Below are positions 1 through 64,000 of a stretch of DNA of 64,000 nt, one piece after another. The stretch is taken from NCBI GenBank assembly GCA_947034885.2, contig OZ019759.1, positions 9,550,501 through 9,614,500 of the forward strand, written 5' to 3'. Source of the stretch: Thuidium tamariscinum (lineage: Eukaryota > Streptophyta > Bryopsida > Hypnales > Thuidiaceae). Positions within the stretch are counted from its first letter, which is position 1; every line of letters begins with the position of its first letter. Made by a program: the position numbers and the translations under genes. Below the pieces are notes generated by a model, which saw nothing but the letters and a program-made list of their open reading frames with translations, ran no database searches and was not told the DNA's origin.

Positions 1-342
1 CTTCCTCCCGGCCGGTCCATGCCCTTGATGCTTGAACCCGTACACAGCCCTCCAGTGCGCTTCCGTCCATTTGTGCGCCATTCCTCGCTCCATGTTGTCG
101 AACTGGTTCGACACCTTCCCCAATAACTCCTTGACCATCCGCTCCTCCTTGAATCCCTAGGGTATCTTTGCAAACCCTAGGCACCCCATGGTGGTCAAGT
201 CCGCCATCAAATTGCCTTTCTCCGGCTCTATGGAAGGGATGAGCAGAACTACTTTCCTAAGTTTCATTCTTGCGGGCGGGGGTGTAGTCGACTCGTTCCT
301 CTTCCGGCGTAGCTGTGGCATGGCAACTATCCGGAAACCCAC
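1..342 (-). pseudogene. 5' part of an unrecognised gene, interrupted by TAG, running off the left edge
   Basis: Reading on the minus strand from ATG at 342, the frame is open for 61 codons, meets TAG at 159-157, and stays open in the same frame for 52 more codons to the window edge. The part after the TAG looks strongly coding (rich in K/E, for example the run GFKEERMVKELLGKVSNQF). A TATA box lies about 330 bases upstream of the ATG, which supports 342 or the in-frame ATG at 321 as start. I do not recognise the family. Base composition is more GC-rich than the DNA to its right, which suits a transposon gene or a transferred segment. The single TAG could be a decayed CAG codon. What follows beyond the left edge is unseen. 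Confidence 0.45.
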
Positions 343-670
343 ACTACCTTACTTCTCTCCTAGCTGCACGTCCCATTCCTCACAAACACTCACAACACAG
401 ACAGCCCGTAATCACCACATGCACAAACACACACACACCTCCCGCGCACACCAATGCACCGGCGCAGTCGTCTGAAACCCGCGCACACTGACAACCGCCC
501 GCTCTCACAAATACCAGGCGCTACCACTGACAGCTGCGCCAGAGAAAGTTGCGCCACAAACCCCGTATGAAAAACTAACTCACAGAAAGGCAAATGAACT
601 CAAAACGCTGAGGGTTGAAAAACACACAACAGAGCGCCTGAGAGCAAATGGGCCAACTGAAAATGTCAGG

Positions 671-680
671 CCTTATATAG
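671..680 (-). promoter_or_regulatory. TATA box
   Basis: On the minus strand the sequence reads CTATATAAGG, a good match to the plant TATA consensus. It lies about 330 bases upstream of the minus-strand ATG at 342, leaving room for a 5' leader of about 300 bases. The assignment rests on motif and position only. Confidence 0.5.
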
Positions 681-689
681 TTTCTAGAA

Positions 690-942
690 ATGGATCCGGT
701 TCTTCGTTCCTGATCTTCCATTCCCGTTCCCATCCGATCGGTACCAAGTCCGGAAAGGATCCGTTTTGCTCTAGAATTGAATCCGGATAGAATCCGCTCC
801 GGTTCTGCAGGGGTCCGGGAATATTTCCGTTCCGGTTTTTCCAGTATCCTGGACCGGATTTGTTCCACCACTAGCGCTACAGCATTATCCGGTACCATTT
901 CTGGATCTTACCCGTTCCATGAGCAAATCCGGTTGCTAAGTT
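690..942. repeat. Array of TCCGG/CCGGA motifs upstream of the TATA box
   Basis: Nine copies of TCCGG or its complement CCGGA fall within about 250 bases, most inside the longer core ATCCGG(A/T). Spacing is irregular at 10-50 bases and both orientations occur. The array stops abruptly near 942. Clusters of short motifs next to a promoter are known as the subterminal repeats of CACTA and hAT transposons, where they bind the element's own DNA-binding protein. That role is inferred here. Confidence 0.45.
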
Positions 943-1042
943 CCTGACTTCCGCTCCCAAAACTTGCTAAACGGAAAAAATCAAAAATATGCCTTGCCAT
1001 AGGTAGGTATTGTGCAACAAGAAGTGGAGGAGCTGAATTCAG

Positions 1043-1137
1043 GTGACGAGGGTATTTACCGAACGTAGTGGAGTGACTTTGCACAAATTCATTGCAGCAA
1101 TGCATGAAGTTACTTCCATTGCGAGGATCTTGCGACG
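1043..1137 (+). other. Possible orphan exon
   Basis: A 95-base stretch opens after a CAG acceptor and closes at a GTGAGT donor, and one frame is open throughout (for example GVTLHKFIAAMHEVTSIARI). It lies upstream of WASHC4 fragment A on the same strand, but I cannot align it with that protein or any family I know. The rest of 943-1302 shows nothing I can identify. Confidence 0.25.
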
Positions 1138-1302
1138 GTGAGTGAGTTCTAGAATTGCGCATGGCTTCTTTGCAAGGATGTGTATTGTGTAATGAATCAT
1201 CTATTAGCTGATTATCAAGATGTACAAGGAGTCCATTGGTCTTGGAGGTAGAAGGTAAATGTTTTGTAATCTCGGACGCATGTATGTACGTAGTTGTCAT
1301 TA

Positions 1303-1635
1303 CACTAGAGCAAAACATGGTCTGAAAAAACCGTAGTCATTTTTGACTACGGTTCTTTTTGCCACATTTTTGTGCATGTGTGCGTAGTAGATTTTTGCGT
1401 TTTTTTGCAATTTCCCACTGCAATTTTTGGAATTTTGGGGCGTGTAATATACCATTGGAAAGGTCTTTTGAAGACCTTTCCAATGGTATATTACACGCCC
1501 CAAAATTCCAAAAATTGCAGTGGGAAATTGCAAAAAAACGCAAAAATCCACTACGCACACATGCACAAAAATGTGGCAAAAAGAACCGTAGTCAAAAATG
1601 ACTACGGTTTTTTCAGACCATGTTTTGTTATAGTG
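1303..1635. mobile_element. Hairpin MITE, CACTA type, TTA target duplication
   Basis: The whole 333-base element is a nearly perfect inverted repeat centred at 1469 with almost no loop. It starts CACTAGAGCAAAACATGG and ends with the complement, CCATGTTTTGTTATAGTG. It is flanked on both sides by TTA (1300-1302 and 1636-1638). CACTA ends plus a 3-base target duplication define the CACTA (EnSpm/CMC) superfamily. Each terminus also contains its own stem-loop (stem CGTAGTC/GACTACG). It has no coding capacity, so it would need transposase supplied in trans. Its transcript would be a long hairpin, a likely source of small RNAs. Confidence 0.85.
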
Positions 1636-1773
1636 TTAATTCAGAGTATTGCTTTGGGGATAAGTAGGGGTGTATGTTGCACGTATTGTGACAATTGTCA
1701 TGTCTACAAAATCTACAAAACCGCTCCTCTAAATAAAATGAAGTGGCGCAATATTCAATGAATTTGAAGAGAG

Positions 1774-3638
1774 TATCCAGTTGTAAGAGCACTGTAGCTC
1801 AATCATGCGATTAAGGAACTGGGAGGAATGAAAGTGGGCATAGCTACATAACTAGTTTGGGATGTTGATTGCCGAGAGTGGTAATGGTCTTGGGTTTGTT
1901 TGCAAGGTGTGCCTTAGGGGACTTAGTTATAGCAGTTTGGCTAACAAGTAATAGTACTTGACTCATGTTTCTTATACTGCAGTGGTCACAACTCACAAGT
2001 GGGATATGTCTGTCAGTAGTCTGCATCATCAAGTGAAGAACACTTCCTCATCATTGAATCCTAGAGCCATGTAAAAGTGACCTACTTATGGTTACAATTT
2101 TTAGGATTTTTTGAAGTCTTGTACTAAGATTTAATGTGTTTGATTTGCTTGTTCTAATTGTCCTACTTTAATATATTCTAGAGAATATGTCACTTCTTGT
2201 AAGAGTCTTATCTTCATGTTTATTTGTGATGCATTGATTAATTACCCAAGTTTGAAGTTTGATTTAACAAAATTGTATAGGGACTATGTTTGAGGTCATT
2301 TTTTAGGAGGTCTAAGAGTTCCTTAATTGCTTAAAATGTATTGGGAGTTGCAGGCATCTACAGGAAACCAAGAACACAAGCTTTGAGCTGGCTTTGAAGA
2401 TCCTTGGCAAAGTTGGCATGGCACCAGAAACAATGCTGGCTAGGAAACTCGTGAATGCAGCCTTAGAGAACCAGAAAATATTTGTTGATGAAACTGGTTA
2501 TTTCAGCATCCTTCTGTATGTTTTCTCTCAAGTGGATTGCTCAGTGAAATTTTGAAGAAGGTAGTTTAAAATACTACAAATGGTGTTTAGTCTTTAGTGG
2601 TTTGCTTTGTTGATAGATTATTTAGACTTGCCTCTTATAGAATATATTCTAGAAATGGATCAAGATTTGTGAAGTGATGGTAACATTCACTTGAAGGAGT
2701 TCGTGTTAATTGTCCCGGCCTTGATTATTAATGCTCTATAAGCTATGGTACGAGCAAAATCAGCGTTTTCTAAATGGACCAACAGTTCAGCAGATGCTCT
2801 CTTCACAGATGATGGTTTTGTTATGGATCTTGTGTATGTATTGAAGGTAGTTATCACTTGTTACTAAACTATTTCAAATTAGTTGAGAGTTTGAATGGGT
2901 CCGTATTGTGTTTGTCAATTCATGCTTATGTAGTTGACACTTGATGTAGCCAAGTTCTTTTGCAACCTATTGGTAGCCTTTTTTATCCCTTGGCAATGTA
3001 GATTGTCAACTTGAAACATTGTCGTATGGATATTCTGGTTCAGATTATGACAAACATTTGATTTTGTTCATGTTGCAATCCTCAGGCATTGGGACGAGAT
3101 GAACACTTCAATTCAATCGATCGGTTTGATAGTCTGAGGAAATACTTCAAAGCTAAGAAGGCACACTTAGAAGAAGGTCTAGACATGGACAATATAGCAA
3201 ATGGTTTGATGGGATTGCACATTTGGGAAAATTGGCTTTCGTTTATATAGAAGATGCTCACAGCATACAGATGGTATCTTTCTCAACCCAGCAAAATGTA
3301 TCTTCTAAAATTCTTCATGATGATTTGGCCTATTGAGTGTTCTTTTTCACATAGGAGTTGTGACTATCCTTTAGAAAATGTAGATATAGAAGTGCATGTT
3401 GCGTTTTTAGCATGGGCTAGTTTCACACTTGTAGGACTATTTTGAAATTGTATCTATGAGTCCTTAAAATCATTTTTATGTAGAGTACAATGTCACTGAG
3501 TTTTCTTTATAAAAATTTGAGAAGTACCGGTTTTGTCAAATGACCTCATTGTAGGTTGTGAAACAAGTGAGCGCATATCTAATGGAGCTGGAGCTTATTG
3601 AGTACAATTTTTCTGGAGCTCAAATATTCTTTCTCTAA
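1774..3638 (+). pseudogene. WASHC4: WASH complex subunit 4 (SWIP) gene fragment, copy A
   Basis: This is a decayed 3' part of the gene for SWIP, a scaffold of the WASH complex that activates Arp2/3 on endosomes in other eukaryotes. Exon-like blocks are: about 1786-1945 (too damaged to translate, but matching copy C); 2354-2531 (ends in VDETGYFSILLYVFSQ); 2666-2846 (includes NIHLKEF and LFTDDGFVMDLVYVLK); 3086 to about 3310 (FNSIDRFDSLRKYFK); and 3555-3638 (AYLMELELIEYNFSGAQIFF, then TAA). The order and motifs match the known animal protein, in which DDGFAMG..YILK and EFDSLHWF are hallmarks. Breaks include in-frame TGA and TAA in the third block, TAG at 3248-3250 where copy B has CAG, and a damaged donor after the second block. 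Confidence 0.8.
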
Positions 3639-3639
3639 A

Positions 3640-4150
3640 TGGTGATGCCCTCAATTTGGCAATGGAGCACTGTGACGTGTGGTTTTAACTATTCTGGTGA
3701 TTGAATTTTGGAAGCTACAGAAGTTTTGGCAAGTGTATCTTCAAAATTGCTAATTAGGAATCTAGAAGGTAAAATACAATGTGTTGGTCTTACTGGACTG
3801 AAATGTGAAAGTATGTATGTCAATGCATCATATTTACAGGAAAGGTGCAGTCACTGACGTGCTAAATAAGTTTTCTGACGTTGTGCTAGCGGTCTTTTCA
3901 GTCACTGATTAGCTCTAGTATATATGCAATCCCAAGTAGAAGAAAGGAAAGCTCACAGTGGTAGTTGTGACCCTAATATAGGAACAATTTACTTCATGGA
4001 GCATTGTATGAATTGACAAGTATTGTTTAACACTTTTGCAAAGATGTACTTAGTTTCAAGAATAAGCAGAGCATGTCATAATTTTGGTTTTGATTGATTT
4101 GTCATAAGTGTGATATATGTACCAAGAATTGTTTTGAAAACATCTACCAA
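3640..4150. other. Downstream flank of copy A, no gene
   Basis: No open frame of note. The last part (4060-4130) is an inverted match to 8760-8825, so the inverted duplication that holds copies A and B extends past the gene fragments into this DNA. Confidence 0.5.
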
Positions 4151-4440
4151 ATATGTGACAAATGCGATAAGTGGTGAGTGCAAGCTCGATAAGTGGTGAG
4201 TATGTGCTCAATAAGTAGTGCGTGCATGCTCGATAAGTGTTGAGTGCATGCTCAATAAGTGATGAGTGCGTATATGATAAGTGGTGAGTACGTATATGAT
4301 AACTTGTGAGTGCGTGCTCAATAAGTGGTGATCGAGTGTGTGCATGATAAATAATGAGTGCGTGTTCGATAAGTGGTGAGTGCATGCTCGATATATCGAT
4401 GAAAAGCGGTGAGTGCAAATTCGATAAGCGATGAGGCATT
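4150..4440. repeat. Minisatellite, unit about 22 bp
   Basis: About a dozen diverged tandem copies of a unit close to GATAAGTGGTGAGTGCRTGC. The reverse complement of the same unit forms the array at 8278-8745, so the two arrays mirror each other across the central region. The reading frames across it are repeat artefacts, not genes. Confidence 0.75.
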
Positions 4441-4503
4441 GAAATTTAAGTTTGCATGCAATTGATCAAACGTGTGCGCACAAATAGAATGCATTTAAAT
4501 TTG

Positions 4504-4528
4504 TATATATATATATATATATATATAC
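4504..4528. repeat. (TA)n microsatellite
   Basis: An uninterrupted run of alternating T and A of about 25 bases between the minisatellite and the CACTA terminus. Confidence 0.9.
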
Positions 4529-4616
4529 TGATTGAACGTGCGCGTAGTATTGATTGCGCATGCACACAATTAATTCTTTAAATTAAATACACCTAATCTT
4601 AAATTTCACTATAGTA

Positions 4617-4764
4617 GATTCCATTGCGAAAAAAATGGTTGACAGTCACACAATTTTTTGAAAGTCTATTGTACCATGAAGTTGAAAAAATGCGCACAAA
4701 AACGTGGCAAAAAAACCGCACTCCATTTTGAGTGCGGTTTTCTTTACCATGTTTTGGTATAGTG
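4617..4764 (-). mobile_element. CACTA-type terminus with internal stem-loop
   Basis: It ends in CCATGTTTTGGTATAGTG at 4764, the complement of a CACTA start. Inside is a stem-loop with stem GCACTC/GAGTGC framed by AAAAAAACC and GGTTTT. The distal part (about 4619-4670) is the reverse complement of 7834-7875, so it pairs with the terminus at 7733. The two termini point away from each other, which makes 4765-7732 outside sequence, not element interior. No 3-base target duplication is visible. Confidence 0.6.
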
Positions 4765-4875
4765 TTGGTTGTTCACTACGCGCAACGCGCAAAGAAAAAT
4801 GCGCACAAAAACACGGCAAAAAAAACTACAAAAAAATTTCTGCGCGGTTTTTTTTTACCATGTTTTGTTATAGTG
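4765..4875 (-). mobile_element. Half of a hairpin MITE of the 40481 family
   Basis: The sequence from GTTGGTTGTTCACTACGCGC to TTTTGTTATAGTG closely matches the right end of the full-length MITE at 40481-40843. Only this terminal part is present; it starts exactly where the previous terminus ends, so the two elements are joined end to end. Confidence 0.6.
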
Positions 4876-4889
4876 GGGCGGTGACATCG

Positions 4890-7732
4890 GTGGGTGCGTC
4901 TCGAAGAAAAGGTCATCGTTGCCGTCTAAGGATACAAACGTCTGTCCTTCCGACTCATCAAGGCACATGACCGGAACCTCGTCATCTTTGAAGTTGGACT
5001 CGTCAAAGTCCGTCGTGCCTCAATCCGAATCCCTTTGCTCCTTGAGCTCGGCTTCGTGTTCCTCTCTCTCGTTGTCCATCATGGGGTTCGCCACACCTAC
5101 TTCGCCCAAGTCATCACCATCTAATGCAACGTCCCCCTCTTGCTCATCCTTGTCGTCATCGTCCTCGTCTTCTCCATCACCATTGCTCTCAAACCCGGCG
5201 TCCGCTCGGACCGCCTTTGTCAATCCCTTGGCTGTCATGGGAACACCTTCTTCTCTGCGGAAGTGGACAGGAGCCATAGCATCGTAGTTGTACCTAAGCT
5301 CATGTAGACTCGGGACCAATACGTCCGGCCACATCTGAGCACCCAGTCGATTGTACTCCAAATGCCAAAGCAGGCTCCTGTCTGTGTTGGAGATGAACAC
5401 CACAGAGCTCCAGCACAACATCTAGGAATCACAAATGCACGTCAATCCATTTTCACATTCTGATTAACGTAAGAAAAAGAATTCATAAATCTGCAGAGAG
5501 CGAAACTCACTACGCAGGCCGAGACTGCCTTCGCTCTTGCAATGCAAAGACGAGCATGACGGTCCCTTGGTCTTTGCAAAACTTGTCGATGAATCGCAGG
5601 TAGACCTCATATCGCAGCTCCTTCACTGACAGGACTTGCGGAAAATCGTAACAACACATCTCCCGTTGCTTCTAGATCAGGGCCTTTGTCTCCAAGATCA
5701 CGTCCTCTTCAACCATCACTTGCGGAATCAATCCATTTTTGTCCACAAGATGGAAGTTGTAGAAGGAAATGTCGCGTTACTATAGGTATTCCACGTGGAC
5801 ACTGTTCTTCAAGGTGTAGGTGGGCTCCCCCTTTGTACAAGTATACATGGCACTGCGGCGAAGACGGTGATGAGGAAAGGATGCTTTCACTATGAGATCC
5901 ACCGCAAGAGCCCTCTCCACGCCGTAAATGATCATCCAAGTGTATACACGACTTGACATGAAATCCTTGGACACCTTCACTTCCTTGAGGATCCTATTGT
6001 AGCTGTAGCTTATCTCCATATTGAGGACCTTTGGAAACAAGCGCAAGTCCATGATTCCTACCTCGCAGAACTCAAGGAGCGAGGGACCCTTTCTCACGTT
6101 GAACCACCCCTGAGGGAGCTTCGTGGACAACTACGGGTGGAAGGACAACGATGGACAAAGCCACGTGCAAATGCAAGTGGACGCGCACTTGCTCACAATC
6201 TGGAATTGCTTCGTGTTGGCTGCCACGTGCTCGTATAGCACAATGAGGTCGACCTTAGGACTCCCACTATTGGTGACCCTTGATTTGCACTCGTTCTTCA
6301 GATACTCTTTTCGCGTTTGCTCCATGACTGCCATGTAAAAGCCATGTATACACAGGGCCGCCTTCAGTTCCTTCCATCGGGCGGGTTCAAGTTCCCTGAA
6401 CTCATTGAAGACTCCCTTCACTGTTGGCAAGTTCTGCCCATCCACTTGGTCCAAGATGTCACTCACAAGCTTTGTCTTGTGCTTCTTCCGCATGCACCAC
6501 ATGGCGAAGGGCAGGGCTGAGCACCAATGCGTCGGCCTCTTCATATAGACCTTGGGAGGGATTTGCAACATCTTGCTCGCCAACTCCTCCACGGCTAAGT
6601 CATCCATCCCTTGCAAGTTCCGCATCTAGTTCTAGTTGAAGGGCGGCAACTTTGCCATTTTCGAATCACCCACCTTGGAATCCAACTCGTTGTCGATGTT
6701 GTACAAGGCGCCCAACTCATGTTTATTGAAGACCTTCTTCCAAAGGGCCCACATCTCATTGAAGGCCATGATGATCTTGCGCTCCCCTAATTTATCAAAG
6801 TCGACATTCTTCGTCTTCGATCTGCTAGGGTTGTGCAAAGTCGTGGTCGACTCGAAGCTCTCCTTGCACTTGGCCTTGAACTCTTGCAAAATGACGGAGC
6901 CACATCAGAAATGATGTTTAGAGCGCACGCCTTGATTCGTGTCTGCTCAAAAAATAAACTTACGAGACCAGATCATATACCTTCATTTCTCTCTTTAGAC
7001 AACCAGTCGCCGCCAACATACCCTGTCTTGGATCCACGAGGTAGGGCTACAAGGTACTTCACAAGTGTCTCGCCCACGAAATCCACAATTGCAGGAATCG
7101 AAAAAATCCTTTACCACATCACCATCAAGCTACAAGACGGAGAAACCAGACCCCACAATCTGATTTGCCTCTAGCTAATAGCGACAAACTAGCGAAGATA
7201 ATTAATGAAATGAAATCCTAGGCCTCCATCACAAGTGGTAGGGTCAAGCACATCAAATCGCGCGGTCTGAACTGGAAGGTCACGTCATACCTCATAGCTA
7301 TGGTAATCTTGCTTTGACTTGTTTGCCTCGTGTTCTTTTGATATTGGTTCGGCTTGCCGATGCATTCCCAGATCTCTTTGCAATGCTTGATCGTGGCGGA
7401 CAACAAAGATAGAAACGGAGCGAGCACGTTCCCCCAGTTGCACATGGAGGACAACGTATACAAGTGGTGTGACTTGTCCGACCAAACGATCTCGCATGTC
7501 CACTTCCGCAGCCGGGCAGTGACGGACTCGTCGTCGACCGTCGTCTCCCCTGAGAGGATCTTTGTTGTAGCCTTCCACGTGTGTTGAGCATTGATGATTT
7601 TGAACTTGCTAGCCGTCATGCACTCCTTCCAGCACCTCAGACGTGTGGTCGTGTCCGACATCACGGTTAGGATCTGCTTCGTGTAGTTCATGAGCACCAT
7701 CCACTTCAGGACATAGAGGACGCCCTTCCTCT
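4890..7732 (-). pseudogene. Unrecognised multi-exon gene with acidic C-terminus, decayed
   Basis: Minus-strand coding blocks, in order: 7732-7218; about 7095-6968 (VGETLVKYLVALPRGSKTGY, closing at a GT donor); about 6905-5511; and 5421-5020. The large third block stays in one frame for over 1.3 kb and is broken by TAG at several points (near 6630, 6128, 5778 and 5672) and one TAA beside a TAG. It ends at GTGAGT. The last block starts after an ATTCCTAG acceptor and finishes in a strongly acidic tail of D/E runs. No domain is recognised; no signal peptide or membrane segment is apparent. GC content is higher than the surroundings. It sits between two outward-facing CACTA termini, so it may be a captured gene or part of another transposon. 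Exact intron borders are tentative. Confidence 0.45.
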
Positions 7733-7880
7733 CACTATAACAAAACATGGTAAAAAAAACCGTAATCAATTTCCCACGACGGGTTTTTTTGCCATGTTTT
7801 TGTACGCATTTTTTTACTACAGTGGGCAAGTGATTTTTGAAAAATTGTGTGACTGTCAACCATTTTTTTCGCACTTGAAT
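7733..7880 (+). mobile_element. CACTA-type terminus with internal stem-loop
   Basis: Starts CACTATAACAAAACATGGT at 7733, followed by the usual AAAAAACC, a partly degraded stem-loop and GGGTTTTTTTGCCATGTTTT. Its inner part is the reverse complement of the terminus at 4617-4764. It points rightwards towards the 22-bp minisatellite. Beyond it, 7881-8277 holds no gene I can see. Confidence 0.65.
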
Positions 7881-8277
7881 TTCTTGTAGTGAAATCTAAG
7901 ATTAAGTGTAATTTTAAAAATTAGTTGTGCACACGCATATATGCTTATAAAACTTGTGCACATTCAATTAATACTATGCACACATTCAATCAATGTTGTG
8001 CATCCATTCAACAAATATTGCACATGTTCAATCAATATTGCATGCACCTTCTCTCATCTACATATATACATACAAATGCATTGTATTTAGCAAGCATATG
8101 CATGTGCATTCAATCAATTCTGTTTAAACTTAAATTTGAGTGTGGTTTTTTTTAACCATTGTTTGTACACTAATTTTCTACTATGGCGTACATGCATGCA
8201 CATGTACATGTATATGTGATTTTGAAAATTACGACTAAATGTCACATGTTTCTTTTGCAATTTTTTTTGCCTCTTAC

Positions 8278-8745
8278 ACATTCATTACCTATCGCACACT
8301 CAACACCTCTCGCGTACACTCACCACCTATTATGCATGCACTTGCCACCTATTACATATACACTCACCACCTCTTGCGTACACTCACCACCTATTGTGCA
8401 TGCACTTGCCACCTATCACACATACACTCACCACCTCTTGTGCATGCACTCACCACTTACAACACACTTGCTACTTATTGAGCACGCACTCACCACTTAT
8501 CAAACACACACTCACCACTTATCAAGCATGCACTCACCACTTATTGAACACGCACTCACCACTTATTAAACACGCACTCACCACTTATCAAGCATGCACT
8601 CACCACTTATCGAACACGCACTCACCACTTATCAAACATGCACTCAACACTTATCAAGCATGCACTCAACAATCAACACTTATCAAATAGACATATACTA
8701 CTTATTGGACACGCACTGGGCACTTATCACATTGGTCACATATTT
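8278..8745. repeat. Minisatellite, unit about 22 bp, inverted relative to 4150-4440
   Basis: About 20 diverged tandem copies of CACTCACCACTTATCAAGCATG. It is the mirror of the array at 4150-4440. Long His/Thr/Ser-rich frames run through it on the plus strand in all phases because the unit lacks stops; I do not regard these as proteins. Confidence 0.8.
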
Positions 8746-9277
8746 AGCAAGTGAACTCAAGAAAACTCTTGCTACAGATATTACAATTATGACAAATCAA
8801 GCAAAACAAGAGCTATGACATGCTCGACTTGTTCAAAGTGAGCTCATCTTTGCAAAACAGGTGTTACAGATTACTTGTCAATTCATAAAATGCTCCATGA
8901 AAGGTAAATCATTGGCCTGATAAGATCAACTCCGACAACTAGTACTATGAGCTTCACTTTCTTCTCCCTTGAAATTGCACAAATACAAGAGTTGAGCAGT
9001 GAATGAAAAGACCACTAGTACAACGTCACCTAATTTGTTTGGTGTGCGACAGACCGCACCTTCCCTATGAACACCCTATTAACATGACGCATCAACATAT
9101 ATTCTTTCACATTTTAGTCTCGTACGACCAACACACTGCATTTTTACCCTTCGAGTTCCTAATCAACGGTTATCAAGATACATTTGTTGAGACTTTTGCA
9201 GCTTCCAGAAATCAATTAGCAAAATAGTTGAAACCAAACATCACAGTGCTCCAAGGCCAAAATGAGGGCATTACAAT
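8746..9277. other. Flank of copy B, no gene
   Basis: Matches the downstream flank of copy A in inverted orientation (for example 8760-8825 with 4060-4130). No coding sequence is supported. Confidence 0.45.
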
Positions 9278-10776
9278 TTAGAGGAAGAATATTCGAACAC
9301 CAAAAAAATTTAACTCAATAAGCTCCAGCTCCATTAGATATGCGCTCACTCATTTCACAACCTACAATGAGGTCATTAAACAAAACCTCCACTTTTTAGA
9401 TTATTTCAAAGATAACTCAGTGACATTGTATTCTGCATAAAAATCAGATCAAGGAGTTACAAATATTTTGTCAGAATCATCTTGTAAGTGTGAAATTGGA
9501 CCATGCTACAAATGCAACATGCACTTTAATGTCTACATTTTCTGAAGGGTAGTCACAACTCAAGTGAGAAAAAGAACACTGAACAGGCCAAATCATTTGA
9601 AGACTCTCATGAAGAATTTTAGAAGCAAGATACATACTGTTGGATTGAGAAGGGTACCATCTATATGTTGTGAGCGTCTTCTGCAGAAACGGAAGCCAGT
9701 TTTTGAATCCAAATCTTCACCGGAATGAAACCATATGCTATATTGAAAGGTCCTGACCTTCTTCTAAGACTTCCTTCTCAACTTTGTAGTGTTTCCGCAG
9801 ACTATCAAATTAGTAGAGTGAATTGAAGTGTTTATCTTGTCCCAGTGCCTGAGGATTGCAACATGAACGAAATCAAATGCCCGACATAATTTGAACCATA
9901 ATATCTATATGGCAATGTTCCATATATTACTAGAGGATAAACAAGGCTATTAATAAGTTGCAAAAGTATTTGGCTGAACTAAGTGTCAACTACATAGGCA
10001 TGAACTGGGAAACATAATTCGAACACATTCAAACTCTCAAATACTTTGATATAAATCAGTAATGAGTGATAAATACCTTGAGTACGTATGCAAGACCCAT
10101 GACAAAACCTTCATCTGTGAAGAGAGCATTTATTGAACTACAGGTCCGTTTAGAAAACGTTGATTTTGCTCGTACCATAGCTTCTACAACATTAATAATC
10201 AAAGCCAAAATGAACACAAACTCCTTCAAGTGAATGTTATCATCACTTTGCAAACCCTGATCCACATCCAGAATATAAGAGGTAAGTCTAAGTCAGTCCA
10301 TCAACACAACAAACCACTAAAGACTAAACACTATTTGCAGTATCTTAAACTACCTTCTTCAAAATTTCACCAAGCAACCCACCTGAGAGAAAACATTCAC
10401 AAGGATCTTAAAGTAACGAGTCTTGTCAATAAATATATTCTGGCTCTACAAGGTTGCATCAAAGAACTTCCCAGAACGCATTGCTTCCAGTGTCATGTTA
10501 GGGTTCCTCGAACCCAGCTCAAGGCTGGTGTTCTTGGCTTCCTTACATGGCTGCAACACCCAATAAATATTAAGCATTTGAGTTACTCTTAAATCTCTTA
10601 AAATATGACACCAAACAAAGTCTCTACACAATCCTAAGTCAAACTTCAAACCCGTGTGTAAAGCATCAATGCATTATATATACCACAAAGATTAAACTCT
10701 TAAAACAAATGGCATACTCTCTAAATGAGAGACAATTAAAGTAGGACAATCAAATAGGTGAAATCACAGTACCATA
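9278..10776 (-). pseudogene. WASHC4: WASH complex subunit 4 (SWIP) gene fragment, copy B
   Basis: Same gene region as copy A, in inverted orientation and better kept. Blocks in reading order: 10550-10383 (EAMRSGKFFDATL then TAG at 10448-10446, where copies A and C have GAG; ends VNVFSQ before a good GT donor); 10256-10077 (SDDNIHLKEFVF and LFTDEGFVMGLAYVLK); 9848 to about 9630 (NWLPFLQKTLTTYRWY); and 9361-9278 (MELELIELNF, ending FFL then TAA). The family motif DDGFAMG..YILK of SWIP is recognisable. Similarity to the other copies stops near 10776, so the exon seen first in copies A and C is missing. A fusion partner with its own membrane segment follows at 10777-11066. Confidence 0.8.
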
Positions 10777-11066
10777 ATAACGGATATTCTCAGCACTTAC
10801 ATGGTCGAAATAAGGTGAGGGTACCGTAGTTAGAGAAAAGAAAACACGTACCAGATTCTCTTCCATATTTGGAAATGACAAGGATTCACTTGTGTTGGTA
10901 AATAGAATGATGGCCAAGTTCACACTCCCCAAGAGGAGAGTAAGCAGGACGAGGAATAAGCGAGCCAACGACATCATCATCTCTCGGTGATCCATAATCC
11001 CGCTAGCAATTCCTGATACCACAAAAAGGGTTAGCGTTCTGACTTCCTTTTGTAATCTCATTCTTA
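10777..11066 (-). other. Possible exon with a membrane segment
   Basis: On the minus strand an ATG near 11011 opens a frame starting MDHREMMMSLARLFL and continuing through about 22 hydrophobic residues (LVLLTLLLGSVNLAIILF). It closes near 10853 at a GTACGT donor after NMEENL. This could be a signal anchor of an unknown protein. It lies in the unique strip between WASHC4 copy B and the left palindrome arm. Confidence 0.3.
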
Positions 11067-14000
11067 AGAAATGTATATCAAAAGTGCGGGACACTCACCC
11101 ACCTCTCCAATATCGAATCATATCAATTCCGCTACATCTACAAACATTCGCACAGAGCATCATGGGCATAAGTTACAGTTGTCCCATATGTCGGAGTGCC
11201 TTAGTTTCCCAAGAGCTGAAGTTTTAAACAACAGAGTAGAGTTAGCAAATTAAGCAACGTCAACAAAACAGTTCTAGTCATTCTCTCACAAAAAGCCCAC
11301 CCAAACTTTGTGAATCCAACTTCATCTCACCAGCAACCAGAACAAGATACTCAAACCTGAGTATCAAATACAATAATTTTCTCAGATCAAAATAGGAACA
11401 ACTGTAAAAGGACCACCAAGTAAGAAATCCAATCACCAGAATGTCAACCCAGAACTGAGCACAATTTGGCAAAACCAAAAAAATCCAAAAATCCAAATAT
11501 TTACAAAAAAGCAAGATAAGCAAGGGTTAGAAAATGGCCATGGCAAGCCTCCACATTGGAATCACCAAAGACACACAAATCTTCCAAACACCCATTCACT
11601 ATTCAAACTCATGAACGCAAGATCTATGACAAGCCAAAAATGTTTGGCCAGCCCCATAAGCATCAGAACCGAATTTTCGTTCACTTCCACGCGCGCTGCC
11701 AAAAGTGGCATCCTCAGCGGCATAAGTTCAAAAAAAAAGGTCATCCTAAGCCACTTGCAAACTTTAACCTTCAAAAATCGACCTCTGGAACCCAAGAACC
11801 ATCACACAGCACACAACAAACAAACAATTTGCAAACAATCCTCGTTCCAACACAGAATGTTTGTTTACTTCCACTCTGCCCAAACGTGGCATCATCTACA
11901 GCATACCTCGACAAAGAGAAATTCATCTTGTAAACCAAAAACTTCAATTCAACCTCAAGAAGGCAAGATACAATACAAACAAAATCAAAATGGTTGCCAC
12001 AAACAAAATTAAATCATCACCACAGAATGCCTTTTTTCACTTCAACGCATCTTGGAAGGCATACCTTCAAAGAGCAGTGCACTTGAGCAAACTATTTGCG
12101 AAGCCAGGCGTAGCAAGAATTTGAGAGCTGAAGAGAATTCAATGCACTGTCAACGAACCTCCCTCAAAGACTCATTAGACAACCAATAGGACTGAAGGCA
12201 CGACCAACAATGGATGCAAGGACCTGCAAACAAACCCTGAAAAGGTGCCGCCTCACCGTTAGCGTTGAAGAAAACTTCACGCAGTCCTTCCACGTTGTCA
12301 CTCTCTAATTTTGTCAACCTCAATGCATTGCAACTTCTATCTTTTGCTCAAAGACAAAATTCCTCTAGTGAGTCAGAGAAGTGTCATTAAATGCAACCGT
12401 CAATTCCAGGGGAAGCAGATGCACATCCATTAAATACTCGAAAGTATCCTCATTTGGACTTTCTGCACAACCTATTTTGAAGAAAAGATTGCACATCATG
12501 CACATATCCCTTTTCTTTAACACTGCCAAATTGTATGATCTAAAAAAAAATCTAAAGTTGTCGCAAATGATTCCGGGTTAAACATTGTTATAGAATGACA
12601 ATGAAAGAATCTTTCGTACTCATACTGTCACAAGCAAAAACTGTGAAGAAGGCAGCTCACGAGGATAGCTTACATATAGCTTACATATATTCCAACCTTG
12701 TAATTAGCAGCTTGGGACGGAGCATGTAAGCATACCAATAGAAAGAAAAAAGGAAAGAAAAAATTTAGCTAGGATTTCTTCATTAATTCAATATACTTTT
12801 CTTGTATCATTGGAATTGCCCATGTATTTAAAAAACAAAACAAAACGAACAGGGGGCCGCAAACACTACCCTGCTTCCAATACTTCCAATGAACAATTCC
12901 CAAATGACCTATCATGTCTTCTCAAGTGTTTCAATTGAAATTCCTACTATCCCAAAACCTACTAGTACTGTTTTTTAAAACCTATGTGACAATTCACAAA
13001 CGAAGCATCAAATTACAAACTAATGGTAAGTTACAATGAAGCCAGCCATACGATTGAGCAAATTTTTGTGTCACTAACCTGCAGTATGAAAGGCTGGCAT
13101 GTTCATGTTAAGAGTTGAGCAACTTCTGCAACCCATGGTCCACTGTGAAGCAACAAGCAACTTTTTGTCAAGGAAGCATTCAAGATCATAATCTGCAAGC
13201 CCCAAATTCTACATATTAACCTACACATGAACAAACTCACATTTATCGTTGTGACAAATGCAGATACATTGCGGTAACCTTCGATTGATAGTCTCAAATA
13301 AATACTCTTTTTGTCACATTGAATCACTCATCTGGACTAACATGGAATAGAAGCATATTATTTTCCTAAGATCACAAATTAGGATAGCTAGCACACACAA
13401 TTAGGTGAGTTAGGTAATAAGTTTCACCAATAACGACAGTATTCTTTTTGTCCATGAAAAACAAAAAAAATTACAACAAAAAAATGACCACACCTTGAGA
13501 ACAGGTTCATCCGTCGAGGGAGGCGGTGCCTTTGCGACAATCACTGTTTCTTTGGCAGCTCTTAGGTTATGCAACCCCGCCGAGTCATTCACATGGCATG
13601 GGACTTGCTTCTTACCAAAACAACCGGACATTTCAAAGAGAAAGGATTTCGAAGGTGTTATTCGGAATTTCACACCTTCGCGCAAGGCTGCAAAGTTTGT
13701 ATCTTCAAACCTGAACAGACATGAGTGGGAATGCGCCTTGCAATCGCCACCATGTCTAGTTAGTTTAGCGTTTAGGGTCCATACATAAATTGAAATCATT
13801 TAAAAAAAATTAAATTAATAATAACAAAAATTAAAAAGTTAAAATTAGAATTACAAAATTGTTTTTTTAATTTTCTTTTTGGAAATACATGGACAATTTC
13901 CATTGCAAGGGAAAGAGTTTAAAGAACCTAAGGCCAAAGTCCCGGCGGAACAACTATTTCTTTTGTTTTTAGAAGTAATAGGAATTTGAAATCCGACCTC

Positions 14001-16745
14001 ACAACCAAAGATGTTTTTGTGGTTTTCCAAAGTTAGGACTAAAGGAAATTTCAAAGTGTTCAAAAGGTACATGTTTGAAGGATACAAAAAATATTCAAAA
14101 CCATTCACTCAAAGCTTCTTTACTTTACAACCATGAAGCATCATTTTCTAACTAGAAAACATTCAAAGCAAATTAGGTAGTTCTACTTTAAATTGGTATC
14201 ATCTTAAAGTGGAAGACTTTGTTTATCAACCATTATTGAATATTATGGAACTCACTTTTTAATCATATAAAGAACATTAAAAAGTCAAAAATTGAATTGA
14301 ATTCAAAAATGTCATTCAATTACAATGTATGAAAGTTATAAGAAATCAAGTTGGAATGATAAAATCTCAAAATTTGTGTCCTCATTTCAAGATCATGAGG
14401 TTGAACATTGTGCACGTAGCATTTACATATTCTTTGGATTTTGTAGGACAAGTACTTGGGAACATGCTAAGATTTTGGCAATCCTACTAATTACACAATT
14501 TTGAAAGTGTAAGGTGCTTTTAAGTGTCAGTTTAGAAAACAATCTTGAGAGATAATTACAAGTTTCATCCAACAAAAGTTGGTTCATTGAGCTTTTCAAA
14601 AATTAATTGTTTTGAAGTAGGAATTACATGAGGCTCTATACACATCCCCGCCTTGATATGTCTACAATAAACATTAAGACTAGTAATTGAAGAATGCAAT
14701 ATGTATTTTGTAATAGCAAACAATTTGAGAGTCTAAATTGCTTTAGCACTTGCTACTTTTAGTCATTTAGTTCTTGAATCAACAACATGAAACCTTCTTA
14801 ATTGCACAGTTCATTTATCTCCAAATGCCCAAAGTACCATATTCTTGTGTTGATTAAATTTTGAAGTTAAATTAAATCTTACTAAAGTACTATTTTTTAT
14901 TTATTTATAGATGAATATCAATCAAAGTTTAAATCAGATTCAAAATACATTTGGAAAAATTTGATTTTTCCTATTGAACATTCTATGTAAGGATGCTCAT
15001 TGCAACTTTTGTTTTTTAAGTGTTCGGAACTCCTCAAGTTGAGCCTCAATGCACTAGATTTTAGGAAGAGGGGGGAAATTGCATTGGAAATTCATTTACA
15101 AAAGATTGTACAATAGATTCTCAGAAGTTGTTAATTGATTGTCATTATGCATGTAAAAAGAGAATTAAAAGACTTCAATTCACATAACTTTGACAATTTG
15201 ACAACTTAATCAAATATTATAATCTTTTGATCCATTAGCAATATATATAATTAAAACTCCACCTCAAGTGCAAACACCAAAGAGTATTTGAATATAAATT
15301 TTCAAAATATATTTGTATATAAGCTATTTTTTGGAGGATTTAGATGGAAATTAAATAAGACATTACCTAGATGTCAAGCAAGTATATTTTGGGACATTGT
15401 TGAATATATTTTGAATTTCAAAACATTGATTCTTGACATATCAAAAATCAATTCTAGAGACACATATTTTGAAGTTACAAATTTTGGATTAGCTTTGCAA
15501 TAGAGGTGCAATTTATTGTCTTTATCTTACATTCTAAAGTGTCTTCTTGAATTCCATGAATGATGATTATAATTCATTAATAGAAAATTGCATTTTTTAT
15601 ATTATTTGCAAACAATATTCAAATCAAAAAATAGTTTTAATACTAGTTATCTTTTACTTTTAGCTTAATTATGAAAATTTTGTAATTTAATTTGACGACT
15701 TTAATGGAAAATCTCTGAAAAATAATATATCTATGAATGTCTTAGAAAGCTTTGTCATCTAAATTCAAAACCTTTAGACAATTCTAGGTCTAAATTTCTT
15801 ATTAAAGTTATTAAAGTATTCCCATATGCCCAAAAATTGTATTACTTTACTCAAAAAAATGAAAAGAACATCAATTGGAGATATACATTTGGCATTCATT
15901 CATAGTATCCAAAGTAAGAATTTGTAAGAGTTTAATATACCTATTGGAAAATCATTACAGGGATTAAAATGATATTGCCAAAGGTTGTCCATTGTCTACT
16001 ACCTCTAACAAAAAAATTGCCACCTTTTGAACTTTCTATTCACTTGTTTGTCAACTTGATGTTTGTAGCTATCAACCAACTTACTTGGAATGATACACCA
16101 TTTATGTATGGATGACTTTGTTGGTGAACATTTGAGGCAATTGTCTTTCAAATGTAATTTTCCATAAAGGTGTCTAAATTGGCAAATCTACTTACAATTT
16201 GGTGAACTTCATATTTCAACTATTTGTATGATTTTTTTCATAAATAAATTGAAAAAAACATCTCCCATAGGTATTCATCTTATCATAGTGGATGTACTTG
16301 TTTTGAGTCACTTAAAAAAATTTGCATATTCTAATGTAGAATCAAGATATAAAACTATTTCAAAATGCATTTTTTTTAATTCATGATTTTTAATTTTCAA
16401 CTATAAATTTTTGAATACATATAAGTGTAAAATGGATTTTTGAAATTCCACTTTTTAGTTCATCGTAATTTATGTTTGTACTCATATAGACACTTAAAAA
16501 CATTTCATTGGCATTACTTGCATTTGGATGTTTTCAAGATTAATGTACGTTTAAGTTGGATTATAGCACTTCCACTTTACAAACAATTTACTTATACTCC
16601 CTTCTTTCACCTTTCATATCCATTTTTTTATGATTTAATGTTTTTGAATATATGTAGGCATAGTCAATAATGGATAACCATACCTTATATTACTAAATTT
16701 TCTAATAACTACGGTGCTAAAATATAATGTATACTGGAAATTTGA
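11067..16745 (+). repeat. Left arm of giant palindrome (5,679 bp)
   Basis: The reverse complement of this arm is 23324-29002, and paired positions always add up to 40069 from the outer to the inner end, so the arms have the same length with no net indel. In the stretches I compared I found only three substitutions: the inner end (GTATAC against GTGTAC), near 11357, and near 11900. The outer boundary is at AGAAATGTATATC and the inner at GGAAATTTGA. No target duplication or superfamily-type terminus is visible at the outer ends. Apart from candidate exons around 13494-13710 the arm is AT-rich and noncoding. Confidence 0.95.
13494..13710 (-). CDS. Candidate exon in left palindrome arm (mirror of 26359-26575)
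   Basis: Mirror image of the exon at 26359-26575, with the same predicted translation and splice sites. See that entry for the description. Because both arms carry it, either copy could be the ancestral one. Confidence 0.4.
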
Positions 16746-17126
16746 TATTATTAACGTTGAGCCCTTTTTCATTGCTCAATAATGTCTAAGGGCCAAAGAA
16801 TAATGCAATTTTCCAAGATTAAAAGGATGTTTTATGAAATACATTTTACAAGAAAACTTGAGTGATGCTTTTCATAGTTCATACAAAAGGTGTAAAATAT
16901 GATCTACAGATAGTATTGGAATAGAAAGATATTTATAGAATAAGGGACAAAATATTGATTTTGAACTTAAATAAAAATTTACTTGAGTTTTGATTTTTAA
17001 CTTTACTTAAAATTTAAGTACTATCCAAAACCTACAAGTATTAATCAGTATTATAAGACCAAAGATGATTTCATGAAGATTACTTGTCCTAAATTTTTTT
17101 TTGATATTTATTGAATGTGTTTGATA

Positions 17127-17216
17127 CCCCCTATGTCCCACTTAAAGATTGCTAATTAGGTTGATTTACAATCTTTGTAAGAAGAAGTTGGAAAGCTTTT
17201 AGTGGGATAGAAGGAG
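17127..17216. mobile_element. Stowaway-like MITE
   Basis: A 90-base element with terminal inverted repeats CCCCCTATGTCCCACTTAAAG and its complement CTTTTAGTGGGATAGAAGGAG (imperfect), flanked by TA on both sides. TA target sites and ends resembling CTCCCTCCGTYYC are typical of Stowaway (Tc1/mariner) MITEs in plants. Confidence 0.65.
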
Positions 17217-19628
17217 TATCATTCAATATTATTGAAAGATGTGTCCTTAAGTTTATAAACCCTTCTAGTACCTAAATTTTCAAATATGAATCTTGTTGAT
17301 GTACAAAAGAGTAAAGATGTGACTAATTTTGCAATTGTAGTATTCAACAATTTCTCTTGTTTTTTTAAAAACAAAGTAGTTGTTTTATAACAAAATCATT
17401 TTACTTTTTTGAAATGTAGGGAACATTTTTACAAGGTTTTTTGTTTATTTTTCATGTAGGTTATGTTTATAATTTTTCACACAAATTCTTGAAGTTTGTT
17501 TTAACATATTACATTCATAGTTAAAGTTGTTTTAAATTTATGAAGATTCAAAAGAAAAGATAGATAAAAAAATAAAGGTCAATATTTAATATTGTATTAA
17601 ATATTAATTTTTAATAATTGGATCCATCTTGAATGATGTATTTCCATTCAAAAAATATATGTTAGCTAGGCAAGAGCTTAAGCAAGTGAAGTTCCATTAG
17701 TGACAAATCCTTCCAAATTGCATACCTAAATTAGCAATTATTTTTTTTATAACCCTATTATAAAGTACAAAGAAAGTTTGAAAATTTTCAAGTGGGATAT
17801 AATTAAGGTTTCTTTTTAAGTTTCTGACTTTATTTAGCAAATCAAGTATTTTTGAATGTCAAACTAAAGTTGTATGGGTACATAGAAAAGCTTAAAGTAT
17901 TGAAATGTAGTATAAGATTTGAATATTATGAAAAATTAATAAAATTTTAATATGTCTTGAACTTAACGCAATTATGATGTAGATATAGCAAGTTGTTTAC
18001 AACAAGTTATGTGAAATTTATTATTCTTCAATATGATAAAGGACTATTTAATCATTTTGGAATATTTTTATATTGAAATGGTATTAGTATAGACTAACCA
18101 AATGTCTAAACAAGTGATGCATGGATGATATGAGGACCTAGGTTTAGAACTAGCAAAAATTCTTTTGAAGTCATTGTCATTTATAAATTGCAATGTTGAT
18201 AAGTTTTCACATTGATTCTCATATTTTTCTATTGTTCAAAGATAGGTTAAAGTTTTTAATTATTGTACAAATCTATAAACCAACTTCCTATCAAAAAGAT
18301 AAAAGATAAGATATAATCTATAATATTATGTATATTACTATAGATTGGTTGCATTTAAATTTGCACCTTTTAAGTTAAAAGTGTGCTTCTAGGTCTAGAA
18401 ACATACAAGTCCTTTCACTTTTAACTTGCATGTAAAACATGTAATTCTCAAGGTAATTCTAATTTATATTTCTAATAATTCTATTTGGTTTGTTATTTAA
18501 TTATTTTTGGGCATGTTGACAATATTGCATTATTTTGAGTTGTAGATATTCATATGCACTTTGTAGATGGTCAAACCCATGTACAATTATTTTAAGTCAA
18601 AGTTAAAAGAAGATTTGGATGGCTAAGAATATAGAAATAAAAATGTTATTTAAATTTTTCTTAGACACCTATATTTATATTGTATTCATGAAATTAAGGT
18701 GAATGTGATCTTCTTCATTTTTCATTGCTAGTCATTTGTCATCATCATAGCTATATAGAATAGAGAATCCAAACATTGTAAGTGTTCATTGTAACTTAAT
18801 TGTTAATTTTTTTTTCTAATTTACATAATTTTTTTGAAAATTCCAATTGCAATTGAAACTAGAATAGATGACCTTCATTTCATTAGTTGGGCTCAAACTC
18901 AAAATATATCATTTTAGAATTAGAGCAAGGCACAACAATATAAAATATATCATTTTAGGATTAGAACAAGGCACAACAATATTTCAAAAATACATTGATA
19001 TAGCATATTTTGTCATTTGTTTTTTTACTTATTTATCAACCATGTGAAAATAAACACCACTCAAACTAAAAACTTGATTGGATACTCTTTGTAACTCAAT
19101 ATAAAAGGTCAACAAAAAAAGTGGATGAAAAAATGCTTCTAATATATTTTGAAAACCTTGAATTGTCATCCAAATGCCACATAATGGTATTGGTGGTTGT
19201 CTAAGGCTAATGGTTAATTCTAATATATTCACAAATTCCAAAATTTTACAATTCCTATGCATGTCATATTTTACTATATTATACACTATTCGACAATTCT
19301 CAATAGTTCCCTCCCATTTTACCATCCTAAATTTTTTGTATAGTATAAATATAAATGGAATTTTTTGTCTTGCATTATGAACATTCAATTCTTATGTGAT
19401 TCCAATTTTAACATACCAAATTTGAATTTAAGAAAATCAAGATTCTATTTTTGATGAATTGTTTCATTTAAAATTTGTAGTTTTACATAATAAATGATAA
19501 AAAATCAATGGTGACAAATTTTGTAAATTTAACTGCATAAATAAGTAGAAAATATTTGTATGCACATCTTTTCTTTCAAGAGAATCCCTAAAAAATTTAG
19601 AATTTCCTTAAAACAATTCCAAAGGTTG

Positions 19629-19808
19629 GGGTGGCAATGTCCAAATTTTGGAAAAATAGATAATTATATATTGTAATTAGACTTTTCTATTTGACCTTTA
19701 CATTGTAACTGATTTTGTAAATTTAACCGTGAAGGTATATTTGCCTTGCCAAAATCAAATTACAATGAATAAATATATCTATTTATCAGAATTTGGACAT
19801 TGCAACCC
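19629..19808. mobile_element. Small inverted-terminus element
   Basis: Starts GGGTGGCAATGTCCAAATT and ends with the near complement AATTTGGACATTGCAACCC, about 180 bases in all, with the inverted similarity extending about 50 bases inwards. No clear target duplication, so the superfamily is undecided. Confidence 0.5.
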
Positions 19809-21219
19809 TAAATTTTGACATTGTTGAGACAAAATTGTAAATTTTCTCAAAGATGCTTATTAAATGCAAGATGTGTACGTGGATTTTTCTTACATATTTC
19901 CACAATTTAATCCCAAAAAAAATTCATCATCAATGCTTGTCAATGAATTATTGTAATCCATGAATTTTTTTACTAAAACCCAAGAACTTTTTTTAAAATT
20001 GTGATTTTTTGAATTTGTATAAATACTTACTATTAATGTTTGAAATTCATCTTGAAGATGCATCCAAATCCATTTTCTATATTCAAGTACAAATTTAAAA
20101 CATTTCAGATTGCTTATATCTATATATTTTCAAAAGTGGTTTATAGTTCTAGTTGATTCTAGGCATTTTCGCCCTATTGCACAGAAAATGATGTCAATCT
20201 AATGGGTGAATGATCAATGTTTTTTTAGCCATGTGACTAGCAATGTCACTAGAGTACAAAAGTTATACCCAAATAAATTCAAAATAGGAGAGAGTGAACA
20301 ACAAAAATAAAAATAAAAATTTTAATTCTTTAAATTTACTTTTTTCTCATAGATTATATTTTTGTTTACGTGGAAATATTTTATTCATTTCATTTGAATT
20401 TGTTATGAAAAAATTATTGACAATCTTATTTTTTATCAACTAAAACGTCTTTTTGAAAAAATAACTTGTAGAATCCGTTTTTGAATGCATTTTTTGTAAT
20501 TTATCCCAAAAAAAGTTTCAAATAGTTTAGTTTTATTGCCAATCTCATCATTGGAATTAGTGCATTTAAATTTCATCTTAGAGATATTAATAATTTATAT
20601 TTCTCTTTTATTTTGTACCTACTTTGACTTAATAAATTGTTAAAGAACAAAAATTAAATTTTTTTGAATTTTTTCCCCCTAGATTCTCAACTCAATTCTA
20701 GAAAAATTTAGTTAATAACTGGAAGATGGAATTGACACATTATATTCACAACAATGAGATTGTTTTAGCAAACAAACTAAACCTTCGATTTTTATTTTGT
20801 TTTTTAAACAAATGAAAGAGACTGGATTCCAGTGAGTGAGTGTCCGGGATGAACTGACCCCTAACTTCCAGATGGCTCAAAATAGGGAGCTTTTTTTTTC
20901 ACATGCACCCCTGGAATGATTTGGGAGGCTGAGCAATGGGGCGAGTTCACCCCGACCCATCGAGAGGGTGAGAGGGGTGGGTGGATTTGAAGTTCTTGCA
21001 CATTTCTTATATGTCAAAAAAAATTTCTTGCACACGTAATTAAGTTATGGCAGGTTTCAAGGAAAATTTATTTATTTATTTATAGCAGGTTCTTCAGCAA
21101 CTTTGAGATGCTTGTGAAAACCATGACCTAGTTCACCTGATAGATCCTGAGCCAGTTATGTGTTGGCTTGATTTCAGGTTGAGTATGTTAGTTGGCTGTG
21201 CTGACTAGCTTGCTGATTA

Positions 21220-21492
21220 ACGTAGATACATCCAAAAGCGCCATGTTCCTAAAAGCGCCATCTACAGTGCACTTACATTTCCAAAATCAGTTATGTTCAG
21301 ATGTTGTAGATGGCGCTTTCAGAAACAGATTTTGACCATTAATAACTTTTGTATACAGTATCCAAATCCTGCATTCTTTGGTGCGTTGGAACATACTTTC
21401 ACTTGCCAACAAGATTGCATAAAAATTTGAACTAGCTAATAAGAGGAACTAGGCACAATATGAATAAGTGGCGCTTTTGGGTGTACCTACCT
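21220..21492. mobile_element. Mariner-like MITE carrying an inner hairpin
   Basis: About 273 bases, with ends close to A(C/G)GTAGRTACAYCCAAAAGCGCC in inverted orientation and a TA dinucleotide on each side, as for Tc1/mariner insertions. Inside, GCGCCATCTACA (near 21254) pairs with TGTAGATGGCGC (near 21306), and the same GCGCC core is shared with the termini. Confidence 0.55.
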
Positions 21493-21589
21493 TAATGTAG
21501 TTTGGTTGAGTTGGGTCCAGGTTCTAGTGGTTTTTTTAAAAAGATATTAAAAAAAAGAAAATGCTTTGTTGAGGACTAGTTCCTCTGGT

Positions 21590-21655
21590 TTTGTGAACTG
21601 TTTCCTCTATCAATGGAAATTACCCATGTGTTTAAAATAAATAAATAAATCATGA
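21590..21655 (+). mobile_element. Retroposon-like 3' end
   Basis: The motif CAATGGAAATTACCCATGTG followed by an A-rich tail of TAAA units recurs, slightly changed, at 12810-12845 and 13865-13905 and in their mirror positions in the right arm. A shared 3' motif followed by A-rich DNA suggests a LINE or SINE family, but no target duplications could be drawn. Confidence 0.3.
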
Positions 21656-22474
21656 CCTAGACCAGGGATGGATTGGATTGTGCAACTGAGCGCCATTGAA
21701 ATGATTTCAGTTGGTCAAGGGTAGTGCTTGAAGATCTAGGTAGACAGTCACGCAGGGTACAAAGTGAAACCACCTATACTAGATCATTTAAGCAATTTTA
21801 GAATAGATCATAAGGAATATGAGGCTATATAAATTTTTCCTATGTAGAAAGATAGGAAACTTTTTGGATTGTAAATTTTTCATAATTTTATTCCCAAAAT
21901 TGATATTACCATGCTTTTTGGAAGCCAAAAAGTGCTTTGAACCAATATAGCCAATGTCTAAAGTCTTCCAATTCTTATCATAGTAGAGACTACTTGCCTA
22001 CTTGGTATTTTCCACACACTTTAGGACACTTTAGGACATGTGTTATGACCTTATTAGTCCCAACTTTGTAAATGGGACAAAAATACATTTGAAGATTTGG
22101 TTGGAAATCTCTTTGAGCTGTGGTTGGAAGTTGTTGCAAACTACAAGTTGGGTATGGGGCCTTGGTCAAGAATAGGTGGTTCTACCTTAACTTATTGGGT
22201 GTAAAGCAATCCATACTTTAACCCCTAAATACCCAAGGCCTTTTTTTAACTTCTATGAATTGCTCTAAATTGAACAAAAAGCCAATATTTTGATAAGCTA
22301 TATCAATTTTTTTTTAATGAATTTTAACCATACAAATTCAAACTAGACATTTTAGAGGTCACAAAGGAAAACAAAACACAACAATATCACTTACAAATTG
22401 AAAGATTATAATGTTTGAACATGACAGTGTTAAAACTGCAAAAGTGACTTGAAGTTTTTTAATCCTCTTTTCAC

Positions 22475-23323
22475 ATGTCAAATCTAAAGAGTTGGTCAAA
22501 AAAAAATGAGGTTAAAGGATCTAACATGCATAACCAAAATCAATTTACAACTTCCCAAAATCTACTCTACAATTTTTTAAATGAATTTCTCATGTGTTAT
22601 TTCCTCCAAGATGTAGCGTATTTGACTCTCATTTCCAAGAGCCCTCAATACTATGGGAAGTCAAAATTGAAATGGATACCCTTGCACAAAATCTTAAATA
22701 GAAAAATCATAATCAATCGTTTTAAAAAAAAGATTTTTGACACTAAAACTAGACTTCCAAAATAATATTTCAAAAATATAAATTACTAAAAATAAAAAAC
22801 TTGGCAAGGTTTTAATTGACTTCAAAGTTTTCTCAATACCAAAATTTGGTGCCTTGGGCATTTAGAAGTTAAATTTGTTTGTTTTGTTTTGTTTGTTTGT
22901 GAAGTTGAGATTCTCTTGGAGTGTGCGTCCTTTAGTGGCATGCTTGGTACCACCAAAAAGCACTCAATGAAGAAGAGTGCATAGACTTTGTTTTGTGACA
23001 TTTGGATATGCATTGAGAAATTTATTGAATTTAGAAGTTTTTATTACATCAAAAAATTAGAGAATTACTTAAAATTACATTTTGATTGTGGAAATCACAT
23101 AAGGCACATAAATTCTTAATTAAATACACCACAAACTACAAGTTAGGCAATCCAACAAAGTTACTATTACTCCAAATGTTGAATTTTTTTTGCAGAGTCT
23201 TGTTGGAAGTCAAAAGCGATTCTATTTAATGCAATGCTCTAGCCATTTAAAAAAAATGTGATGTAAATAAAGACTTGACCATAATGTTATCAACTCTACA
23301 TGACAATAGGACGATATCAAATG
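22475..23323. other. Spacer end, nothing recognised
   Basis: AT-rich DNA with a short simple block of TTTGTTTTGT units near 22875-22900. No supported gene. Confidence 0.4.
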
Positions 23324-26300
23324 TCAAATTTCCAGTACACATTATATTTTAGCACCGTAGTTATTAGAAAATTTAGTGATATAAGGTATGGTTATCCATT
23401 ATTGACTATGCCTACATATATTCAAAAACATTAAATCATAAAAAAATGGATATGAAAGGTGAAAGAAGGGAGTATAAGTAAATTGTTTGTAAAGTGGAAG
23501 TGCTATAATCCAACTTAAACGTACATTAATCTTGAAAACATCCAAATGCAAGTAATGCCAATGAAATGTTTTTAAGTGTCTATATGAGTACAAACATAAA
23601 TTACGATGAACTAAAAAGTGGAATTTCAAAAATCCATTTTACACTTATATGTATTCAAAAATTTATAGTTGAAAATTAAAAATCATGAATTAAAAAAAAT
23701 GCATTTTGAAATAGTTTTATATCTTGATTCTACATTAGAATATGCAAATTTTTTTAAGTGACTCAAAACAAGTACATCCACTATGATAAGATGAATACCT
23801 ATGGGAGATGTTTTTTTCAATTTATTTATGAAAAAAATCATACAAATAGTTGAAATATGAAGTTCACCAAATTGTAAGTAGATTTGCCAATTTAGACACC
23901 TTTATGGAAAATTACATTTGAAAGACAATTGCCTCAAATGTTCACCAACAAAGTCATCCATACATAAATGGTGTATCATTCCAAGTAAGTTGGTTGATAG
24001 CTACAAACATCAAGTTGACAAACAAGTGAATAGAAAGTTCAAAAGGTGGCAATTTTTTTGTTAGAGGTAGTAGACAATGGACAACCTTTGGCAATATCAT
24101 TTTAATCCCTGTAATGATTTTCCAATAGGTATATTAAACTCTTACAAATTCTTACTTTGGATACTATGAATGAATGCCAAATGTATATCTCCAATTGATG
24201 TTCTTTTCATTTTTTTGAGTAAAGTAATACAATTTTTGGGCATATGGGAATACTTTAATAACTTTAATAAGAAATTTAGACCTAGAATTGTCTAAAGGTT
24301 TTGAATTTAGATGACAAAGCTTTCTAAGACATTCATAGATATATTATTTTTCAGAGATTTTCCATTAAAGTCGTCAAATTAAATTACAAAATTTTCATAA
24401 TTAAGCTAAAAGTAAAAGATAACTAGTATTAAAACTATTTTTTGATTTGAATATTGTTTGCAAATAATATAAAAAATGCAATTTTCTATTAATGAATTAT
24501 AATCATCATTCATGGAATTCAAGAAGACACTTTAGAATGTAAGATAAAGACAATAAATTGCACCTCTATTGCAAAGCTAATCCAAAATTTGTAACTTCAA
24601 AATATGTGTCTCTAGAATTGATTTTTGATATGTCAAGAATCAATGTTTTGAAATTCAAAATATATTCAACAATGTCCCAAAATATACTTGCTTGACATCT
24701 AGGTAATGTCTTATTTAATTTCCATCTAAATCCTCCAAAAAATAGCTTATATACAAATATATTTTGAAAATTTATATTCAAATACTCTTTGGTGTTTGCA
24801 CTTGAGGTGGAGTTTTAATTATATATATTGCTAATGGATCAAAAGATTATAATATTTGATTAAGTTGTCAAATTGTCAAAGTTATGTGAATTGAAGTCTT
24901 TTAATTCTCTTTTTACATGCATAATGACAATCAATTAACAACTTCTGAGAATCTATTGTACAATCTTTTGTAAATGAATTTCCAATGCAATTTCCCCCCT
25001 CTTCCTAAAATCTAGTGCATTGAGGCTCAACTTGAGGAGTTCCGAACACTTAAAAAACAAAAGTTGCAATGAGCATCCTTACATAGAATGTTCAATAGGA
25101 AAAATCAAATTTTTCCAAATGTATTTTGAATCTGATTTAAACTTTGATTGATATTCATCTATAAATAAATAAAAAATAGTACTTTAGTAAGATTTAATTT
25201 AACTTCAAAATTTAATCAACACAAGAATATGGTACTTTGGGCATTTGGAGATAAATGAACTGTGCAATTAAGAAGGTTTCATGTTGTTGATTCAAGAACT
25301 AAATGACTAAAAGTAGCAAGTGCTAAAGCAATTTAGACTCTCAAATTGTTTGCTATTACAAAATACATATTGCATTCTTCAATTACTAGTCTTAATGTTT
25401 ATTGTAGACATATCAAGGCGGGGATGTGTATAGAGCCTCATGTAATTCCTACTTCAAAACAATTAATTTTTGAAAAGCTCAATGAACCAACTTTTGTTGG
25501 ATGAAACTTGTAATTATCTCTCAAGATTGTTTTCTAAACTGACACTTAAAAGCACCTTACACTTTCAAAATTGTGTAATTAGTAGGATTGCCAAAATCTT
25601 AGCATGTTCCCAAGTACTTGTCCTACAAAATCCAAAGAATATGTAAATGCTACGTGCACAATGTTCAACCTCATGATCTTGAAATGAGGACACAAATTTT
25701 GAGATTTTATCATTCCAACTTGATTTCTTATAACTTTCATACATTGTAATTGAATGACATTTTTGAATTCAATTCAATTTTTGACTTTTTAATGTTCTTT
25801 ATATGATTAAAAAGTGAGTTCCATAATATTCAATAATGGTTGATAAACAAAGTCTTCCACTTTAAGATGATACCAATTTAAAGTAGAACTACCTAATTTG
25901 CTTTGAATGTTTTCTAGTTAGAAAATGATGCTTCATGGTTGTAAAGTAAAGAAGCTTTGAGTGAATGGTTTTGAATATTTTTTGTATCCTTCAAACATGT
26001 ACCTTTTGAACACTTTGAAATTTCCTTTAGTCCTAACTTTGGAAAACCACAAAAACATCTTTGGTTGTGAGGTCGGATTTCAAATTCCTATTACTTCTAA
26101 AAACAAAAGAAATAGTTGTTCCGCCGGGACTTTGGCCTTAGGTTCTTTAAACTCTTTCCCTTGCAATGGAAATTGTCCATGTATTTCCAAAAAGAAAATT
26201 AAAAAAACAATTTTGTAATTCTAATTTTAACTTTTTAATTTTTGTTATTATTAATTTAATTTTTTTTAAATGATTTCAATTTATGTATGGACCCTAAACG

Positions 26301-29002
26301 CTAAACTAACTAGACATGGTGGCGATTGCAAGGCGCATTCCCACTCATGTCTGTTCAGGTTTGAAGATACAAACTTTGCAGCCTTGCGCGAAGGTGTGAA
26401 ATTCCGAATAACACCTTCGAAATCCTTTCTCTTTGAAATGTCCGGTTGTTTTGGTAAGAAGCAAGTCCCATGCCATGTGAATGACTCGGCGGGGTTGCAT
26501 AACCTAAGAGCTGCCAAAGAAACAGTGATTGTCGCAAAGGCACCGCCTCCCTCGACGGATGAACCTGTTCTCAAGGTGTGGTCATTTTTTTGTTGTAATT
26601 TTTTTTGTTTTTCATGGACAAAAAGAATACTGTCGTTATTGGTGAAACTTATTACCTAACTCACCTAATTGTGTGTGCTAGCTATCCTAATTTGTGATCT
26701 TAGGAAAATAATATGCTTCTATTCCATGTTAGTCCAGATGAGTGATTCAATGTGACAAAAAGAGTATTTATTTGAGACTATCAATCGAAGGTTACCGCAA
26801 TGTATCTGCATTTGTCACAACGATAAATGTGAGTTTGTTCATGTGTAGGTTAATATGTAGAATTTGGGGCTTGCAGATTATGATCTTGAATGCTTCCTTG
26901 ACAAAAAGTTGCTTGTTGCTTCACAGTGGACCATGGGTTGCAGAAGTTGCTCAACTCTTAACATGAACATGCCAGCCTTTCATACTGCAGGTTAGTGACA
27001 CAAAAATTTGCTCAATCGTATGGCTGGCTTCATTGTAACTTACCATTAGTTTGTAATTTGATGCTTCGTTTGTGAATTGTCACATAGGTTTTAAAAAACA
27101 GTACTAGTAGGTTTTGGGATAGTAGGAATTTCAATTGAAACACTTGAGAAGACATGATAGGTCATTTGGGAATTGTTCATTGGAAGTATTGGAAGCAGGG
27201 TAGTGTTTGCGGCCCCCTGTTCGTTTTGTTTTGTTTTTTAAATACATGGGCAATTCCAATGATACAAGAAAAGTATATTGAATTAATGAAGAAATCCTAG
27301 CTAAATTTTTTCTTTCCTTTTTTCTTTCTATTGGTATGCTTACATGCTCCGTCCCAAGCTGCTAATTACAAGGTTGGAATATATGTAAGCTATATGTAAG
27401 CTATCCTCGTGAGCTGCCTTCTTCACAGTTTTTGCTTGTGACAGTATGAGTACGAAAGATTCTTTCATTGTCATTCTATAACAATGTTTAACCCGGAATC
27501 ATTTGCGACAACTTTAGATTTTTTTTTAGATCATACAATTTGGCAGTGTTAAAGAAAAGGGATATGTGCATGATGTGCAATCTTTTCTTCAAAATAGGTT
27601 GTGCAGAAAGTCCAAATGAGGATACTTTCGAGTATTTAATGGATGTGCATCTGCTTCCCCTGGAATTGACGGTTGCATTTAATGACACTTCTCTGACTCA
27701 CTAGAGGAATTTTGTCTTTGAGCAAAAGATAGAAGTTGCAATGCATTGAGGTTGACAAAATTAGAGAGTGACAACGTGGAAGGACTGCGTGAAGTTTTCT
27801 TCAACGCTAACGGTGAGGCGGCACCTTTTCAGGGTTTGTTTGCAGGTCCTTGCATCCATTGTTGGTCGTGCCTTCAGTCCTATTGGTTGTCTAATGAGTC
27901 TTTGAGGGAGGTTCGTTGACAGTGCATTGAATTCTCTTCAGCTCTCAAATTCTTGCTACGCCTGGCTTCGCAAATAGTTTGCTCAAGTGCACTGCTCTTT
28001 GAAGGTATGCCTTCCAAGATGCGTTGAAGTGAAAAAAGGCATTCTGTGGTGATGATTTAATTTTGTTTGTGGCAACCATTTTGATTTTGTTTGTATTGTA
28101 TCTTGCCTTCTTGAGGTTGAATTGAAGTTTTTGGTTTACAAGATGAATTTCTCTTTGTCGAGGTATGCTGCAGATGATGCCACGTTTGGGCAGAGTGGAA
28201 GTAAACAAACATTCTGTGTTGGAACGAGGATTGTTTGCAAATTGTTTGTTTGTTGTGTGCTGTGTGATGGTTCTTGGGTTCCAGAGGTCGATTTTTGAAG
28301 GTTAAAGTTTGCAAGTGGCTTAGGATGACCTTTTTTTTTGAACTTATGCCGCTGAGGATGCCACTTTTGGCAGCGCGCGTGGAAGTGAACGAAAATTCGG
28401 TTCTGATGCTTATGGGGCTGGCCAAACATTTTTGGCTTGTCATAGATCTTGCGTTCATGAGTTTGAATAGTGAATGGGTGTTTGGAAGATTTGTGTGTCT
28501 TTGGTGATTCCAATGTGGAGGCTTGCCATGGCCATTTTCTAACCCTTGCTTATCTTGCTTTTTTGTAAATATTTGGATTTTTGGATTTTTTTGGTTTTGC
28601 CGAATTGTGCTCAGTTCTGGGTTGACATTCTGGTGATTGGATTTCTTACTTGGTGGTCCTTTTACAGTTGTTCCTATTTTGATCTGAGAAAATTATTGTA
28701 TTTGATACTCAAGTTTGAGTATCTTGTTCTGGTTGCTGGTGAGATGAAGTTGGATTCACAAAGTTTGGGTGGGCTTTTTGTGAGAGAATGACTAGAACTG
28801 TTTTGTCGACGTTGCTTAATTTGCTAACTCTACTCTGTTGTTTAAAACTTCAGCTCTTGGGAAACTAAGGCACTCCGACATATGGGACAACTGTAACTTA
28901 TGCCCATGATGCTCTGTGCGAATGTTTGTAGATGTAGCGGAATTGATATGATTCGATATTGGAGAGGTGGGTGAGTGTCCCGCACTTTTGATATACATTT
29001 CT
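23324..29002 (-). repeat. Right arm of giant palindrome (5,679 bp)
   Basis: Reverse complement of 11067-16745; see that entry. On the right the sequence beyond 29002 continues with exon-like pieces on the plus strand, whereas beyond the left arm it passes into WASHC4 copy B, so the two outer flanks are unrelated. Confidence 0.95.
26359..26575 (+). CDS. Candidate exon of an unknown gene in right palindrome arm
   Basis: After a CTGTTCAG acceptor, 217 bases are open in one frame and close at an AAG/GTGTGG donor. The translation is well balanced (for example REGVKFRITPSKSFLFEMSG and ends APPPSTDEPVLK). Possible further exons on the same strand lie at about 26748-26828 (KSIYLRLSIEGYRNVSAFVT, then a GTGAGT donor), 26878-26960, 27595-27695 and beyond the arm. 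I do not recognise the protein. The mirror copy is at 13494-13710. With no complete transcript model I cannot say if it is still expressed. Confidence 0.4.
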
Positions 29003-30660
29003 GAATCAGGCCTCTGCAATTTTGAGGTGAAGGTGCGCAATGCCTAGGATGGAGGATTCCAGGCAGTTGCCATCTATAACAACCAAAATGATCACGATTT
29101 GGTCATCAGTTAGTGAGCTTTTGGACTTTTCCCTTCTTCATCTCAATTGTCAGTCGTTTGGGATGTTATCGGTTGGATTCACTTTAGCTTTATTTGCTTT
29201 AGGTCACAAAGTTAAGAAAGTAATGGAATGGGCTAACCCCGTGTACTCAAGTTCAAAATAGAATATTCTTTTTGGAAGCTACATTGATAATCTTCAAGAG
29301 ACGTATTTCTATCGTTCAAAATTGTAGGGTACAATTTCTCTTTTCTATTGGGTTTTTTGGGTTACCTTCATTGAAACTCTCCAAATATTTATTTCAGCTC
29401 CTAAAATTATAGAAGCAAACACCTTTGGCCATTTGATACTTAACAATAAGTGCCCTAAGAACCTTACATTTTTTATTGATAGAAGTATGTTTTGAAGGTA
29501 CTATAATAGCTTCCATTGAAGTGAGCTTGCTTCATTGAACTTTAATAGGCAAATGAGATAAGAAAAAGAGGTTAAGACAATAGAGTGCGAGAAGAGGAAT
29601 TAGCTTTTGAATTTTGTACCAGATTTCATGTTGTTTGCTAGTTTTGAGTGTTCTTTTGTTGCGACTATGGTGTCAGGAAACCCCTTCAACATCTATCCAT
29701 ACTCTATTTTCACGTCGAATTTTTTAAGGGCTTTTCTACTCAAATATGCTGGTGATTCAAGTGCAACTTGCTACATAATTTCAACGTTAGAAAACATAGC
29801 TTGGTTAGTGATGGCAATATCGTTCATCTCCCTCCTAGCAGTCTCTTCTGTATTGTCCACTTTTTTCTTTGTTCAACAACACAGATTGCAACATTTGAGT
29901 GCGTGGTTCCTTCCCAGAGAGCCTGCTGGTAGAATCCATTAATACTGATCCAAGAATAGGAGTTGGGGTTCCTTTTTTATGCACCTTGTTGAGGTCATGG
30001 TATGTTTTCATGTCTGATTTGTTTACTTCTATTTATTTAGTCCTTGATCGGTTCATGCGTCTTTGTTTCTTGGAGCCATCATTTGAGCTTAGATATGACT
30101 TTCTTGGGTTTGTTTGATGGCTTTCAATTCTACACCCTAGAGTATTAGGGTTTTCATTTCATTCATATCTAAAGTAAACTCTACATAACATTCTCAAGGA
30201 GCTATTTGGACAGTTTTGGAATCAATGAACAATTGGCTGAAAAACGGAATGTAGATTTGATTTGTGAGTAATCTTGAGTGTGCAAGGGCAGGTGTGATTT
30301 TTTGGAATTATTTTCTTTCTGGAATCGTGTCTGAACTCACTTGCCTGCGATTGCATGCTTGAAAGCGGAATGAATTGGTTTTGTATTTTTTCAATTCTTT
30401 AATATATTAGTTCTCTAAATTCTTCTTGTACTACACAATTGCTCACGTGTTTCAAACTAGGAAATTTGTTATATGGTTGCATCTTGTTTGTGAGACTATA
30501 TTGCCCGTAATAGACTTGTGTTTTATAATTGGTGATTTTAGTTTGGTATAATTGCTGCTTTCTTGTGTCGGGAATTACAGGTATAAGCAATGGCATTAAT
30601 TCTTGGCAATGCTGATGAGCTCTTAGGCTATTTAGCATGTTTTGACTTAGTGTTTTCCCA
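29003..30660 (+). other. Right flank of palindrome with scattered exon-like pieces
   Basis: Just outside the arm, about 29003-29110 reads as coding on + (LCNFEVKV, one TAG, then DGGFQAVAIYNNQNDHDLVI). Around 29925-30000 another short open block (ESINTDPRIGVGVPFLCTLL) ends at a GT donor. These may be downstream exons of the gene that starts in the right arm. No domain recognised. Confidence 0.3.
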
Positions 30661-30662
30661 AG

Positions 30663-30925
30663 ATGCAGGAGAGTGCAAAAATGGAGGCTGTGAGAGCGCT
30701 TTTAGTAGGCGAGGGGCAAGTGATATTGTCTAGTCGGAAGAAGCTAAGGCAAAGTTTGCTGAAATGGAGGATTCATCTAAGGTATACTTTGAATCAAATG
30801 GGAAAGGAACATACTCGCGTGATGAAAACTCGTCGATGCCAGGAAACAGTGTGGAGGAAGACAACGCTGCTATCGACAGCTTGGATTGGGATGACATCAA
30901 CGATGATTCTATGTACAAGCTATAG
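30663..30925 (+). pseudogene. Terminal exon with acidic C-terminus, broken by TAG
   Basis: After a CCCAAG acceptor the frame reads AGECKNGGCESAFSRRG, meets TAG at 30731-30733, then continues open (EEAKAKFAEMEDSSKVYF) to a strongly acidic tail ending SLDWDDINDDSMYKL and TAG at 30923-30925. The single tryptophan inside an acidic tail resembles the acidic segment of Arp2/3 activators, but the match is too short to name a family. It may be the last exon of the gene beginning in the right palindrome arm. Confidence 0.4.
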
Positions 30926-31645
30926 AACTGTGGAAGTGCAAATGGAAACAGTCCTGGGTAATTTCAACAACACTAAAGCTGTCTTCTTCTAATGGAAAAT
31001 GAGTAGAGGCATTTGTCATGTACTCACTCGTGATGGTATTTTTTACAAAAATTGTTGATGTGTATGTTGAAAATAGTCCAGAAAAGTCGGTGGAAAGGAA
31101 TTATGTTACTTTACAATTATGTTTAATCTTGTGTTTAATAAAGACGTGTAACTTTTGCAGAGACTTCGTGAAGCAAATTAGTGGTGCATTTTTTTGTTGT
31201 GGCCATCACAGTCATAGGGCTTCTTCCGGGCTTTCAAAAGACCCTGCAAAATCATTTGAAAGTCACGTATACTTTTTTCAATGTTTTTGACATTGCAGGG
31301 AGTGCAAGCTAGAAGAGAAAAAACGTTTACTCACGTTATTCGTGTAAAAAGTATAGGACGACATGTGTAGGTCAATCCACGCTGTTATTGTCGTAAGCTC
31401 TGTTAGTCTAGGGAGAATTTAATGTATCAAAATTGACTTAGAAACATTTATATCATTTTCCTAGTTCTTCTTCAATGATCACATGAAGTCGAGAGTTGTC
31501 AAAGAATACCGGTTTACCAAGGTGCCTCATCTCACCTCTTCTAGTCATTAGCATGTAATCGTTCTTATTGGATTTGTCGAATGCATGTAGATGGTTTCGT
31601 TCTCACTTGCCTATTGGAGATGTTTCAGGAAACCCAAGGGAATAA
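30926..31645. other. Intergenic DNA, nothing recognised
   Basis: No supported coding sequence, repeat or RNA gene between the acidic terminal exon and the Harbinger-like element. Short open frames here have no splice or family support. Confidence 0.4.
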
Positions 31646-34600
31646 GGGTATGTTCCCACTTGCTGTTAGTAAAATTTTAGGTGCATTTACAGAGGGCGTG
31701 CTTAAACAGAATGTCTCTATTGAGCCTCTTTCGGGGGTAGGGATGGGATGCGAGCAGATCAAGGGGCTGCTCCTCACCCTTCTGAGGAACCATCAACCTA
31801 CTTCCAATTTCTGTTTAAATTTGATTTTTCCAACAAAGTAGATGAGAATGTTATAGAACACAAGATTTTCAAGAAGAAAATTGAAGTAATGATGTGGGTT
31901 TTGTGCCACATGTTCACTTAAGCCTCACAACCAATCTTGGATTGAGATGGGAGAGAAGAGAAACTCTTTATACTAGTAGAGTAGTGGTGGGTGAAACAAA
32001 CCATGTGGGATATGTGATTTAGGAGAAAAAAGAGCTCCTCCATTCATGGTTGTGGAAATGCAGGAATTATGATAAAAGTCAAATTCAAACCTCATTTAAA
32101 CATAATAAACTGTATTTTTTCAAAAAACTTCAAACTAAGAAAAGTTGGGGAATCAAGTGAAATTTTACCTCCAAAAAACCGTTTGAGATTTCAATACTCC
32201 ACCTAAAAGTTATGGACAAATTTCAGAAGAGGTGTTCAAAAATGTCCCCAAAATGTCCTTTACACACACACCTCTCTAGAATTTGTCCAAAACTCTTACG
32301 TGAGGCTTCAAAATCTCAAGTGGATTTTTAGAGATAAATGTTAGCTTGTTTCTCCCACTTCTTTTAGTTCTATTTTTTTTAAAGAAGCTATAATGCAATG
32401 CCCAAATGAAGTCTAAAATTCAACTTCAAGCACAATTCTTGTGTCTCTACTTAACCATTAGCAACTTCATTTTTTATAAACAAAATTGAAAGTATTAAGT
32501 GTTGTACAATCTTAGAAGTGTAGAATTTTCTATTTGAGTAAGTGAATCCAATTGTGATCCTTTTCTTAAGGTGATAGTCCTTACAAGTTTCTATCTAATT
32601 TGTACAATATTGTTGTAGGAACACTAATTTTTTAGTATTGTGATAATTCATAATTTATTCATGTGTACAAGAGATGCTTTTTGGAGATTTTAGAGTATTC
32701 TACTAACTTCCACTAAAATCCTAAAAGAGTTTGGTAGTTTCTTTATACAAACAATGTATAATTGCATATTCAATCATATATACGCATAGTTACTTTATGA
32801 GAATCTAAATAGTGATGTTTTTATTTTCAACTCTTCATTGTAAATATTTCTTTTATATATATATCTGCGTGTGTGTGTATATAATGCATAAGTTTTGTCA
32901 ATCATAATAAACTTTCATTCAAACAATGAAATAAAAATTATACTTTTCAAATACTTGAAAGTTATGTGTTTTTTAATTGATTTGACAAATACTAATCATT
33001 AAAGATATTAAAAGCTTGATATGAATATTTTCTAAACATAAATTTGAACATCAAACAAAGTAAGAATGTCAAAAAAAGTTGTACAATGTTACATATTATT
33101 AATAGCACATGTAGGTGTGGTCTAGTTTGATAATACAGCACCACTAACATTGTACCATATTCAACATTTCTCAATTTTGTTTATAGAAAATGAAGCCATT
33201 CATGGTTACACCTCAAATTTTGCTTCACCCTTATTTCATTGTTGTTTCAACATTTGGTGCATTACTGCACTTTTTCAAAGATGTTGTCACAAATAAAAAT
33301 TAGTCTAATGTTATTTGAAACAACAATGGAACATTTTACCATGTTTATCTAATGGTTAAATGTATAACAAAAGTTAAATTGTTTTAACATCATGTCATCA
33401 ATAGACAATTAAATTTGAAATTAATACATATTTCATACCTTCTCATAAGAAGTTCCATTTTTTGTAAGATACCTTCTATATAATAAGAGTTCTGACATGC
33501 TTTAATGTCCTACTGAACAAAAAGGATTATTGTATGTACAATAACCTCTTCATACAAACTTAGTAAATAATTCTATATTTGCATCACAATACAATATTCA
33601 AATCCAATCTAATTAGCTTGAGAGAGAAAATAGTTTCTTTTTGCATTCTCAAGTAATTGGAATTTTGGATATTGACAAGTTTCTTTTATCATCATCAAAT
33701 CTATCATCAAGTGCTTGCAATACACAAGGGGTGAACAATTGGCATAAGATATTCACCAACATTTCTAAAATTTGAATGTTGTTTTGATGAACACTATCAA
33801 CATCAATTGAAAGGTATGAATTATAAAAGGATATTATTCCCTCATTAAAACCCCAAAGCACTCTTTGTTACAATTTTGTGAACATCTTTATTTTAAAAGA
33901 ATTAAAATTTGACAACATTGTTGAATTAACATTTCAACTTGAGAGTATGAATCCATTAAAATAGAACAAGCCTTTACAAACACATAATGAGGTGACCACT
34001 TTTTTTTATAAGTCTTGAGAAACCCTTGTAGAAGATGATTTTTAAGAATTCAACCTTGAACAATTGTTGATCCAATATTCTACACCACCATATTGAAAAT
34101 GTGAAACAATACCTTTGAATAATTGTTGATTCAACATTCCTACATCACTATATTCAAATTATTGACACAATACCTTTGATTCACAACATTGATTCAATAT
34201 AACTTGTGACATTGCTTAGACAACCTTAAGTGTCTACTTTGTGTTTGTCATGTTGTTTCAATAATGGTGAAATATTGATTTAAAGTTCTTAAAAATTTGA
34301 GATGTAACTAGAAACACAAGAATTGTGCTTGAAGTTGAATTTTAGACTTCATTTGGGCATTGCATTATAGCTTCTTTAAAAAAAATAGAACTAAAAGAAG
34401 TGGGAGAAACAAGCTAACATTTATCTCTAAAAATCCACTTGAGATTTTGAAGCCTCACGTAAGAGTTTTGGACAAATTCTAGAGAGGTGTGTGTGTAAAG
34501 GACATTTTGGGGACATTTTTGAACACCTCTTCTGAAATTTGTCCATAACTTTTAGGTGGAGTATTGAAATCTCAAACGGTTTTTTGGAGGTAAAATTTCA

Positions 34601-35112
34601 CTTGATTCCCCAACTTTTCTTAGTTTGAAGTTTTTTGAAAAAATACAGTTTATTATGTTTAAATGAGGTTTGAATTTGACTTTTATCATAATTCCTGCAT
34701 TTCCACAACCATGAATGGAGGAGCTCTTTTTTCTCCTAAATCACATATCCCACATGGTTTGTTTCACCCACCACTACTCTACTAGTATAAAGAGTTTCTC
34801 TTCTCTCCCATCTCAATCCAAGATTGGTTGTGAGGCTTAAGTGAACATGTGGCACAAAACCCACATCATTACTTCAATTTTCTTCTTGAAAATCTTGTGT
34901 TCTATAACATTCTCATCTACTTTGTTGGAAAAATCAAATTTAAACAGAAATTGGAAGTAGGTTGATGGTTCCTCAGAAGGGTGAGGAGCAGCCCCTTGAT
35001 CTGCTCGCATGCCATCCTTGCCCCCAAAAGAGGCTCAATAGAGACATTCTGTCTAAGCACGCCCTCTGTAAATGCACCTAAAATTTTACTAACAACAAGT
35101 GGGAACATACCC
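31646..35112. mobile_element. PIF/Harbinger-like foldback element with ~800-bp inverted termini
   Basis: Both ends start GGGTATGTTCCCACTTG and are flanked by TAA (31643-31645 and 35113-35115), as expected for PIF/Harbinger. The left arm 31646-32447 pairs with 34311-35112, with scattered substitutions (for example near 31655 and 31735), so it is older than the giant palindrome. The interior (32448-34310) is AT-rich and without a transposase or Myb-like gene, so the element is non-autonomous. A frame of about 60 codons runs through each terminus in mirror image; I take it as chance. Confidence 0.8.
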
Positions 35113-35115
35113 TAA

Positions 35116-35935
35116 GAGAAGAGAGATTCAGTTGTAAGAGTACAGAAGCTCAATCATGAGGTAAAGAAACTGGGAAGCAATGAAAGTGGGCACAGCTACG
35201 TGGACCAGTTCCAAATGTTGATTGCCAAGATTGGTAATGCTCTTGGGTTTGTTTGCATGGTGCGCCTTAGAGGACTTAGTTTCAATAGTTTGCCAACCGG
35301 ATATGTGTGCCAGACTTATGTTTCTTATACTATACCAATTAGAAGTGGGATGTGTGTGTTTACAATCTGCGTCATCAGATCATGCACACTTCCTCATCAT
35401 TCAATCATGGAGCCATGGAAGTGCAACCTACTTATGCTTGTTTTCAAGATTTTCAGAAGTCTTGTACTAAATTAATGGTATTGCAATTTCACCTATTTGA
35501 TTGTCCTACTTTAACTATCTCGCATTTAGAGAGTATGCCACTTGTTGTAAGAGTTTTATCTTCCTGTGTATTTGTGATGCATTGATGCATTACACACGAG
35601 TTTGAAGTTTGACTCAAGATTGTATAGAGACTATGTTTGGGGTCATTTTTCAGGAGGTCTAAGAGTAACTCAAATGCTTAGAATTTATTGGGTGTTGCAG
35701 CCATGTACGAGAAGCTAAGAATGAGCTGGGTTTGAAAAACCTTGTCATGGCACCGGAAGCAATGCGGTCTGGAAAATTCTTTGATGCAACCCTGGAGAGT
35801 CAGAATATGTCTGTTGACAAGACTGGTTACTTCAACATCCTTGTGAATGTTTTCTCTCAGGTGGGTTGCTTGGTGAAATTTTGAAGAAGGTAGTTTAAAA
35901 TACTGAAAATGGTGTTTAGTCTTGAGTGGTTTATT
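35116..35935 (+). pseudogene. WASHC4: WASH complex subunit 4 (SWIP) gene fragment, copy C
   Basis: Two exon-like blocks. The first (about 35131-35315) reads LGSNESGHSYVDQFQMLIAK followed by IGNALGFVCMVRLRGLSF, closely matching the SWIP stretch that contains SY.(E/D)QFR.LI.QIGNA(L/M)GYVRM. Just after this, a two-base shift is needed to recover YVPDL, which also fits the family. The second block (35701-35860) lies between a GTTGCAG acceptor and a CAG/GTGGGT donor and is fully open (EAMRSGKFFDATLESQ, ending VNVFSQ). Similarity to copies A and B ends near 35935; the downstream exons are absent. It starts directly at the edge of the Harbinger-like element. Confidence 0.85.
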
Positions 35936-36480
35936 GATTTGATTTTGAGCAGATGGTGAAGTGTATGTATTATATGACAAGTTTTTAAAGGTGCATACCA
36001 TTAATTTTCCCTTCTCTATATCATTTTTGTTTTCTTCTTTTCTTATCAATCTTATTATAAGTTTAAATAGACTCACTTAATTGATTTTTGGTTTGATTGG
36101 ATTGCAGTTTGAATTAGCTCTGAGATGGGGTGAACTGGATGTTACTTGACACATAATTTAGTACTTCTTATAGTAAACTTTCTGAGCCCAAGTAATTAGC
36201 CTGTATTGTCTAAATGCACCTTACACTTTTAATAGTGAAAGTTTTTTTTTGATGGTTATTGTTGAAGAGATATGAAGACTGCCACCAATGTGGAAGTTGG
36301 GTATGAGTTGATAATGATAAGTTCAAGGTAGTTTTGTCATTCAATTGATGTATATAATTGAGTACTGTGTTATTTTTTTGCACAATAGTGCAACGAGATG
36401 AAATGTTGTTGAGCATATATATATTTAGGTTGGTAGGCTTTTAAAATTGCATAATCATTGTTGTTTGATTGTGTGTACTG
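35936..36480. other. Intergenic DNA
   Basis: AT-rich DNA with a short AT run near 36415. Nothing else recognised. Confidence 0.4.
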
Positions 36481-36905
36481 TCTTTTAATCCATGCATGCT
36501 CTCTCAATGTCCCTTCCTCGGTCCCTTCTGTGTGCATGCATTCATTTTCTCTTGCCTCTGTGGGTGCACACTCATTTTCTCTTGCCTCTTTGCATGTGCA
36601 CTTGTTTTCTTTTGCCTCTTAGTGTGCGTACTTAATTGTTTTCTCATGACCATGTGCGTGCACTTGCTGTCTCTTGTGTCCATGTACATGTGCTTATTTT
36701 CTTTTGCCTTTGCACGTAATCATTTTTTCTTACATCCATGCACGTGCACTTGTTTTTTCTAGTGTCCATGTGCATGTACTCATTTTTTCTAGGGACAATG
36801 TGTGCACTCATTTTTTCTTGTGTCCATGTGTGCACACTTGTTGTCTCTTAGCTTGCATCCATAGTACATGTACTTGTTGTCTCTTAACTTGTAACCATGT
36901 GCGCA
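36480..36905. repeat. Diverged minisatellite
   Basis: Irregular tandem copies, roughly 45 bases each, built around TTTTCT(C/T)(T/A)TG and a stretch such as CATGTGCRTGCACT. It lies left of the CACTA terminus at 37017, just as the 22-bp arrays lie beside the termini at 4764 and 7733. Confidence 0.55.
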
Positions 36906-37016
36906 CATTCATTGAAAATAAAAAGAGTATGTGCGCGTGTATATCTATATATCAAATATTTTGAACAAGTGAGTGCGTGCAATAGTCAATTATTTTGAAA
37001 AAGTGTACTTTTATGT

Positions 37017-37094
37017 CACTATAACAAAACATGGTAAAAAAAACCTACACTCAAATATCGAGTGCAGGTCTTTTTACCATGTTTTTGTGACAAT
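37017..37094 (+). mobile_element. CACTA-type terminus with internal stem-loop
   Basis: Starts CACTATAACAAAACATGGT, then AAAAAAACC, a stem-loop (CACTC/GAGTG region), then GGTCTTTTTACCATGTTTTT. It can be read as one compact hairpin of about 75 bases or as the left end of a larger element running right into the repeats at 37160-38485. No matching right end was found before 53 kb. Confidence 0.65.
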
Positions 37095-37159
37095 GGAATC
37101 CATTGTTGTACGTAGTAGATTTTTACAGTAGTCGCTCATTTTTTTCAATGTCAAGCACA

Positions 37160-38085
37160 TAGAGTTCCACTTCCTATACATGTACGTGATGACTAGCTAT
37201 GATATGATGTGCACATGTCTATATCAATTCACTTACCATTCTCTGTACATGCATATACGGACAACATTTCGGTGTATGCGCACAGTCATACATACAAGCT
37301 CTAGGTGTCTAAACACACACCTACATATGAGCTCTAAGTGTCTGCACGTACACATATGTACAAGTTAGAGATTTATGTGCGCGCGAATGTACCTATAAAC
37401 TGTAGATGTATATGCGCACACATATGTACAAGCTCGATATGGATCTACGCGCGCAGACCAACACACGAGCTCTAAGTGTGCACGTGTAGATATGTACAAG
37501 TTTAACATGCGTATGTGCGCAGTTCCATACAAGCTCTACGTGTGTGCGTACACACATATATACAAATTCGATATGTCTCCGCGCGTGCACCTACATACAA
37601 GCTCTAAGAATCTAAGTGCACGTGCATATATATGTACAAGTTCGACATGTGTTTGCACGCACATCTGCATACAAACTCTAAATTATACGCACACATATAT
37701 TCAAGTTCGACATGTGTATGCAGGCACAGCTACATAGAAGTTCCACATGTATGTGCGCTCACATTTGTACAAATTGGACATGCATGTCTTTGTACGCGCA
37801 CCTACATACAGGCTCTAAATGTGCACGCGCACATATGTATAAGTTCGATATGTATATGCATGCGCAGCTACATACAATCTCTAAATGCATGTGCACACAC
37901 CTATGTACAAGTTTGACAGGTGTCTACGAGCATAGCATACGTAAAAGCTCTAAGTGTGTGTGCGCACAAATGCATACAAGTTCAAAATGCCTCTTTGTAC
38001 GCACCTACACACAAGCTCCGTGTGTATATACGTACATATGCATATATACTTTTGATATTTGAACATACATTTACATACAGTTTCT
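37160..38085. repeat. Diverged minisatellite of about 60-65 bp units
   Basis: Repeated blocks of the type CACATATGTACAAGTTCGACATG followed by GCGCACCTACATACAAGCTC give alternating purine-pyrimidine DNA over 900 bases. Cys/Thr/His-rich frames through it on + are repeat artefacts. Confidence 0.65.
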
Positions 38086-38485
38086 AACTATAAACACGCG
38101 CACATACGTACAAACTGTAAGTTAACTTTGTGCACGCGCGCACACTGATACAAACTCTAAGATAAGTTTGTACGTGCGCGCACACTGATACAAACTCTAA
38201 GATAAGTTTGTGCGTGCGCGCACACTGATACAAACTCTAAGTTAAGTTTTTGCGCGCGCGCACACTTATACAAACTGTAAGTTCAGTTTGTGCGCGCGCG
38301 CACAGTTATACAAACTCTAAGATAAGTTTCTGCGTGCGCGCACACTTAAATAAACTCTAAGTTAAGTTCTTCCGCGCGTGCACACTTATACAAACTCTAA
38401 GTTCAATTTGTGCGCGCGCGCACACTTCTACAAACTTTAAGTGAAGTTTGTGCATGCGCGCACACTTATACAAACTTTAACTCTG
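38086..38485. repeat. Tandem array, 40-bp unit, about ten copies
   Basis: The unit is close to GATAAGTTTGTGCGTGCGCG followed by CACACTTATACAAACTCTAA. It is partly self-complementary (AGTTTG with CAAACT) around a strictly alternating core GTGCGCGCGCGCACAC. Period is exactly 40 over most of the array. Confidence 0.85.
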
Positions 38486-38499
38486 TGCATGCACATATA

Positions 38500-41400
38500 T
38501 GCATTTCCATCATCCAATTCCCCCCCTCATATTCCCAATTCGCGTGCATTACTGTAAATTTCATTTTAAATACTCTTTGACTTCCAAACACAGACTTCAA
38601 AGCCAGAAATGTTTTTCGTACATTGGAGTTCACTTTTTTGTAAAAAAATCTTTCCCAATTCCTCACAGCCATGCATGCATGTGAGCATCATATGCATATA
38701 CATACAAATACTGAATGCAGTTCAGAGGTATACATGTACAACTACTTCCACATTCCCAAAGTCTCATTGACTTCTACTATTCACTTGTCCATGCCTATAT
38801 AGATATAGAAATTCCAATTCTCACATTCACATGTCAAAGTACACACATTTATGCATTAATATATATTCAATCATGATTAGCTAGAATTATGTCAGTTCGC
38901 ACTGATACTTCGTTTTCCGTGAGCAGTTCATAGTGCTCTCATTGCCTCATATATTGCAAGGCATGCTGAAACAATAAATGGATATCCACTAACATTTTGC
39001 TGCACACTCCCTACAGAAATTATTGTGCAAACATTGAAGAAAGGGAATTCACAACTACTAGAGTCCCCGACCATGCATGCAAGACAAACTACCTCAACAG
39101 CTTCTCGGCATGTCTTCATTCACCACATAGTCACTCTGTCGTTATTAATTACTATCTGCCTTTGTCCATCCTTGTTTAAGAATGTCCTCAACACTAACTA
39201 CAACATATACGCAAGCACTCATCACAGAGTAGCTTCTCTCTCCCTATCTACACTGCAAAGGACTCTGTTCAGTTGCATTCATGACATAAATTACCCTGAA
39301 AGCACTACACCCGTACACCACGCACATTCACTACAACCTTCATCAACTGCTATGCACAGCACTACCTTCGCGGTCACTACTGTGTGCACACTTTCTGGAG
39401 CATTTACTCACGAGAAAAGCTCATCTCAGAATTCAAAGCGGACGAGTTCCAATTCACGCTGAAATAACACAACCTTCTTCCTAATCACTGTCTTCCATTT
39501 TCTTAAAACATGAGTGGAACACCAACACAAAATACTACCTCAAGCGTGTGCATTGACAAGCAGATTCACATGTTGCGAGCAAACAATTAGCAGTCCCTCG
39601 TAATCAACTAGCGCATTCCTCTCAAAATGCTCACACTGAAATAGAAATTTCATGAGATGTTATCGCTATCACTCTTCTTATTATATACCAACTCCCTCGA
39701 AATGTCCGTCTAGTACGTTGAGGAACAAAACATCTTAACAGTAATCTCTCCTTCCTGCGTTCTAATGTTATACAGAAAATCTTAGACCTTCTCTGCCTTT
39801 TTCTCAAACTACCTACGAAACAAAAGAGCAGGACGTGGATACGAACTAAAAGATGACAACACTTGGGTTCAGCATTCCGGCGAATATCCGCCATAAAAAC
39901 CCACCGTACACGAACTCAGCCTCTCTACGAGGTCTGCTTCAAATATAAATGACGCAAAATTTCCTACGTCCATTACGTTGGATCCAATTCTCTTTACTTA
40001 ACCGTTCTCTTATACAACTTCGAAACCATTTTCCAACCCTACTTCTGTGCACAAGTTCGTCTTGTACACTAGAGGAATAGAGAATAGGGGTAGCACTCGT
40101 AAGAAGGACAAATTAACGTCCAATACTGAGAATACGTCGTTCACGGAAAAATACCGATTACATACCTATCACGCCGTCGTCCTGTACGATGCATGGAACT
40201 TCCTTCTCCACATTGTCCCTTCCATGTTCCACTAGCTATGCAGTCCGACGTCCCATTCATCAGAGGAACAAGAAGTTTGAATGAGGTTCTCACTTCGAGA
40301 ACACGTTGACCACTTCTGGACTCCTTAAATTAGCAAACACTGTACAAACCATTCATCTACAATGGAAACTATGATTAAGGTCTCCAACGTGACTACGCAA
40401 TTTCTTGGAGGCCACCTATAGTAGTAGTCTATACTGTGATGAAGAGAAATACTTTACAGACTTCATCATCACTGTCATTCCACTATAACAAAACATGGTC
40501 GAAAAAAACCACGCAGAAAATTTTTTGTGGTTTTTTTTGCCATGTTTTTGTGCGCGTTTTTCTTTGCGCGTTGCGCATAGTGAACAACCAACTTTGGCAG
40601 CAGTTTCCCACTGCAATTTTTGGAGTTAGGAAGTGTGTCATATATCAATGGAAAGGTATTCAAAATACCTTTCCATTGATATATGACACACTTCCTAACT
40701 CCAAAAATTGCAGTGGGAAACTGCTGCCAAAGTTGGTTGTTCACTACGCGCAACGCGCAAAGAAAAACGCGCACAAAAACATGGCAAAAAAAACCACAAA
40801 AAAATTTCTGCGCGGTTTTTTTCGACCATGTTTTGTTATAGTGTTCCAATAGCCACAAAGGGTTAACTGGAAACAACTGCGACAATTTCGTACCTCTTAA
40901 GCGACTTCGACGTCCGCAGCTCTGTACAAGCAAGCCTATCTTCATTCTGCAACACAACATCATCAATTCAAAGCAACTTGTATCGCTACTGCAAATGTCG
41001 ACGTTATTCGATGTGTACTCCTCAAGAACAACGACTTCCGCTCCGATGAGTCCTTGCCTGCTATGTTCTTGTACAATGCCGCCTACACATCATTGCAAGA
41101 TTAATTTTATTATAGGGAATGCACATCTCAAACAATTTCTTGGAAAACAAATAATGCAAACACTCCTCTGAGGCTTGCCAGCAAAAGTGATTCGACAATT
41201 CTTCGTTCTCACATGAAATTCCGAAAGCCATTTCATTTTCGCAAACCTTGCCACCGTTTTCGGTAGTCTTCACCTGCCAAAATGAGAAGAATGCTTTCGG
41301 CGTTCAACTTAAACACCGAACTCTGTATCGACATACAAATTTCAAAACATGACTTCTACACCATATTTAAACTAATCTACCCTACGTCCCACATGAAGTT

Positions 41401-43526
41401 CAGCACTATGCAAAGGCTATCATTAATTCAATTACAACACTCTGAAAGACAAAAACAACTTGAAACAAAATATGCCGCACCCCATTACCTGCTCTTCGTC
41501 GTCATGCCTGTCCACGTTGCTTCACTGGAACGATGTGCTACAATTCCTATTCATCTGTTACGCCGAATAATTTCCTCGTCAGATTGCTCTTAAGTCTGGC
41601 TCAAACTTCATGCTGTCACCACAGATGTAACTTCAAGAGTTCAAGGTCAACCTCCCCTTCGCCATATTGCACACCTGTCACTGGTGAATGTAATACAACA
41701 TCGTCATCTAAATACAGGTAACCATTTCACGGTCACCCATCCGTACTGAAGACATCCAAGCCCTTCGTGGTGATCACAATTTCTTCGATGTATCCTAACC
41801 CAGTGCACATCTCCATCCTCTGGAAGTCTTTATTCGCGCATTCTGTCTAACATAGCAATTCATTGTCTCCTCTTTCCAAAAGCTCTTGCACCTAATCCCC
41901 CGAGAAGTATATCAGCTTCCACTTCCTACGCTTCACTTCGTCATCAATCGAAGCAACATAAACACGAAGCTCCTGACTTGTAACCAGGAAGGTCTAACAA
42001 CTCACTCATGGCATTTTCAACTCACTCTTAATACTTTTCAATACAACACGCCAGCTATCAAGTAAGCGTTATGGTTCATGTGGAACAAAACATCCACCAA
42101 TAATAAAACGATATAACATAGAAATCAAATAAAGGGCACCTTTTCTAGCAGCTAATGGACCGCACATTGGAAGTTACTTGTGAAGTCTGTCGAAGTTGTG
42201 ATTGACTGATCTGTTACAAACCTTCTTATACCACAGTTCACAACCTACGAAGCTACAGCAATCATTGTAGACAACAGCAGGCGCCGCGATACCTAAGGAT
42301 TCACTGATTAATGGCGACTAAGCAAACAATGACTTCATATGGCTATCCATTATTACTGAGAATTCATCAAACCGCACACTCCTTCTGTAACAGCACTTAG
42401 AAAACAGAAAGCTTCCAATGCATAAATCTGCAGAGTACGTTCCACAACTAAGTTCATATCAATCAATTACATAGATAGTTCAATATAATTTAGGACTTCT
42501 TTTATGAAAACCTCCTTCCATACGAATGTTAACTGACAGCGTTCTTACATACCTTGAAATGGAACTAGGTTCCACGAATAACATATTACGTCCGTCGATT
42601 CCTCACTGGAATATACAAATTAAAAACTGCGTTCACGGTGATGAGGTCATTCATCGTTCCCACCTGATTTGGACGAGCAAACCAATTCGTTCCGCTTGAT
42701 CCAATGCTTTCCTAGTAGCGCATGGAAACTTCACATACTTCCAGAAGTCCATAAACGGGATAAACGAATACAAGGTGTGTAGGATCAACAATGACAGACC
42801 ATATGTGCGTGACACATATTACTTCTGCTCTCACTAACATAGTGCACTTCCTAGAATGAACAAACCCCTCTTTTCCACCATGTCCATACAAATATTTTGT
42901 AGTTACAAAAATAAGGTACAGCAGGTATAGGATTCCAGCATGTGCTCTAAAATTATGCATTACTACGTACACAACAACCTCGTTGTTGCCCTATTCCATG
43001 CACTATTTGCACTCCCCCTCACATTGCTCTAGCTTAATAATAAAATGCAAAACGACTACAAGATTGCCCCCTAAACACACTTTTCACATGATAGTACTGC
43101 AAATACATAGACCGCCTTCAAAAACACTTTAAACCATATAACATATAAAACCTACACTTACATCTGCCATTACAAACTCTGCCTTCGTCCTACAACGCTG
43201 ATGATAGGACGTCCCTGACGTGAATGCATCCTAGGCACTGCACATACACAAGCATTCAACATGATCACATTGTCAATGAACATCATTGTCTTCAAATACA
43301 CCCATCATTACCAATCCATGTGACCATGATAATCAATACTTATAGCCTCTACCTATGAAGCACCCTTCTCACATTATTTGTGCTACTTCATTCACTAAAT
43401 GACGCAACAAGCACATACACAAACGGTTCAAGTATTTAACATCCATGCTTTTCACATAAATACCTAAATGCATCACGAATTCCCACCTGATCCACAAAAT
43501 CGTCATTGCATTGCACCGTCACAGCC
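38500..43526 (-). other. Decayed coding-like region, minus strand
   Basis: Several minus-strand stretches read like protein but are broken by stops. Examples: 40145-39640 (SVLDVNLSFLRVLPLFSIPL, later SNVMDVGNFASFIFEADLVE); 41277-41061, which opens after a GGCAG acceptor (VKTTENGGKVCENEMAFGIS); and around 42970-42712. They have the same strand and composition as the transposon-like gene at 43527-49023 and may be its downstream exons. No domain recognised, and exon borders are not resolved. Confidence 0.35.
40481..40843. mobile_element. Hairpin MITE, CACTA type, TTC target duplication
   Basis: A 363-base near-perfect inverted repeat centred at 40662, from CACTATAACAAAACATGGTC to GACCATGTTTTGTTATAGTG, flanked by TTC on both sides. 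It contains a terminal stem-loop in each arm. It shares its ends and a middle block (CCCACTGCAATTTTTGGA) with the MITE at 1303-1635 but the other stem sequences differ. Mirrored frames across it are artefacts of the palindrome. Confidence 0.85.
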
Positions 43527-44027
43527 TTACACGTTTGCTGATCTGAGAACGGCTCTCCCACCTTTTGAAGATTGTCCACCAGTGCGCCCTCTTCTGGTGT
43601 CTTTCAACTGTCCAACTTTAGAAGTCTTCTCCCCTTTCCTTAAGTTCTCCTTCAACTCCGACTCTGTGTTCTCTGTTTCTTGAGACAGAGGTTGAATGAA
43701 CTCACCTATGGCCCTCGTTATTTCCTCGATCGGTGGAATTTCTATTAGATGATAGACGCACCACAAGACAGGCATATTGGGCACACCCTCCGCTTGGTCC
43801 AGGTAACTTACTTGCTTTGGGAATCGTGAATTCATGTCATACATGACTGGTACGTTTTTATATAGAACTCTTACAATAGAAATCATTTGTTGCCCTTCTT
43901 TACAAATTTCATTCGCTGAGTCCACACACCTTGATTTCCGATTCACCCCGGCTTTTGCCTCTACAACCACCTTCCCAACAAACTTTGGGTGGAGAACCCA
44001 CACCCGTGTTCTTGTTTTTATTGGGTT
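43527..44027 (-). CDS. Exon 5 of transposon-like gene; possibly DUF4216-like
   Basis: After a TTGTGTAG acceptor the frame is open for 166 codons to TAA. The first part includes VLYKNVPVMYDMNSRFPKQV, which resembles the end of the DUF4216 domain found downstream of TNP2 in plant CACTA transposases (LLYK.DPF.LASQA.QVFY). The similarity is weak and from memory. The rest is Lys/Glu/Arg-rich (ETENTESELKENLRKGEKTS). It is the last clearly open block of the gene that starts at 49023 and is followed by more decayed DNA on the same strand. Confidence 0.5.
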   Translation of the reverse strand, partial: NPIKTRTRVWVLHPKFVGKVVVEAKAGVNRKSRCVDSANEICKEGQQMISIVRVLYKNVPVMYDMNSRFPKQVSYLDQAEGVPNMPVLWCVYHLIEIPPIEEITRAIGEFIQPLSQETENTESELKENLRKGEKTSKVGQLKDTRRGRTGGQSSKGGRAVLRSANV

Positions 44028-44266
44028 CTACACAACACAGAGAAGAACAAGACTCACACATTGCATACATCCTTCCCAACAAAACATGTAAGTGACATAT
44101 CGAAAACAGACACTAGTGTATAGGACTTAACCTAGAAATTTCCGACCTACTGCTTCATTTCTTGTCAACCGAACGTCCACTGCATTCGCTGTAGTCATTA
44201 TTCTTCAAATGATGTTTTCTGACCAATAGAGTACAATACGACACGAAGACTGAAAACAGAATTTAC

Positions 44267-45468
44267 CGAATTTTTGGGACGCTTATAAAACTTCAACGTC
44301 TTCAACACGGAAGCGTCAATTTGATTAAACTTCTGCTTCTTCACAACTGCCTTCCTGATTTTCTGATTTCCTTTCTCTTTCGATTCTTTGCTTACACCAC
44401 CGTACTCAGAATCCAATTTCCGCTTCACTACATCCCTTTGAAGTACTGGTGGTTCTTCTTCCTCACTTACGTCGTCCTCATCTTCTTGTAGGGCATCTAC
44501 CTCTTCCATCTCCTCCTCGAACGTGCACTCCAATTCACCGTTCAGGTCCACGTCAGCTTCATGGACAGGGGTGCCGACATTTTTTGATGGATTCCCTTTG
44601 CTTCTTTGCTCATGGACACGACGATCAACTGCATTCTGTTCTCCTTCCAAAGATTTCTGGTTAACTTGGTCTTCATACTGCATTTCAGTTTGTCGCGTGC
44701 CTTTATTCTTCTCCAACTCCACGCTAGAACACCTCCCCGATACCTTCAACGCATTCGCAGTTTCAATGGACTGTCGTTTCAACTCTTCTATTTCCGCCCT
44801 CAGTGTTGCTTTGGATATGTTGGTGACGTCATTTACCCTTGTGCTCGACCCTCCAGGCAAACTACTATAACCCACTCCATCTGACGACGACGAAGATGAA
44901 AGGAGAACAGTCACTTCTTTGGTAACTCCAATGTCCATGTCATTCTGCCTTACTTTCTCTTTGCCATTCCCAATCACATGTTTCTCCGGAGCCTTTGCAT
45001 CATTCAGGAAATTGTTCATCTGCAAGTTCGCCTTCGTTTCTTCAACTCCATCCTCTGCACTTCGTTTTCTTATCGGGGAATTCTGTTTATCTGGCAGGCG
45101 GCTCAAAATATCCGCATTCAGAGCACATGATGGAGACAAACCAGTTTCCCTTTCAATCGTGCTAGGTGGACGCAAACTACCTAGAACCTCCGCTGTTGTT
45201 CCACAAACAGTCTTACAGCTTCTTAGTCCTTCACTTCCCATCAAGGCAACTCCTGCTTTTTCTTGCTCTCTATTCACTGCCATGGACGGCAATGAGCCAC
45301 ATCTGGCTTCGTAGGTAGACAATATCGTGTCCACTGCTTTATGGAGTTGATTACTAATGTCCTTCATAGGATTCCTCGGCTCCTTCGAAGTCGCCACTGG
45401 CCCAGTGAAGGGCTTCTCAGACAAAAAAGCCAAAGACTCCTGCCATCCCAATAATTCAAAGTCCACTA
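44267..45468 (-). CDS. Exon 4 of transposon-like gene: long Ser-rich and acidic protein segment
   Basis: The longest open stretch in the window. It opens after a TTTTAACAG acceptor and closes at a TCG/GTAAAT donor; the frame runs on to TAA at 44198. It has a Ser run around residue 195 (VLLSSSSSSDGVG), a likely coiled coil (ISKATLRAEIEELKRQSIE), a strongly acidic segment near residues 310-350 (FEEEMEEVDALQEDEDDV), and basic patches (KKQKF, VVKRKL) that could serve as nuclear signals. No enzyme motif. The phase does not join cleanly to exon 3 with the sites I chose, so a small exon may be missing. A role in a transposon nucleoprotein complex is inferred. Confidence 0.6.
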
Positions 45469-46194
45469 CTGTTAAAACATGCCAAACTCAGTACATTATC
45501 ATTACAACGGGAAGACACACGTGCATTTCTCATAGAAGTAATCCACACTTACCAATATTTCAGACTTCCGTACATCTAACCTTGAGCTCTTCCTATTCAC
45601 AACATCCAACTCTTTTTGAACCCGCTCTCCCAGTGATTGAATGCTTTCATCCTGTCACATTTACTCCATCGGCGCCACCGGATGAGTGGACATCGTCAAA
45701 CAAGAAATCGTTTTCATTTGCTCTCACTATGAACAACTTTATGACGACATTTGGTTAGTTCAGAGAAGGAAGCTACCGCTACATACAGCAATATCTTGTA
45801 TATGTGCCCCACTCATTTAATCTTATCCTCCCACTACTATACAGAATACCATTTCCTGCCGTCATGACCAGTTCTTCAGACTAAGCTATCATTGCCTGCA
45901 TCAACACCTTCTACTTCCAAAGGTCGGTAGTGACATTGATTCTTCCCGTTTACTATCATTCCAAAAAAAAAGCTTACAGAACAATTTTGACTAACATCAG
46001 TTCTTCTATCAATTACCGATAAGTGCACTCGGCCAGCTGCTACTAGCCTCCTGCAATAATTGGTTCCTCACAAACAGAAGTTCAGCTCCTTACAACGGGT
46101 TGCATACAAAGCACATAACTGTATTACTTCATGTCTCACAACATATTGTTCTCATTTATATACAAAGACAAACTGAGAAGTTAAGAAGCTGTAC

Positions 46195-47358
46195 CACATC
46201 CAATGTGTCCTTCGTCGCATTCTCCCTGTTTTTGTTGCATTCCTTCTTTCCTTCTGTTGACTTCCACAAATCTACCAATTGCAACCATGCCGCTTGTTTA
46301 CAACCATCAGGCTTCTTTTTGTCCCCGTTCTTAATCCAAAATCTGTGGTACTCGGCTCTACATCTCTTGAAATAACCTTTCAAGTACGATTGTACCATTC
46401 CAGCAGGCAAAGGTTCAGGCACTACAAACTGCCTCCTAACCTCCTCCATTATTTCATTCATTGTTTCTTCATCATTGACATTTATGTATGCGTCTTGCAC
46501 TACTGCATGGGCGGCCAGCTTCAGCGCATTCAGAAATTGAGACTTATAACGGACTATGTTACCAATTTCATCTTGAGCTACTATCACTTGTGGTACCCTT
46601 CCCTCTACAATGGCCGTTTTCACTTCCTTCAGATACATCTTGTCATCTTCTCTAAGAGCTTTCCTCTGCATTAAAGATTGAGGGGTACTTGACTTACTTG
46701 GAGTGTCCAGACTGTGTTGCATACCAGCAATGCCTTCTGATGGCGTTGTTGCATTGAATATCTCTGTCCGAAACTTAGACGCTGTAGGGGTCCGCTCCAC
46801 ACCTGTACTATCGCTGCGGACCACTCTTTGCTGAGTTTCTGTTGATTCAGGAGGTGGAGAATGTCGTAACTCTGATGGCTGAGGCGGCACTGGATGATTC
46901 TACGTCTTCTGTACCCTACCACCGGAAGGTGCAACTGATGCACCTGTCACATGCCTGTCCTTGGTGGGAATGTCCTCTTGTTGGTCCTCGTCCCTCACTC
47001 TAGGACGAGGACAATACCACTGCCCTCCACTACTTGTCGGCTCATGCATGGAAAGAGGTCGCGGTTCTGCGTACCTTAAGCTACCCCCGGTAACTGCTGC
47101 TCCTCGAAAACGTTCATGCACTGGTGGACTTACTGTCTGACCGTGCATCCATTCCATGTTCGGAGGAACAGGAGGTAAGTGTCCCATTTGGGAGAATAGA
47201 AAACTATCAGGCAAGCCACATGGAGTATGGCATGAATACGATTGCGACATGGCATTGAAGTTCGCGCTTGGAAAAGTAGAGTACATTCCACTCCCTACGG
47301 AGTGATGCATTAGATGCACTCTGGAGCCATAACCTGGTCCATAGTTTGGCCACGCATT
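46195..47358 (-). pseudogene. Exon 3 of transposon-like gene: Transposase_24/Ptta-like region
   Basis: Opens after TACAGTCAACAG and ends at a GTG/GTACAG donor. One TAG at 46902-46900 interrupts a frame otherwise open for about 385 codons. The N-terminal half is rich in Pro, Ser, Gly and Gln (NAWPNYGPGYGSRVHLM). The C-terminal half has charged helices (EVKTAIVEGRVPQVIVAQDE) and ends with AWLQLVDLWKSTEGKK followed by NKNRENATK. This W..(F/L)V..W.S...K..S.KNR.N pattern is the hallmark of the plant Transposase_24 family (Ptta/En/Spm), DNA-binding proteins encoded by CACTA elements. Usually a HTxGSKSF-type tail follows; here the exon ends first. Confidence 0.6.
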
Positions 47359-48549
47359 CTGTTGACTGTAGGAAATCTACGTCGCAACACAGTCCACTGT
47401 CATACCCTATACATGCAATATACTCTTCCAAATCACATTCGTATTCACAAATTCATATTCATTTTTAAACCCTGTCCCCTACAATCTTGACAAGGACTAC
47501 TGGAATGCAATTCTCCCACCACTTCCACTGCAAAAAAACATCATCTCCACTAACGCAAAATGGTTGAAACAAATTCCTTTCATGGAAGACGTGCATCAAC
47601 AAATAGAAAACATACTACTCAGTACACGGACAATATACTCTTTGAAGACAATGCCGTATTGTATCATAAACTACAAATCCTTCCCACTTACCTACTCTTA
47701 TTCTACTCTGCTTAAGATTTCATCCTCCTATTGTTCGCTTTGTTTCAGAAATGACAACATGTCTTCTACACATGTAGGGGTCTGTCACTTTCTTCTTCAT
47801 GGTGAAGAGCACATTACCAATTACATGTATTCCCTTGTTCAGTAGCATTATGCTATGTCTAATGGAGAGACATGAGGTTCTACTGCTCCAGGTTTGGCAG
47901 AACTTCTCATCACTGCCTCACATGCTTCCACTGAATTTTCACATGACTCTCACCATCAATTTAAGTCGCACCACAATTTGAATACATTACAATCTCTTCA
48001 CGACGTTCACTTCGAACAAACACATGGACAAATACAAATAATCCTATTAAAACAGTACTTTCACTTCACTCTCACGTCACAATCACGTCGTAACTTCACA
48101 GCATGCTAACAATATATTGACTACACAATCTTAAAAAAGTTCTTAACATGAATTCCCAAAAACATAACGAATGCACAGGATTAATTCAGATGACGCTCAA
48201 ATTCTTTTCCCAATGCAGTTCCGTATGGTACATACTGTGTGCACTAAGTCTAACTAGTACATTAATATTAGACATCTCTGTACACATTTAACATTGCTGA
48301 CTCCTTCACATTAGCTTCCTCAAACACAGTCTTTCAGTGACTGCAACATACTCTGACAATTACATTTACATACAAGTAGAATCCTTATTCCTTGTGCACT
48401 ACACCTCCTCAATAATCGAACCAATCCACAACCGAATCTTAGTTTGACATCATTATTTCATAAATCAACCTTCCATTTACAGGTACGTACAATTTGTGTA
48501 ACAACAAAAGAAAAAACATTACGACACAGCATAAGACTTTACGACACAC

Positions 48550-49023
48550 CTGCGAATACTACGATGGTGGTGTTGGCGTTCCTCGAAACGGAATGTACTG
48601 GACAACATTACCAATCAAACTGTCAAGAGTATCCATGTTCATGCAATTCATCAAAGTACTTCCCCATACCATTCTCCCTCCCATCGTTTCCAAAAACATG
48701 ACAAGCCCCCGCTATTCATTGGGTTGTACCATAGTACTTACTGGTGAAGGACTATACGCGGCAGCATCTTGAGAGGATCCATAAAAACCACGCGGCTGTC
48801 ACCAAAAAACAGAAACGGGGTCACGCACACGTCACAGAAAACCTCTCCCACAATTACTTTTTTGACATGCAATGCACCACAAGATTCAGTTCATACTCTT
48901 CCTTAACATGCTCACCTCCTCAGTCTCGGGGACTTGAGAGCCCATGCAGTCTTCCGATGAGAACTGTGTGTCCCTCACGATTTCATCGTCACCTAGGTTC
49001 ACGGAGTCTCCCTTCAAGTCCAT
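48550..49023 (-). pseudogene. Exons 1-2 of the transposon-like gene
   Basis: ATG at 49023-49021 (context AACACAATGGAC, a good plant start) opens 36 codons, MDLKGDSVNLGDDEIVRDTQ onwards, closing at a GAG/GTGAGC donor at 48916. The second exon, 48795-48550, follows a GACAG acceptor in matching phase (PRGFYGSSQDAAAYSPSP) and ends at a GCAG/GTGTGT donor. It contains two in-frame TAG codons (48714-48712 and 48561-48559) and no other stop. It joins in phase to exon 3 at 47358. The protein begins acidic and then becomes Pro/Ser/Gln-rich. Confidence 0.5.
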
Positions 49024-49059
49024 TGTGTTTCGAAAAATCGAAATGACTAAGTGATTCAC

Positions 49060-52000
49060 AACTTCCTACGTTGCAGAGAATAGGAAGGCCCAACCTCTCT
49101 GGATAACAGGTTAGTCGTGTACATCGCACTCAAAACACAAGCAATGCTTTTTGAGGTCCAGAGTTCCCTACACTCATGAATGTACCCGACTTGTAGGAGT
49201 TTTTGCTGCCTGTGGACTACGTGACAAGAACGACAACACCCTCTGCGAAGGAAATGCAACGTACCGTTGGGTCCCGGATGCCGCTAACCAGACCACAAAT
49301 GCAGGAAAAAATCAACGGGGTTCTTCCACGTCCTCACTGTAAACGTCATTCATGCGAGTCACTGACAACTTCTTCCGAGCACAAAAAAGTGCTCGTCTTT
49401 TTCTTAATCCAGCATATGCCATTAAGTGCAGCCGGCATTTTCATCGGGAACGTGGGGCTTGCCAAAAGTAAGCATTCAAATCCATCAGCCATTTCCCTGC
49501 ATCATTCTCCATTTCAAGCATTCGTCAATAAGGATAATAGTGGTTTCCATGTTTAGCATCTACCTTTTCTTCTAAAGTGGTTGGCAATTCTTAATTACCA
49601 CGTGCAAGTGCCTGCAGTACTTATCCCTTCACAGTTTCAATTATCAAAGCCCGCCGAGTCATTACCGATAATTTCGAGTTGTTTTCAAAGCGCTTCTTTC
49701 TTTCCATGTGAGAATTTCGGAAAGCATTGACCATTGTTAGAGCTTCCTACACAAAACCTCCGTTCACTCATAAACTAGAATTTCTCTACCTGCTTCCCAA
49801 CGCATTCCATATTCATCAATTCTTGCACATCAAATTACCTTTTTTCTTGAGCCGCCACATCATTAATGGTGCAGCCCGCTCTCAGTGATTACCTTCTATC
49901 TTAGTGAACGACACACAATGTGAAATTCGGACTTCGATACTGCAGTTATTTTCTATTCCATGGGCAATACTGAGTGAATGCTTTTTCGACTCAGTCCTTG
50001 TGAGTGGACTCTTTTTCCACATCTTGAATGCAAAAATTAATGTAAAACATTGTGGAGAATTCAGACTTGCTGACCTTTTGCGCCTTTGTCGACAACAAGA
50101 GCATCATAGGTTCCTCGGAATCTTCGTCTTCAAGAACCTGTTCCAATTAAAGGCTATACATTTGTAAAATATAAGGTATAGTTGCTTTCAGGAAGGAATA
50201 GTCAAAATCTCAGTAATTATATTTTGATGCCATACTAAAGAGGCACAGAATACCTACCACAGAACAACGTAACAAAATGACTTCCAGGCATCTACATTTT
50301 CTTCACAGACAGGTAGTCTGTGCTCTTCACGGACACTATAAAATTGAATGGAAACATTTCCTACGTAAAAGCGGTGAATTACAATCTCTAAGTTCTATTA
50401 AATTCTCAGTAATGCAATTAAAAATTTGTGCACACCATTATCCTATACCCTAATTCTATAATGGCCAAAACCTGCAACTGCTTCTCCTTGTGTCAATGCC
50501 AACCCCCAGCCACGTCCTTTTCCAAATTAGTTCATTTTCCCTCCAAATGAAATGCCTCAACATTGGAATAACTACTTCATAGGCAGCTGTTGTTGAACAA
50601 TACAGAAACTAAGGAAAGTAAATGCTCTGTAACAAACCTGGTCATCTCCAGAAAGTGATAGGTAAGTCACAATACAGTTTCCACTTTCGAAGGTACTGAC
50701 AAATAAAACACCAAAACAGAAAGGGCGTGGTCTCTGTTTATTTAGTTAGTGTTTTCTCTGGTTTCTTCTTTTTCTGCTTCTTGGTTCTCTGTGCAGCCGT
50801 TTGGGTTTTAGGGTTCTGTATCTTGGTTCTTTTTCATACAGTGGGGTCTCCCCATTTGTTCAAAAACAAAAAAAAAACAAAAAAAAAACGCATCTTTGCA
50901 TTGCCAGGTTCCATGGTTGGACAAAAAGATTTGGTACATTCCACCTTCTGGAATAAAATGCATCGTCTTTGTCCTGTACAGTATAACGTAACTCTCACTT
51001 TCATTCTGGCACTGCAACTTTTACATTCCACTTGTAATGCAAATGAGAATGACAACTCGTTCACCTATCTGTTCGACATACTTTACTGCACTGTCGCCTC
51101 GGACTTTCGTCGTTTGTTTCTGTCTCCTTCTGCAAACTCCCTGCGTGCTTCTGAAGATACCTTCAATTTCTCCAAATCAAAACGAATTCTCTTCAAACTG
51201 CCTCGAATATCGTCAAATATATTCGTAGAGTTTAACTTCACAACGGCAGGTCGCAGCTGATGACCTTTAGTGCTGCACTCGTCTTCCTGTTAGTGACCAT
51301 GTGTTAGTGAAACTCAAGCACATGACATAGACATAATTTCAATTACCTTCTGCCCACTACTTATTCCTAATCATGATCACATTTACCAAGAAAGTGCGCT
51401 TTTTTTTCCACTGTCATCAACAACATCCTTGCATTCAAATAAAACTTTTAGAAGAACAAATGCGCTTATCTACTAGCACCAAAAAAAAATTAACATTGCA
51501 AATGCAGCAATCGAAAATACATCTATTTCGAAGGTACTCCAAGGCATAACCTCTACTCACCTCAACAAGTTGCATCAACAAGGTCCCCTTCTTGGACGTT
51601 GATAGCTCTTTCACATCGTCAAATTTCTCCATGAGAGATCTGAGTTCAAAGTTTAAAACATGATTTTCCAATACTGTTCATACACAAGCACAACGACTTC
51701 ATACAGTTCAAGAACGCAATCCTACGAACTCATGTAATTCTGGAAAATAATGTCAACCACGACGTCTGCAAATAAGAGCATTTTCAATGCAAACCCTGCA
51801 CAAACACTGCAACGCATTTCACTCTTACTGTACAAGAAATAAGAATCTCCTTTTAACCACTCAGAAATTCAAGATCAAAAGAATACACAACCATTGATCT
51901 CTTTTCCTAGACCTATTCAAATAGGGGTACCTGTTCCACAACACAACAAACTTTTATACTACAAAGACTACATTCATTCAACAAAATCTCGGAGATTGTA

Positions 52001-53107
52001 ATTACCTATTGGTATTTAGGAACACCACTAATGAAATAGAAAAGTGAGAACGCAAAATAACATTTCAGTAGATACTTCCTTTCATGCCACTGAAACATAC
52101 ATTCACAAATGAAGTCTAGAATGAAGAACAAAGACCTTTCTCCATTCGTATGCAAATTCAACCGCACCTTAAATTTTTCCAGTCCTGCCCACGCCACATC
52201 ACTCCGTAATCCTCCATCATGGCCCACACTTGCCTCACAGTTTCGTCAAAAACGGACCCCCATGTGCACTACTTTCCCTTGTGCAACTGCATTACCACTC
52301 GGCCTAGGACAATGCCAATGCACATCATTCCTTAGTTTTATTGTTCTGAAATCAATTGATTATGACATGACCTAAACCTTCTTAATGGTATAGAATTTCA
52401 AAAACTTGAACTGTTCTAACTAAGTGAGTGCAAGCAACTGTACTGATCAAAGCCTATGAGTGCCCTCCATTTGTAAAAGCGAAAAGTTCAGAGGTAACAA
52501 ATAAGACTGCAATGCCTGCGGAAGACTTACCCATCTTACTCGCTAGGAATCGTGCTTTTGATCTCCTACAGTGGGAATAATAGGCATAGCAATACAGCTT
52601 ATACCCTTCCCAAAAATCTCTAGACTTGTGTGTTCTAGAAAATGTTAGAAAGCATTCCTTTGGAATACAGAAATGTTTCTTCAGAAGATAGAGAAGGAAC
52701 ATCCCAAGCAAATGATAGTGACAAAGACAACTGCATAAATACTAATAGAAGCTTAGCAAAAAAAGTTCACTGAACACGCGCCTGAAGTTTTCTTCATCAA
52801 GGACCTTTTTTCCCTCCACTGTCAATATTCCTCTTCCCTCATGTCTGCAGCTATGGCGAACTGCCTCGAGGTTGAAAGGAATATGGTCCTTTGTTACTGC
52901 AGATCATTCGTGAAGAAATTAGGTTCCACGAAAAACAACAACAAAGGCCACTTCACTGAACAGCAAGAAACACTTCGCTTTTGCTCAGGAAGAACGAACG
53001 CCTCGGAATTCCCAAAACAATTTCAATTGATCATTAACAACATCAGCAAAAGAAAACATTCATTCAGAGCTACGAATTTTACCGACGTTATTTGAAGATG
53101 AAGCCAT
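49060..53107 (-). pseudogene. Unrecognised decayed multi-exon gene upstream of the transposon-like gene
   Basis: A candidate start at 53107 (CCATGGCTTC; MASSSNNVGKIRSSE, then TGA, then MFSFADVVNDQLKLFWEF). Well-supported exons in matching phase 0: 51639-51561 (LMEKFDDVKELSTSKKGTLL, donor GTGAGT); 51286-51161 (EDECSTKGHQLRPAVVKL and LKRIRFDLEKLK); and 50137-50075 (VLEDEDSEEPMMLLLSTKAQ). Later blocks at about 49520-49340 (NDAGKWLMDLNAYFWQAPRS, broken by TGA after R) and 49300-49150 (LVSGIRDPTVRCISFAEGVV, one TAG) lie just before the next gene's ATG. No domain recognised. It could be the partner gene of the same transposon, or the two could be one gene. Confidence 0.4.
50700..50889 (+). mobile_element. 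Possible LINE 3' end with poly(A) tail
   Basis: A T/G-rich stretch ending GTGGGGTCTCCCCATTTG and then an A-rich tail (interrupted runs of A from about 50860 to 50889). A GGGGTCTCCCC-type motif right before the tail is reminiscent of 5'-truncated plant L1 LINEs. No target duplication was found. The long frame read through here on + is low-complexity and not believed. Confidence 0.35.
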
Positions 53108-53725
53108 GGAACATTGGAACCTATGAAATAAATGAGTTCCCTTAGGGTTTATGCACTTCAGGAAACTCTAAGAACGGTGGATTATCAATGAACTATTCCA
53201 CGTTCACGGACTTCCAAGCCTACTCTGTTTTGTTGCATCAATCTCCCTGTGAACTGGGCTAAAACAAACTTCTAGGTACCCACAATCCCAGTGAATTGAA
53301 CCCCGCCGTTCCTTCGCTTCCGTTTCTTCAAGTAGGAATTTAACTCCTACAATCCTATTTTAAGAAGGCCACAACTTCCCTACTGCGAAACAGACATTGC
53401 GAAGAGAACCGCAACATTAAACATCTTTCACGACATGAACAAGCAACCACATTTGCATACTTCAATGAGCACCGTGCACCCTAGGCCCAAAATAAGCTTA
53501 CAAAAAGAACGCCAACGCAGAGTGCGCTTTCTTGACAGCAGAAGGGGTGAAATTGCCGCGATTTTCAATGACTGCTTCTCAGTATAGTTTAGGGTTCCTG
53601 AATAGAGTATGGCCACAACGATTACTAATTCTAATTGACATTCATATTCCTACTCATACTCTTTCTTATGTTGCTTCGAGTGGTCCCTCGAATGCGGTTT
53701 ATTGGAAGAGGCTATTGAATTAAAC

Positions 53726-53841
53726 GGGTTCTAAAATGCTGCCCTATCTTAAATGTACAGTATTCGTACATGTTGCATTTTCGTAGATTTCAACAGTGTA
53801 ATGACAGTGTACATTTTAGCTAGGGCAACATTTCAGAGCCC
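53726..53841. mobile_element. Short inverted-terminus repeat, copy 1
   Basis: Starts GGGTTCTAAAATGCTGCCCT and ends with the near complement AGGGCAACATTTCAGAGCCC; inverted similarity reaches about 36 bases inwards, to ATGTACAGT. A second copy is at 63530-63646, and similarity between the two copies goes on for some 40 bases into the flanks (for example TTGATAACTAATTC), so the mobile unit may be larger than the hairpin. Confidence 0.55.
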
Positions 53842-54205
53842 AATGCCCTCTGAACTTTAGAAATTGATAACTAATTCTAGGGAGATCTGAAAAATATGGA
53901 ACGACTTTGATTACATGACTATTCAAGCGGTCTTTCAAGGAAAACTTTGTGAAAAATATTTCAAGATGTTTGACCTGTCCAAAATACTATTCGAGCCCTT
54001 ACATGGTCGGTTTATGGACCTCCTCCCTTATCCACTTTTAAGTGCCTTGGTGGAGAGGTGGAAAAAAGTAGAGTTGTTTATGACCCTTGAGGTTCACCTT
54101 TCAAACATGTATTCCTTGTTCTTTGATGCAATTTCAAATCCTTTCAAAACAAACAACATATTAAAAATAAATTTGTAATTTAGTGATTAGGAAACTCTTA
54201 GACAT

Positions 54206-54935
54206 GGGTTGTTGCAAGAAACACTTACCGGTTCTGGCTCAAAATGGCTTAAAATCATTGAGTCCTGTGAGTCACATGACCCTTTGAAATAATTTTTTTT
54301 TTAATTGAGAAAATTATGGATAATTTGAAGAGCAATGAGAATATTATATCTCTTGAAATTCATATTTAAGAAAAAATTTCTCTAAATGCTACAGACAATG
54401 GAAAATACAATGAAAATTGCTCTTTTTTCACTGAATTGGTAAAAATAGTAAAGAAACACAGAAAATGAAACTAAAAAATTTGTTTTTCATTCAAGTATAG
54501 ATCTTTGTTTTCCAACAACTTTCATGTTTGGAAAAAATTAATTCTACTCTCTACACTTGCGCAAAGTCATCCACTTCGACGACATGTGGAGGTTGAATAG
54601 TACAGCATTTTCAAAAAATCTCTTCATGCTCTTCTATAACTTTAGGTGAGGCCCTCGCATGCCAATTTTCAGCTCAAAATTCGCATTTCTGTGTCTGAAA
54701 TAGGACCAAAAAAAACCCAAAATGGCCACTATAGACAGCCTACCGGGGACAGTTCAAAAATAGTAAAATAATTTTACAGAAATTGTAAAAATTAAACAAC
54801 ATATAAAACTTCTGTGTGCACCTTCATTGCAAATTTGAAGTTGATAGGAAAAACGATGCCAAAGTTTTGAGCAAAAAATGACCTATTCAAGGTCAACGAG
54901 ACAAAACATAGGACAATTGTTTCTTGCAATCACCC
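54206..54935. mobile_element. Putative 730-bp non-autonomous transposon
   Basis: The ends GGGTTGTTGCAAGAAACA and TGTTTCTTGCAATCACCC (imperfect) are inverted repeats. The interior is AT-rich without coding sequence. No convincing target duplication. Confidence 0.4.
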
Positions 54936-57900
54936 ACACACGAATTTGTAAAGAAGTCAATGCTTGGACCTAAAAAAAGCTCTTCCACAGTTGTAATAAA
55001 CAATATACTTAATCTACTTTAGGTTTTTCAATTAATTTGAAAAATTGTATTACACAATTTTACGTACAACCTTATAAAGAGTATAAAATTTATAATTGTT
55101 GCCAGAAAAAAATCATTTGCCTTTCAAAATTTTGAAACAAACTCTGATAATCCATTGCATTAAAATTAAATGATACCACAGAAACAATTAGGCTCCATTG
55201 CAATTCACAAACATATCAAGAGCAAATAACCTATCAATAGTGCAGAGCCCAATAAGTAAAGGGGTAAAGGATACGGACACTCTTGTACCATCTAACTCTA
55301 ACTCTATCTAGTAGTAACAATTGAATAAATCCATATTTGATCATTTCAACTTTTCTCTAATTACTGATTAATTTGAAATGTTGTTGACCTTGCTTTATTT
55401 ATTGAAGAGAACGGGGAATCTTTTCCACTTTCTCTTTGTTAATAAACAATTCTTTCTATTTGCAACAACTACTCACTGAACATCCGATTTATTAAAATAA
55501 GGCTGATAATACTGTCTATATATCCAATAGTTGTGATCTTTCTTAAGATACAACCATTCATAGCCTACCAATATTCTAGCATCCTATAGTTCATATTCTG
55601 ATGGATGTACAATTTTTCATCCATGGAAGGCTAGACTTCTTTTTCTTTTTCTTTTGAAATATTGACACAAAGTTCATGGCCCACGTCCAATAGAAGTATG
55701 CAACATAGTAGGGAAGACTGAGTGAAAATGTTTGTTTTCAGTAATTGAAATTTGAAGAGTCCCTAGATTGGCAAAAGATCCTATACTGTTTCTACATTTC
55801 AAAATTCATTGTAATATCAATTCATGAGAAGAAATTAACATATTCTTGCTCTAACCATCATATTCATCCTCACACCTATATTAATGCTTCCTTACCTTTT
55901 GCTTTGAATTCCATGTAAAATGCTTAATTTTAGAGGTGTTCGAGTAGGTTTCTTCTTTGAATAATAAACAAAAACAAAAACTTTTTACCGCTGCAGGACC
56001 AAGGCCTTCTCTGTGTCAAAAACATCTCGAAACTGCCATTTCTGTTGCATTCATCCAAGAAAACAAAAAATATATTTTCTGTGGAATCTAACCGTATGAT
56101 CCTGTACTTCACTTCATTGAGATCAAGTGGTTAAAATTTCATGAAGTTTGACTGTACAGATTGGAAGATATCAGCATTCAAAGTTGGAAACACAAGTTTT
56201 TTTGTACTGTGGTTTGCAATTTCAGATGACTTTGACTAGAATTTGTATTTATAAATTGCACTACAGACTTTGAATTCATAATTTTCTGTATTAAGAAATT
56301 GAGTTGAGAGTCTAGGAAAAAAATTTCACACAAAAAACACTTGATTTTCATTCTTTAAAAAATTGTTAAGTAGATGTAGGTCCAAGATTGAAAGAAAAAC
56401 TAAATGGTTAATAACTCTAAGATGGGATTGAAATACAATAATCCCAATGGTGAGATTGTTCTAGAAAGTAAACATAACCTTGTCCAAAATTTTTTTTTCT
56501 AAAATTGTGAATATTGCATTAAAAAATGAATCCTATAAGTTATTTTTTCAAGAAATTGTTTAGATTGCCCATATAACAAGATTGTCCCTAACTTTCTCAT
56601 TACAAGTCCAAATAGAGTGAATCAAAGCTTCACATGTAGGCAAAAATATATTATTTTAGAAAAAAAAATTAAAAAATTAAATTTTGACTTTTTCCAAAAA
56701 AAAATTTTGCCCGCCAAATGAAAATTTGGACTTCTTGTAGTATAGCTTTTGCGCCCGGTCACCAATTGAAATTAAAATTACATTCCCATGAAGGTAATCA
56801 GCTTTCCTATCTTATGAGAAAGTTTCAAAAAGATTCATTAAAAATTGAGGTCTACGGAACCTGCCCGAACTCCAAATTGTCCTCCGAGGGGACAATGGTC
56901 CTTCAGGGGTTAATACAAGAGCAAAATTTAAAGAGAATTCTTCTGTAAGACACATATAAAGTGCATCTTATAGCACATTTGTTTATAGAGATCTAGAAGG
57001 AAATTTAGGAATTGGCTATGTATACATTCTAAAATATGAAGCTTTTACCATGCAAGAACCTATTTTCCATTTAACAAGAATCTAAGTAAGCTTACACATC
57101 ATAAGGTCAATTCTTTGTGAAAAATTGTTGAAAATGGTGGTTAATATCTTGATTCACTCTTCAATGCAATTTGCTCACATGTTCAAAAAGTTTTAAATAA
57201 TGTGGACTTCTACAATAAACAGGAAGGGAATTATAATTTCTGAGAAGTGGATCATGCTCAGTAATACTAAATCGTAAACATATTTTTCTGAAGACATGGT
57301 AACTGCCAATGCCAATAGTGAATCTTCTTTAAAAAATACACTACCTCCAACTCCTTTATAAGTTCTTTCCAAAAATATTACAAATACAAATAAACAAGAC
57401 AATATTAATTTTATGACTAGAATACACATTACATGATTACCCCAAAAATACACCGAACTGGAAATCCCTCACGACTTCTGACTTATTCATTAGAATGGAG
57501 AAAATCTAAGCTCTTCACTTACATTAAAAACTTGGAAAGCAATTCCATATTTTCAATTATGAAAAGCAAAATCAGAATATTTTTATTTATTTACCCGAGC
57601 TACCCATACATGAAAGGAAATAACATATTATGCAATAATTCACAGTGCAGGCAACAAGTATCATTCAATGAAAACATTTGTTGTCCGTGGTGAAATCGTT
57701 CATAACATTCTACGTAGCCAACAGAACATAATGGCATTGCAAGAAATGAGAAAACTGTGAAAACCTTTAAATGGCACTAAACATTCATGCAATCACATGC
57801 TCAACAAATCCGCATTCTCCAGTGCACTTCTAGATAATTAGTTCAGTTAATTCTGGTTCATACTGCACCAATTCTAGCTACTTCGTTTCATAGTTGATGC

Positions 57901-58056
57901 CACAGAGCAGTCTCGTTGATAGACGGAATTGCGAACAGAATCACATGGCCAAGACAAACTAATTGCACAAGGGTGAGTTCAAGGTACTTAGAACTGTGAA
58001 ATGTTATTGCTCAAACCAATACATTAGCTTCTGATAAAGCTATCGAAATATCTCCA
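54936..58056. other. AT-rich intergenic DNA
   Basis: No supported gene. The stretch 56690-56955 is a diverged direct repeat of 59990-60250 (shared phrases such as CAATTGTC and GAGGGGACAAT/GAGGAAACAAT). Confidence 0.45.
56690..56955 (+). repeat. Dispersed direct repeat, copy 1
   Basis: Matches 59990-60250 in the same order and orientation over about 250 bases with many substitutions. A weaker relative of the upstream flank (near 56310-56480) occurs at 20690-20780 in the palindrome spacer. Confidence 0.5.
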
Positions 58057-58106
58057 ATGAAGTTCACGCACGATGACGAACGTAGTCTACGAGCTCCACT
58101 GACATT

Positions 58107-58562
58107 TCACTCAGAACAAGACGGCGTTTTTTTAGACTCCGGAGAACAAAATGTGCTTGAAATAATGGCTGCTGCAGTAGGCTTCTCTGGCATTAGCATG
58201 CCCCCGACAGAGTTCTCCGATTCCAAAACCAACAATGACACTGGGCTGTTGCTTTCCTCATCGTCTGAACTGTCACTTGAACTATGCGTCTGCAATCTAC
58301 ACATTTTTTTAAGAGGTTTCCGTCGTGATGTCCTCGCATAAACACTCTTGCCCTTATTGTCAAGAACTTTGGAATAACTTAGATCTGAAGACTGACACAA
58401 AGGAGCAATGAAATCTGCAGTTGAGGAACGTGTGCTATATTTTGATTTAAATGGTGACGACTGGAAGACCTCGTCACTTGACTCAGGACTAAATTGCCTG
58501 CATCGTTTCTTTCCTTTCAAGTCAATGTCTTCTTTCGCCCTGTCTTCCATCTCTCGAATCAA
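58107..58562 (-). CDS. Ser-rich exon of an unknown gene
   Basis: Open for 151 codons on the minus strand, starting MIREMEDRAKEDIDLKGKKR. It is rich in Ser with acidic residues (QTHSSSDSSDDEESNSP) and has a basic segment (RTSRRKPLKKMCR). The make-up resembles the Ser-rich, charged exon 4 at 44267-45468, though I cannot align them. It may belong with the block at 59165-59501 as one gene. No domain recognised. Confidence 0.35.
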   Translation of the reverse strand: MIREMEDRAKEDIDLKGKKRCRQFSPESSDEVFQSSPFKSKYSTRSSTADFIAPLCQSSDLSYSKVLDNKGKSVYARTSRRKPLKKMCRLQTHSSSDSSDDEESNSPVSLLVLESENSVGGMLMPEKPTAAAIISSTFCSPESKKTPSCSE

Positions 58563-59164
58563 GAATTGAGACTTTTAGACAACGTCTACAACCTCTTCAC
58601 CATGACCACTAGAACAACAAACTCAATACAGTATTTAACAACGTCCACACTTGAGAAAACATTGCCTGCAACATAGGCCAAGACTTGCACTGGGATATCG
58701 TATCATTACAATGACACCTACTGAGACAATCATCCATGGGTGATGACAACCTCCAGAGGATTGCACTACGCTACAAAGTTGGGCTTCAAATGACACCGCA
58801 CAACACTCACAATCACTTGGAGAGGGGAAGATCTTGCCAACAAGTGTTCCGAAAGTTACTAACACGTTTTGTTGTCATCCACTGGCGATAGACCACCTCA
58901 CTGATCCAGTGCAATTGCACACCCAATAAAATATTCTCCAGGAGAACAAAAAAATTCCAAGGAATCTGTCAGTGCATGATATCTCCACGAACTTAAAAAG
59001 AATAGATGCAGTGCACAGTGTAAGACTCCAGCTCTTCTACAGTGTATTAACTCTGGTTTTGGGTATGGAAAGAACAAATGCCTCTTAATTTAGAAAAAAA
59101 ACTTTTTTAAAATCATGACAAGGAAGAAGCATACGCAGACTACAAATCGGAGCAGTGGTTAAAT

Positions 59165-59501
59165 AAAAACTTTCTGTGATAGTCCTTGGCAATTCCCACT
59201 ACAATAAATGAGTTCAACGTTGCCAGGAATGTCGCGAGATATTAAGTAACCCGCCTCCAGCTTTTCAGGAGGGCTCCTCTAGCCCCTTCTGGCTCCATCC
59301 TTGGCTCGGGCTGAACTCCGACCTCGAACCTGCTTCCCTCCAGCTTTAATCCTTGTAGACTTTTTCGCTGCAGCCTTCATTTCGAGATTTCATATCTCAC
59401 AGTCCAAGTCAATGTTCAGCTTGTCGCTCGACCTTCTGCTCTCCAATCGGCCATAGTCCAGCATTTCCCCCAAACCTCTTACTGGTTGTTCATTTGACAT
59501 G
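59165..59501 (-). pseudogene. Basic N-terminal exon of a decayed gene
   Basis: From ATG at 59501 the frame reads MSNEQPVRGLGEMLDYGRLE onwards, meets TGA, continues with a strongly basic stretch (AAKKSTRIKAGGKQVRGRSS), meets TAG, and then reads RSPPEKLEAGYLISRDIPGN before TAA. The same strand and close spacing suggest it belongs with 58107-58562. The basic part could bind DNA; this is inferred. Confidence 0.35.
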
Positions 59502-59559
59502 AACAATTTGACCCATCAAGGTCTACACTGCTTCATAGTCCACTAGATTTGTACACTGA

Positions 59560-60712
59560 AATACACATTTTCAGACTTCAATATACTTTTTCTTGTATTT
59601 CTACACATGTAAAATGTAAACTTAAATTCTTATTTTTCATAATTACAAAATATCAAATTGAAGCGTATTCATTAATAAATAAATAAATTTTAAGCCACTT
59701 CAAGAATTCCTTGAATGTTTGAAATAATAATAAGCTTTTAAAAAAAATGAAATGACTTTAACAAATACAATGGTCTAATTCATGTATTCATTATAATTGT
59801 AACTTAATTTTTTTTTTAATAGATTAACCAAACAGGCTATAAGTTATTTTCCCAAGAGGATGCTCAAATTCTTTAAAAAATAACATTGTTTATAAATTGA
59901 CATAATTCAACCTAATGGGATGAATGAAATCTTCACATGTAATCAAATATAATGTGTGACATGAAAAAAATTTCAGTTTCAATTTCAATTTATAGTGGAT
60001 TGATTTTCTATACACCAAGTTCATTTTTTCAACTCTTATGGTATTACTTTAGCTCCTAGTCATCAATTCAAATGAAAATCATATTCCCACATAGCTAATC
60101 AATTTTGGACCTCTTACGATAAAGTTCCAAAGAGTTTCACAAAAAATGAAGTCATTGGAAGGTACTAAACCCCCAATTGTCCCCCGAGGAAACAATAGGC
60201 TTCTAGTGATTAATTTAAAAAGTGTTGCATTATTGAGAATTTTATGGACTATCTTGAAAGTGTAATTAATATTAGAATTTACACAATTTAAGAAAAATAA
60301 ATTGTTCAAGCTGAATGAAGTCTTGAACTACTTATAAATTGAGCTTATAATCAAATGAAATGAAATTGTGAGAAATTGAAGTTCAGCACCCAAATTACTT
60401 GTGGGGATTGCATAGTTGCACTAACCCCTTCAAAATTAACTTCAACTTCCAATAGTGTACCTTGTATCATTGCCACTTATAAAATATATTAAAAGTTTAT
60501 AGTTTTCCTGGAAGTGTGATAAGCTTGGTGTGGCGTACAATTGAAATCACATGATTTGAATCATCCAACCTGTACCTTACTGATTTCTCCTTCTAAGTCT
60601 CATTCATAAAGCAAACAAGCAAAGGCTAATGTACTCACCACAATAGTTCATCTGACCCCCTTCTCATTTGTGATATTAGTTCTTCTGAAACAAACCTTAT
60701 TTACAAGTTATT
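59560..60712. other. AT-rich DNA, includes direct repeat copy 2
   Basis: No supported gene. 59990-60250 is the second copy of the direct repeat at 56690-56955. Confidence 0.45.
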
Positions 60713-61345
60713 AATCCTACTATATTGAATGAAAGATCGTAAAAGCCAAATTGCTTTTTCAAAATCCATACTTTTTGTTTCTTAATCGTACTATGTAGAA
60801 TGAACGACCGTAAAAGCCAAATTGCTTTTTCAAAATCAATACTTCTTATTTTTTAATCCTACTATATAGAATGAAAGATCGTAAAAGCCAAATTGCTTTT
60901 TCAAAATCCATCGTTCTTATTTTTTATTCCTACTATATAGAATGAAAGATCGTAAAAGCCAAATTGCTTTTTCAAAATCCAAATTTTTTATTTTTTAATC
61001 CTACTATATACAATAAAAGATCGTAGAAGCCAAATTGGTTTTTTGAAATCCATTGTTCTAATTTTTAATCCTACTATACAGAATGAAAGATTGTAAAAGC
61101 CAAATTGCTTTTTCAAAATCCATGATTCTTTTTTTTTATTCCTACTAGGTACAATCTTAGTTCATATAAGCCAAATTGATTTTTTAAAATGGTACTTCGC
61201 ATTTCCTAAAATCCTACTATTCAGAATAAAAGACCAAGAAGGCAAAATTGCTTTTTCAAAATCCTACTTCACATTTTCTTTAATCCTACTATTCAAAACG
61301 AGAGATTGTAAGAGCGACATTGTTTTTTCAAAATCTTCCACCCTT
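60713..61345 (+). repeat. Tandem array, unit about 70 bp, nine copies
   Basis: Each unit starts AATCCTACTATATAGAATGA, followed by AAGATCGTAAAAGCCAAATT and GCTTTTTCAAAATCC, then a T-rich spacer of variable length. Early units are most alike and the last ones are more diverged. Confidence 0.85.
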
Positions 61346-63382
61346 TTCTTTAGGTTATAATTTCTGTTTTTAATTTATTACTCTATTGTCAAATAAACAT
61401 TGAAATAAACAAAATATTTACAAAAAGTCAATATTCAACAGTCATGCAGTTAAACAACATACCTGGAGATTTTACAATTATCCATTTGTAGATGTGCTTC
61501 TCTCCAACTTTCTAAGCCAATCTTGACAACAAAATAATCTTACAATTCTTTCCACAAAAAAAACTCATCTCCATTAATAGTGACAATTCATGAATACATA
61601 ATGGAATAGCTTGTAGATGACAATGAATAGATTAAAGCATGAAGTCATTTATATACAAGAAAAAAATACCTTTGGAAGATGTCTTCCACTCAATATCTTG
61701 TGGCCATATATTTAAAGCTTAACATCAATGTATTCTATATTTGTCTTGAAAATGTACTAAAACAAATTAGAAGTAGACTTAAACAGAGGATATAGACCAC
61801 ATTGTATTAATAATTTCATAACTAAATCAATTTTTCTTCCAAAAATATGAAACAACTTGTGTTAGAGTCCTCATTTCTTTTTCTTTGATTGAAAAACAAG
61901 CAATAAATATTTCCATTGCCGAAAATACATGGAAAAGTCACATTAGCGCTGGAATTATCACTTTTAGAGCATCTTACCTTAGAAATTCTGAAAGCAATGA
62001 ATAACAAGGGTAACATGAATTTCACTAGGACACCATCCTGTCCTGCTCCTGTGGGACCCACAAATGAATGAAGCCACCTTCAACTTTACGGTCCACAGTG
62101 ACAAAGATTACGACCTATTAAATTTCGTTATCATTTTCCAATGACAGATGTGCTGTCACTTCATGAGCCTTCGTCATTTGAGATTAAAAGAACTTCATAT
62201 GTAAAATCCATTCAACACTCCGATGAAGAAGATGGACAGCGTGACTAACAGTCCAACTGAAATTCACTTTGCGGGGGCTCTTCTCTCTCCAGAAACTCAT
62301 TAGTCATCTTCTTTGAATCCCTGATTACAGCACATCATTTAACTTAGAGAACAATGAGAAAAAGTTAATTCCATTCTGTGCCAGGTCTTACTCCGAAGTA
62401 TTTTACTTCCGTGCAATCCCCACTGAATTCTTTAAAACCCTAACTACCAGTGATGCCATCTTTTGGCTTCTGCATGAACAGAAGATAATGTGAAGAGCAA
62501 CTGAAAGCGTTATTTCATCCATTTCTACCATGTTGATCTTCCTTAGAGTTTTTTAAAGAGAACGCATATGAGTTTGTAATCTTGTTAGTGTTTTTCTTCT
62601 CATAAATAATAATTTATGAGAAAAAAACAGTTCACAGAATATACTATTTTCAATGTATTGTAGAGAGTTCTTGCTCTTTGTTCTAAATGTTGAATTTCTC
62701 CACTAAAAAGGTATTTAGAGTTTGAGTGCACCTCATGAAATGAAGGTCATCTATTCTAGTTTCTAATCCAATTGAAAGTTTGGAAAAAAACATAATTTTG
62801 AAAATTCTCTTGCAATTTGGTCTTTGATGTATTTTCAATGTCTTCTACATTGTAATAATCATAGGATGACACAGACATTGACTTTCTAGCATGATGTTTG
62901 CCATTGAAATGTACATACATGGTGAAATTCTAAAATTTATTGACATAATTTCCTATTTGATATGATGTTTCTTTGCTTTTTCTTCAAAAATTCTCGGAAA
63001 AATCAATTGTCCTGAAGAAAATATGAAATTCATGGAAAGCACGAAGGAGATGTAATACCATCTCTGGAAAATCAGAATGGAAAATTTCCTTACATATTCA
63101 ATTTCAAAATGGCAGGAGAATGTATGTTGGCACAGGGACAGAAAACTGATGTTATAGGGCGGGCATTCAGGGGTTAAAACTGACTTCAGGGTTTGCTTCA
63201 GTGGGACCAGTTGCATATTACAGCTTCTTTGGGAAGAAGAAAGAAAGTGTGAACTGAAGCGGACCTACTTCAGCAACATCATATGCATATTTGGTTATAG
63301 TTTGTGCACAGACTTGTAAATTCAGTGGGAGCAGAAGATGGAGTTCTGAGTTTAGGGTGCTCAAAGTAAAAGAAGGGCTTTC
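61346..63382. other. AT-rich intergenic DNA
   Basis: No supported gene. A short block near 62735-62770 is an inverted match to 18855-18890 in the palindrome spacer, probably a dispersed repeat. Confidence 0.4.
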
Positions 63383-63402
63383 AAAAAAAAAAAAAAAAAA
63401 AA
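63383..63402 (+). repeat. Poly(A) run of 20
   Basis: An uninterrupted run of A following AAGGGCTTTC. It could mark the 3' end of a retroposed sequence. No target duplication was identified. Confidence 0.5.
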
Positions 63403-63529
63403 GAATGTCCCAATCCTGTCAGGTGTCTATAGTATATTATCTGTCCCCCCTTCGAGGGCAAGGACAACTGACCCCCTTGCTTGCCCACTGAGGTAAAACG
63501 CTGTAAGGTAGAAGGCTCTTAAGTGGAGC

Positions 63530-63646
63530 GGGTTATAAAATAGTGCCCTATCTTAAATGTACAGTAGTTGTACATGTAGCTTTTTCCATAGCCTTCATCA
63601 CTGTACTGGAAGTGTACATTGTAGGTAGGGCACCATTTTACAACCC
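63530..63646. mobile_element. Short inverted-terminus repeat, copy 2
   Basis: Second copy of the repeat at 53726-53841: starts GGGTTATAAAATAGTGCCCT and ends AGGGCACCATTTTACAACCC. The rest of the window to 64000 shows no gene. Confidence 0.55.
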
Positions 63647-64000
63647 TATGCATTTCAACTTCAAAATTTGATAACTAATTCAATCATGGATGACGTTGTT
63701 TTCTAATAGACTTCTACCTCATTGAAGAAGGAATTATCAAATAAAGGAATAAAACTACTGTGAAAGTCTCCAAATGAAACTTCACTTTGTTATATTTTGA
63801 AACACATGAAATGATAATTGTTGGATTATTTATTGAATAACAATATGCTTGTAGCTATTTGTAACTCACTCATGCAATTTTCTGTGTTCACATTTTTACG
63901 ATTTTAAACAAAGATTAACATCAACATTTCTTCATCTGTGAGGTTCATGCTTCCTAGGTTTTCTAATTCAACAACTGTAGTTTGCATTTCTTTACATGAG

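Follow-up and report, generated by a model that had tools for sequence, protein, structure and literature searches.

The window, a stretch of 64,000 nucleotides from Thuidium tamariscinum, contains a palindrome whose inverted arms are more than 99% identical around a spacer. The parts of the palindrome and the sequences at its edges are as follows:

11067-16749, plus strand: arm A, 5,683 bp, delimited by ungapped arm-to-arm comparison.
16750-23319, no strand: spacer, 6,570 bp, holding a very abundant repeat at 22213-22876.
23320-29002, minus strand: arm B, the reverse complement of arm A with 7 substitutions and no gap.
10772-11066, minus strand: outer flank of arm A, covering predicted exon 1 (10855-10995) and the start of intron 1 of an RMR-type gene.
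29003-29930, plus strand: outer flank of arm B, holding a portion of predicted exon 2, which carries the PA domain and an in-frame TAG, and a transmembrane exon of the RMR-type gene at 29664-29930.
16750-17467, plus strand: left spacer edge, collinear with a paralogue at C11:16.691 Mb directly after the arm.
23255-23319, minus strand: right spacer edge, matching the same paralogue position and not the left edge.

The arms match with a BLAST score of 10456 bits, which is not attributable to chance, and are 99.88% identical over their whole ungapped length. The first-pass annotation had described reverse-complement arms of exactly equal length around a spacer of about 6.6 kb. Our comparison agrees on all of these points, with the arm size corrected from 5,679 to 5,683 bp; the three substitutions noticed earlier in the parts compared became seven once the whole arms were aligned. 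All seven are transitions, located at arm A coordinates 11262, 11357, 11467, 11898, 16691, 16731 and 16746. Beyond the arms, ungapped identity between left and right was 12-38% in ten 50-bp blocks, and the edges are sharp. The outer ~1.1 kb of arm A corresponds to the 5' flank of the RMR-type gene, the rest consists largely of dispersed repeats, and the inner half is AT-rich.

The genome assembly comprises 11 large contigs or chromosomes, and the palindrome lies on C11, the smallest of chromosome size, which makes up 4.8% of the genome. A full-length arm pair was found only at this locus among the 61 matches listed (40 of 1,106 first-look candidates scored). The whole spacer was likewise found once among the matches listed, from a search that gave 18,955 first-look candidates and scored 40, nearly all of them the repeat at 22213-22876. 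A second, larger palindrome with arms of about 27-30 kb was found on C7. Its identity falls in one step, from 99.93% over 26.76 kb to 98.8% over 3.24 kb, and its arm differences are mostly scattered.

We recognised no gene in the arms. In arm A, open stretches of at least 28 aa on the minus strand matched no Pfam family at E ≤ 0.01, and the four plus-strand arm ORFs of at least 100 aa gave no Pfam match above cut-off; the search covered open stretches, so spliced genes could escape it. Among 20 ORFs from the window, the sole Pfam match above cut-off was to WASH-7_mid. The WASH-7_mid-like stretch lies within a repeat that flanks the palindrome at 35118-35943 (plus strand) and 10775-10300 (minus strand), with copies 86% alike. 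We rejected the reading of these two copies as an older inverted duplication because the sequence recurs at low copy number as a dispersed repeat (11 matches including itself), with a closer copy (88%) on C9.

The sequences outside the two arms appear to derive from a single kind of gene encoding a PA-TM-RING protein, which we take to be of the RMR type; its transmembrane segment was called by eye. The copies of this gene considered here are those recovered with the arm as the genome query. In a paralogue on C5, the outer end of arm A is joined directly to exon 1 with no break, and sequence matching the outside of arm B (exons 2-3) follows about 560 bp further along. The C5 paralogue has Pfam matches above cut-off to PA (E 5e-12) and zf-RING_11 (E 4e-7), and a second RING piece falls below the cut-offs (best E 8e-6). 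In the window copy the PA part scores just below cut-off (23.6 versus 23.9 bits), the transmembrane exon is present, and no RING match was found in the window. The exon 1 piece and the exons 2-3 piece occur once each in the window, on opposite sides of the palindrome and in opposite orientation, and are collinear on C5. Divergence from the C5 paralogue is about equal for the arm (12%), the exon 1 piece (16%) and the exons 2-3 piece (11%). The palindrome sits between two predicted halves of this decayed receptor-type gene. The outer flanks had been described as unrelated, which is true when they are compared with each other; because the C5 paralogue carries both, they are better read as separate portions of the same type of gene.

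At the inner side, arm identity ends at a 34-bp indel between ACATT repeats, with the 34 bp present on the right and absent on the left. The left spacer edge matches the C11:16.691 Mb paralogue with E 5e-74, and the right edge matches the same position over 51 bp (23255-23305; 76%, E 1.6e-6). The two spacer edges resemble each other only at chance level (shuffle P 0.91 for 150 bp and 0.76 for 500 bp; best E 0.019). The C11:16.69 Mb paralogue is also collinear with 22213-22876, which we rejected as evidence of an old duplication because this repeat is very abundant. As judged by the paralogues, arm A keeps its putative old neighbours on both sides, with exon 1 outside and a flank made of dispersed repeat inside. 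By the same comparison, arm B borders predicted exon 2 of that type of gene on its outer side and a diverged part of this repeat flank on its inner side.

All seven arm differences lie close to unique sequence, at most 832 bp from it at one end and 59 bp at the other, leaving a difference-free middle of 4,792 bp. A maximum-gap test, chosen post hoc, gave P = 1.5e-5 for this clean middle with uniform placement, 3.5e-5 with placement at G/C sites and 2e-4 at CG/CHG sites. With context matching, the same post hoc test gave P = 5e-5, or 3e-4 when the difference lying 4 bp inside the arm end was left out. The outer cluster alone gave only P = 0.0067 after matching of CG/CHG sites. We found no signal of GC-biased conversion: changes from G/C on C5 to A/T in the window, versus the reverse, numbered 80:28 in the outer 1.07 kb of the arm and 95:30 in both outer flanks.

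The arms had been attributed either to a very recent inverted duplication or to gene conversion keeping them alike. Both accounts are still live, and the clustering of differences at the arm ends, with diverged homology just past the inner edge, leads us to lean towards homology-directed copying. We put at roughly one half the probability that the palindrome was made by such copying, whether gene conversion or break-induced synthesis, within an older inverted repeat. The locus would already have held two inverted copies of a repeat-rich 5' flank, and after a break, or repeatedly, the sequence of one arm would have been copied onto the other. Copying may have stopped, at either end, where the two sides first differ in structure. 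At the outer end this would be the roughly 0.84 kb, including exon 1, that is missing on the right, and at the inner end the 34 bp missing on the left. Such copying would have brought the arms to their present identity, with differences left only near the ends. We assign the arms no function of their own. Consistent with the copying account, both spacer edges match one paralogue position yet not each other, the C5 paralogue is unbroken across the outer end of arm A, and the C7 palindrome too shows a step in identity. However, the inner homology on the right spans just 51 bp, the inner difference cluster may be sequence that the invading end itself contributed during one copying event, and no GC-biased-conversion signal is seen in the outer 1.07 kb. 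The presence of exon 1 and exons 2-3 once each, left and right, is also the outcome expected of a single gene-splitting rearrangement.

A somewhat less probable alternative is that one recent rearrangement of this kind split one RMR-type pseudogene and left its 5' flank in two copies, so that the arms would be alike only because they are young. It could have been a small inversion with staggered breaks, or an inverted duplication by fold-back or template switching; both fold-back inversions and inverted duplications at the breakpoints of inversions have been reported (PMC10622511, PMC7584159, PMC5080602). The sharp edges, the single-copy gene pieces and the similar distances of arm and gene pieces from C5 all agree with such an event. 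Against it stand the clustering of differences at the arm ends and the diverged homology past the inner edge on both sides, and it needs an extra deletion for the loss of the exon 1 piece and the following ~0.55 kb on the right. An assembly or polishing artefact, in which one collapsed arm was written twice or mixed reads were polished to the same letters, would produce differences confined to the proximity of unique sequence, as seen here. We nevertheless consider it improbable: the window contains no N, independent paralogues back the junctions between arm A and the sequences beside it, and the larger C7 palindrome was assembled with mostly scattered differences. A transposon with 5.7-kb terminal inverted repeats would also place inverted ends around a spacer, and an element with terminal inverted repeats, bordered left and right by TAA, occupies 31645-35113 close by. 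This origin is very improbable, given the one full-length arm pair among the matches listed, the C5 homology that continues through the outer end, and the absence of a target duplication at the arm ends by eye. The earlier view that this is not an ordinary transposable element is borne out by these observations.

Near-identical palindromes are best known from the sex chromosomes of mammals, birds and willow. The first-pass annotation drew this parallel for the arms; it stays tentative here, with a larger palindrome on C7 and no gene recognised in the scanned arm stretches. In mosses, the smallest chromosomes are the sex chromosomes in two Hypnales and two Sphagnum species and the largest in three others, according to PMC10619864; for Climacium, PMC11503002 names chromosome 4 in a sex-chromosome context. 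That C11 is a U or V chromosome which never recombines with a partner, and that this palindrome belongs to a set kept uniform there by conversion between arms, is unlikely in our estimation. If true, palindromes would be a substitute for recombination in a haploid UV system, with C7 showing the process on another chromosome too. Among the papers listed on moss, UV-sex-chromosome and plant-autosome topics, no title concerned palindromes in mosses or UV systems, and "palindrom" is absent from the main text of PMC9946827 (Sphagnum) and PMC13182070 (Blasia). Because the moss gametophyte is haploid, exchange between arms can be followed with no risk of mistaking alleles for it, and here the outer edges are tied to a broken gene through paralogues. 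A single locus whose arms lack a recognised gene is modest in weight; given the C7 palindrome, a genome-wide moss survey would directly test if structures of this kind are markers of sex chromosomes or simply of repeat-rich DNA.

The palindrome resembles long-TIR DNA transposons, such as the element at 31645-35113, in its inverted ends around a spacer, and differs in having no target duplication, no further full copy among the matches listed and a paralogue continuous across its end. As in the breakpoint inverted duplications and fold-back inversions reported in PMC5080602, PMC7584159 and PMC10622511, a segment is enclosed by inverted copies, and the junction interrupts a gene. Unlike in those cases, arm A has on either side the kind of neighbour seen in the paralogues, diverged homology extends past the inner edge, and an extra right-side deletion is needed. 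With the palindromes of the human Y chromosome the locus shares arms more than 99% alike, a spacer and signs that identity is confined to parts of the arms, and its arms are much shorter than most human palindrome arms. The same features link it to the W palindromes of the willow Salix purpurea, which PMC7023750 describes as long inverted repeats more than 99% alike around a spacer. In contrast to the sex-chromosome pattern, the moss arms are without a recognised gene, and the larger palindrome sits on another moss chromosome, C7.

The palindrome in this moss is real and near-identical; it belongs to a known kind and is tied to a broken gene. In an all-against-all comparison of the window the dominant pair was 11067-16749 (arm A, forward) against reversed 23320-29002 (arm B), which confirmed the near-identical inverted arms of the first-pass annotation. 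The arms align over 5,683 bp with seven substitutions, all transitions, and no gaps; the length first given (5,679 bp) was 4 bp too short, and the three differences recorded with it were a partial count, which the full-arm alignment recommended at the time brought to seven. Beyond the arms, on both outer and inner sides, 50-bp blocks were 12-38% identical (ungapped).

Four of the differences lie in the outer 832 bp and three in the inner 59 bp, which leaves 4,792 bp of the arm free of any. Under uniform placing such a clean gap has P = 1.5e-5, in a maximum-gap test picked post hoc on data already seen; a gap of the same size has P = 3.5e-5 if placement is confined to G/C sites and 2e-4 if it is confined to CG/CHG sites. 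Drawing each difference anew from positions that share its sequence context gives 5e-5 (3e-4 after dropping the difference 4 bp from the arm end). The outer cluster taken alone gave P = 0.0067. Polarized by one paralogue each, five changes, each of C-to-T type, fall on arm A. Arm B has the other two: one at 11357, at a shift in the alignment, and one at 16731, whose polarity is uncertain because a paralogue on contig C4 seems by eye to have arm B's base.

A genome search reported 61 matches to the arm, and the two that were full length are both within the window. Arm repeats are undercounted because 40 of 1,106 first-look candidates were scored. Among the matches reported, those elsewhere in the genome cover parts of the arm at 68-83% identity; the outer 1.07 kb has one relative, on contig C5, and the arm from about 2,950 inward belongs to a dispersed repeat family with members on C4, C5, C7, C11 and others. 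Pfam searches of the arm gave no family at E 0.01 in minus-strand open stretches of at least 28 aa, and none above cut-off in the plus-strand ORFs of at least 100 aa, which number four.

The C5 relative of the arm's outer end (25.32 Mb) runs unbroken past window position 11066 to 10772, with 82.7% identity across the outer end of arm A (BLAST, gaps counted), and further along C5 lies a relative of window 29009-29929 (87%). With exon limits set by eye, the open frames of this paralogue comprise a first exon of signal type, then a PA domain (E 5e-12) and a transmembrane-like stretch that includes a first, above-cut-off RING piece (E 4e-7); a second RING piece falls below its cut-offs (best E 8e-6). 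We take plant RMR (PA-TM-RING) receptors to be built from this set. The window holds these parts of such a gene:

10995-10855, minus strand: exon 1, left of arm A, from comparison with the C5 paralogue
from the outer end of arm B, plus strand: part of exon 2, with an in-frame TAG
29664-29930: transmembrane exon, right of arm B

No match to RING was found in the window. The outer flanks had been called unrelated, and they look it; however, because the C5 paralogue has both, about 560 bp apart, they are separate pieces of a single kind of gene, and the palindrome lies between the two. Compared with C5, the right side is missing some 844 bp, comprising exon 1, intron 1 and the start of exon 2. 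A second paralogue, at C11:16.68-16.69 Mb, has in the C5 order a relative of 29927-30435, arm pieces and the left spacer edge.

The paralogue at C11:16.69 Mb is collinear with arm A past its inner end and on into the left part of the spacer (window 15253-17122). At the arm boundary 34 bp, set between ACATT repeats, are absent from the left spacer edge but present at the right one, and they have a counterpart in this paralogue. Because the right edge still matches the paralogue (51 bp, 76%, E 1.6e-6), arm identity stops at an indel within older, diverged homology and not at the homology's end. The left and right spacer edges resemble each other no more than chance would give (shuffle P 0.91 and 0.76; best E 0.019).

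We favor homology-directed copying between inverted copies, to which we give a probability of about 0.5. The arms, their edges and the gene parts are established, and the mechanism is inferred from them: the repeat-rich 5' flank of the gene would already have been present in inverted copies, and copying may have proceeded by repeated gene conversion or by one break-induced synthesis. That the copies pre-existed is favored chiefly because the indel lies inside diverged homology, an argument with a short stretch as its basis. A point against conversion is that no GC-biased signal was seen: changes from G/C in C5 to A/T in the window versus the reverse number 80:28 in the outer 1.07 kb of the arm and 95:30 in the stretches outside arms A and B together. 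The strongest rival, a single recent rearrangement in which one pseudogene was split and its 5' flank duplicated, better accounts for the presence of one exon 1 and one set of exons 2-3, and we regard it as credible with the odds somewhat against it. An assembly artefact would leave differences only near unique sequence, which is the pattern seen, but the window has no N and the joins of arm A are backed by paralogues, and we consider this explanation unlikely.

One arm relative, on contig C7, is itself present as two inverted copies, with these main arms:

C7:25687457-25714213 and C7:25751804-25725046: 26.76 kb, 99.93% identity, 16 mismatches, 2 gaps

Past a small indel the C7 arms extend 3.24 kb more (98.8%, 34 mismatches, 3 gaps), and the center is about 4.6 kb, with 2.3 kb of it outside the sequence read. 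Of the 16 substitutions, five cluster at the indel, no more than 82 bp away, three of these within 12 bp, which could be noise from the alignment; the others are scattered. Open frames in this palindrome resemble Copia gag-protease by eye, and RMR peptides had no match in it. No inverted pair (400 bp, 90%) was found in stretches at C4:21.69 Mb (29.7 kb), C11:16.68 Mb (29.7 kb) and C5:25.31 Mb (22.0 kb), which were picked as paralogues, so no palindrome rate is derivable from them, nor in 83.8 kb around the window besides the two known pairs.

The window also holds a 3.47-kb element (31645-35113), presumably a non-autonomous PIF/Harbinger-type transposon, that starts (A)GGGTATGTTCCC, has TAA on both flanks and carries 809-bp terminal inverted repeats (8 substitutions, 99.0%). 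A dispersed low-copy sequence occurs three times (35118-35943, 1766-2614 and 10775-10300), the first copy with an open stretch matching WASH-7_mid (E 9e-13). Self-complementary hairpins (97%) at 40481-40843 (363 bp) and 1299-1640 (343 bp) have related pieces at 4764-4876 and 7733-7803 and are fold-back MITE-like. Tandem arrays lie at 38109-38480 (40-bp unit, 9.3 copies) and 60711-61335 (71-bp unit, 8.8 copies). The longest of the frames listed in the window, stop to stop, is 44201-45487 (minus strand, 429 aa, no Pfam family).

The genome comprises 363.2 Mb in 19 contigs, and the window is C11:9550501-9614500. Eleven contigs (54.2, 47.9, 47.4, 32.5, 30.6, 29.1, 28.8, 25.7, 24.9, 24.3 and 17.5 Mb) look like chromosomes, C11 being the smallest; the remaining eight are at most 115 kb. 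Round sizes of C9, C16 and C19 (24,900,000, 30,000 and 115,000) suggest cut or rounded records. C19 (115 kb) has two intact PsaA/PsaB-family frames; the one tested is PsaB and scored best against photosystem chains 7ksq, 6l35/7xqp and 8htu, which, or at least the first two, we take to be from the moss Physcomitrium.

The 11-chromosome count is consistent with published n = 11 moss genomes: 11 chromosomal pseudomolecules are given for Climacium (PMC11503002), for Straminergon and for Ulota. Sex chromosomes are described as the smallest in two Hypnales and two Sphagnum and the largest in three other mosses (PMC10619864); in Climacium chromosome 4 is named (PMC11503002). For C11 the comparison covered size rank, in which it is the smallest, and the palindrome on C7 speaks against any special role of C11. 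The palindrome is of interest mainly for the genome-wide question it raises. Among the titles listed by text searches of the literature, none concerned palindromes in mosses or UV sex chromosomes. Palindromes of the willow W chromosome show signs of gene conversion (PMC7023750).
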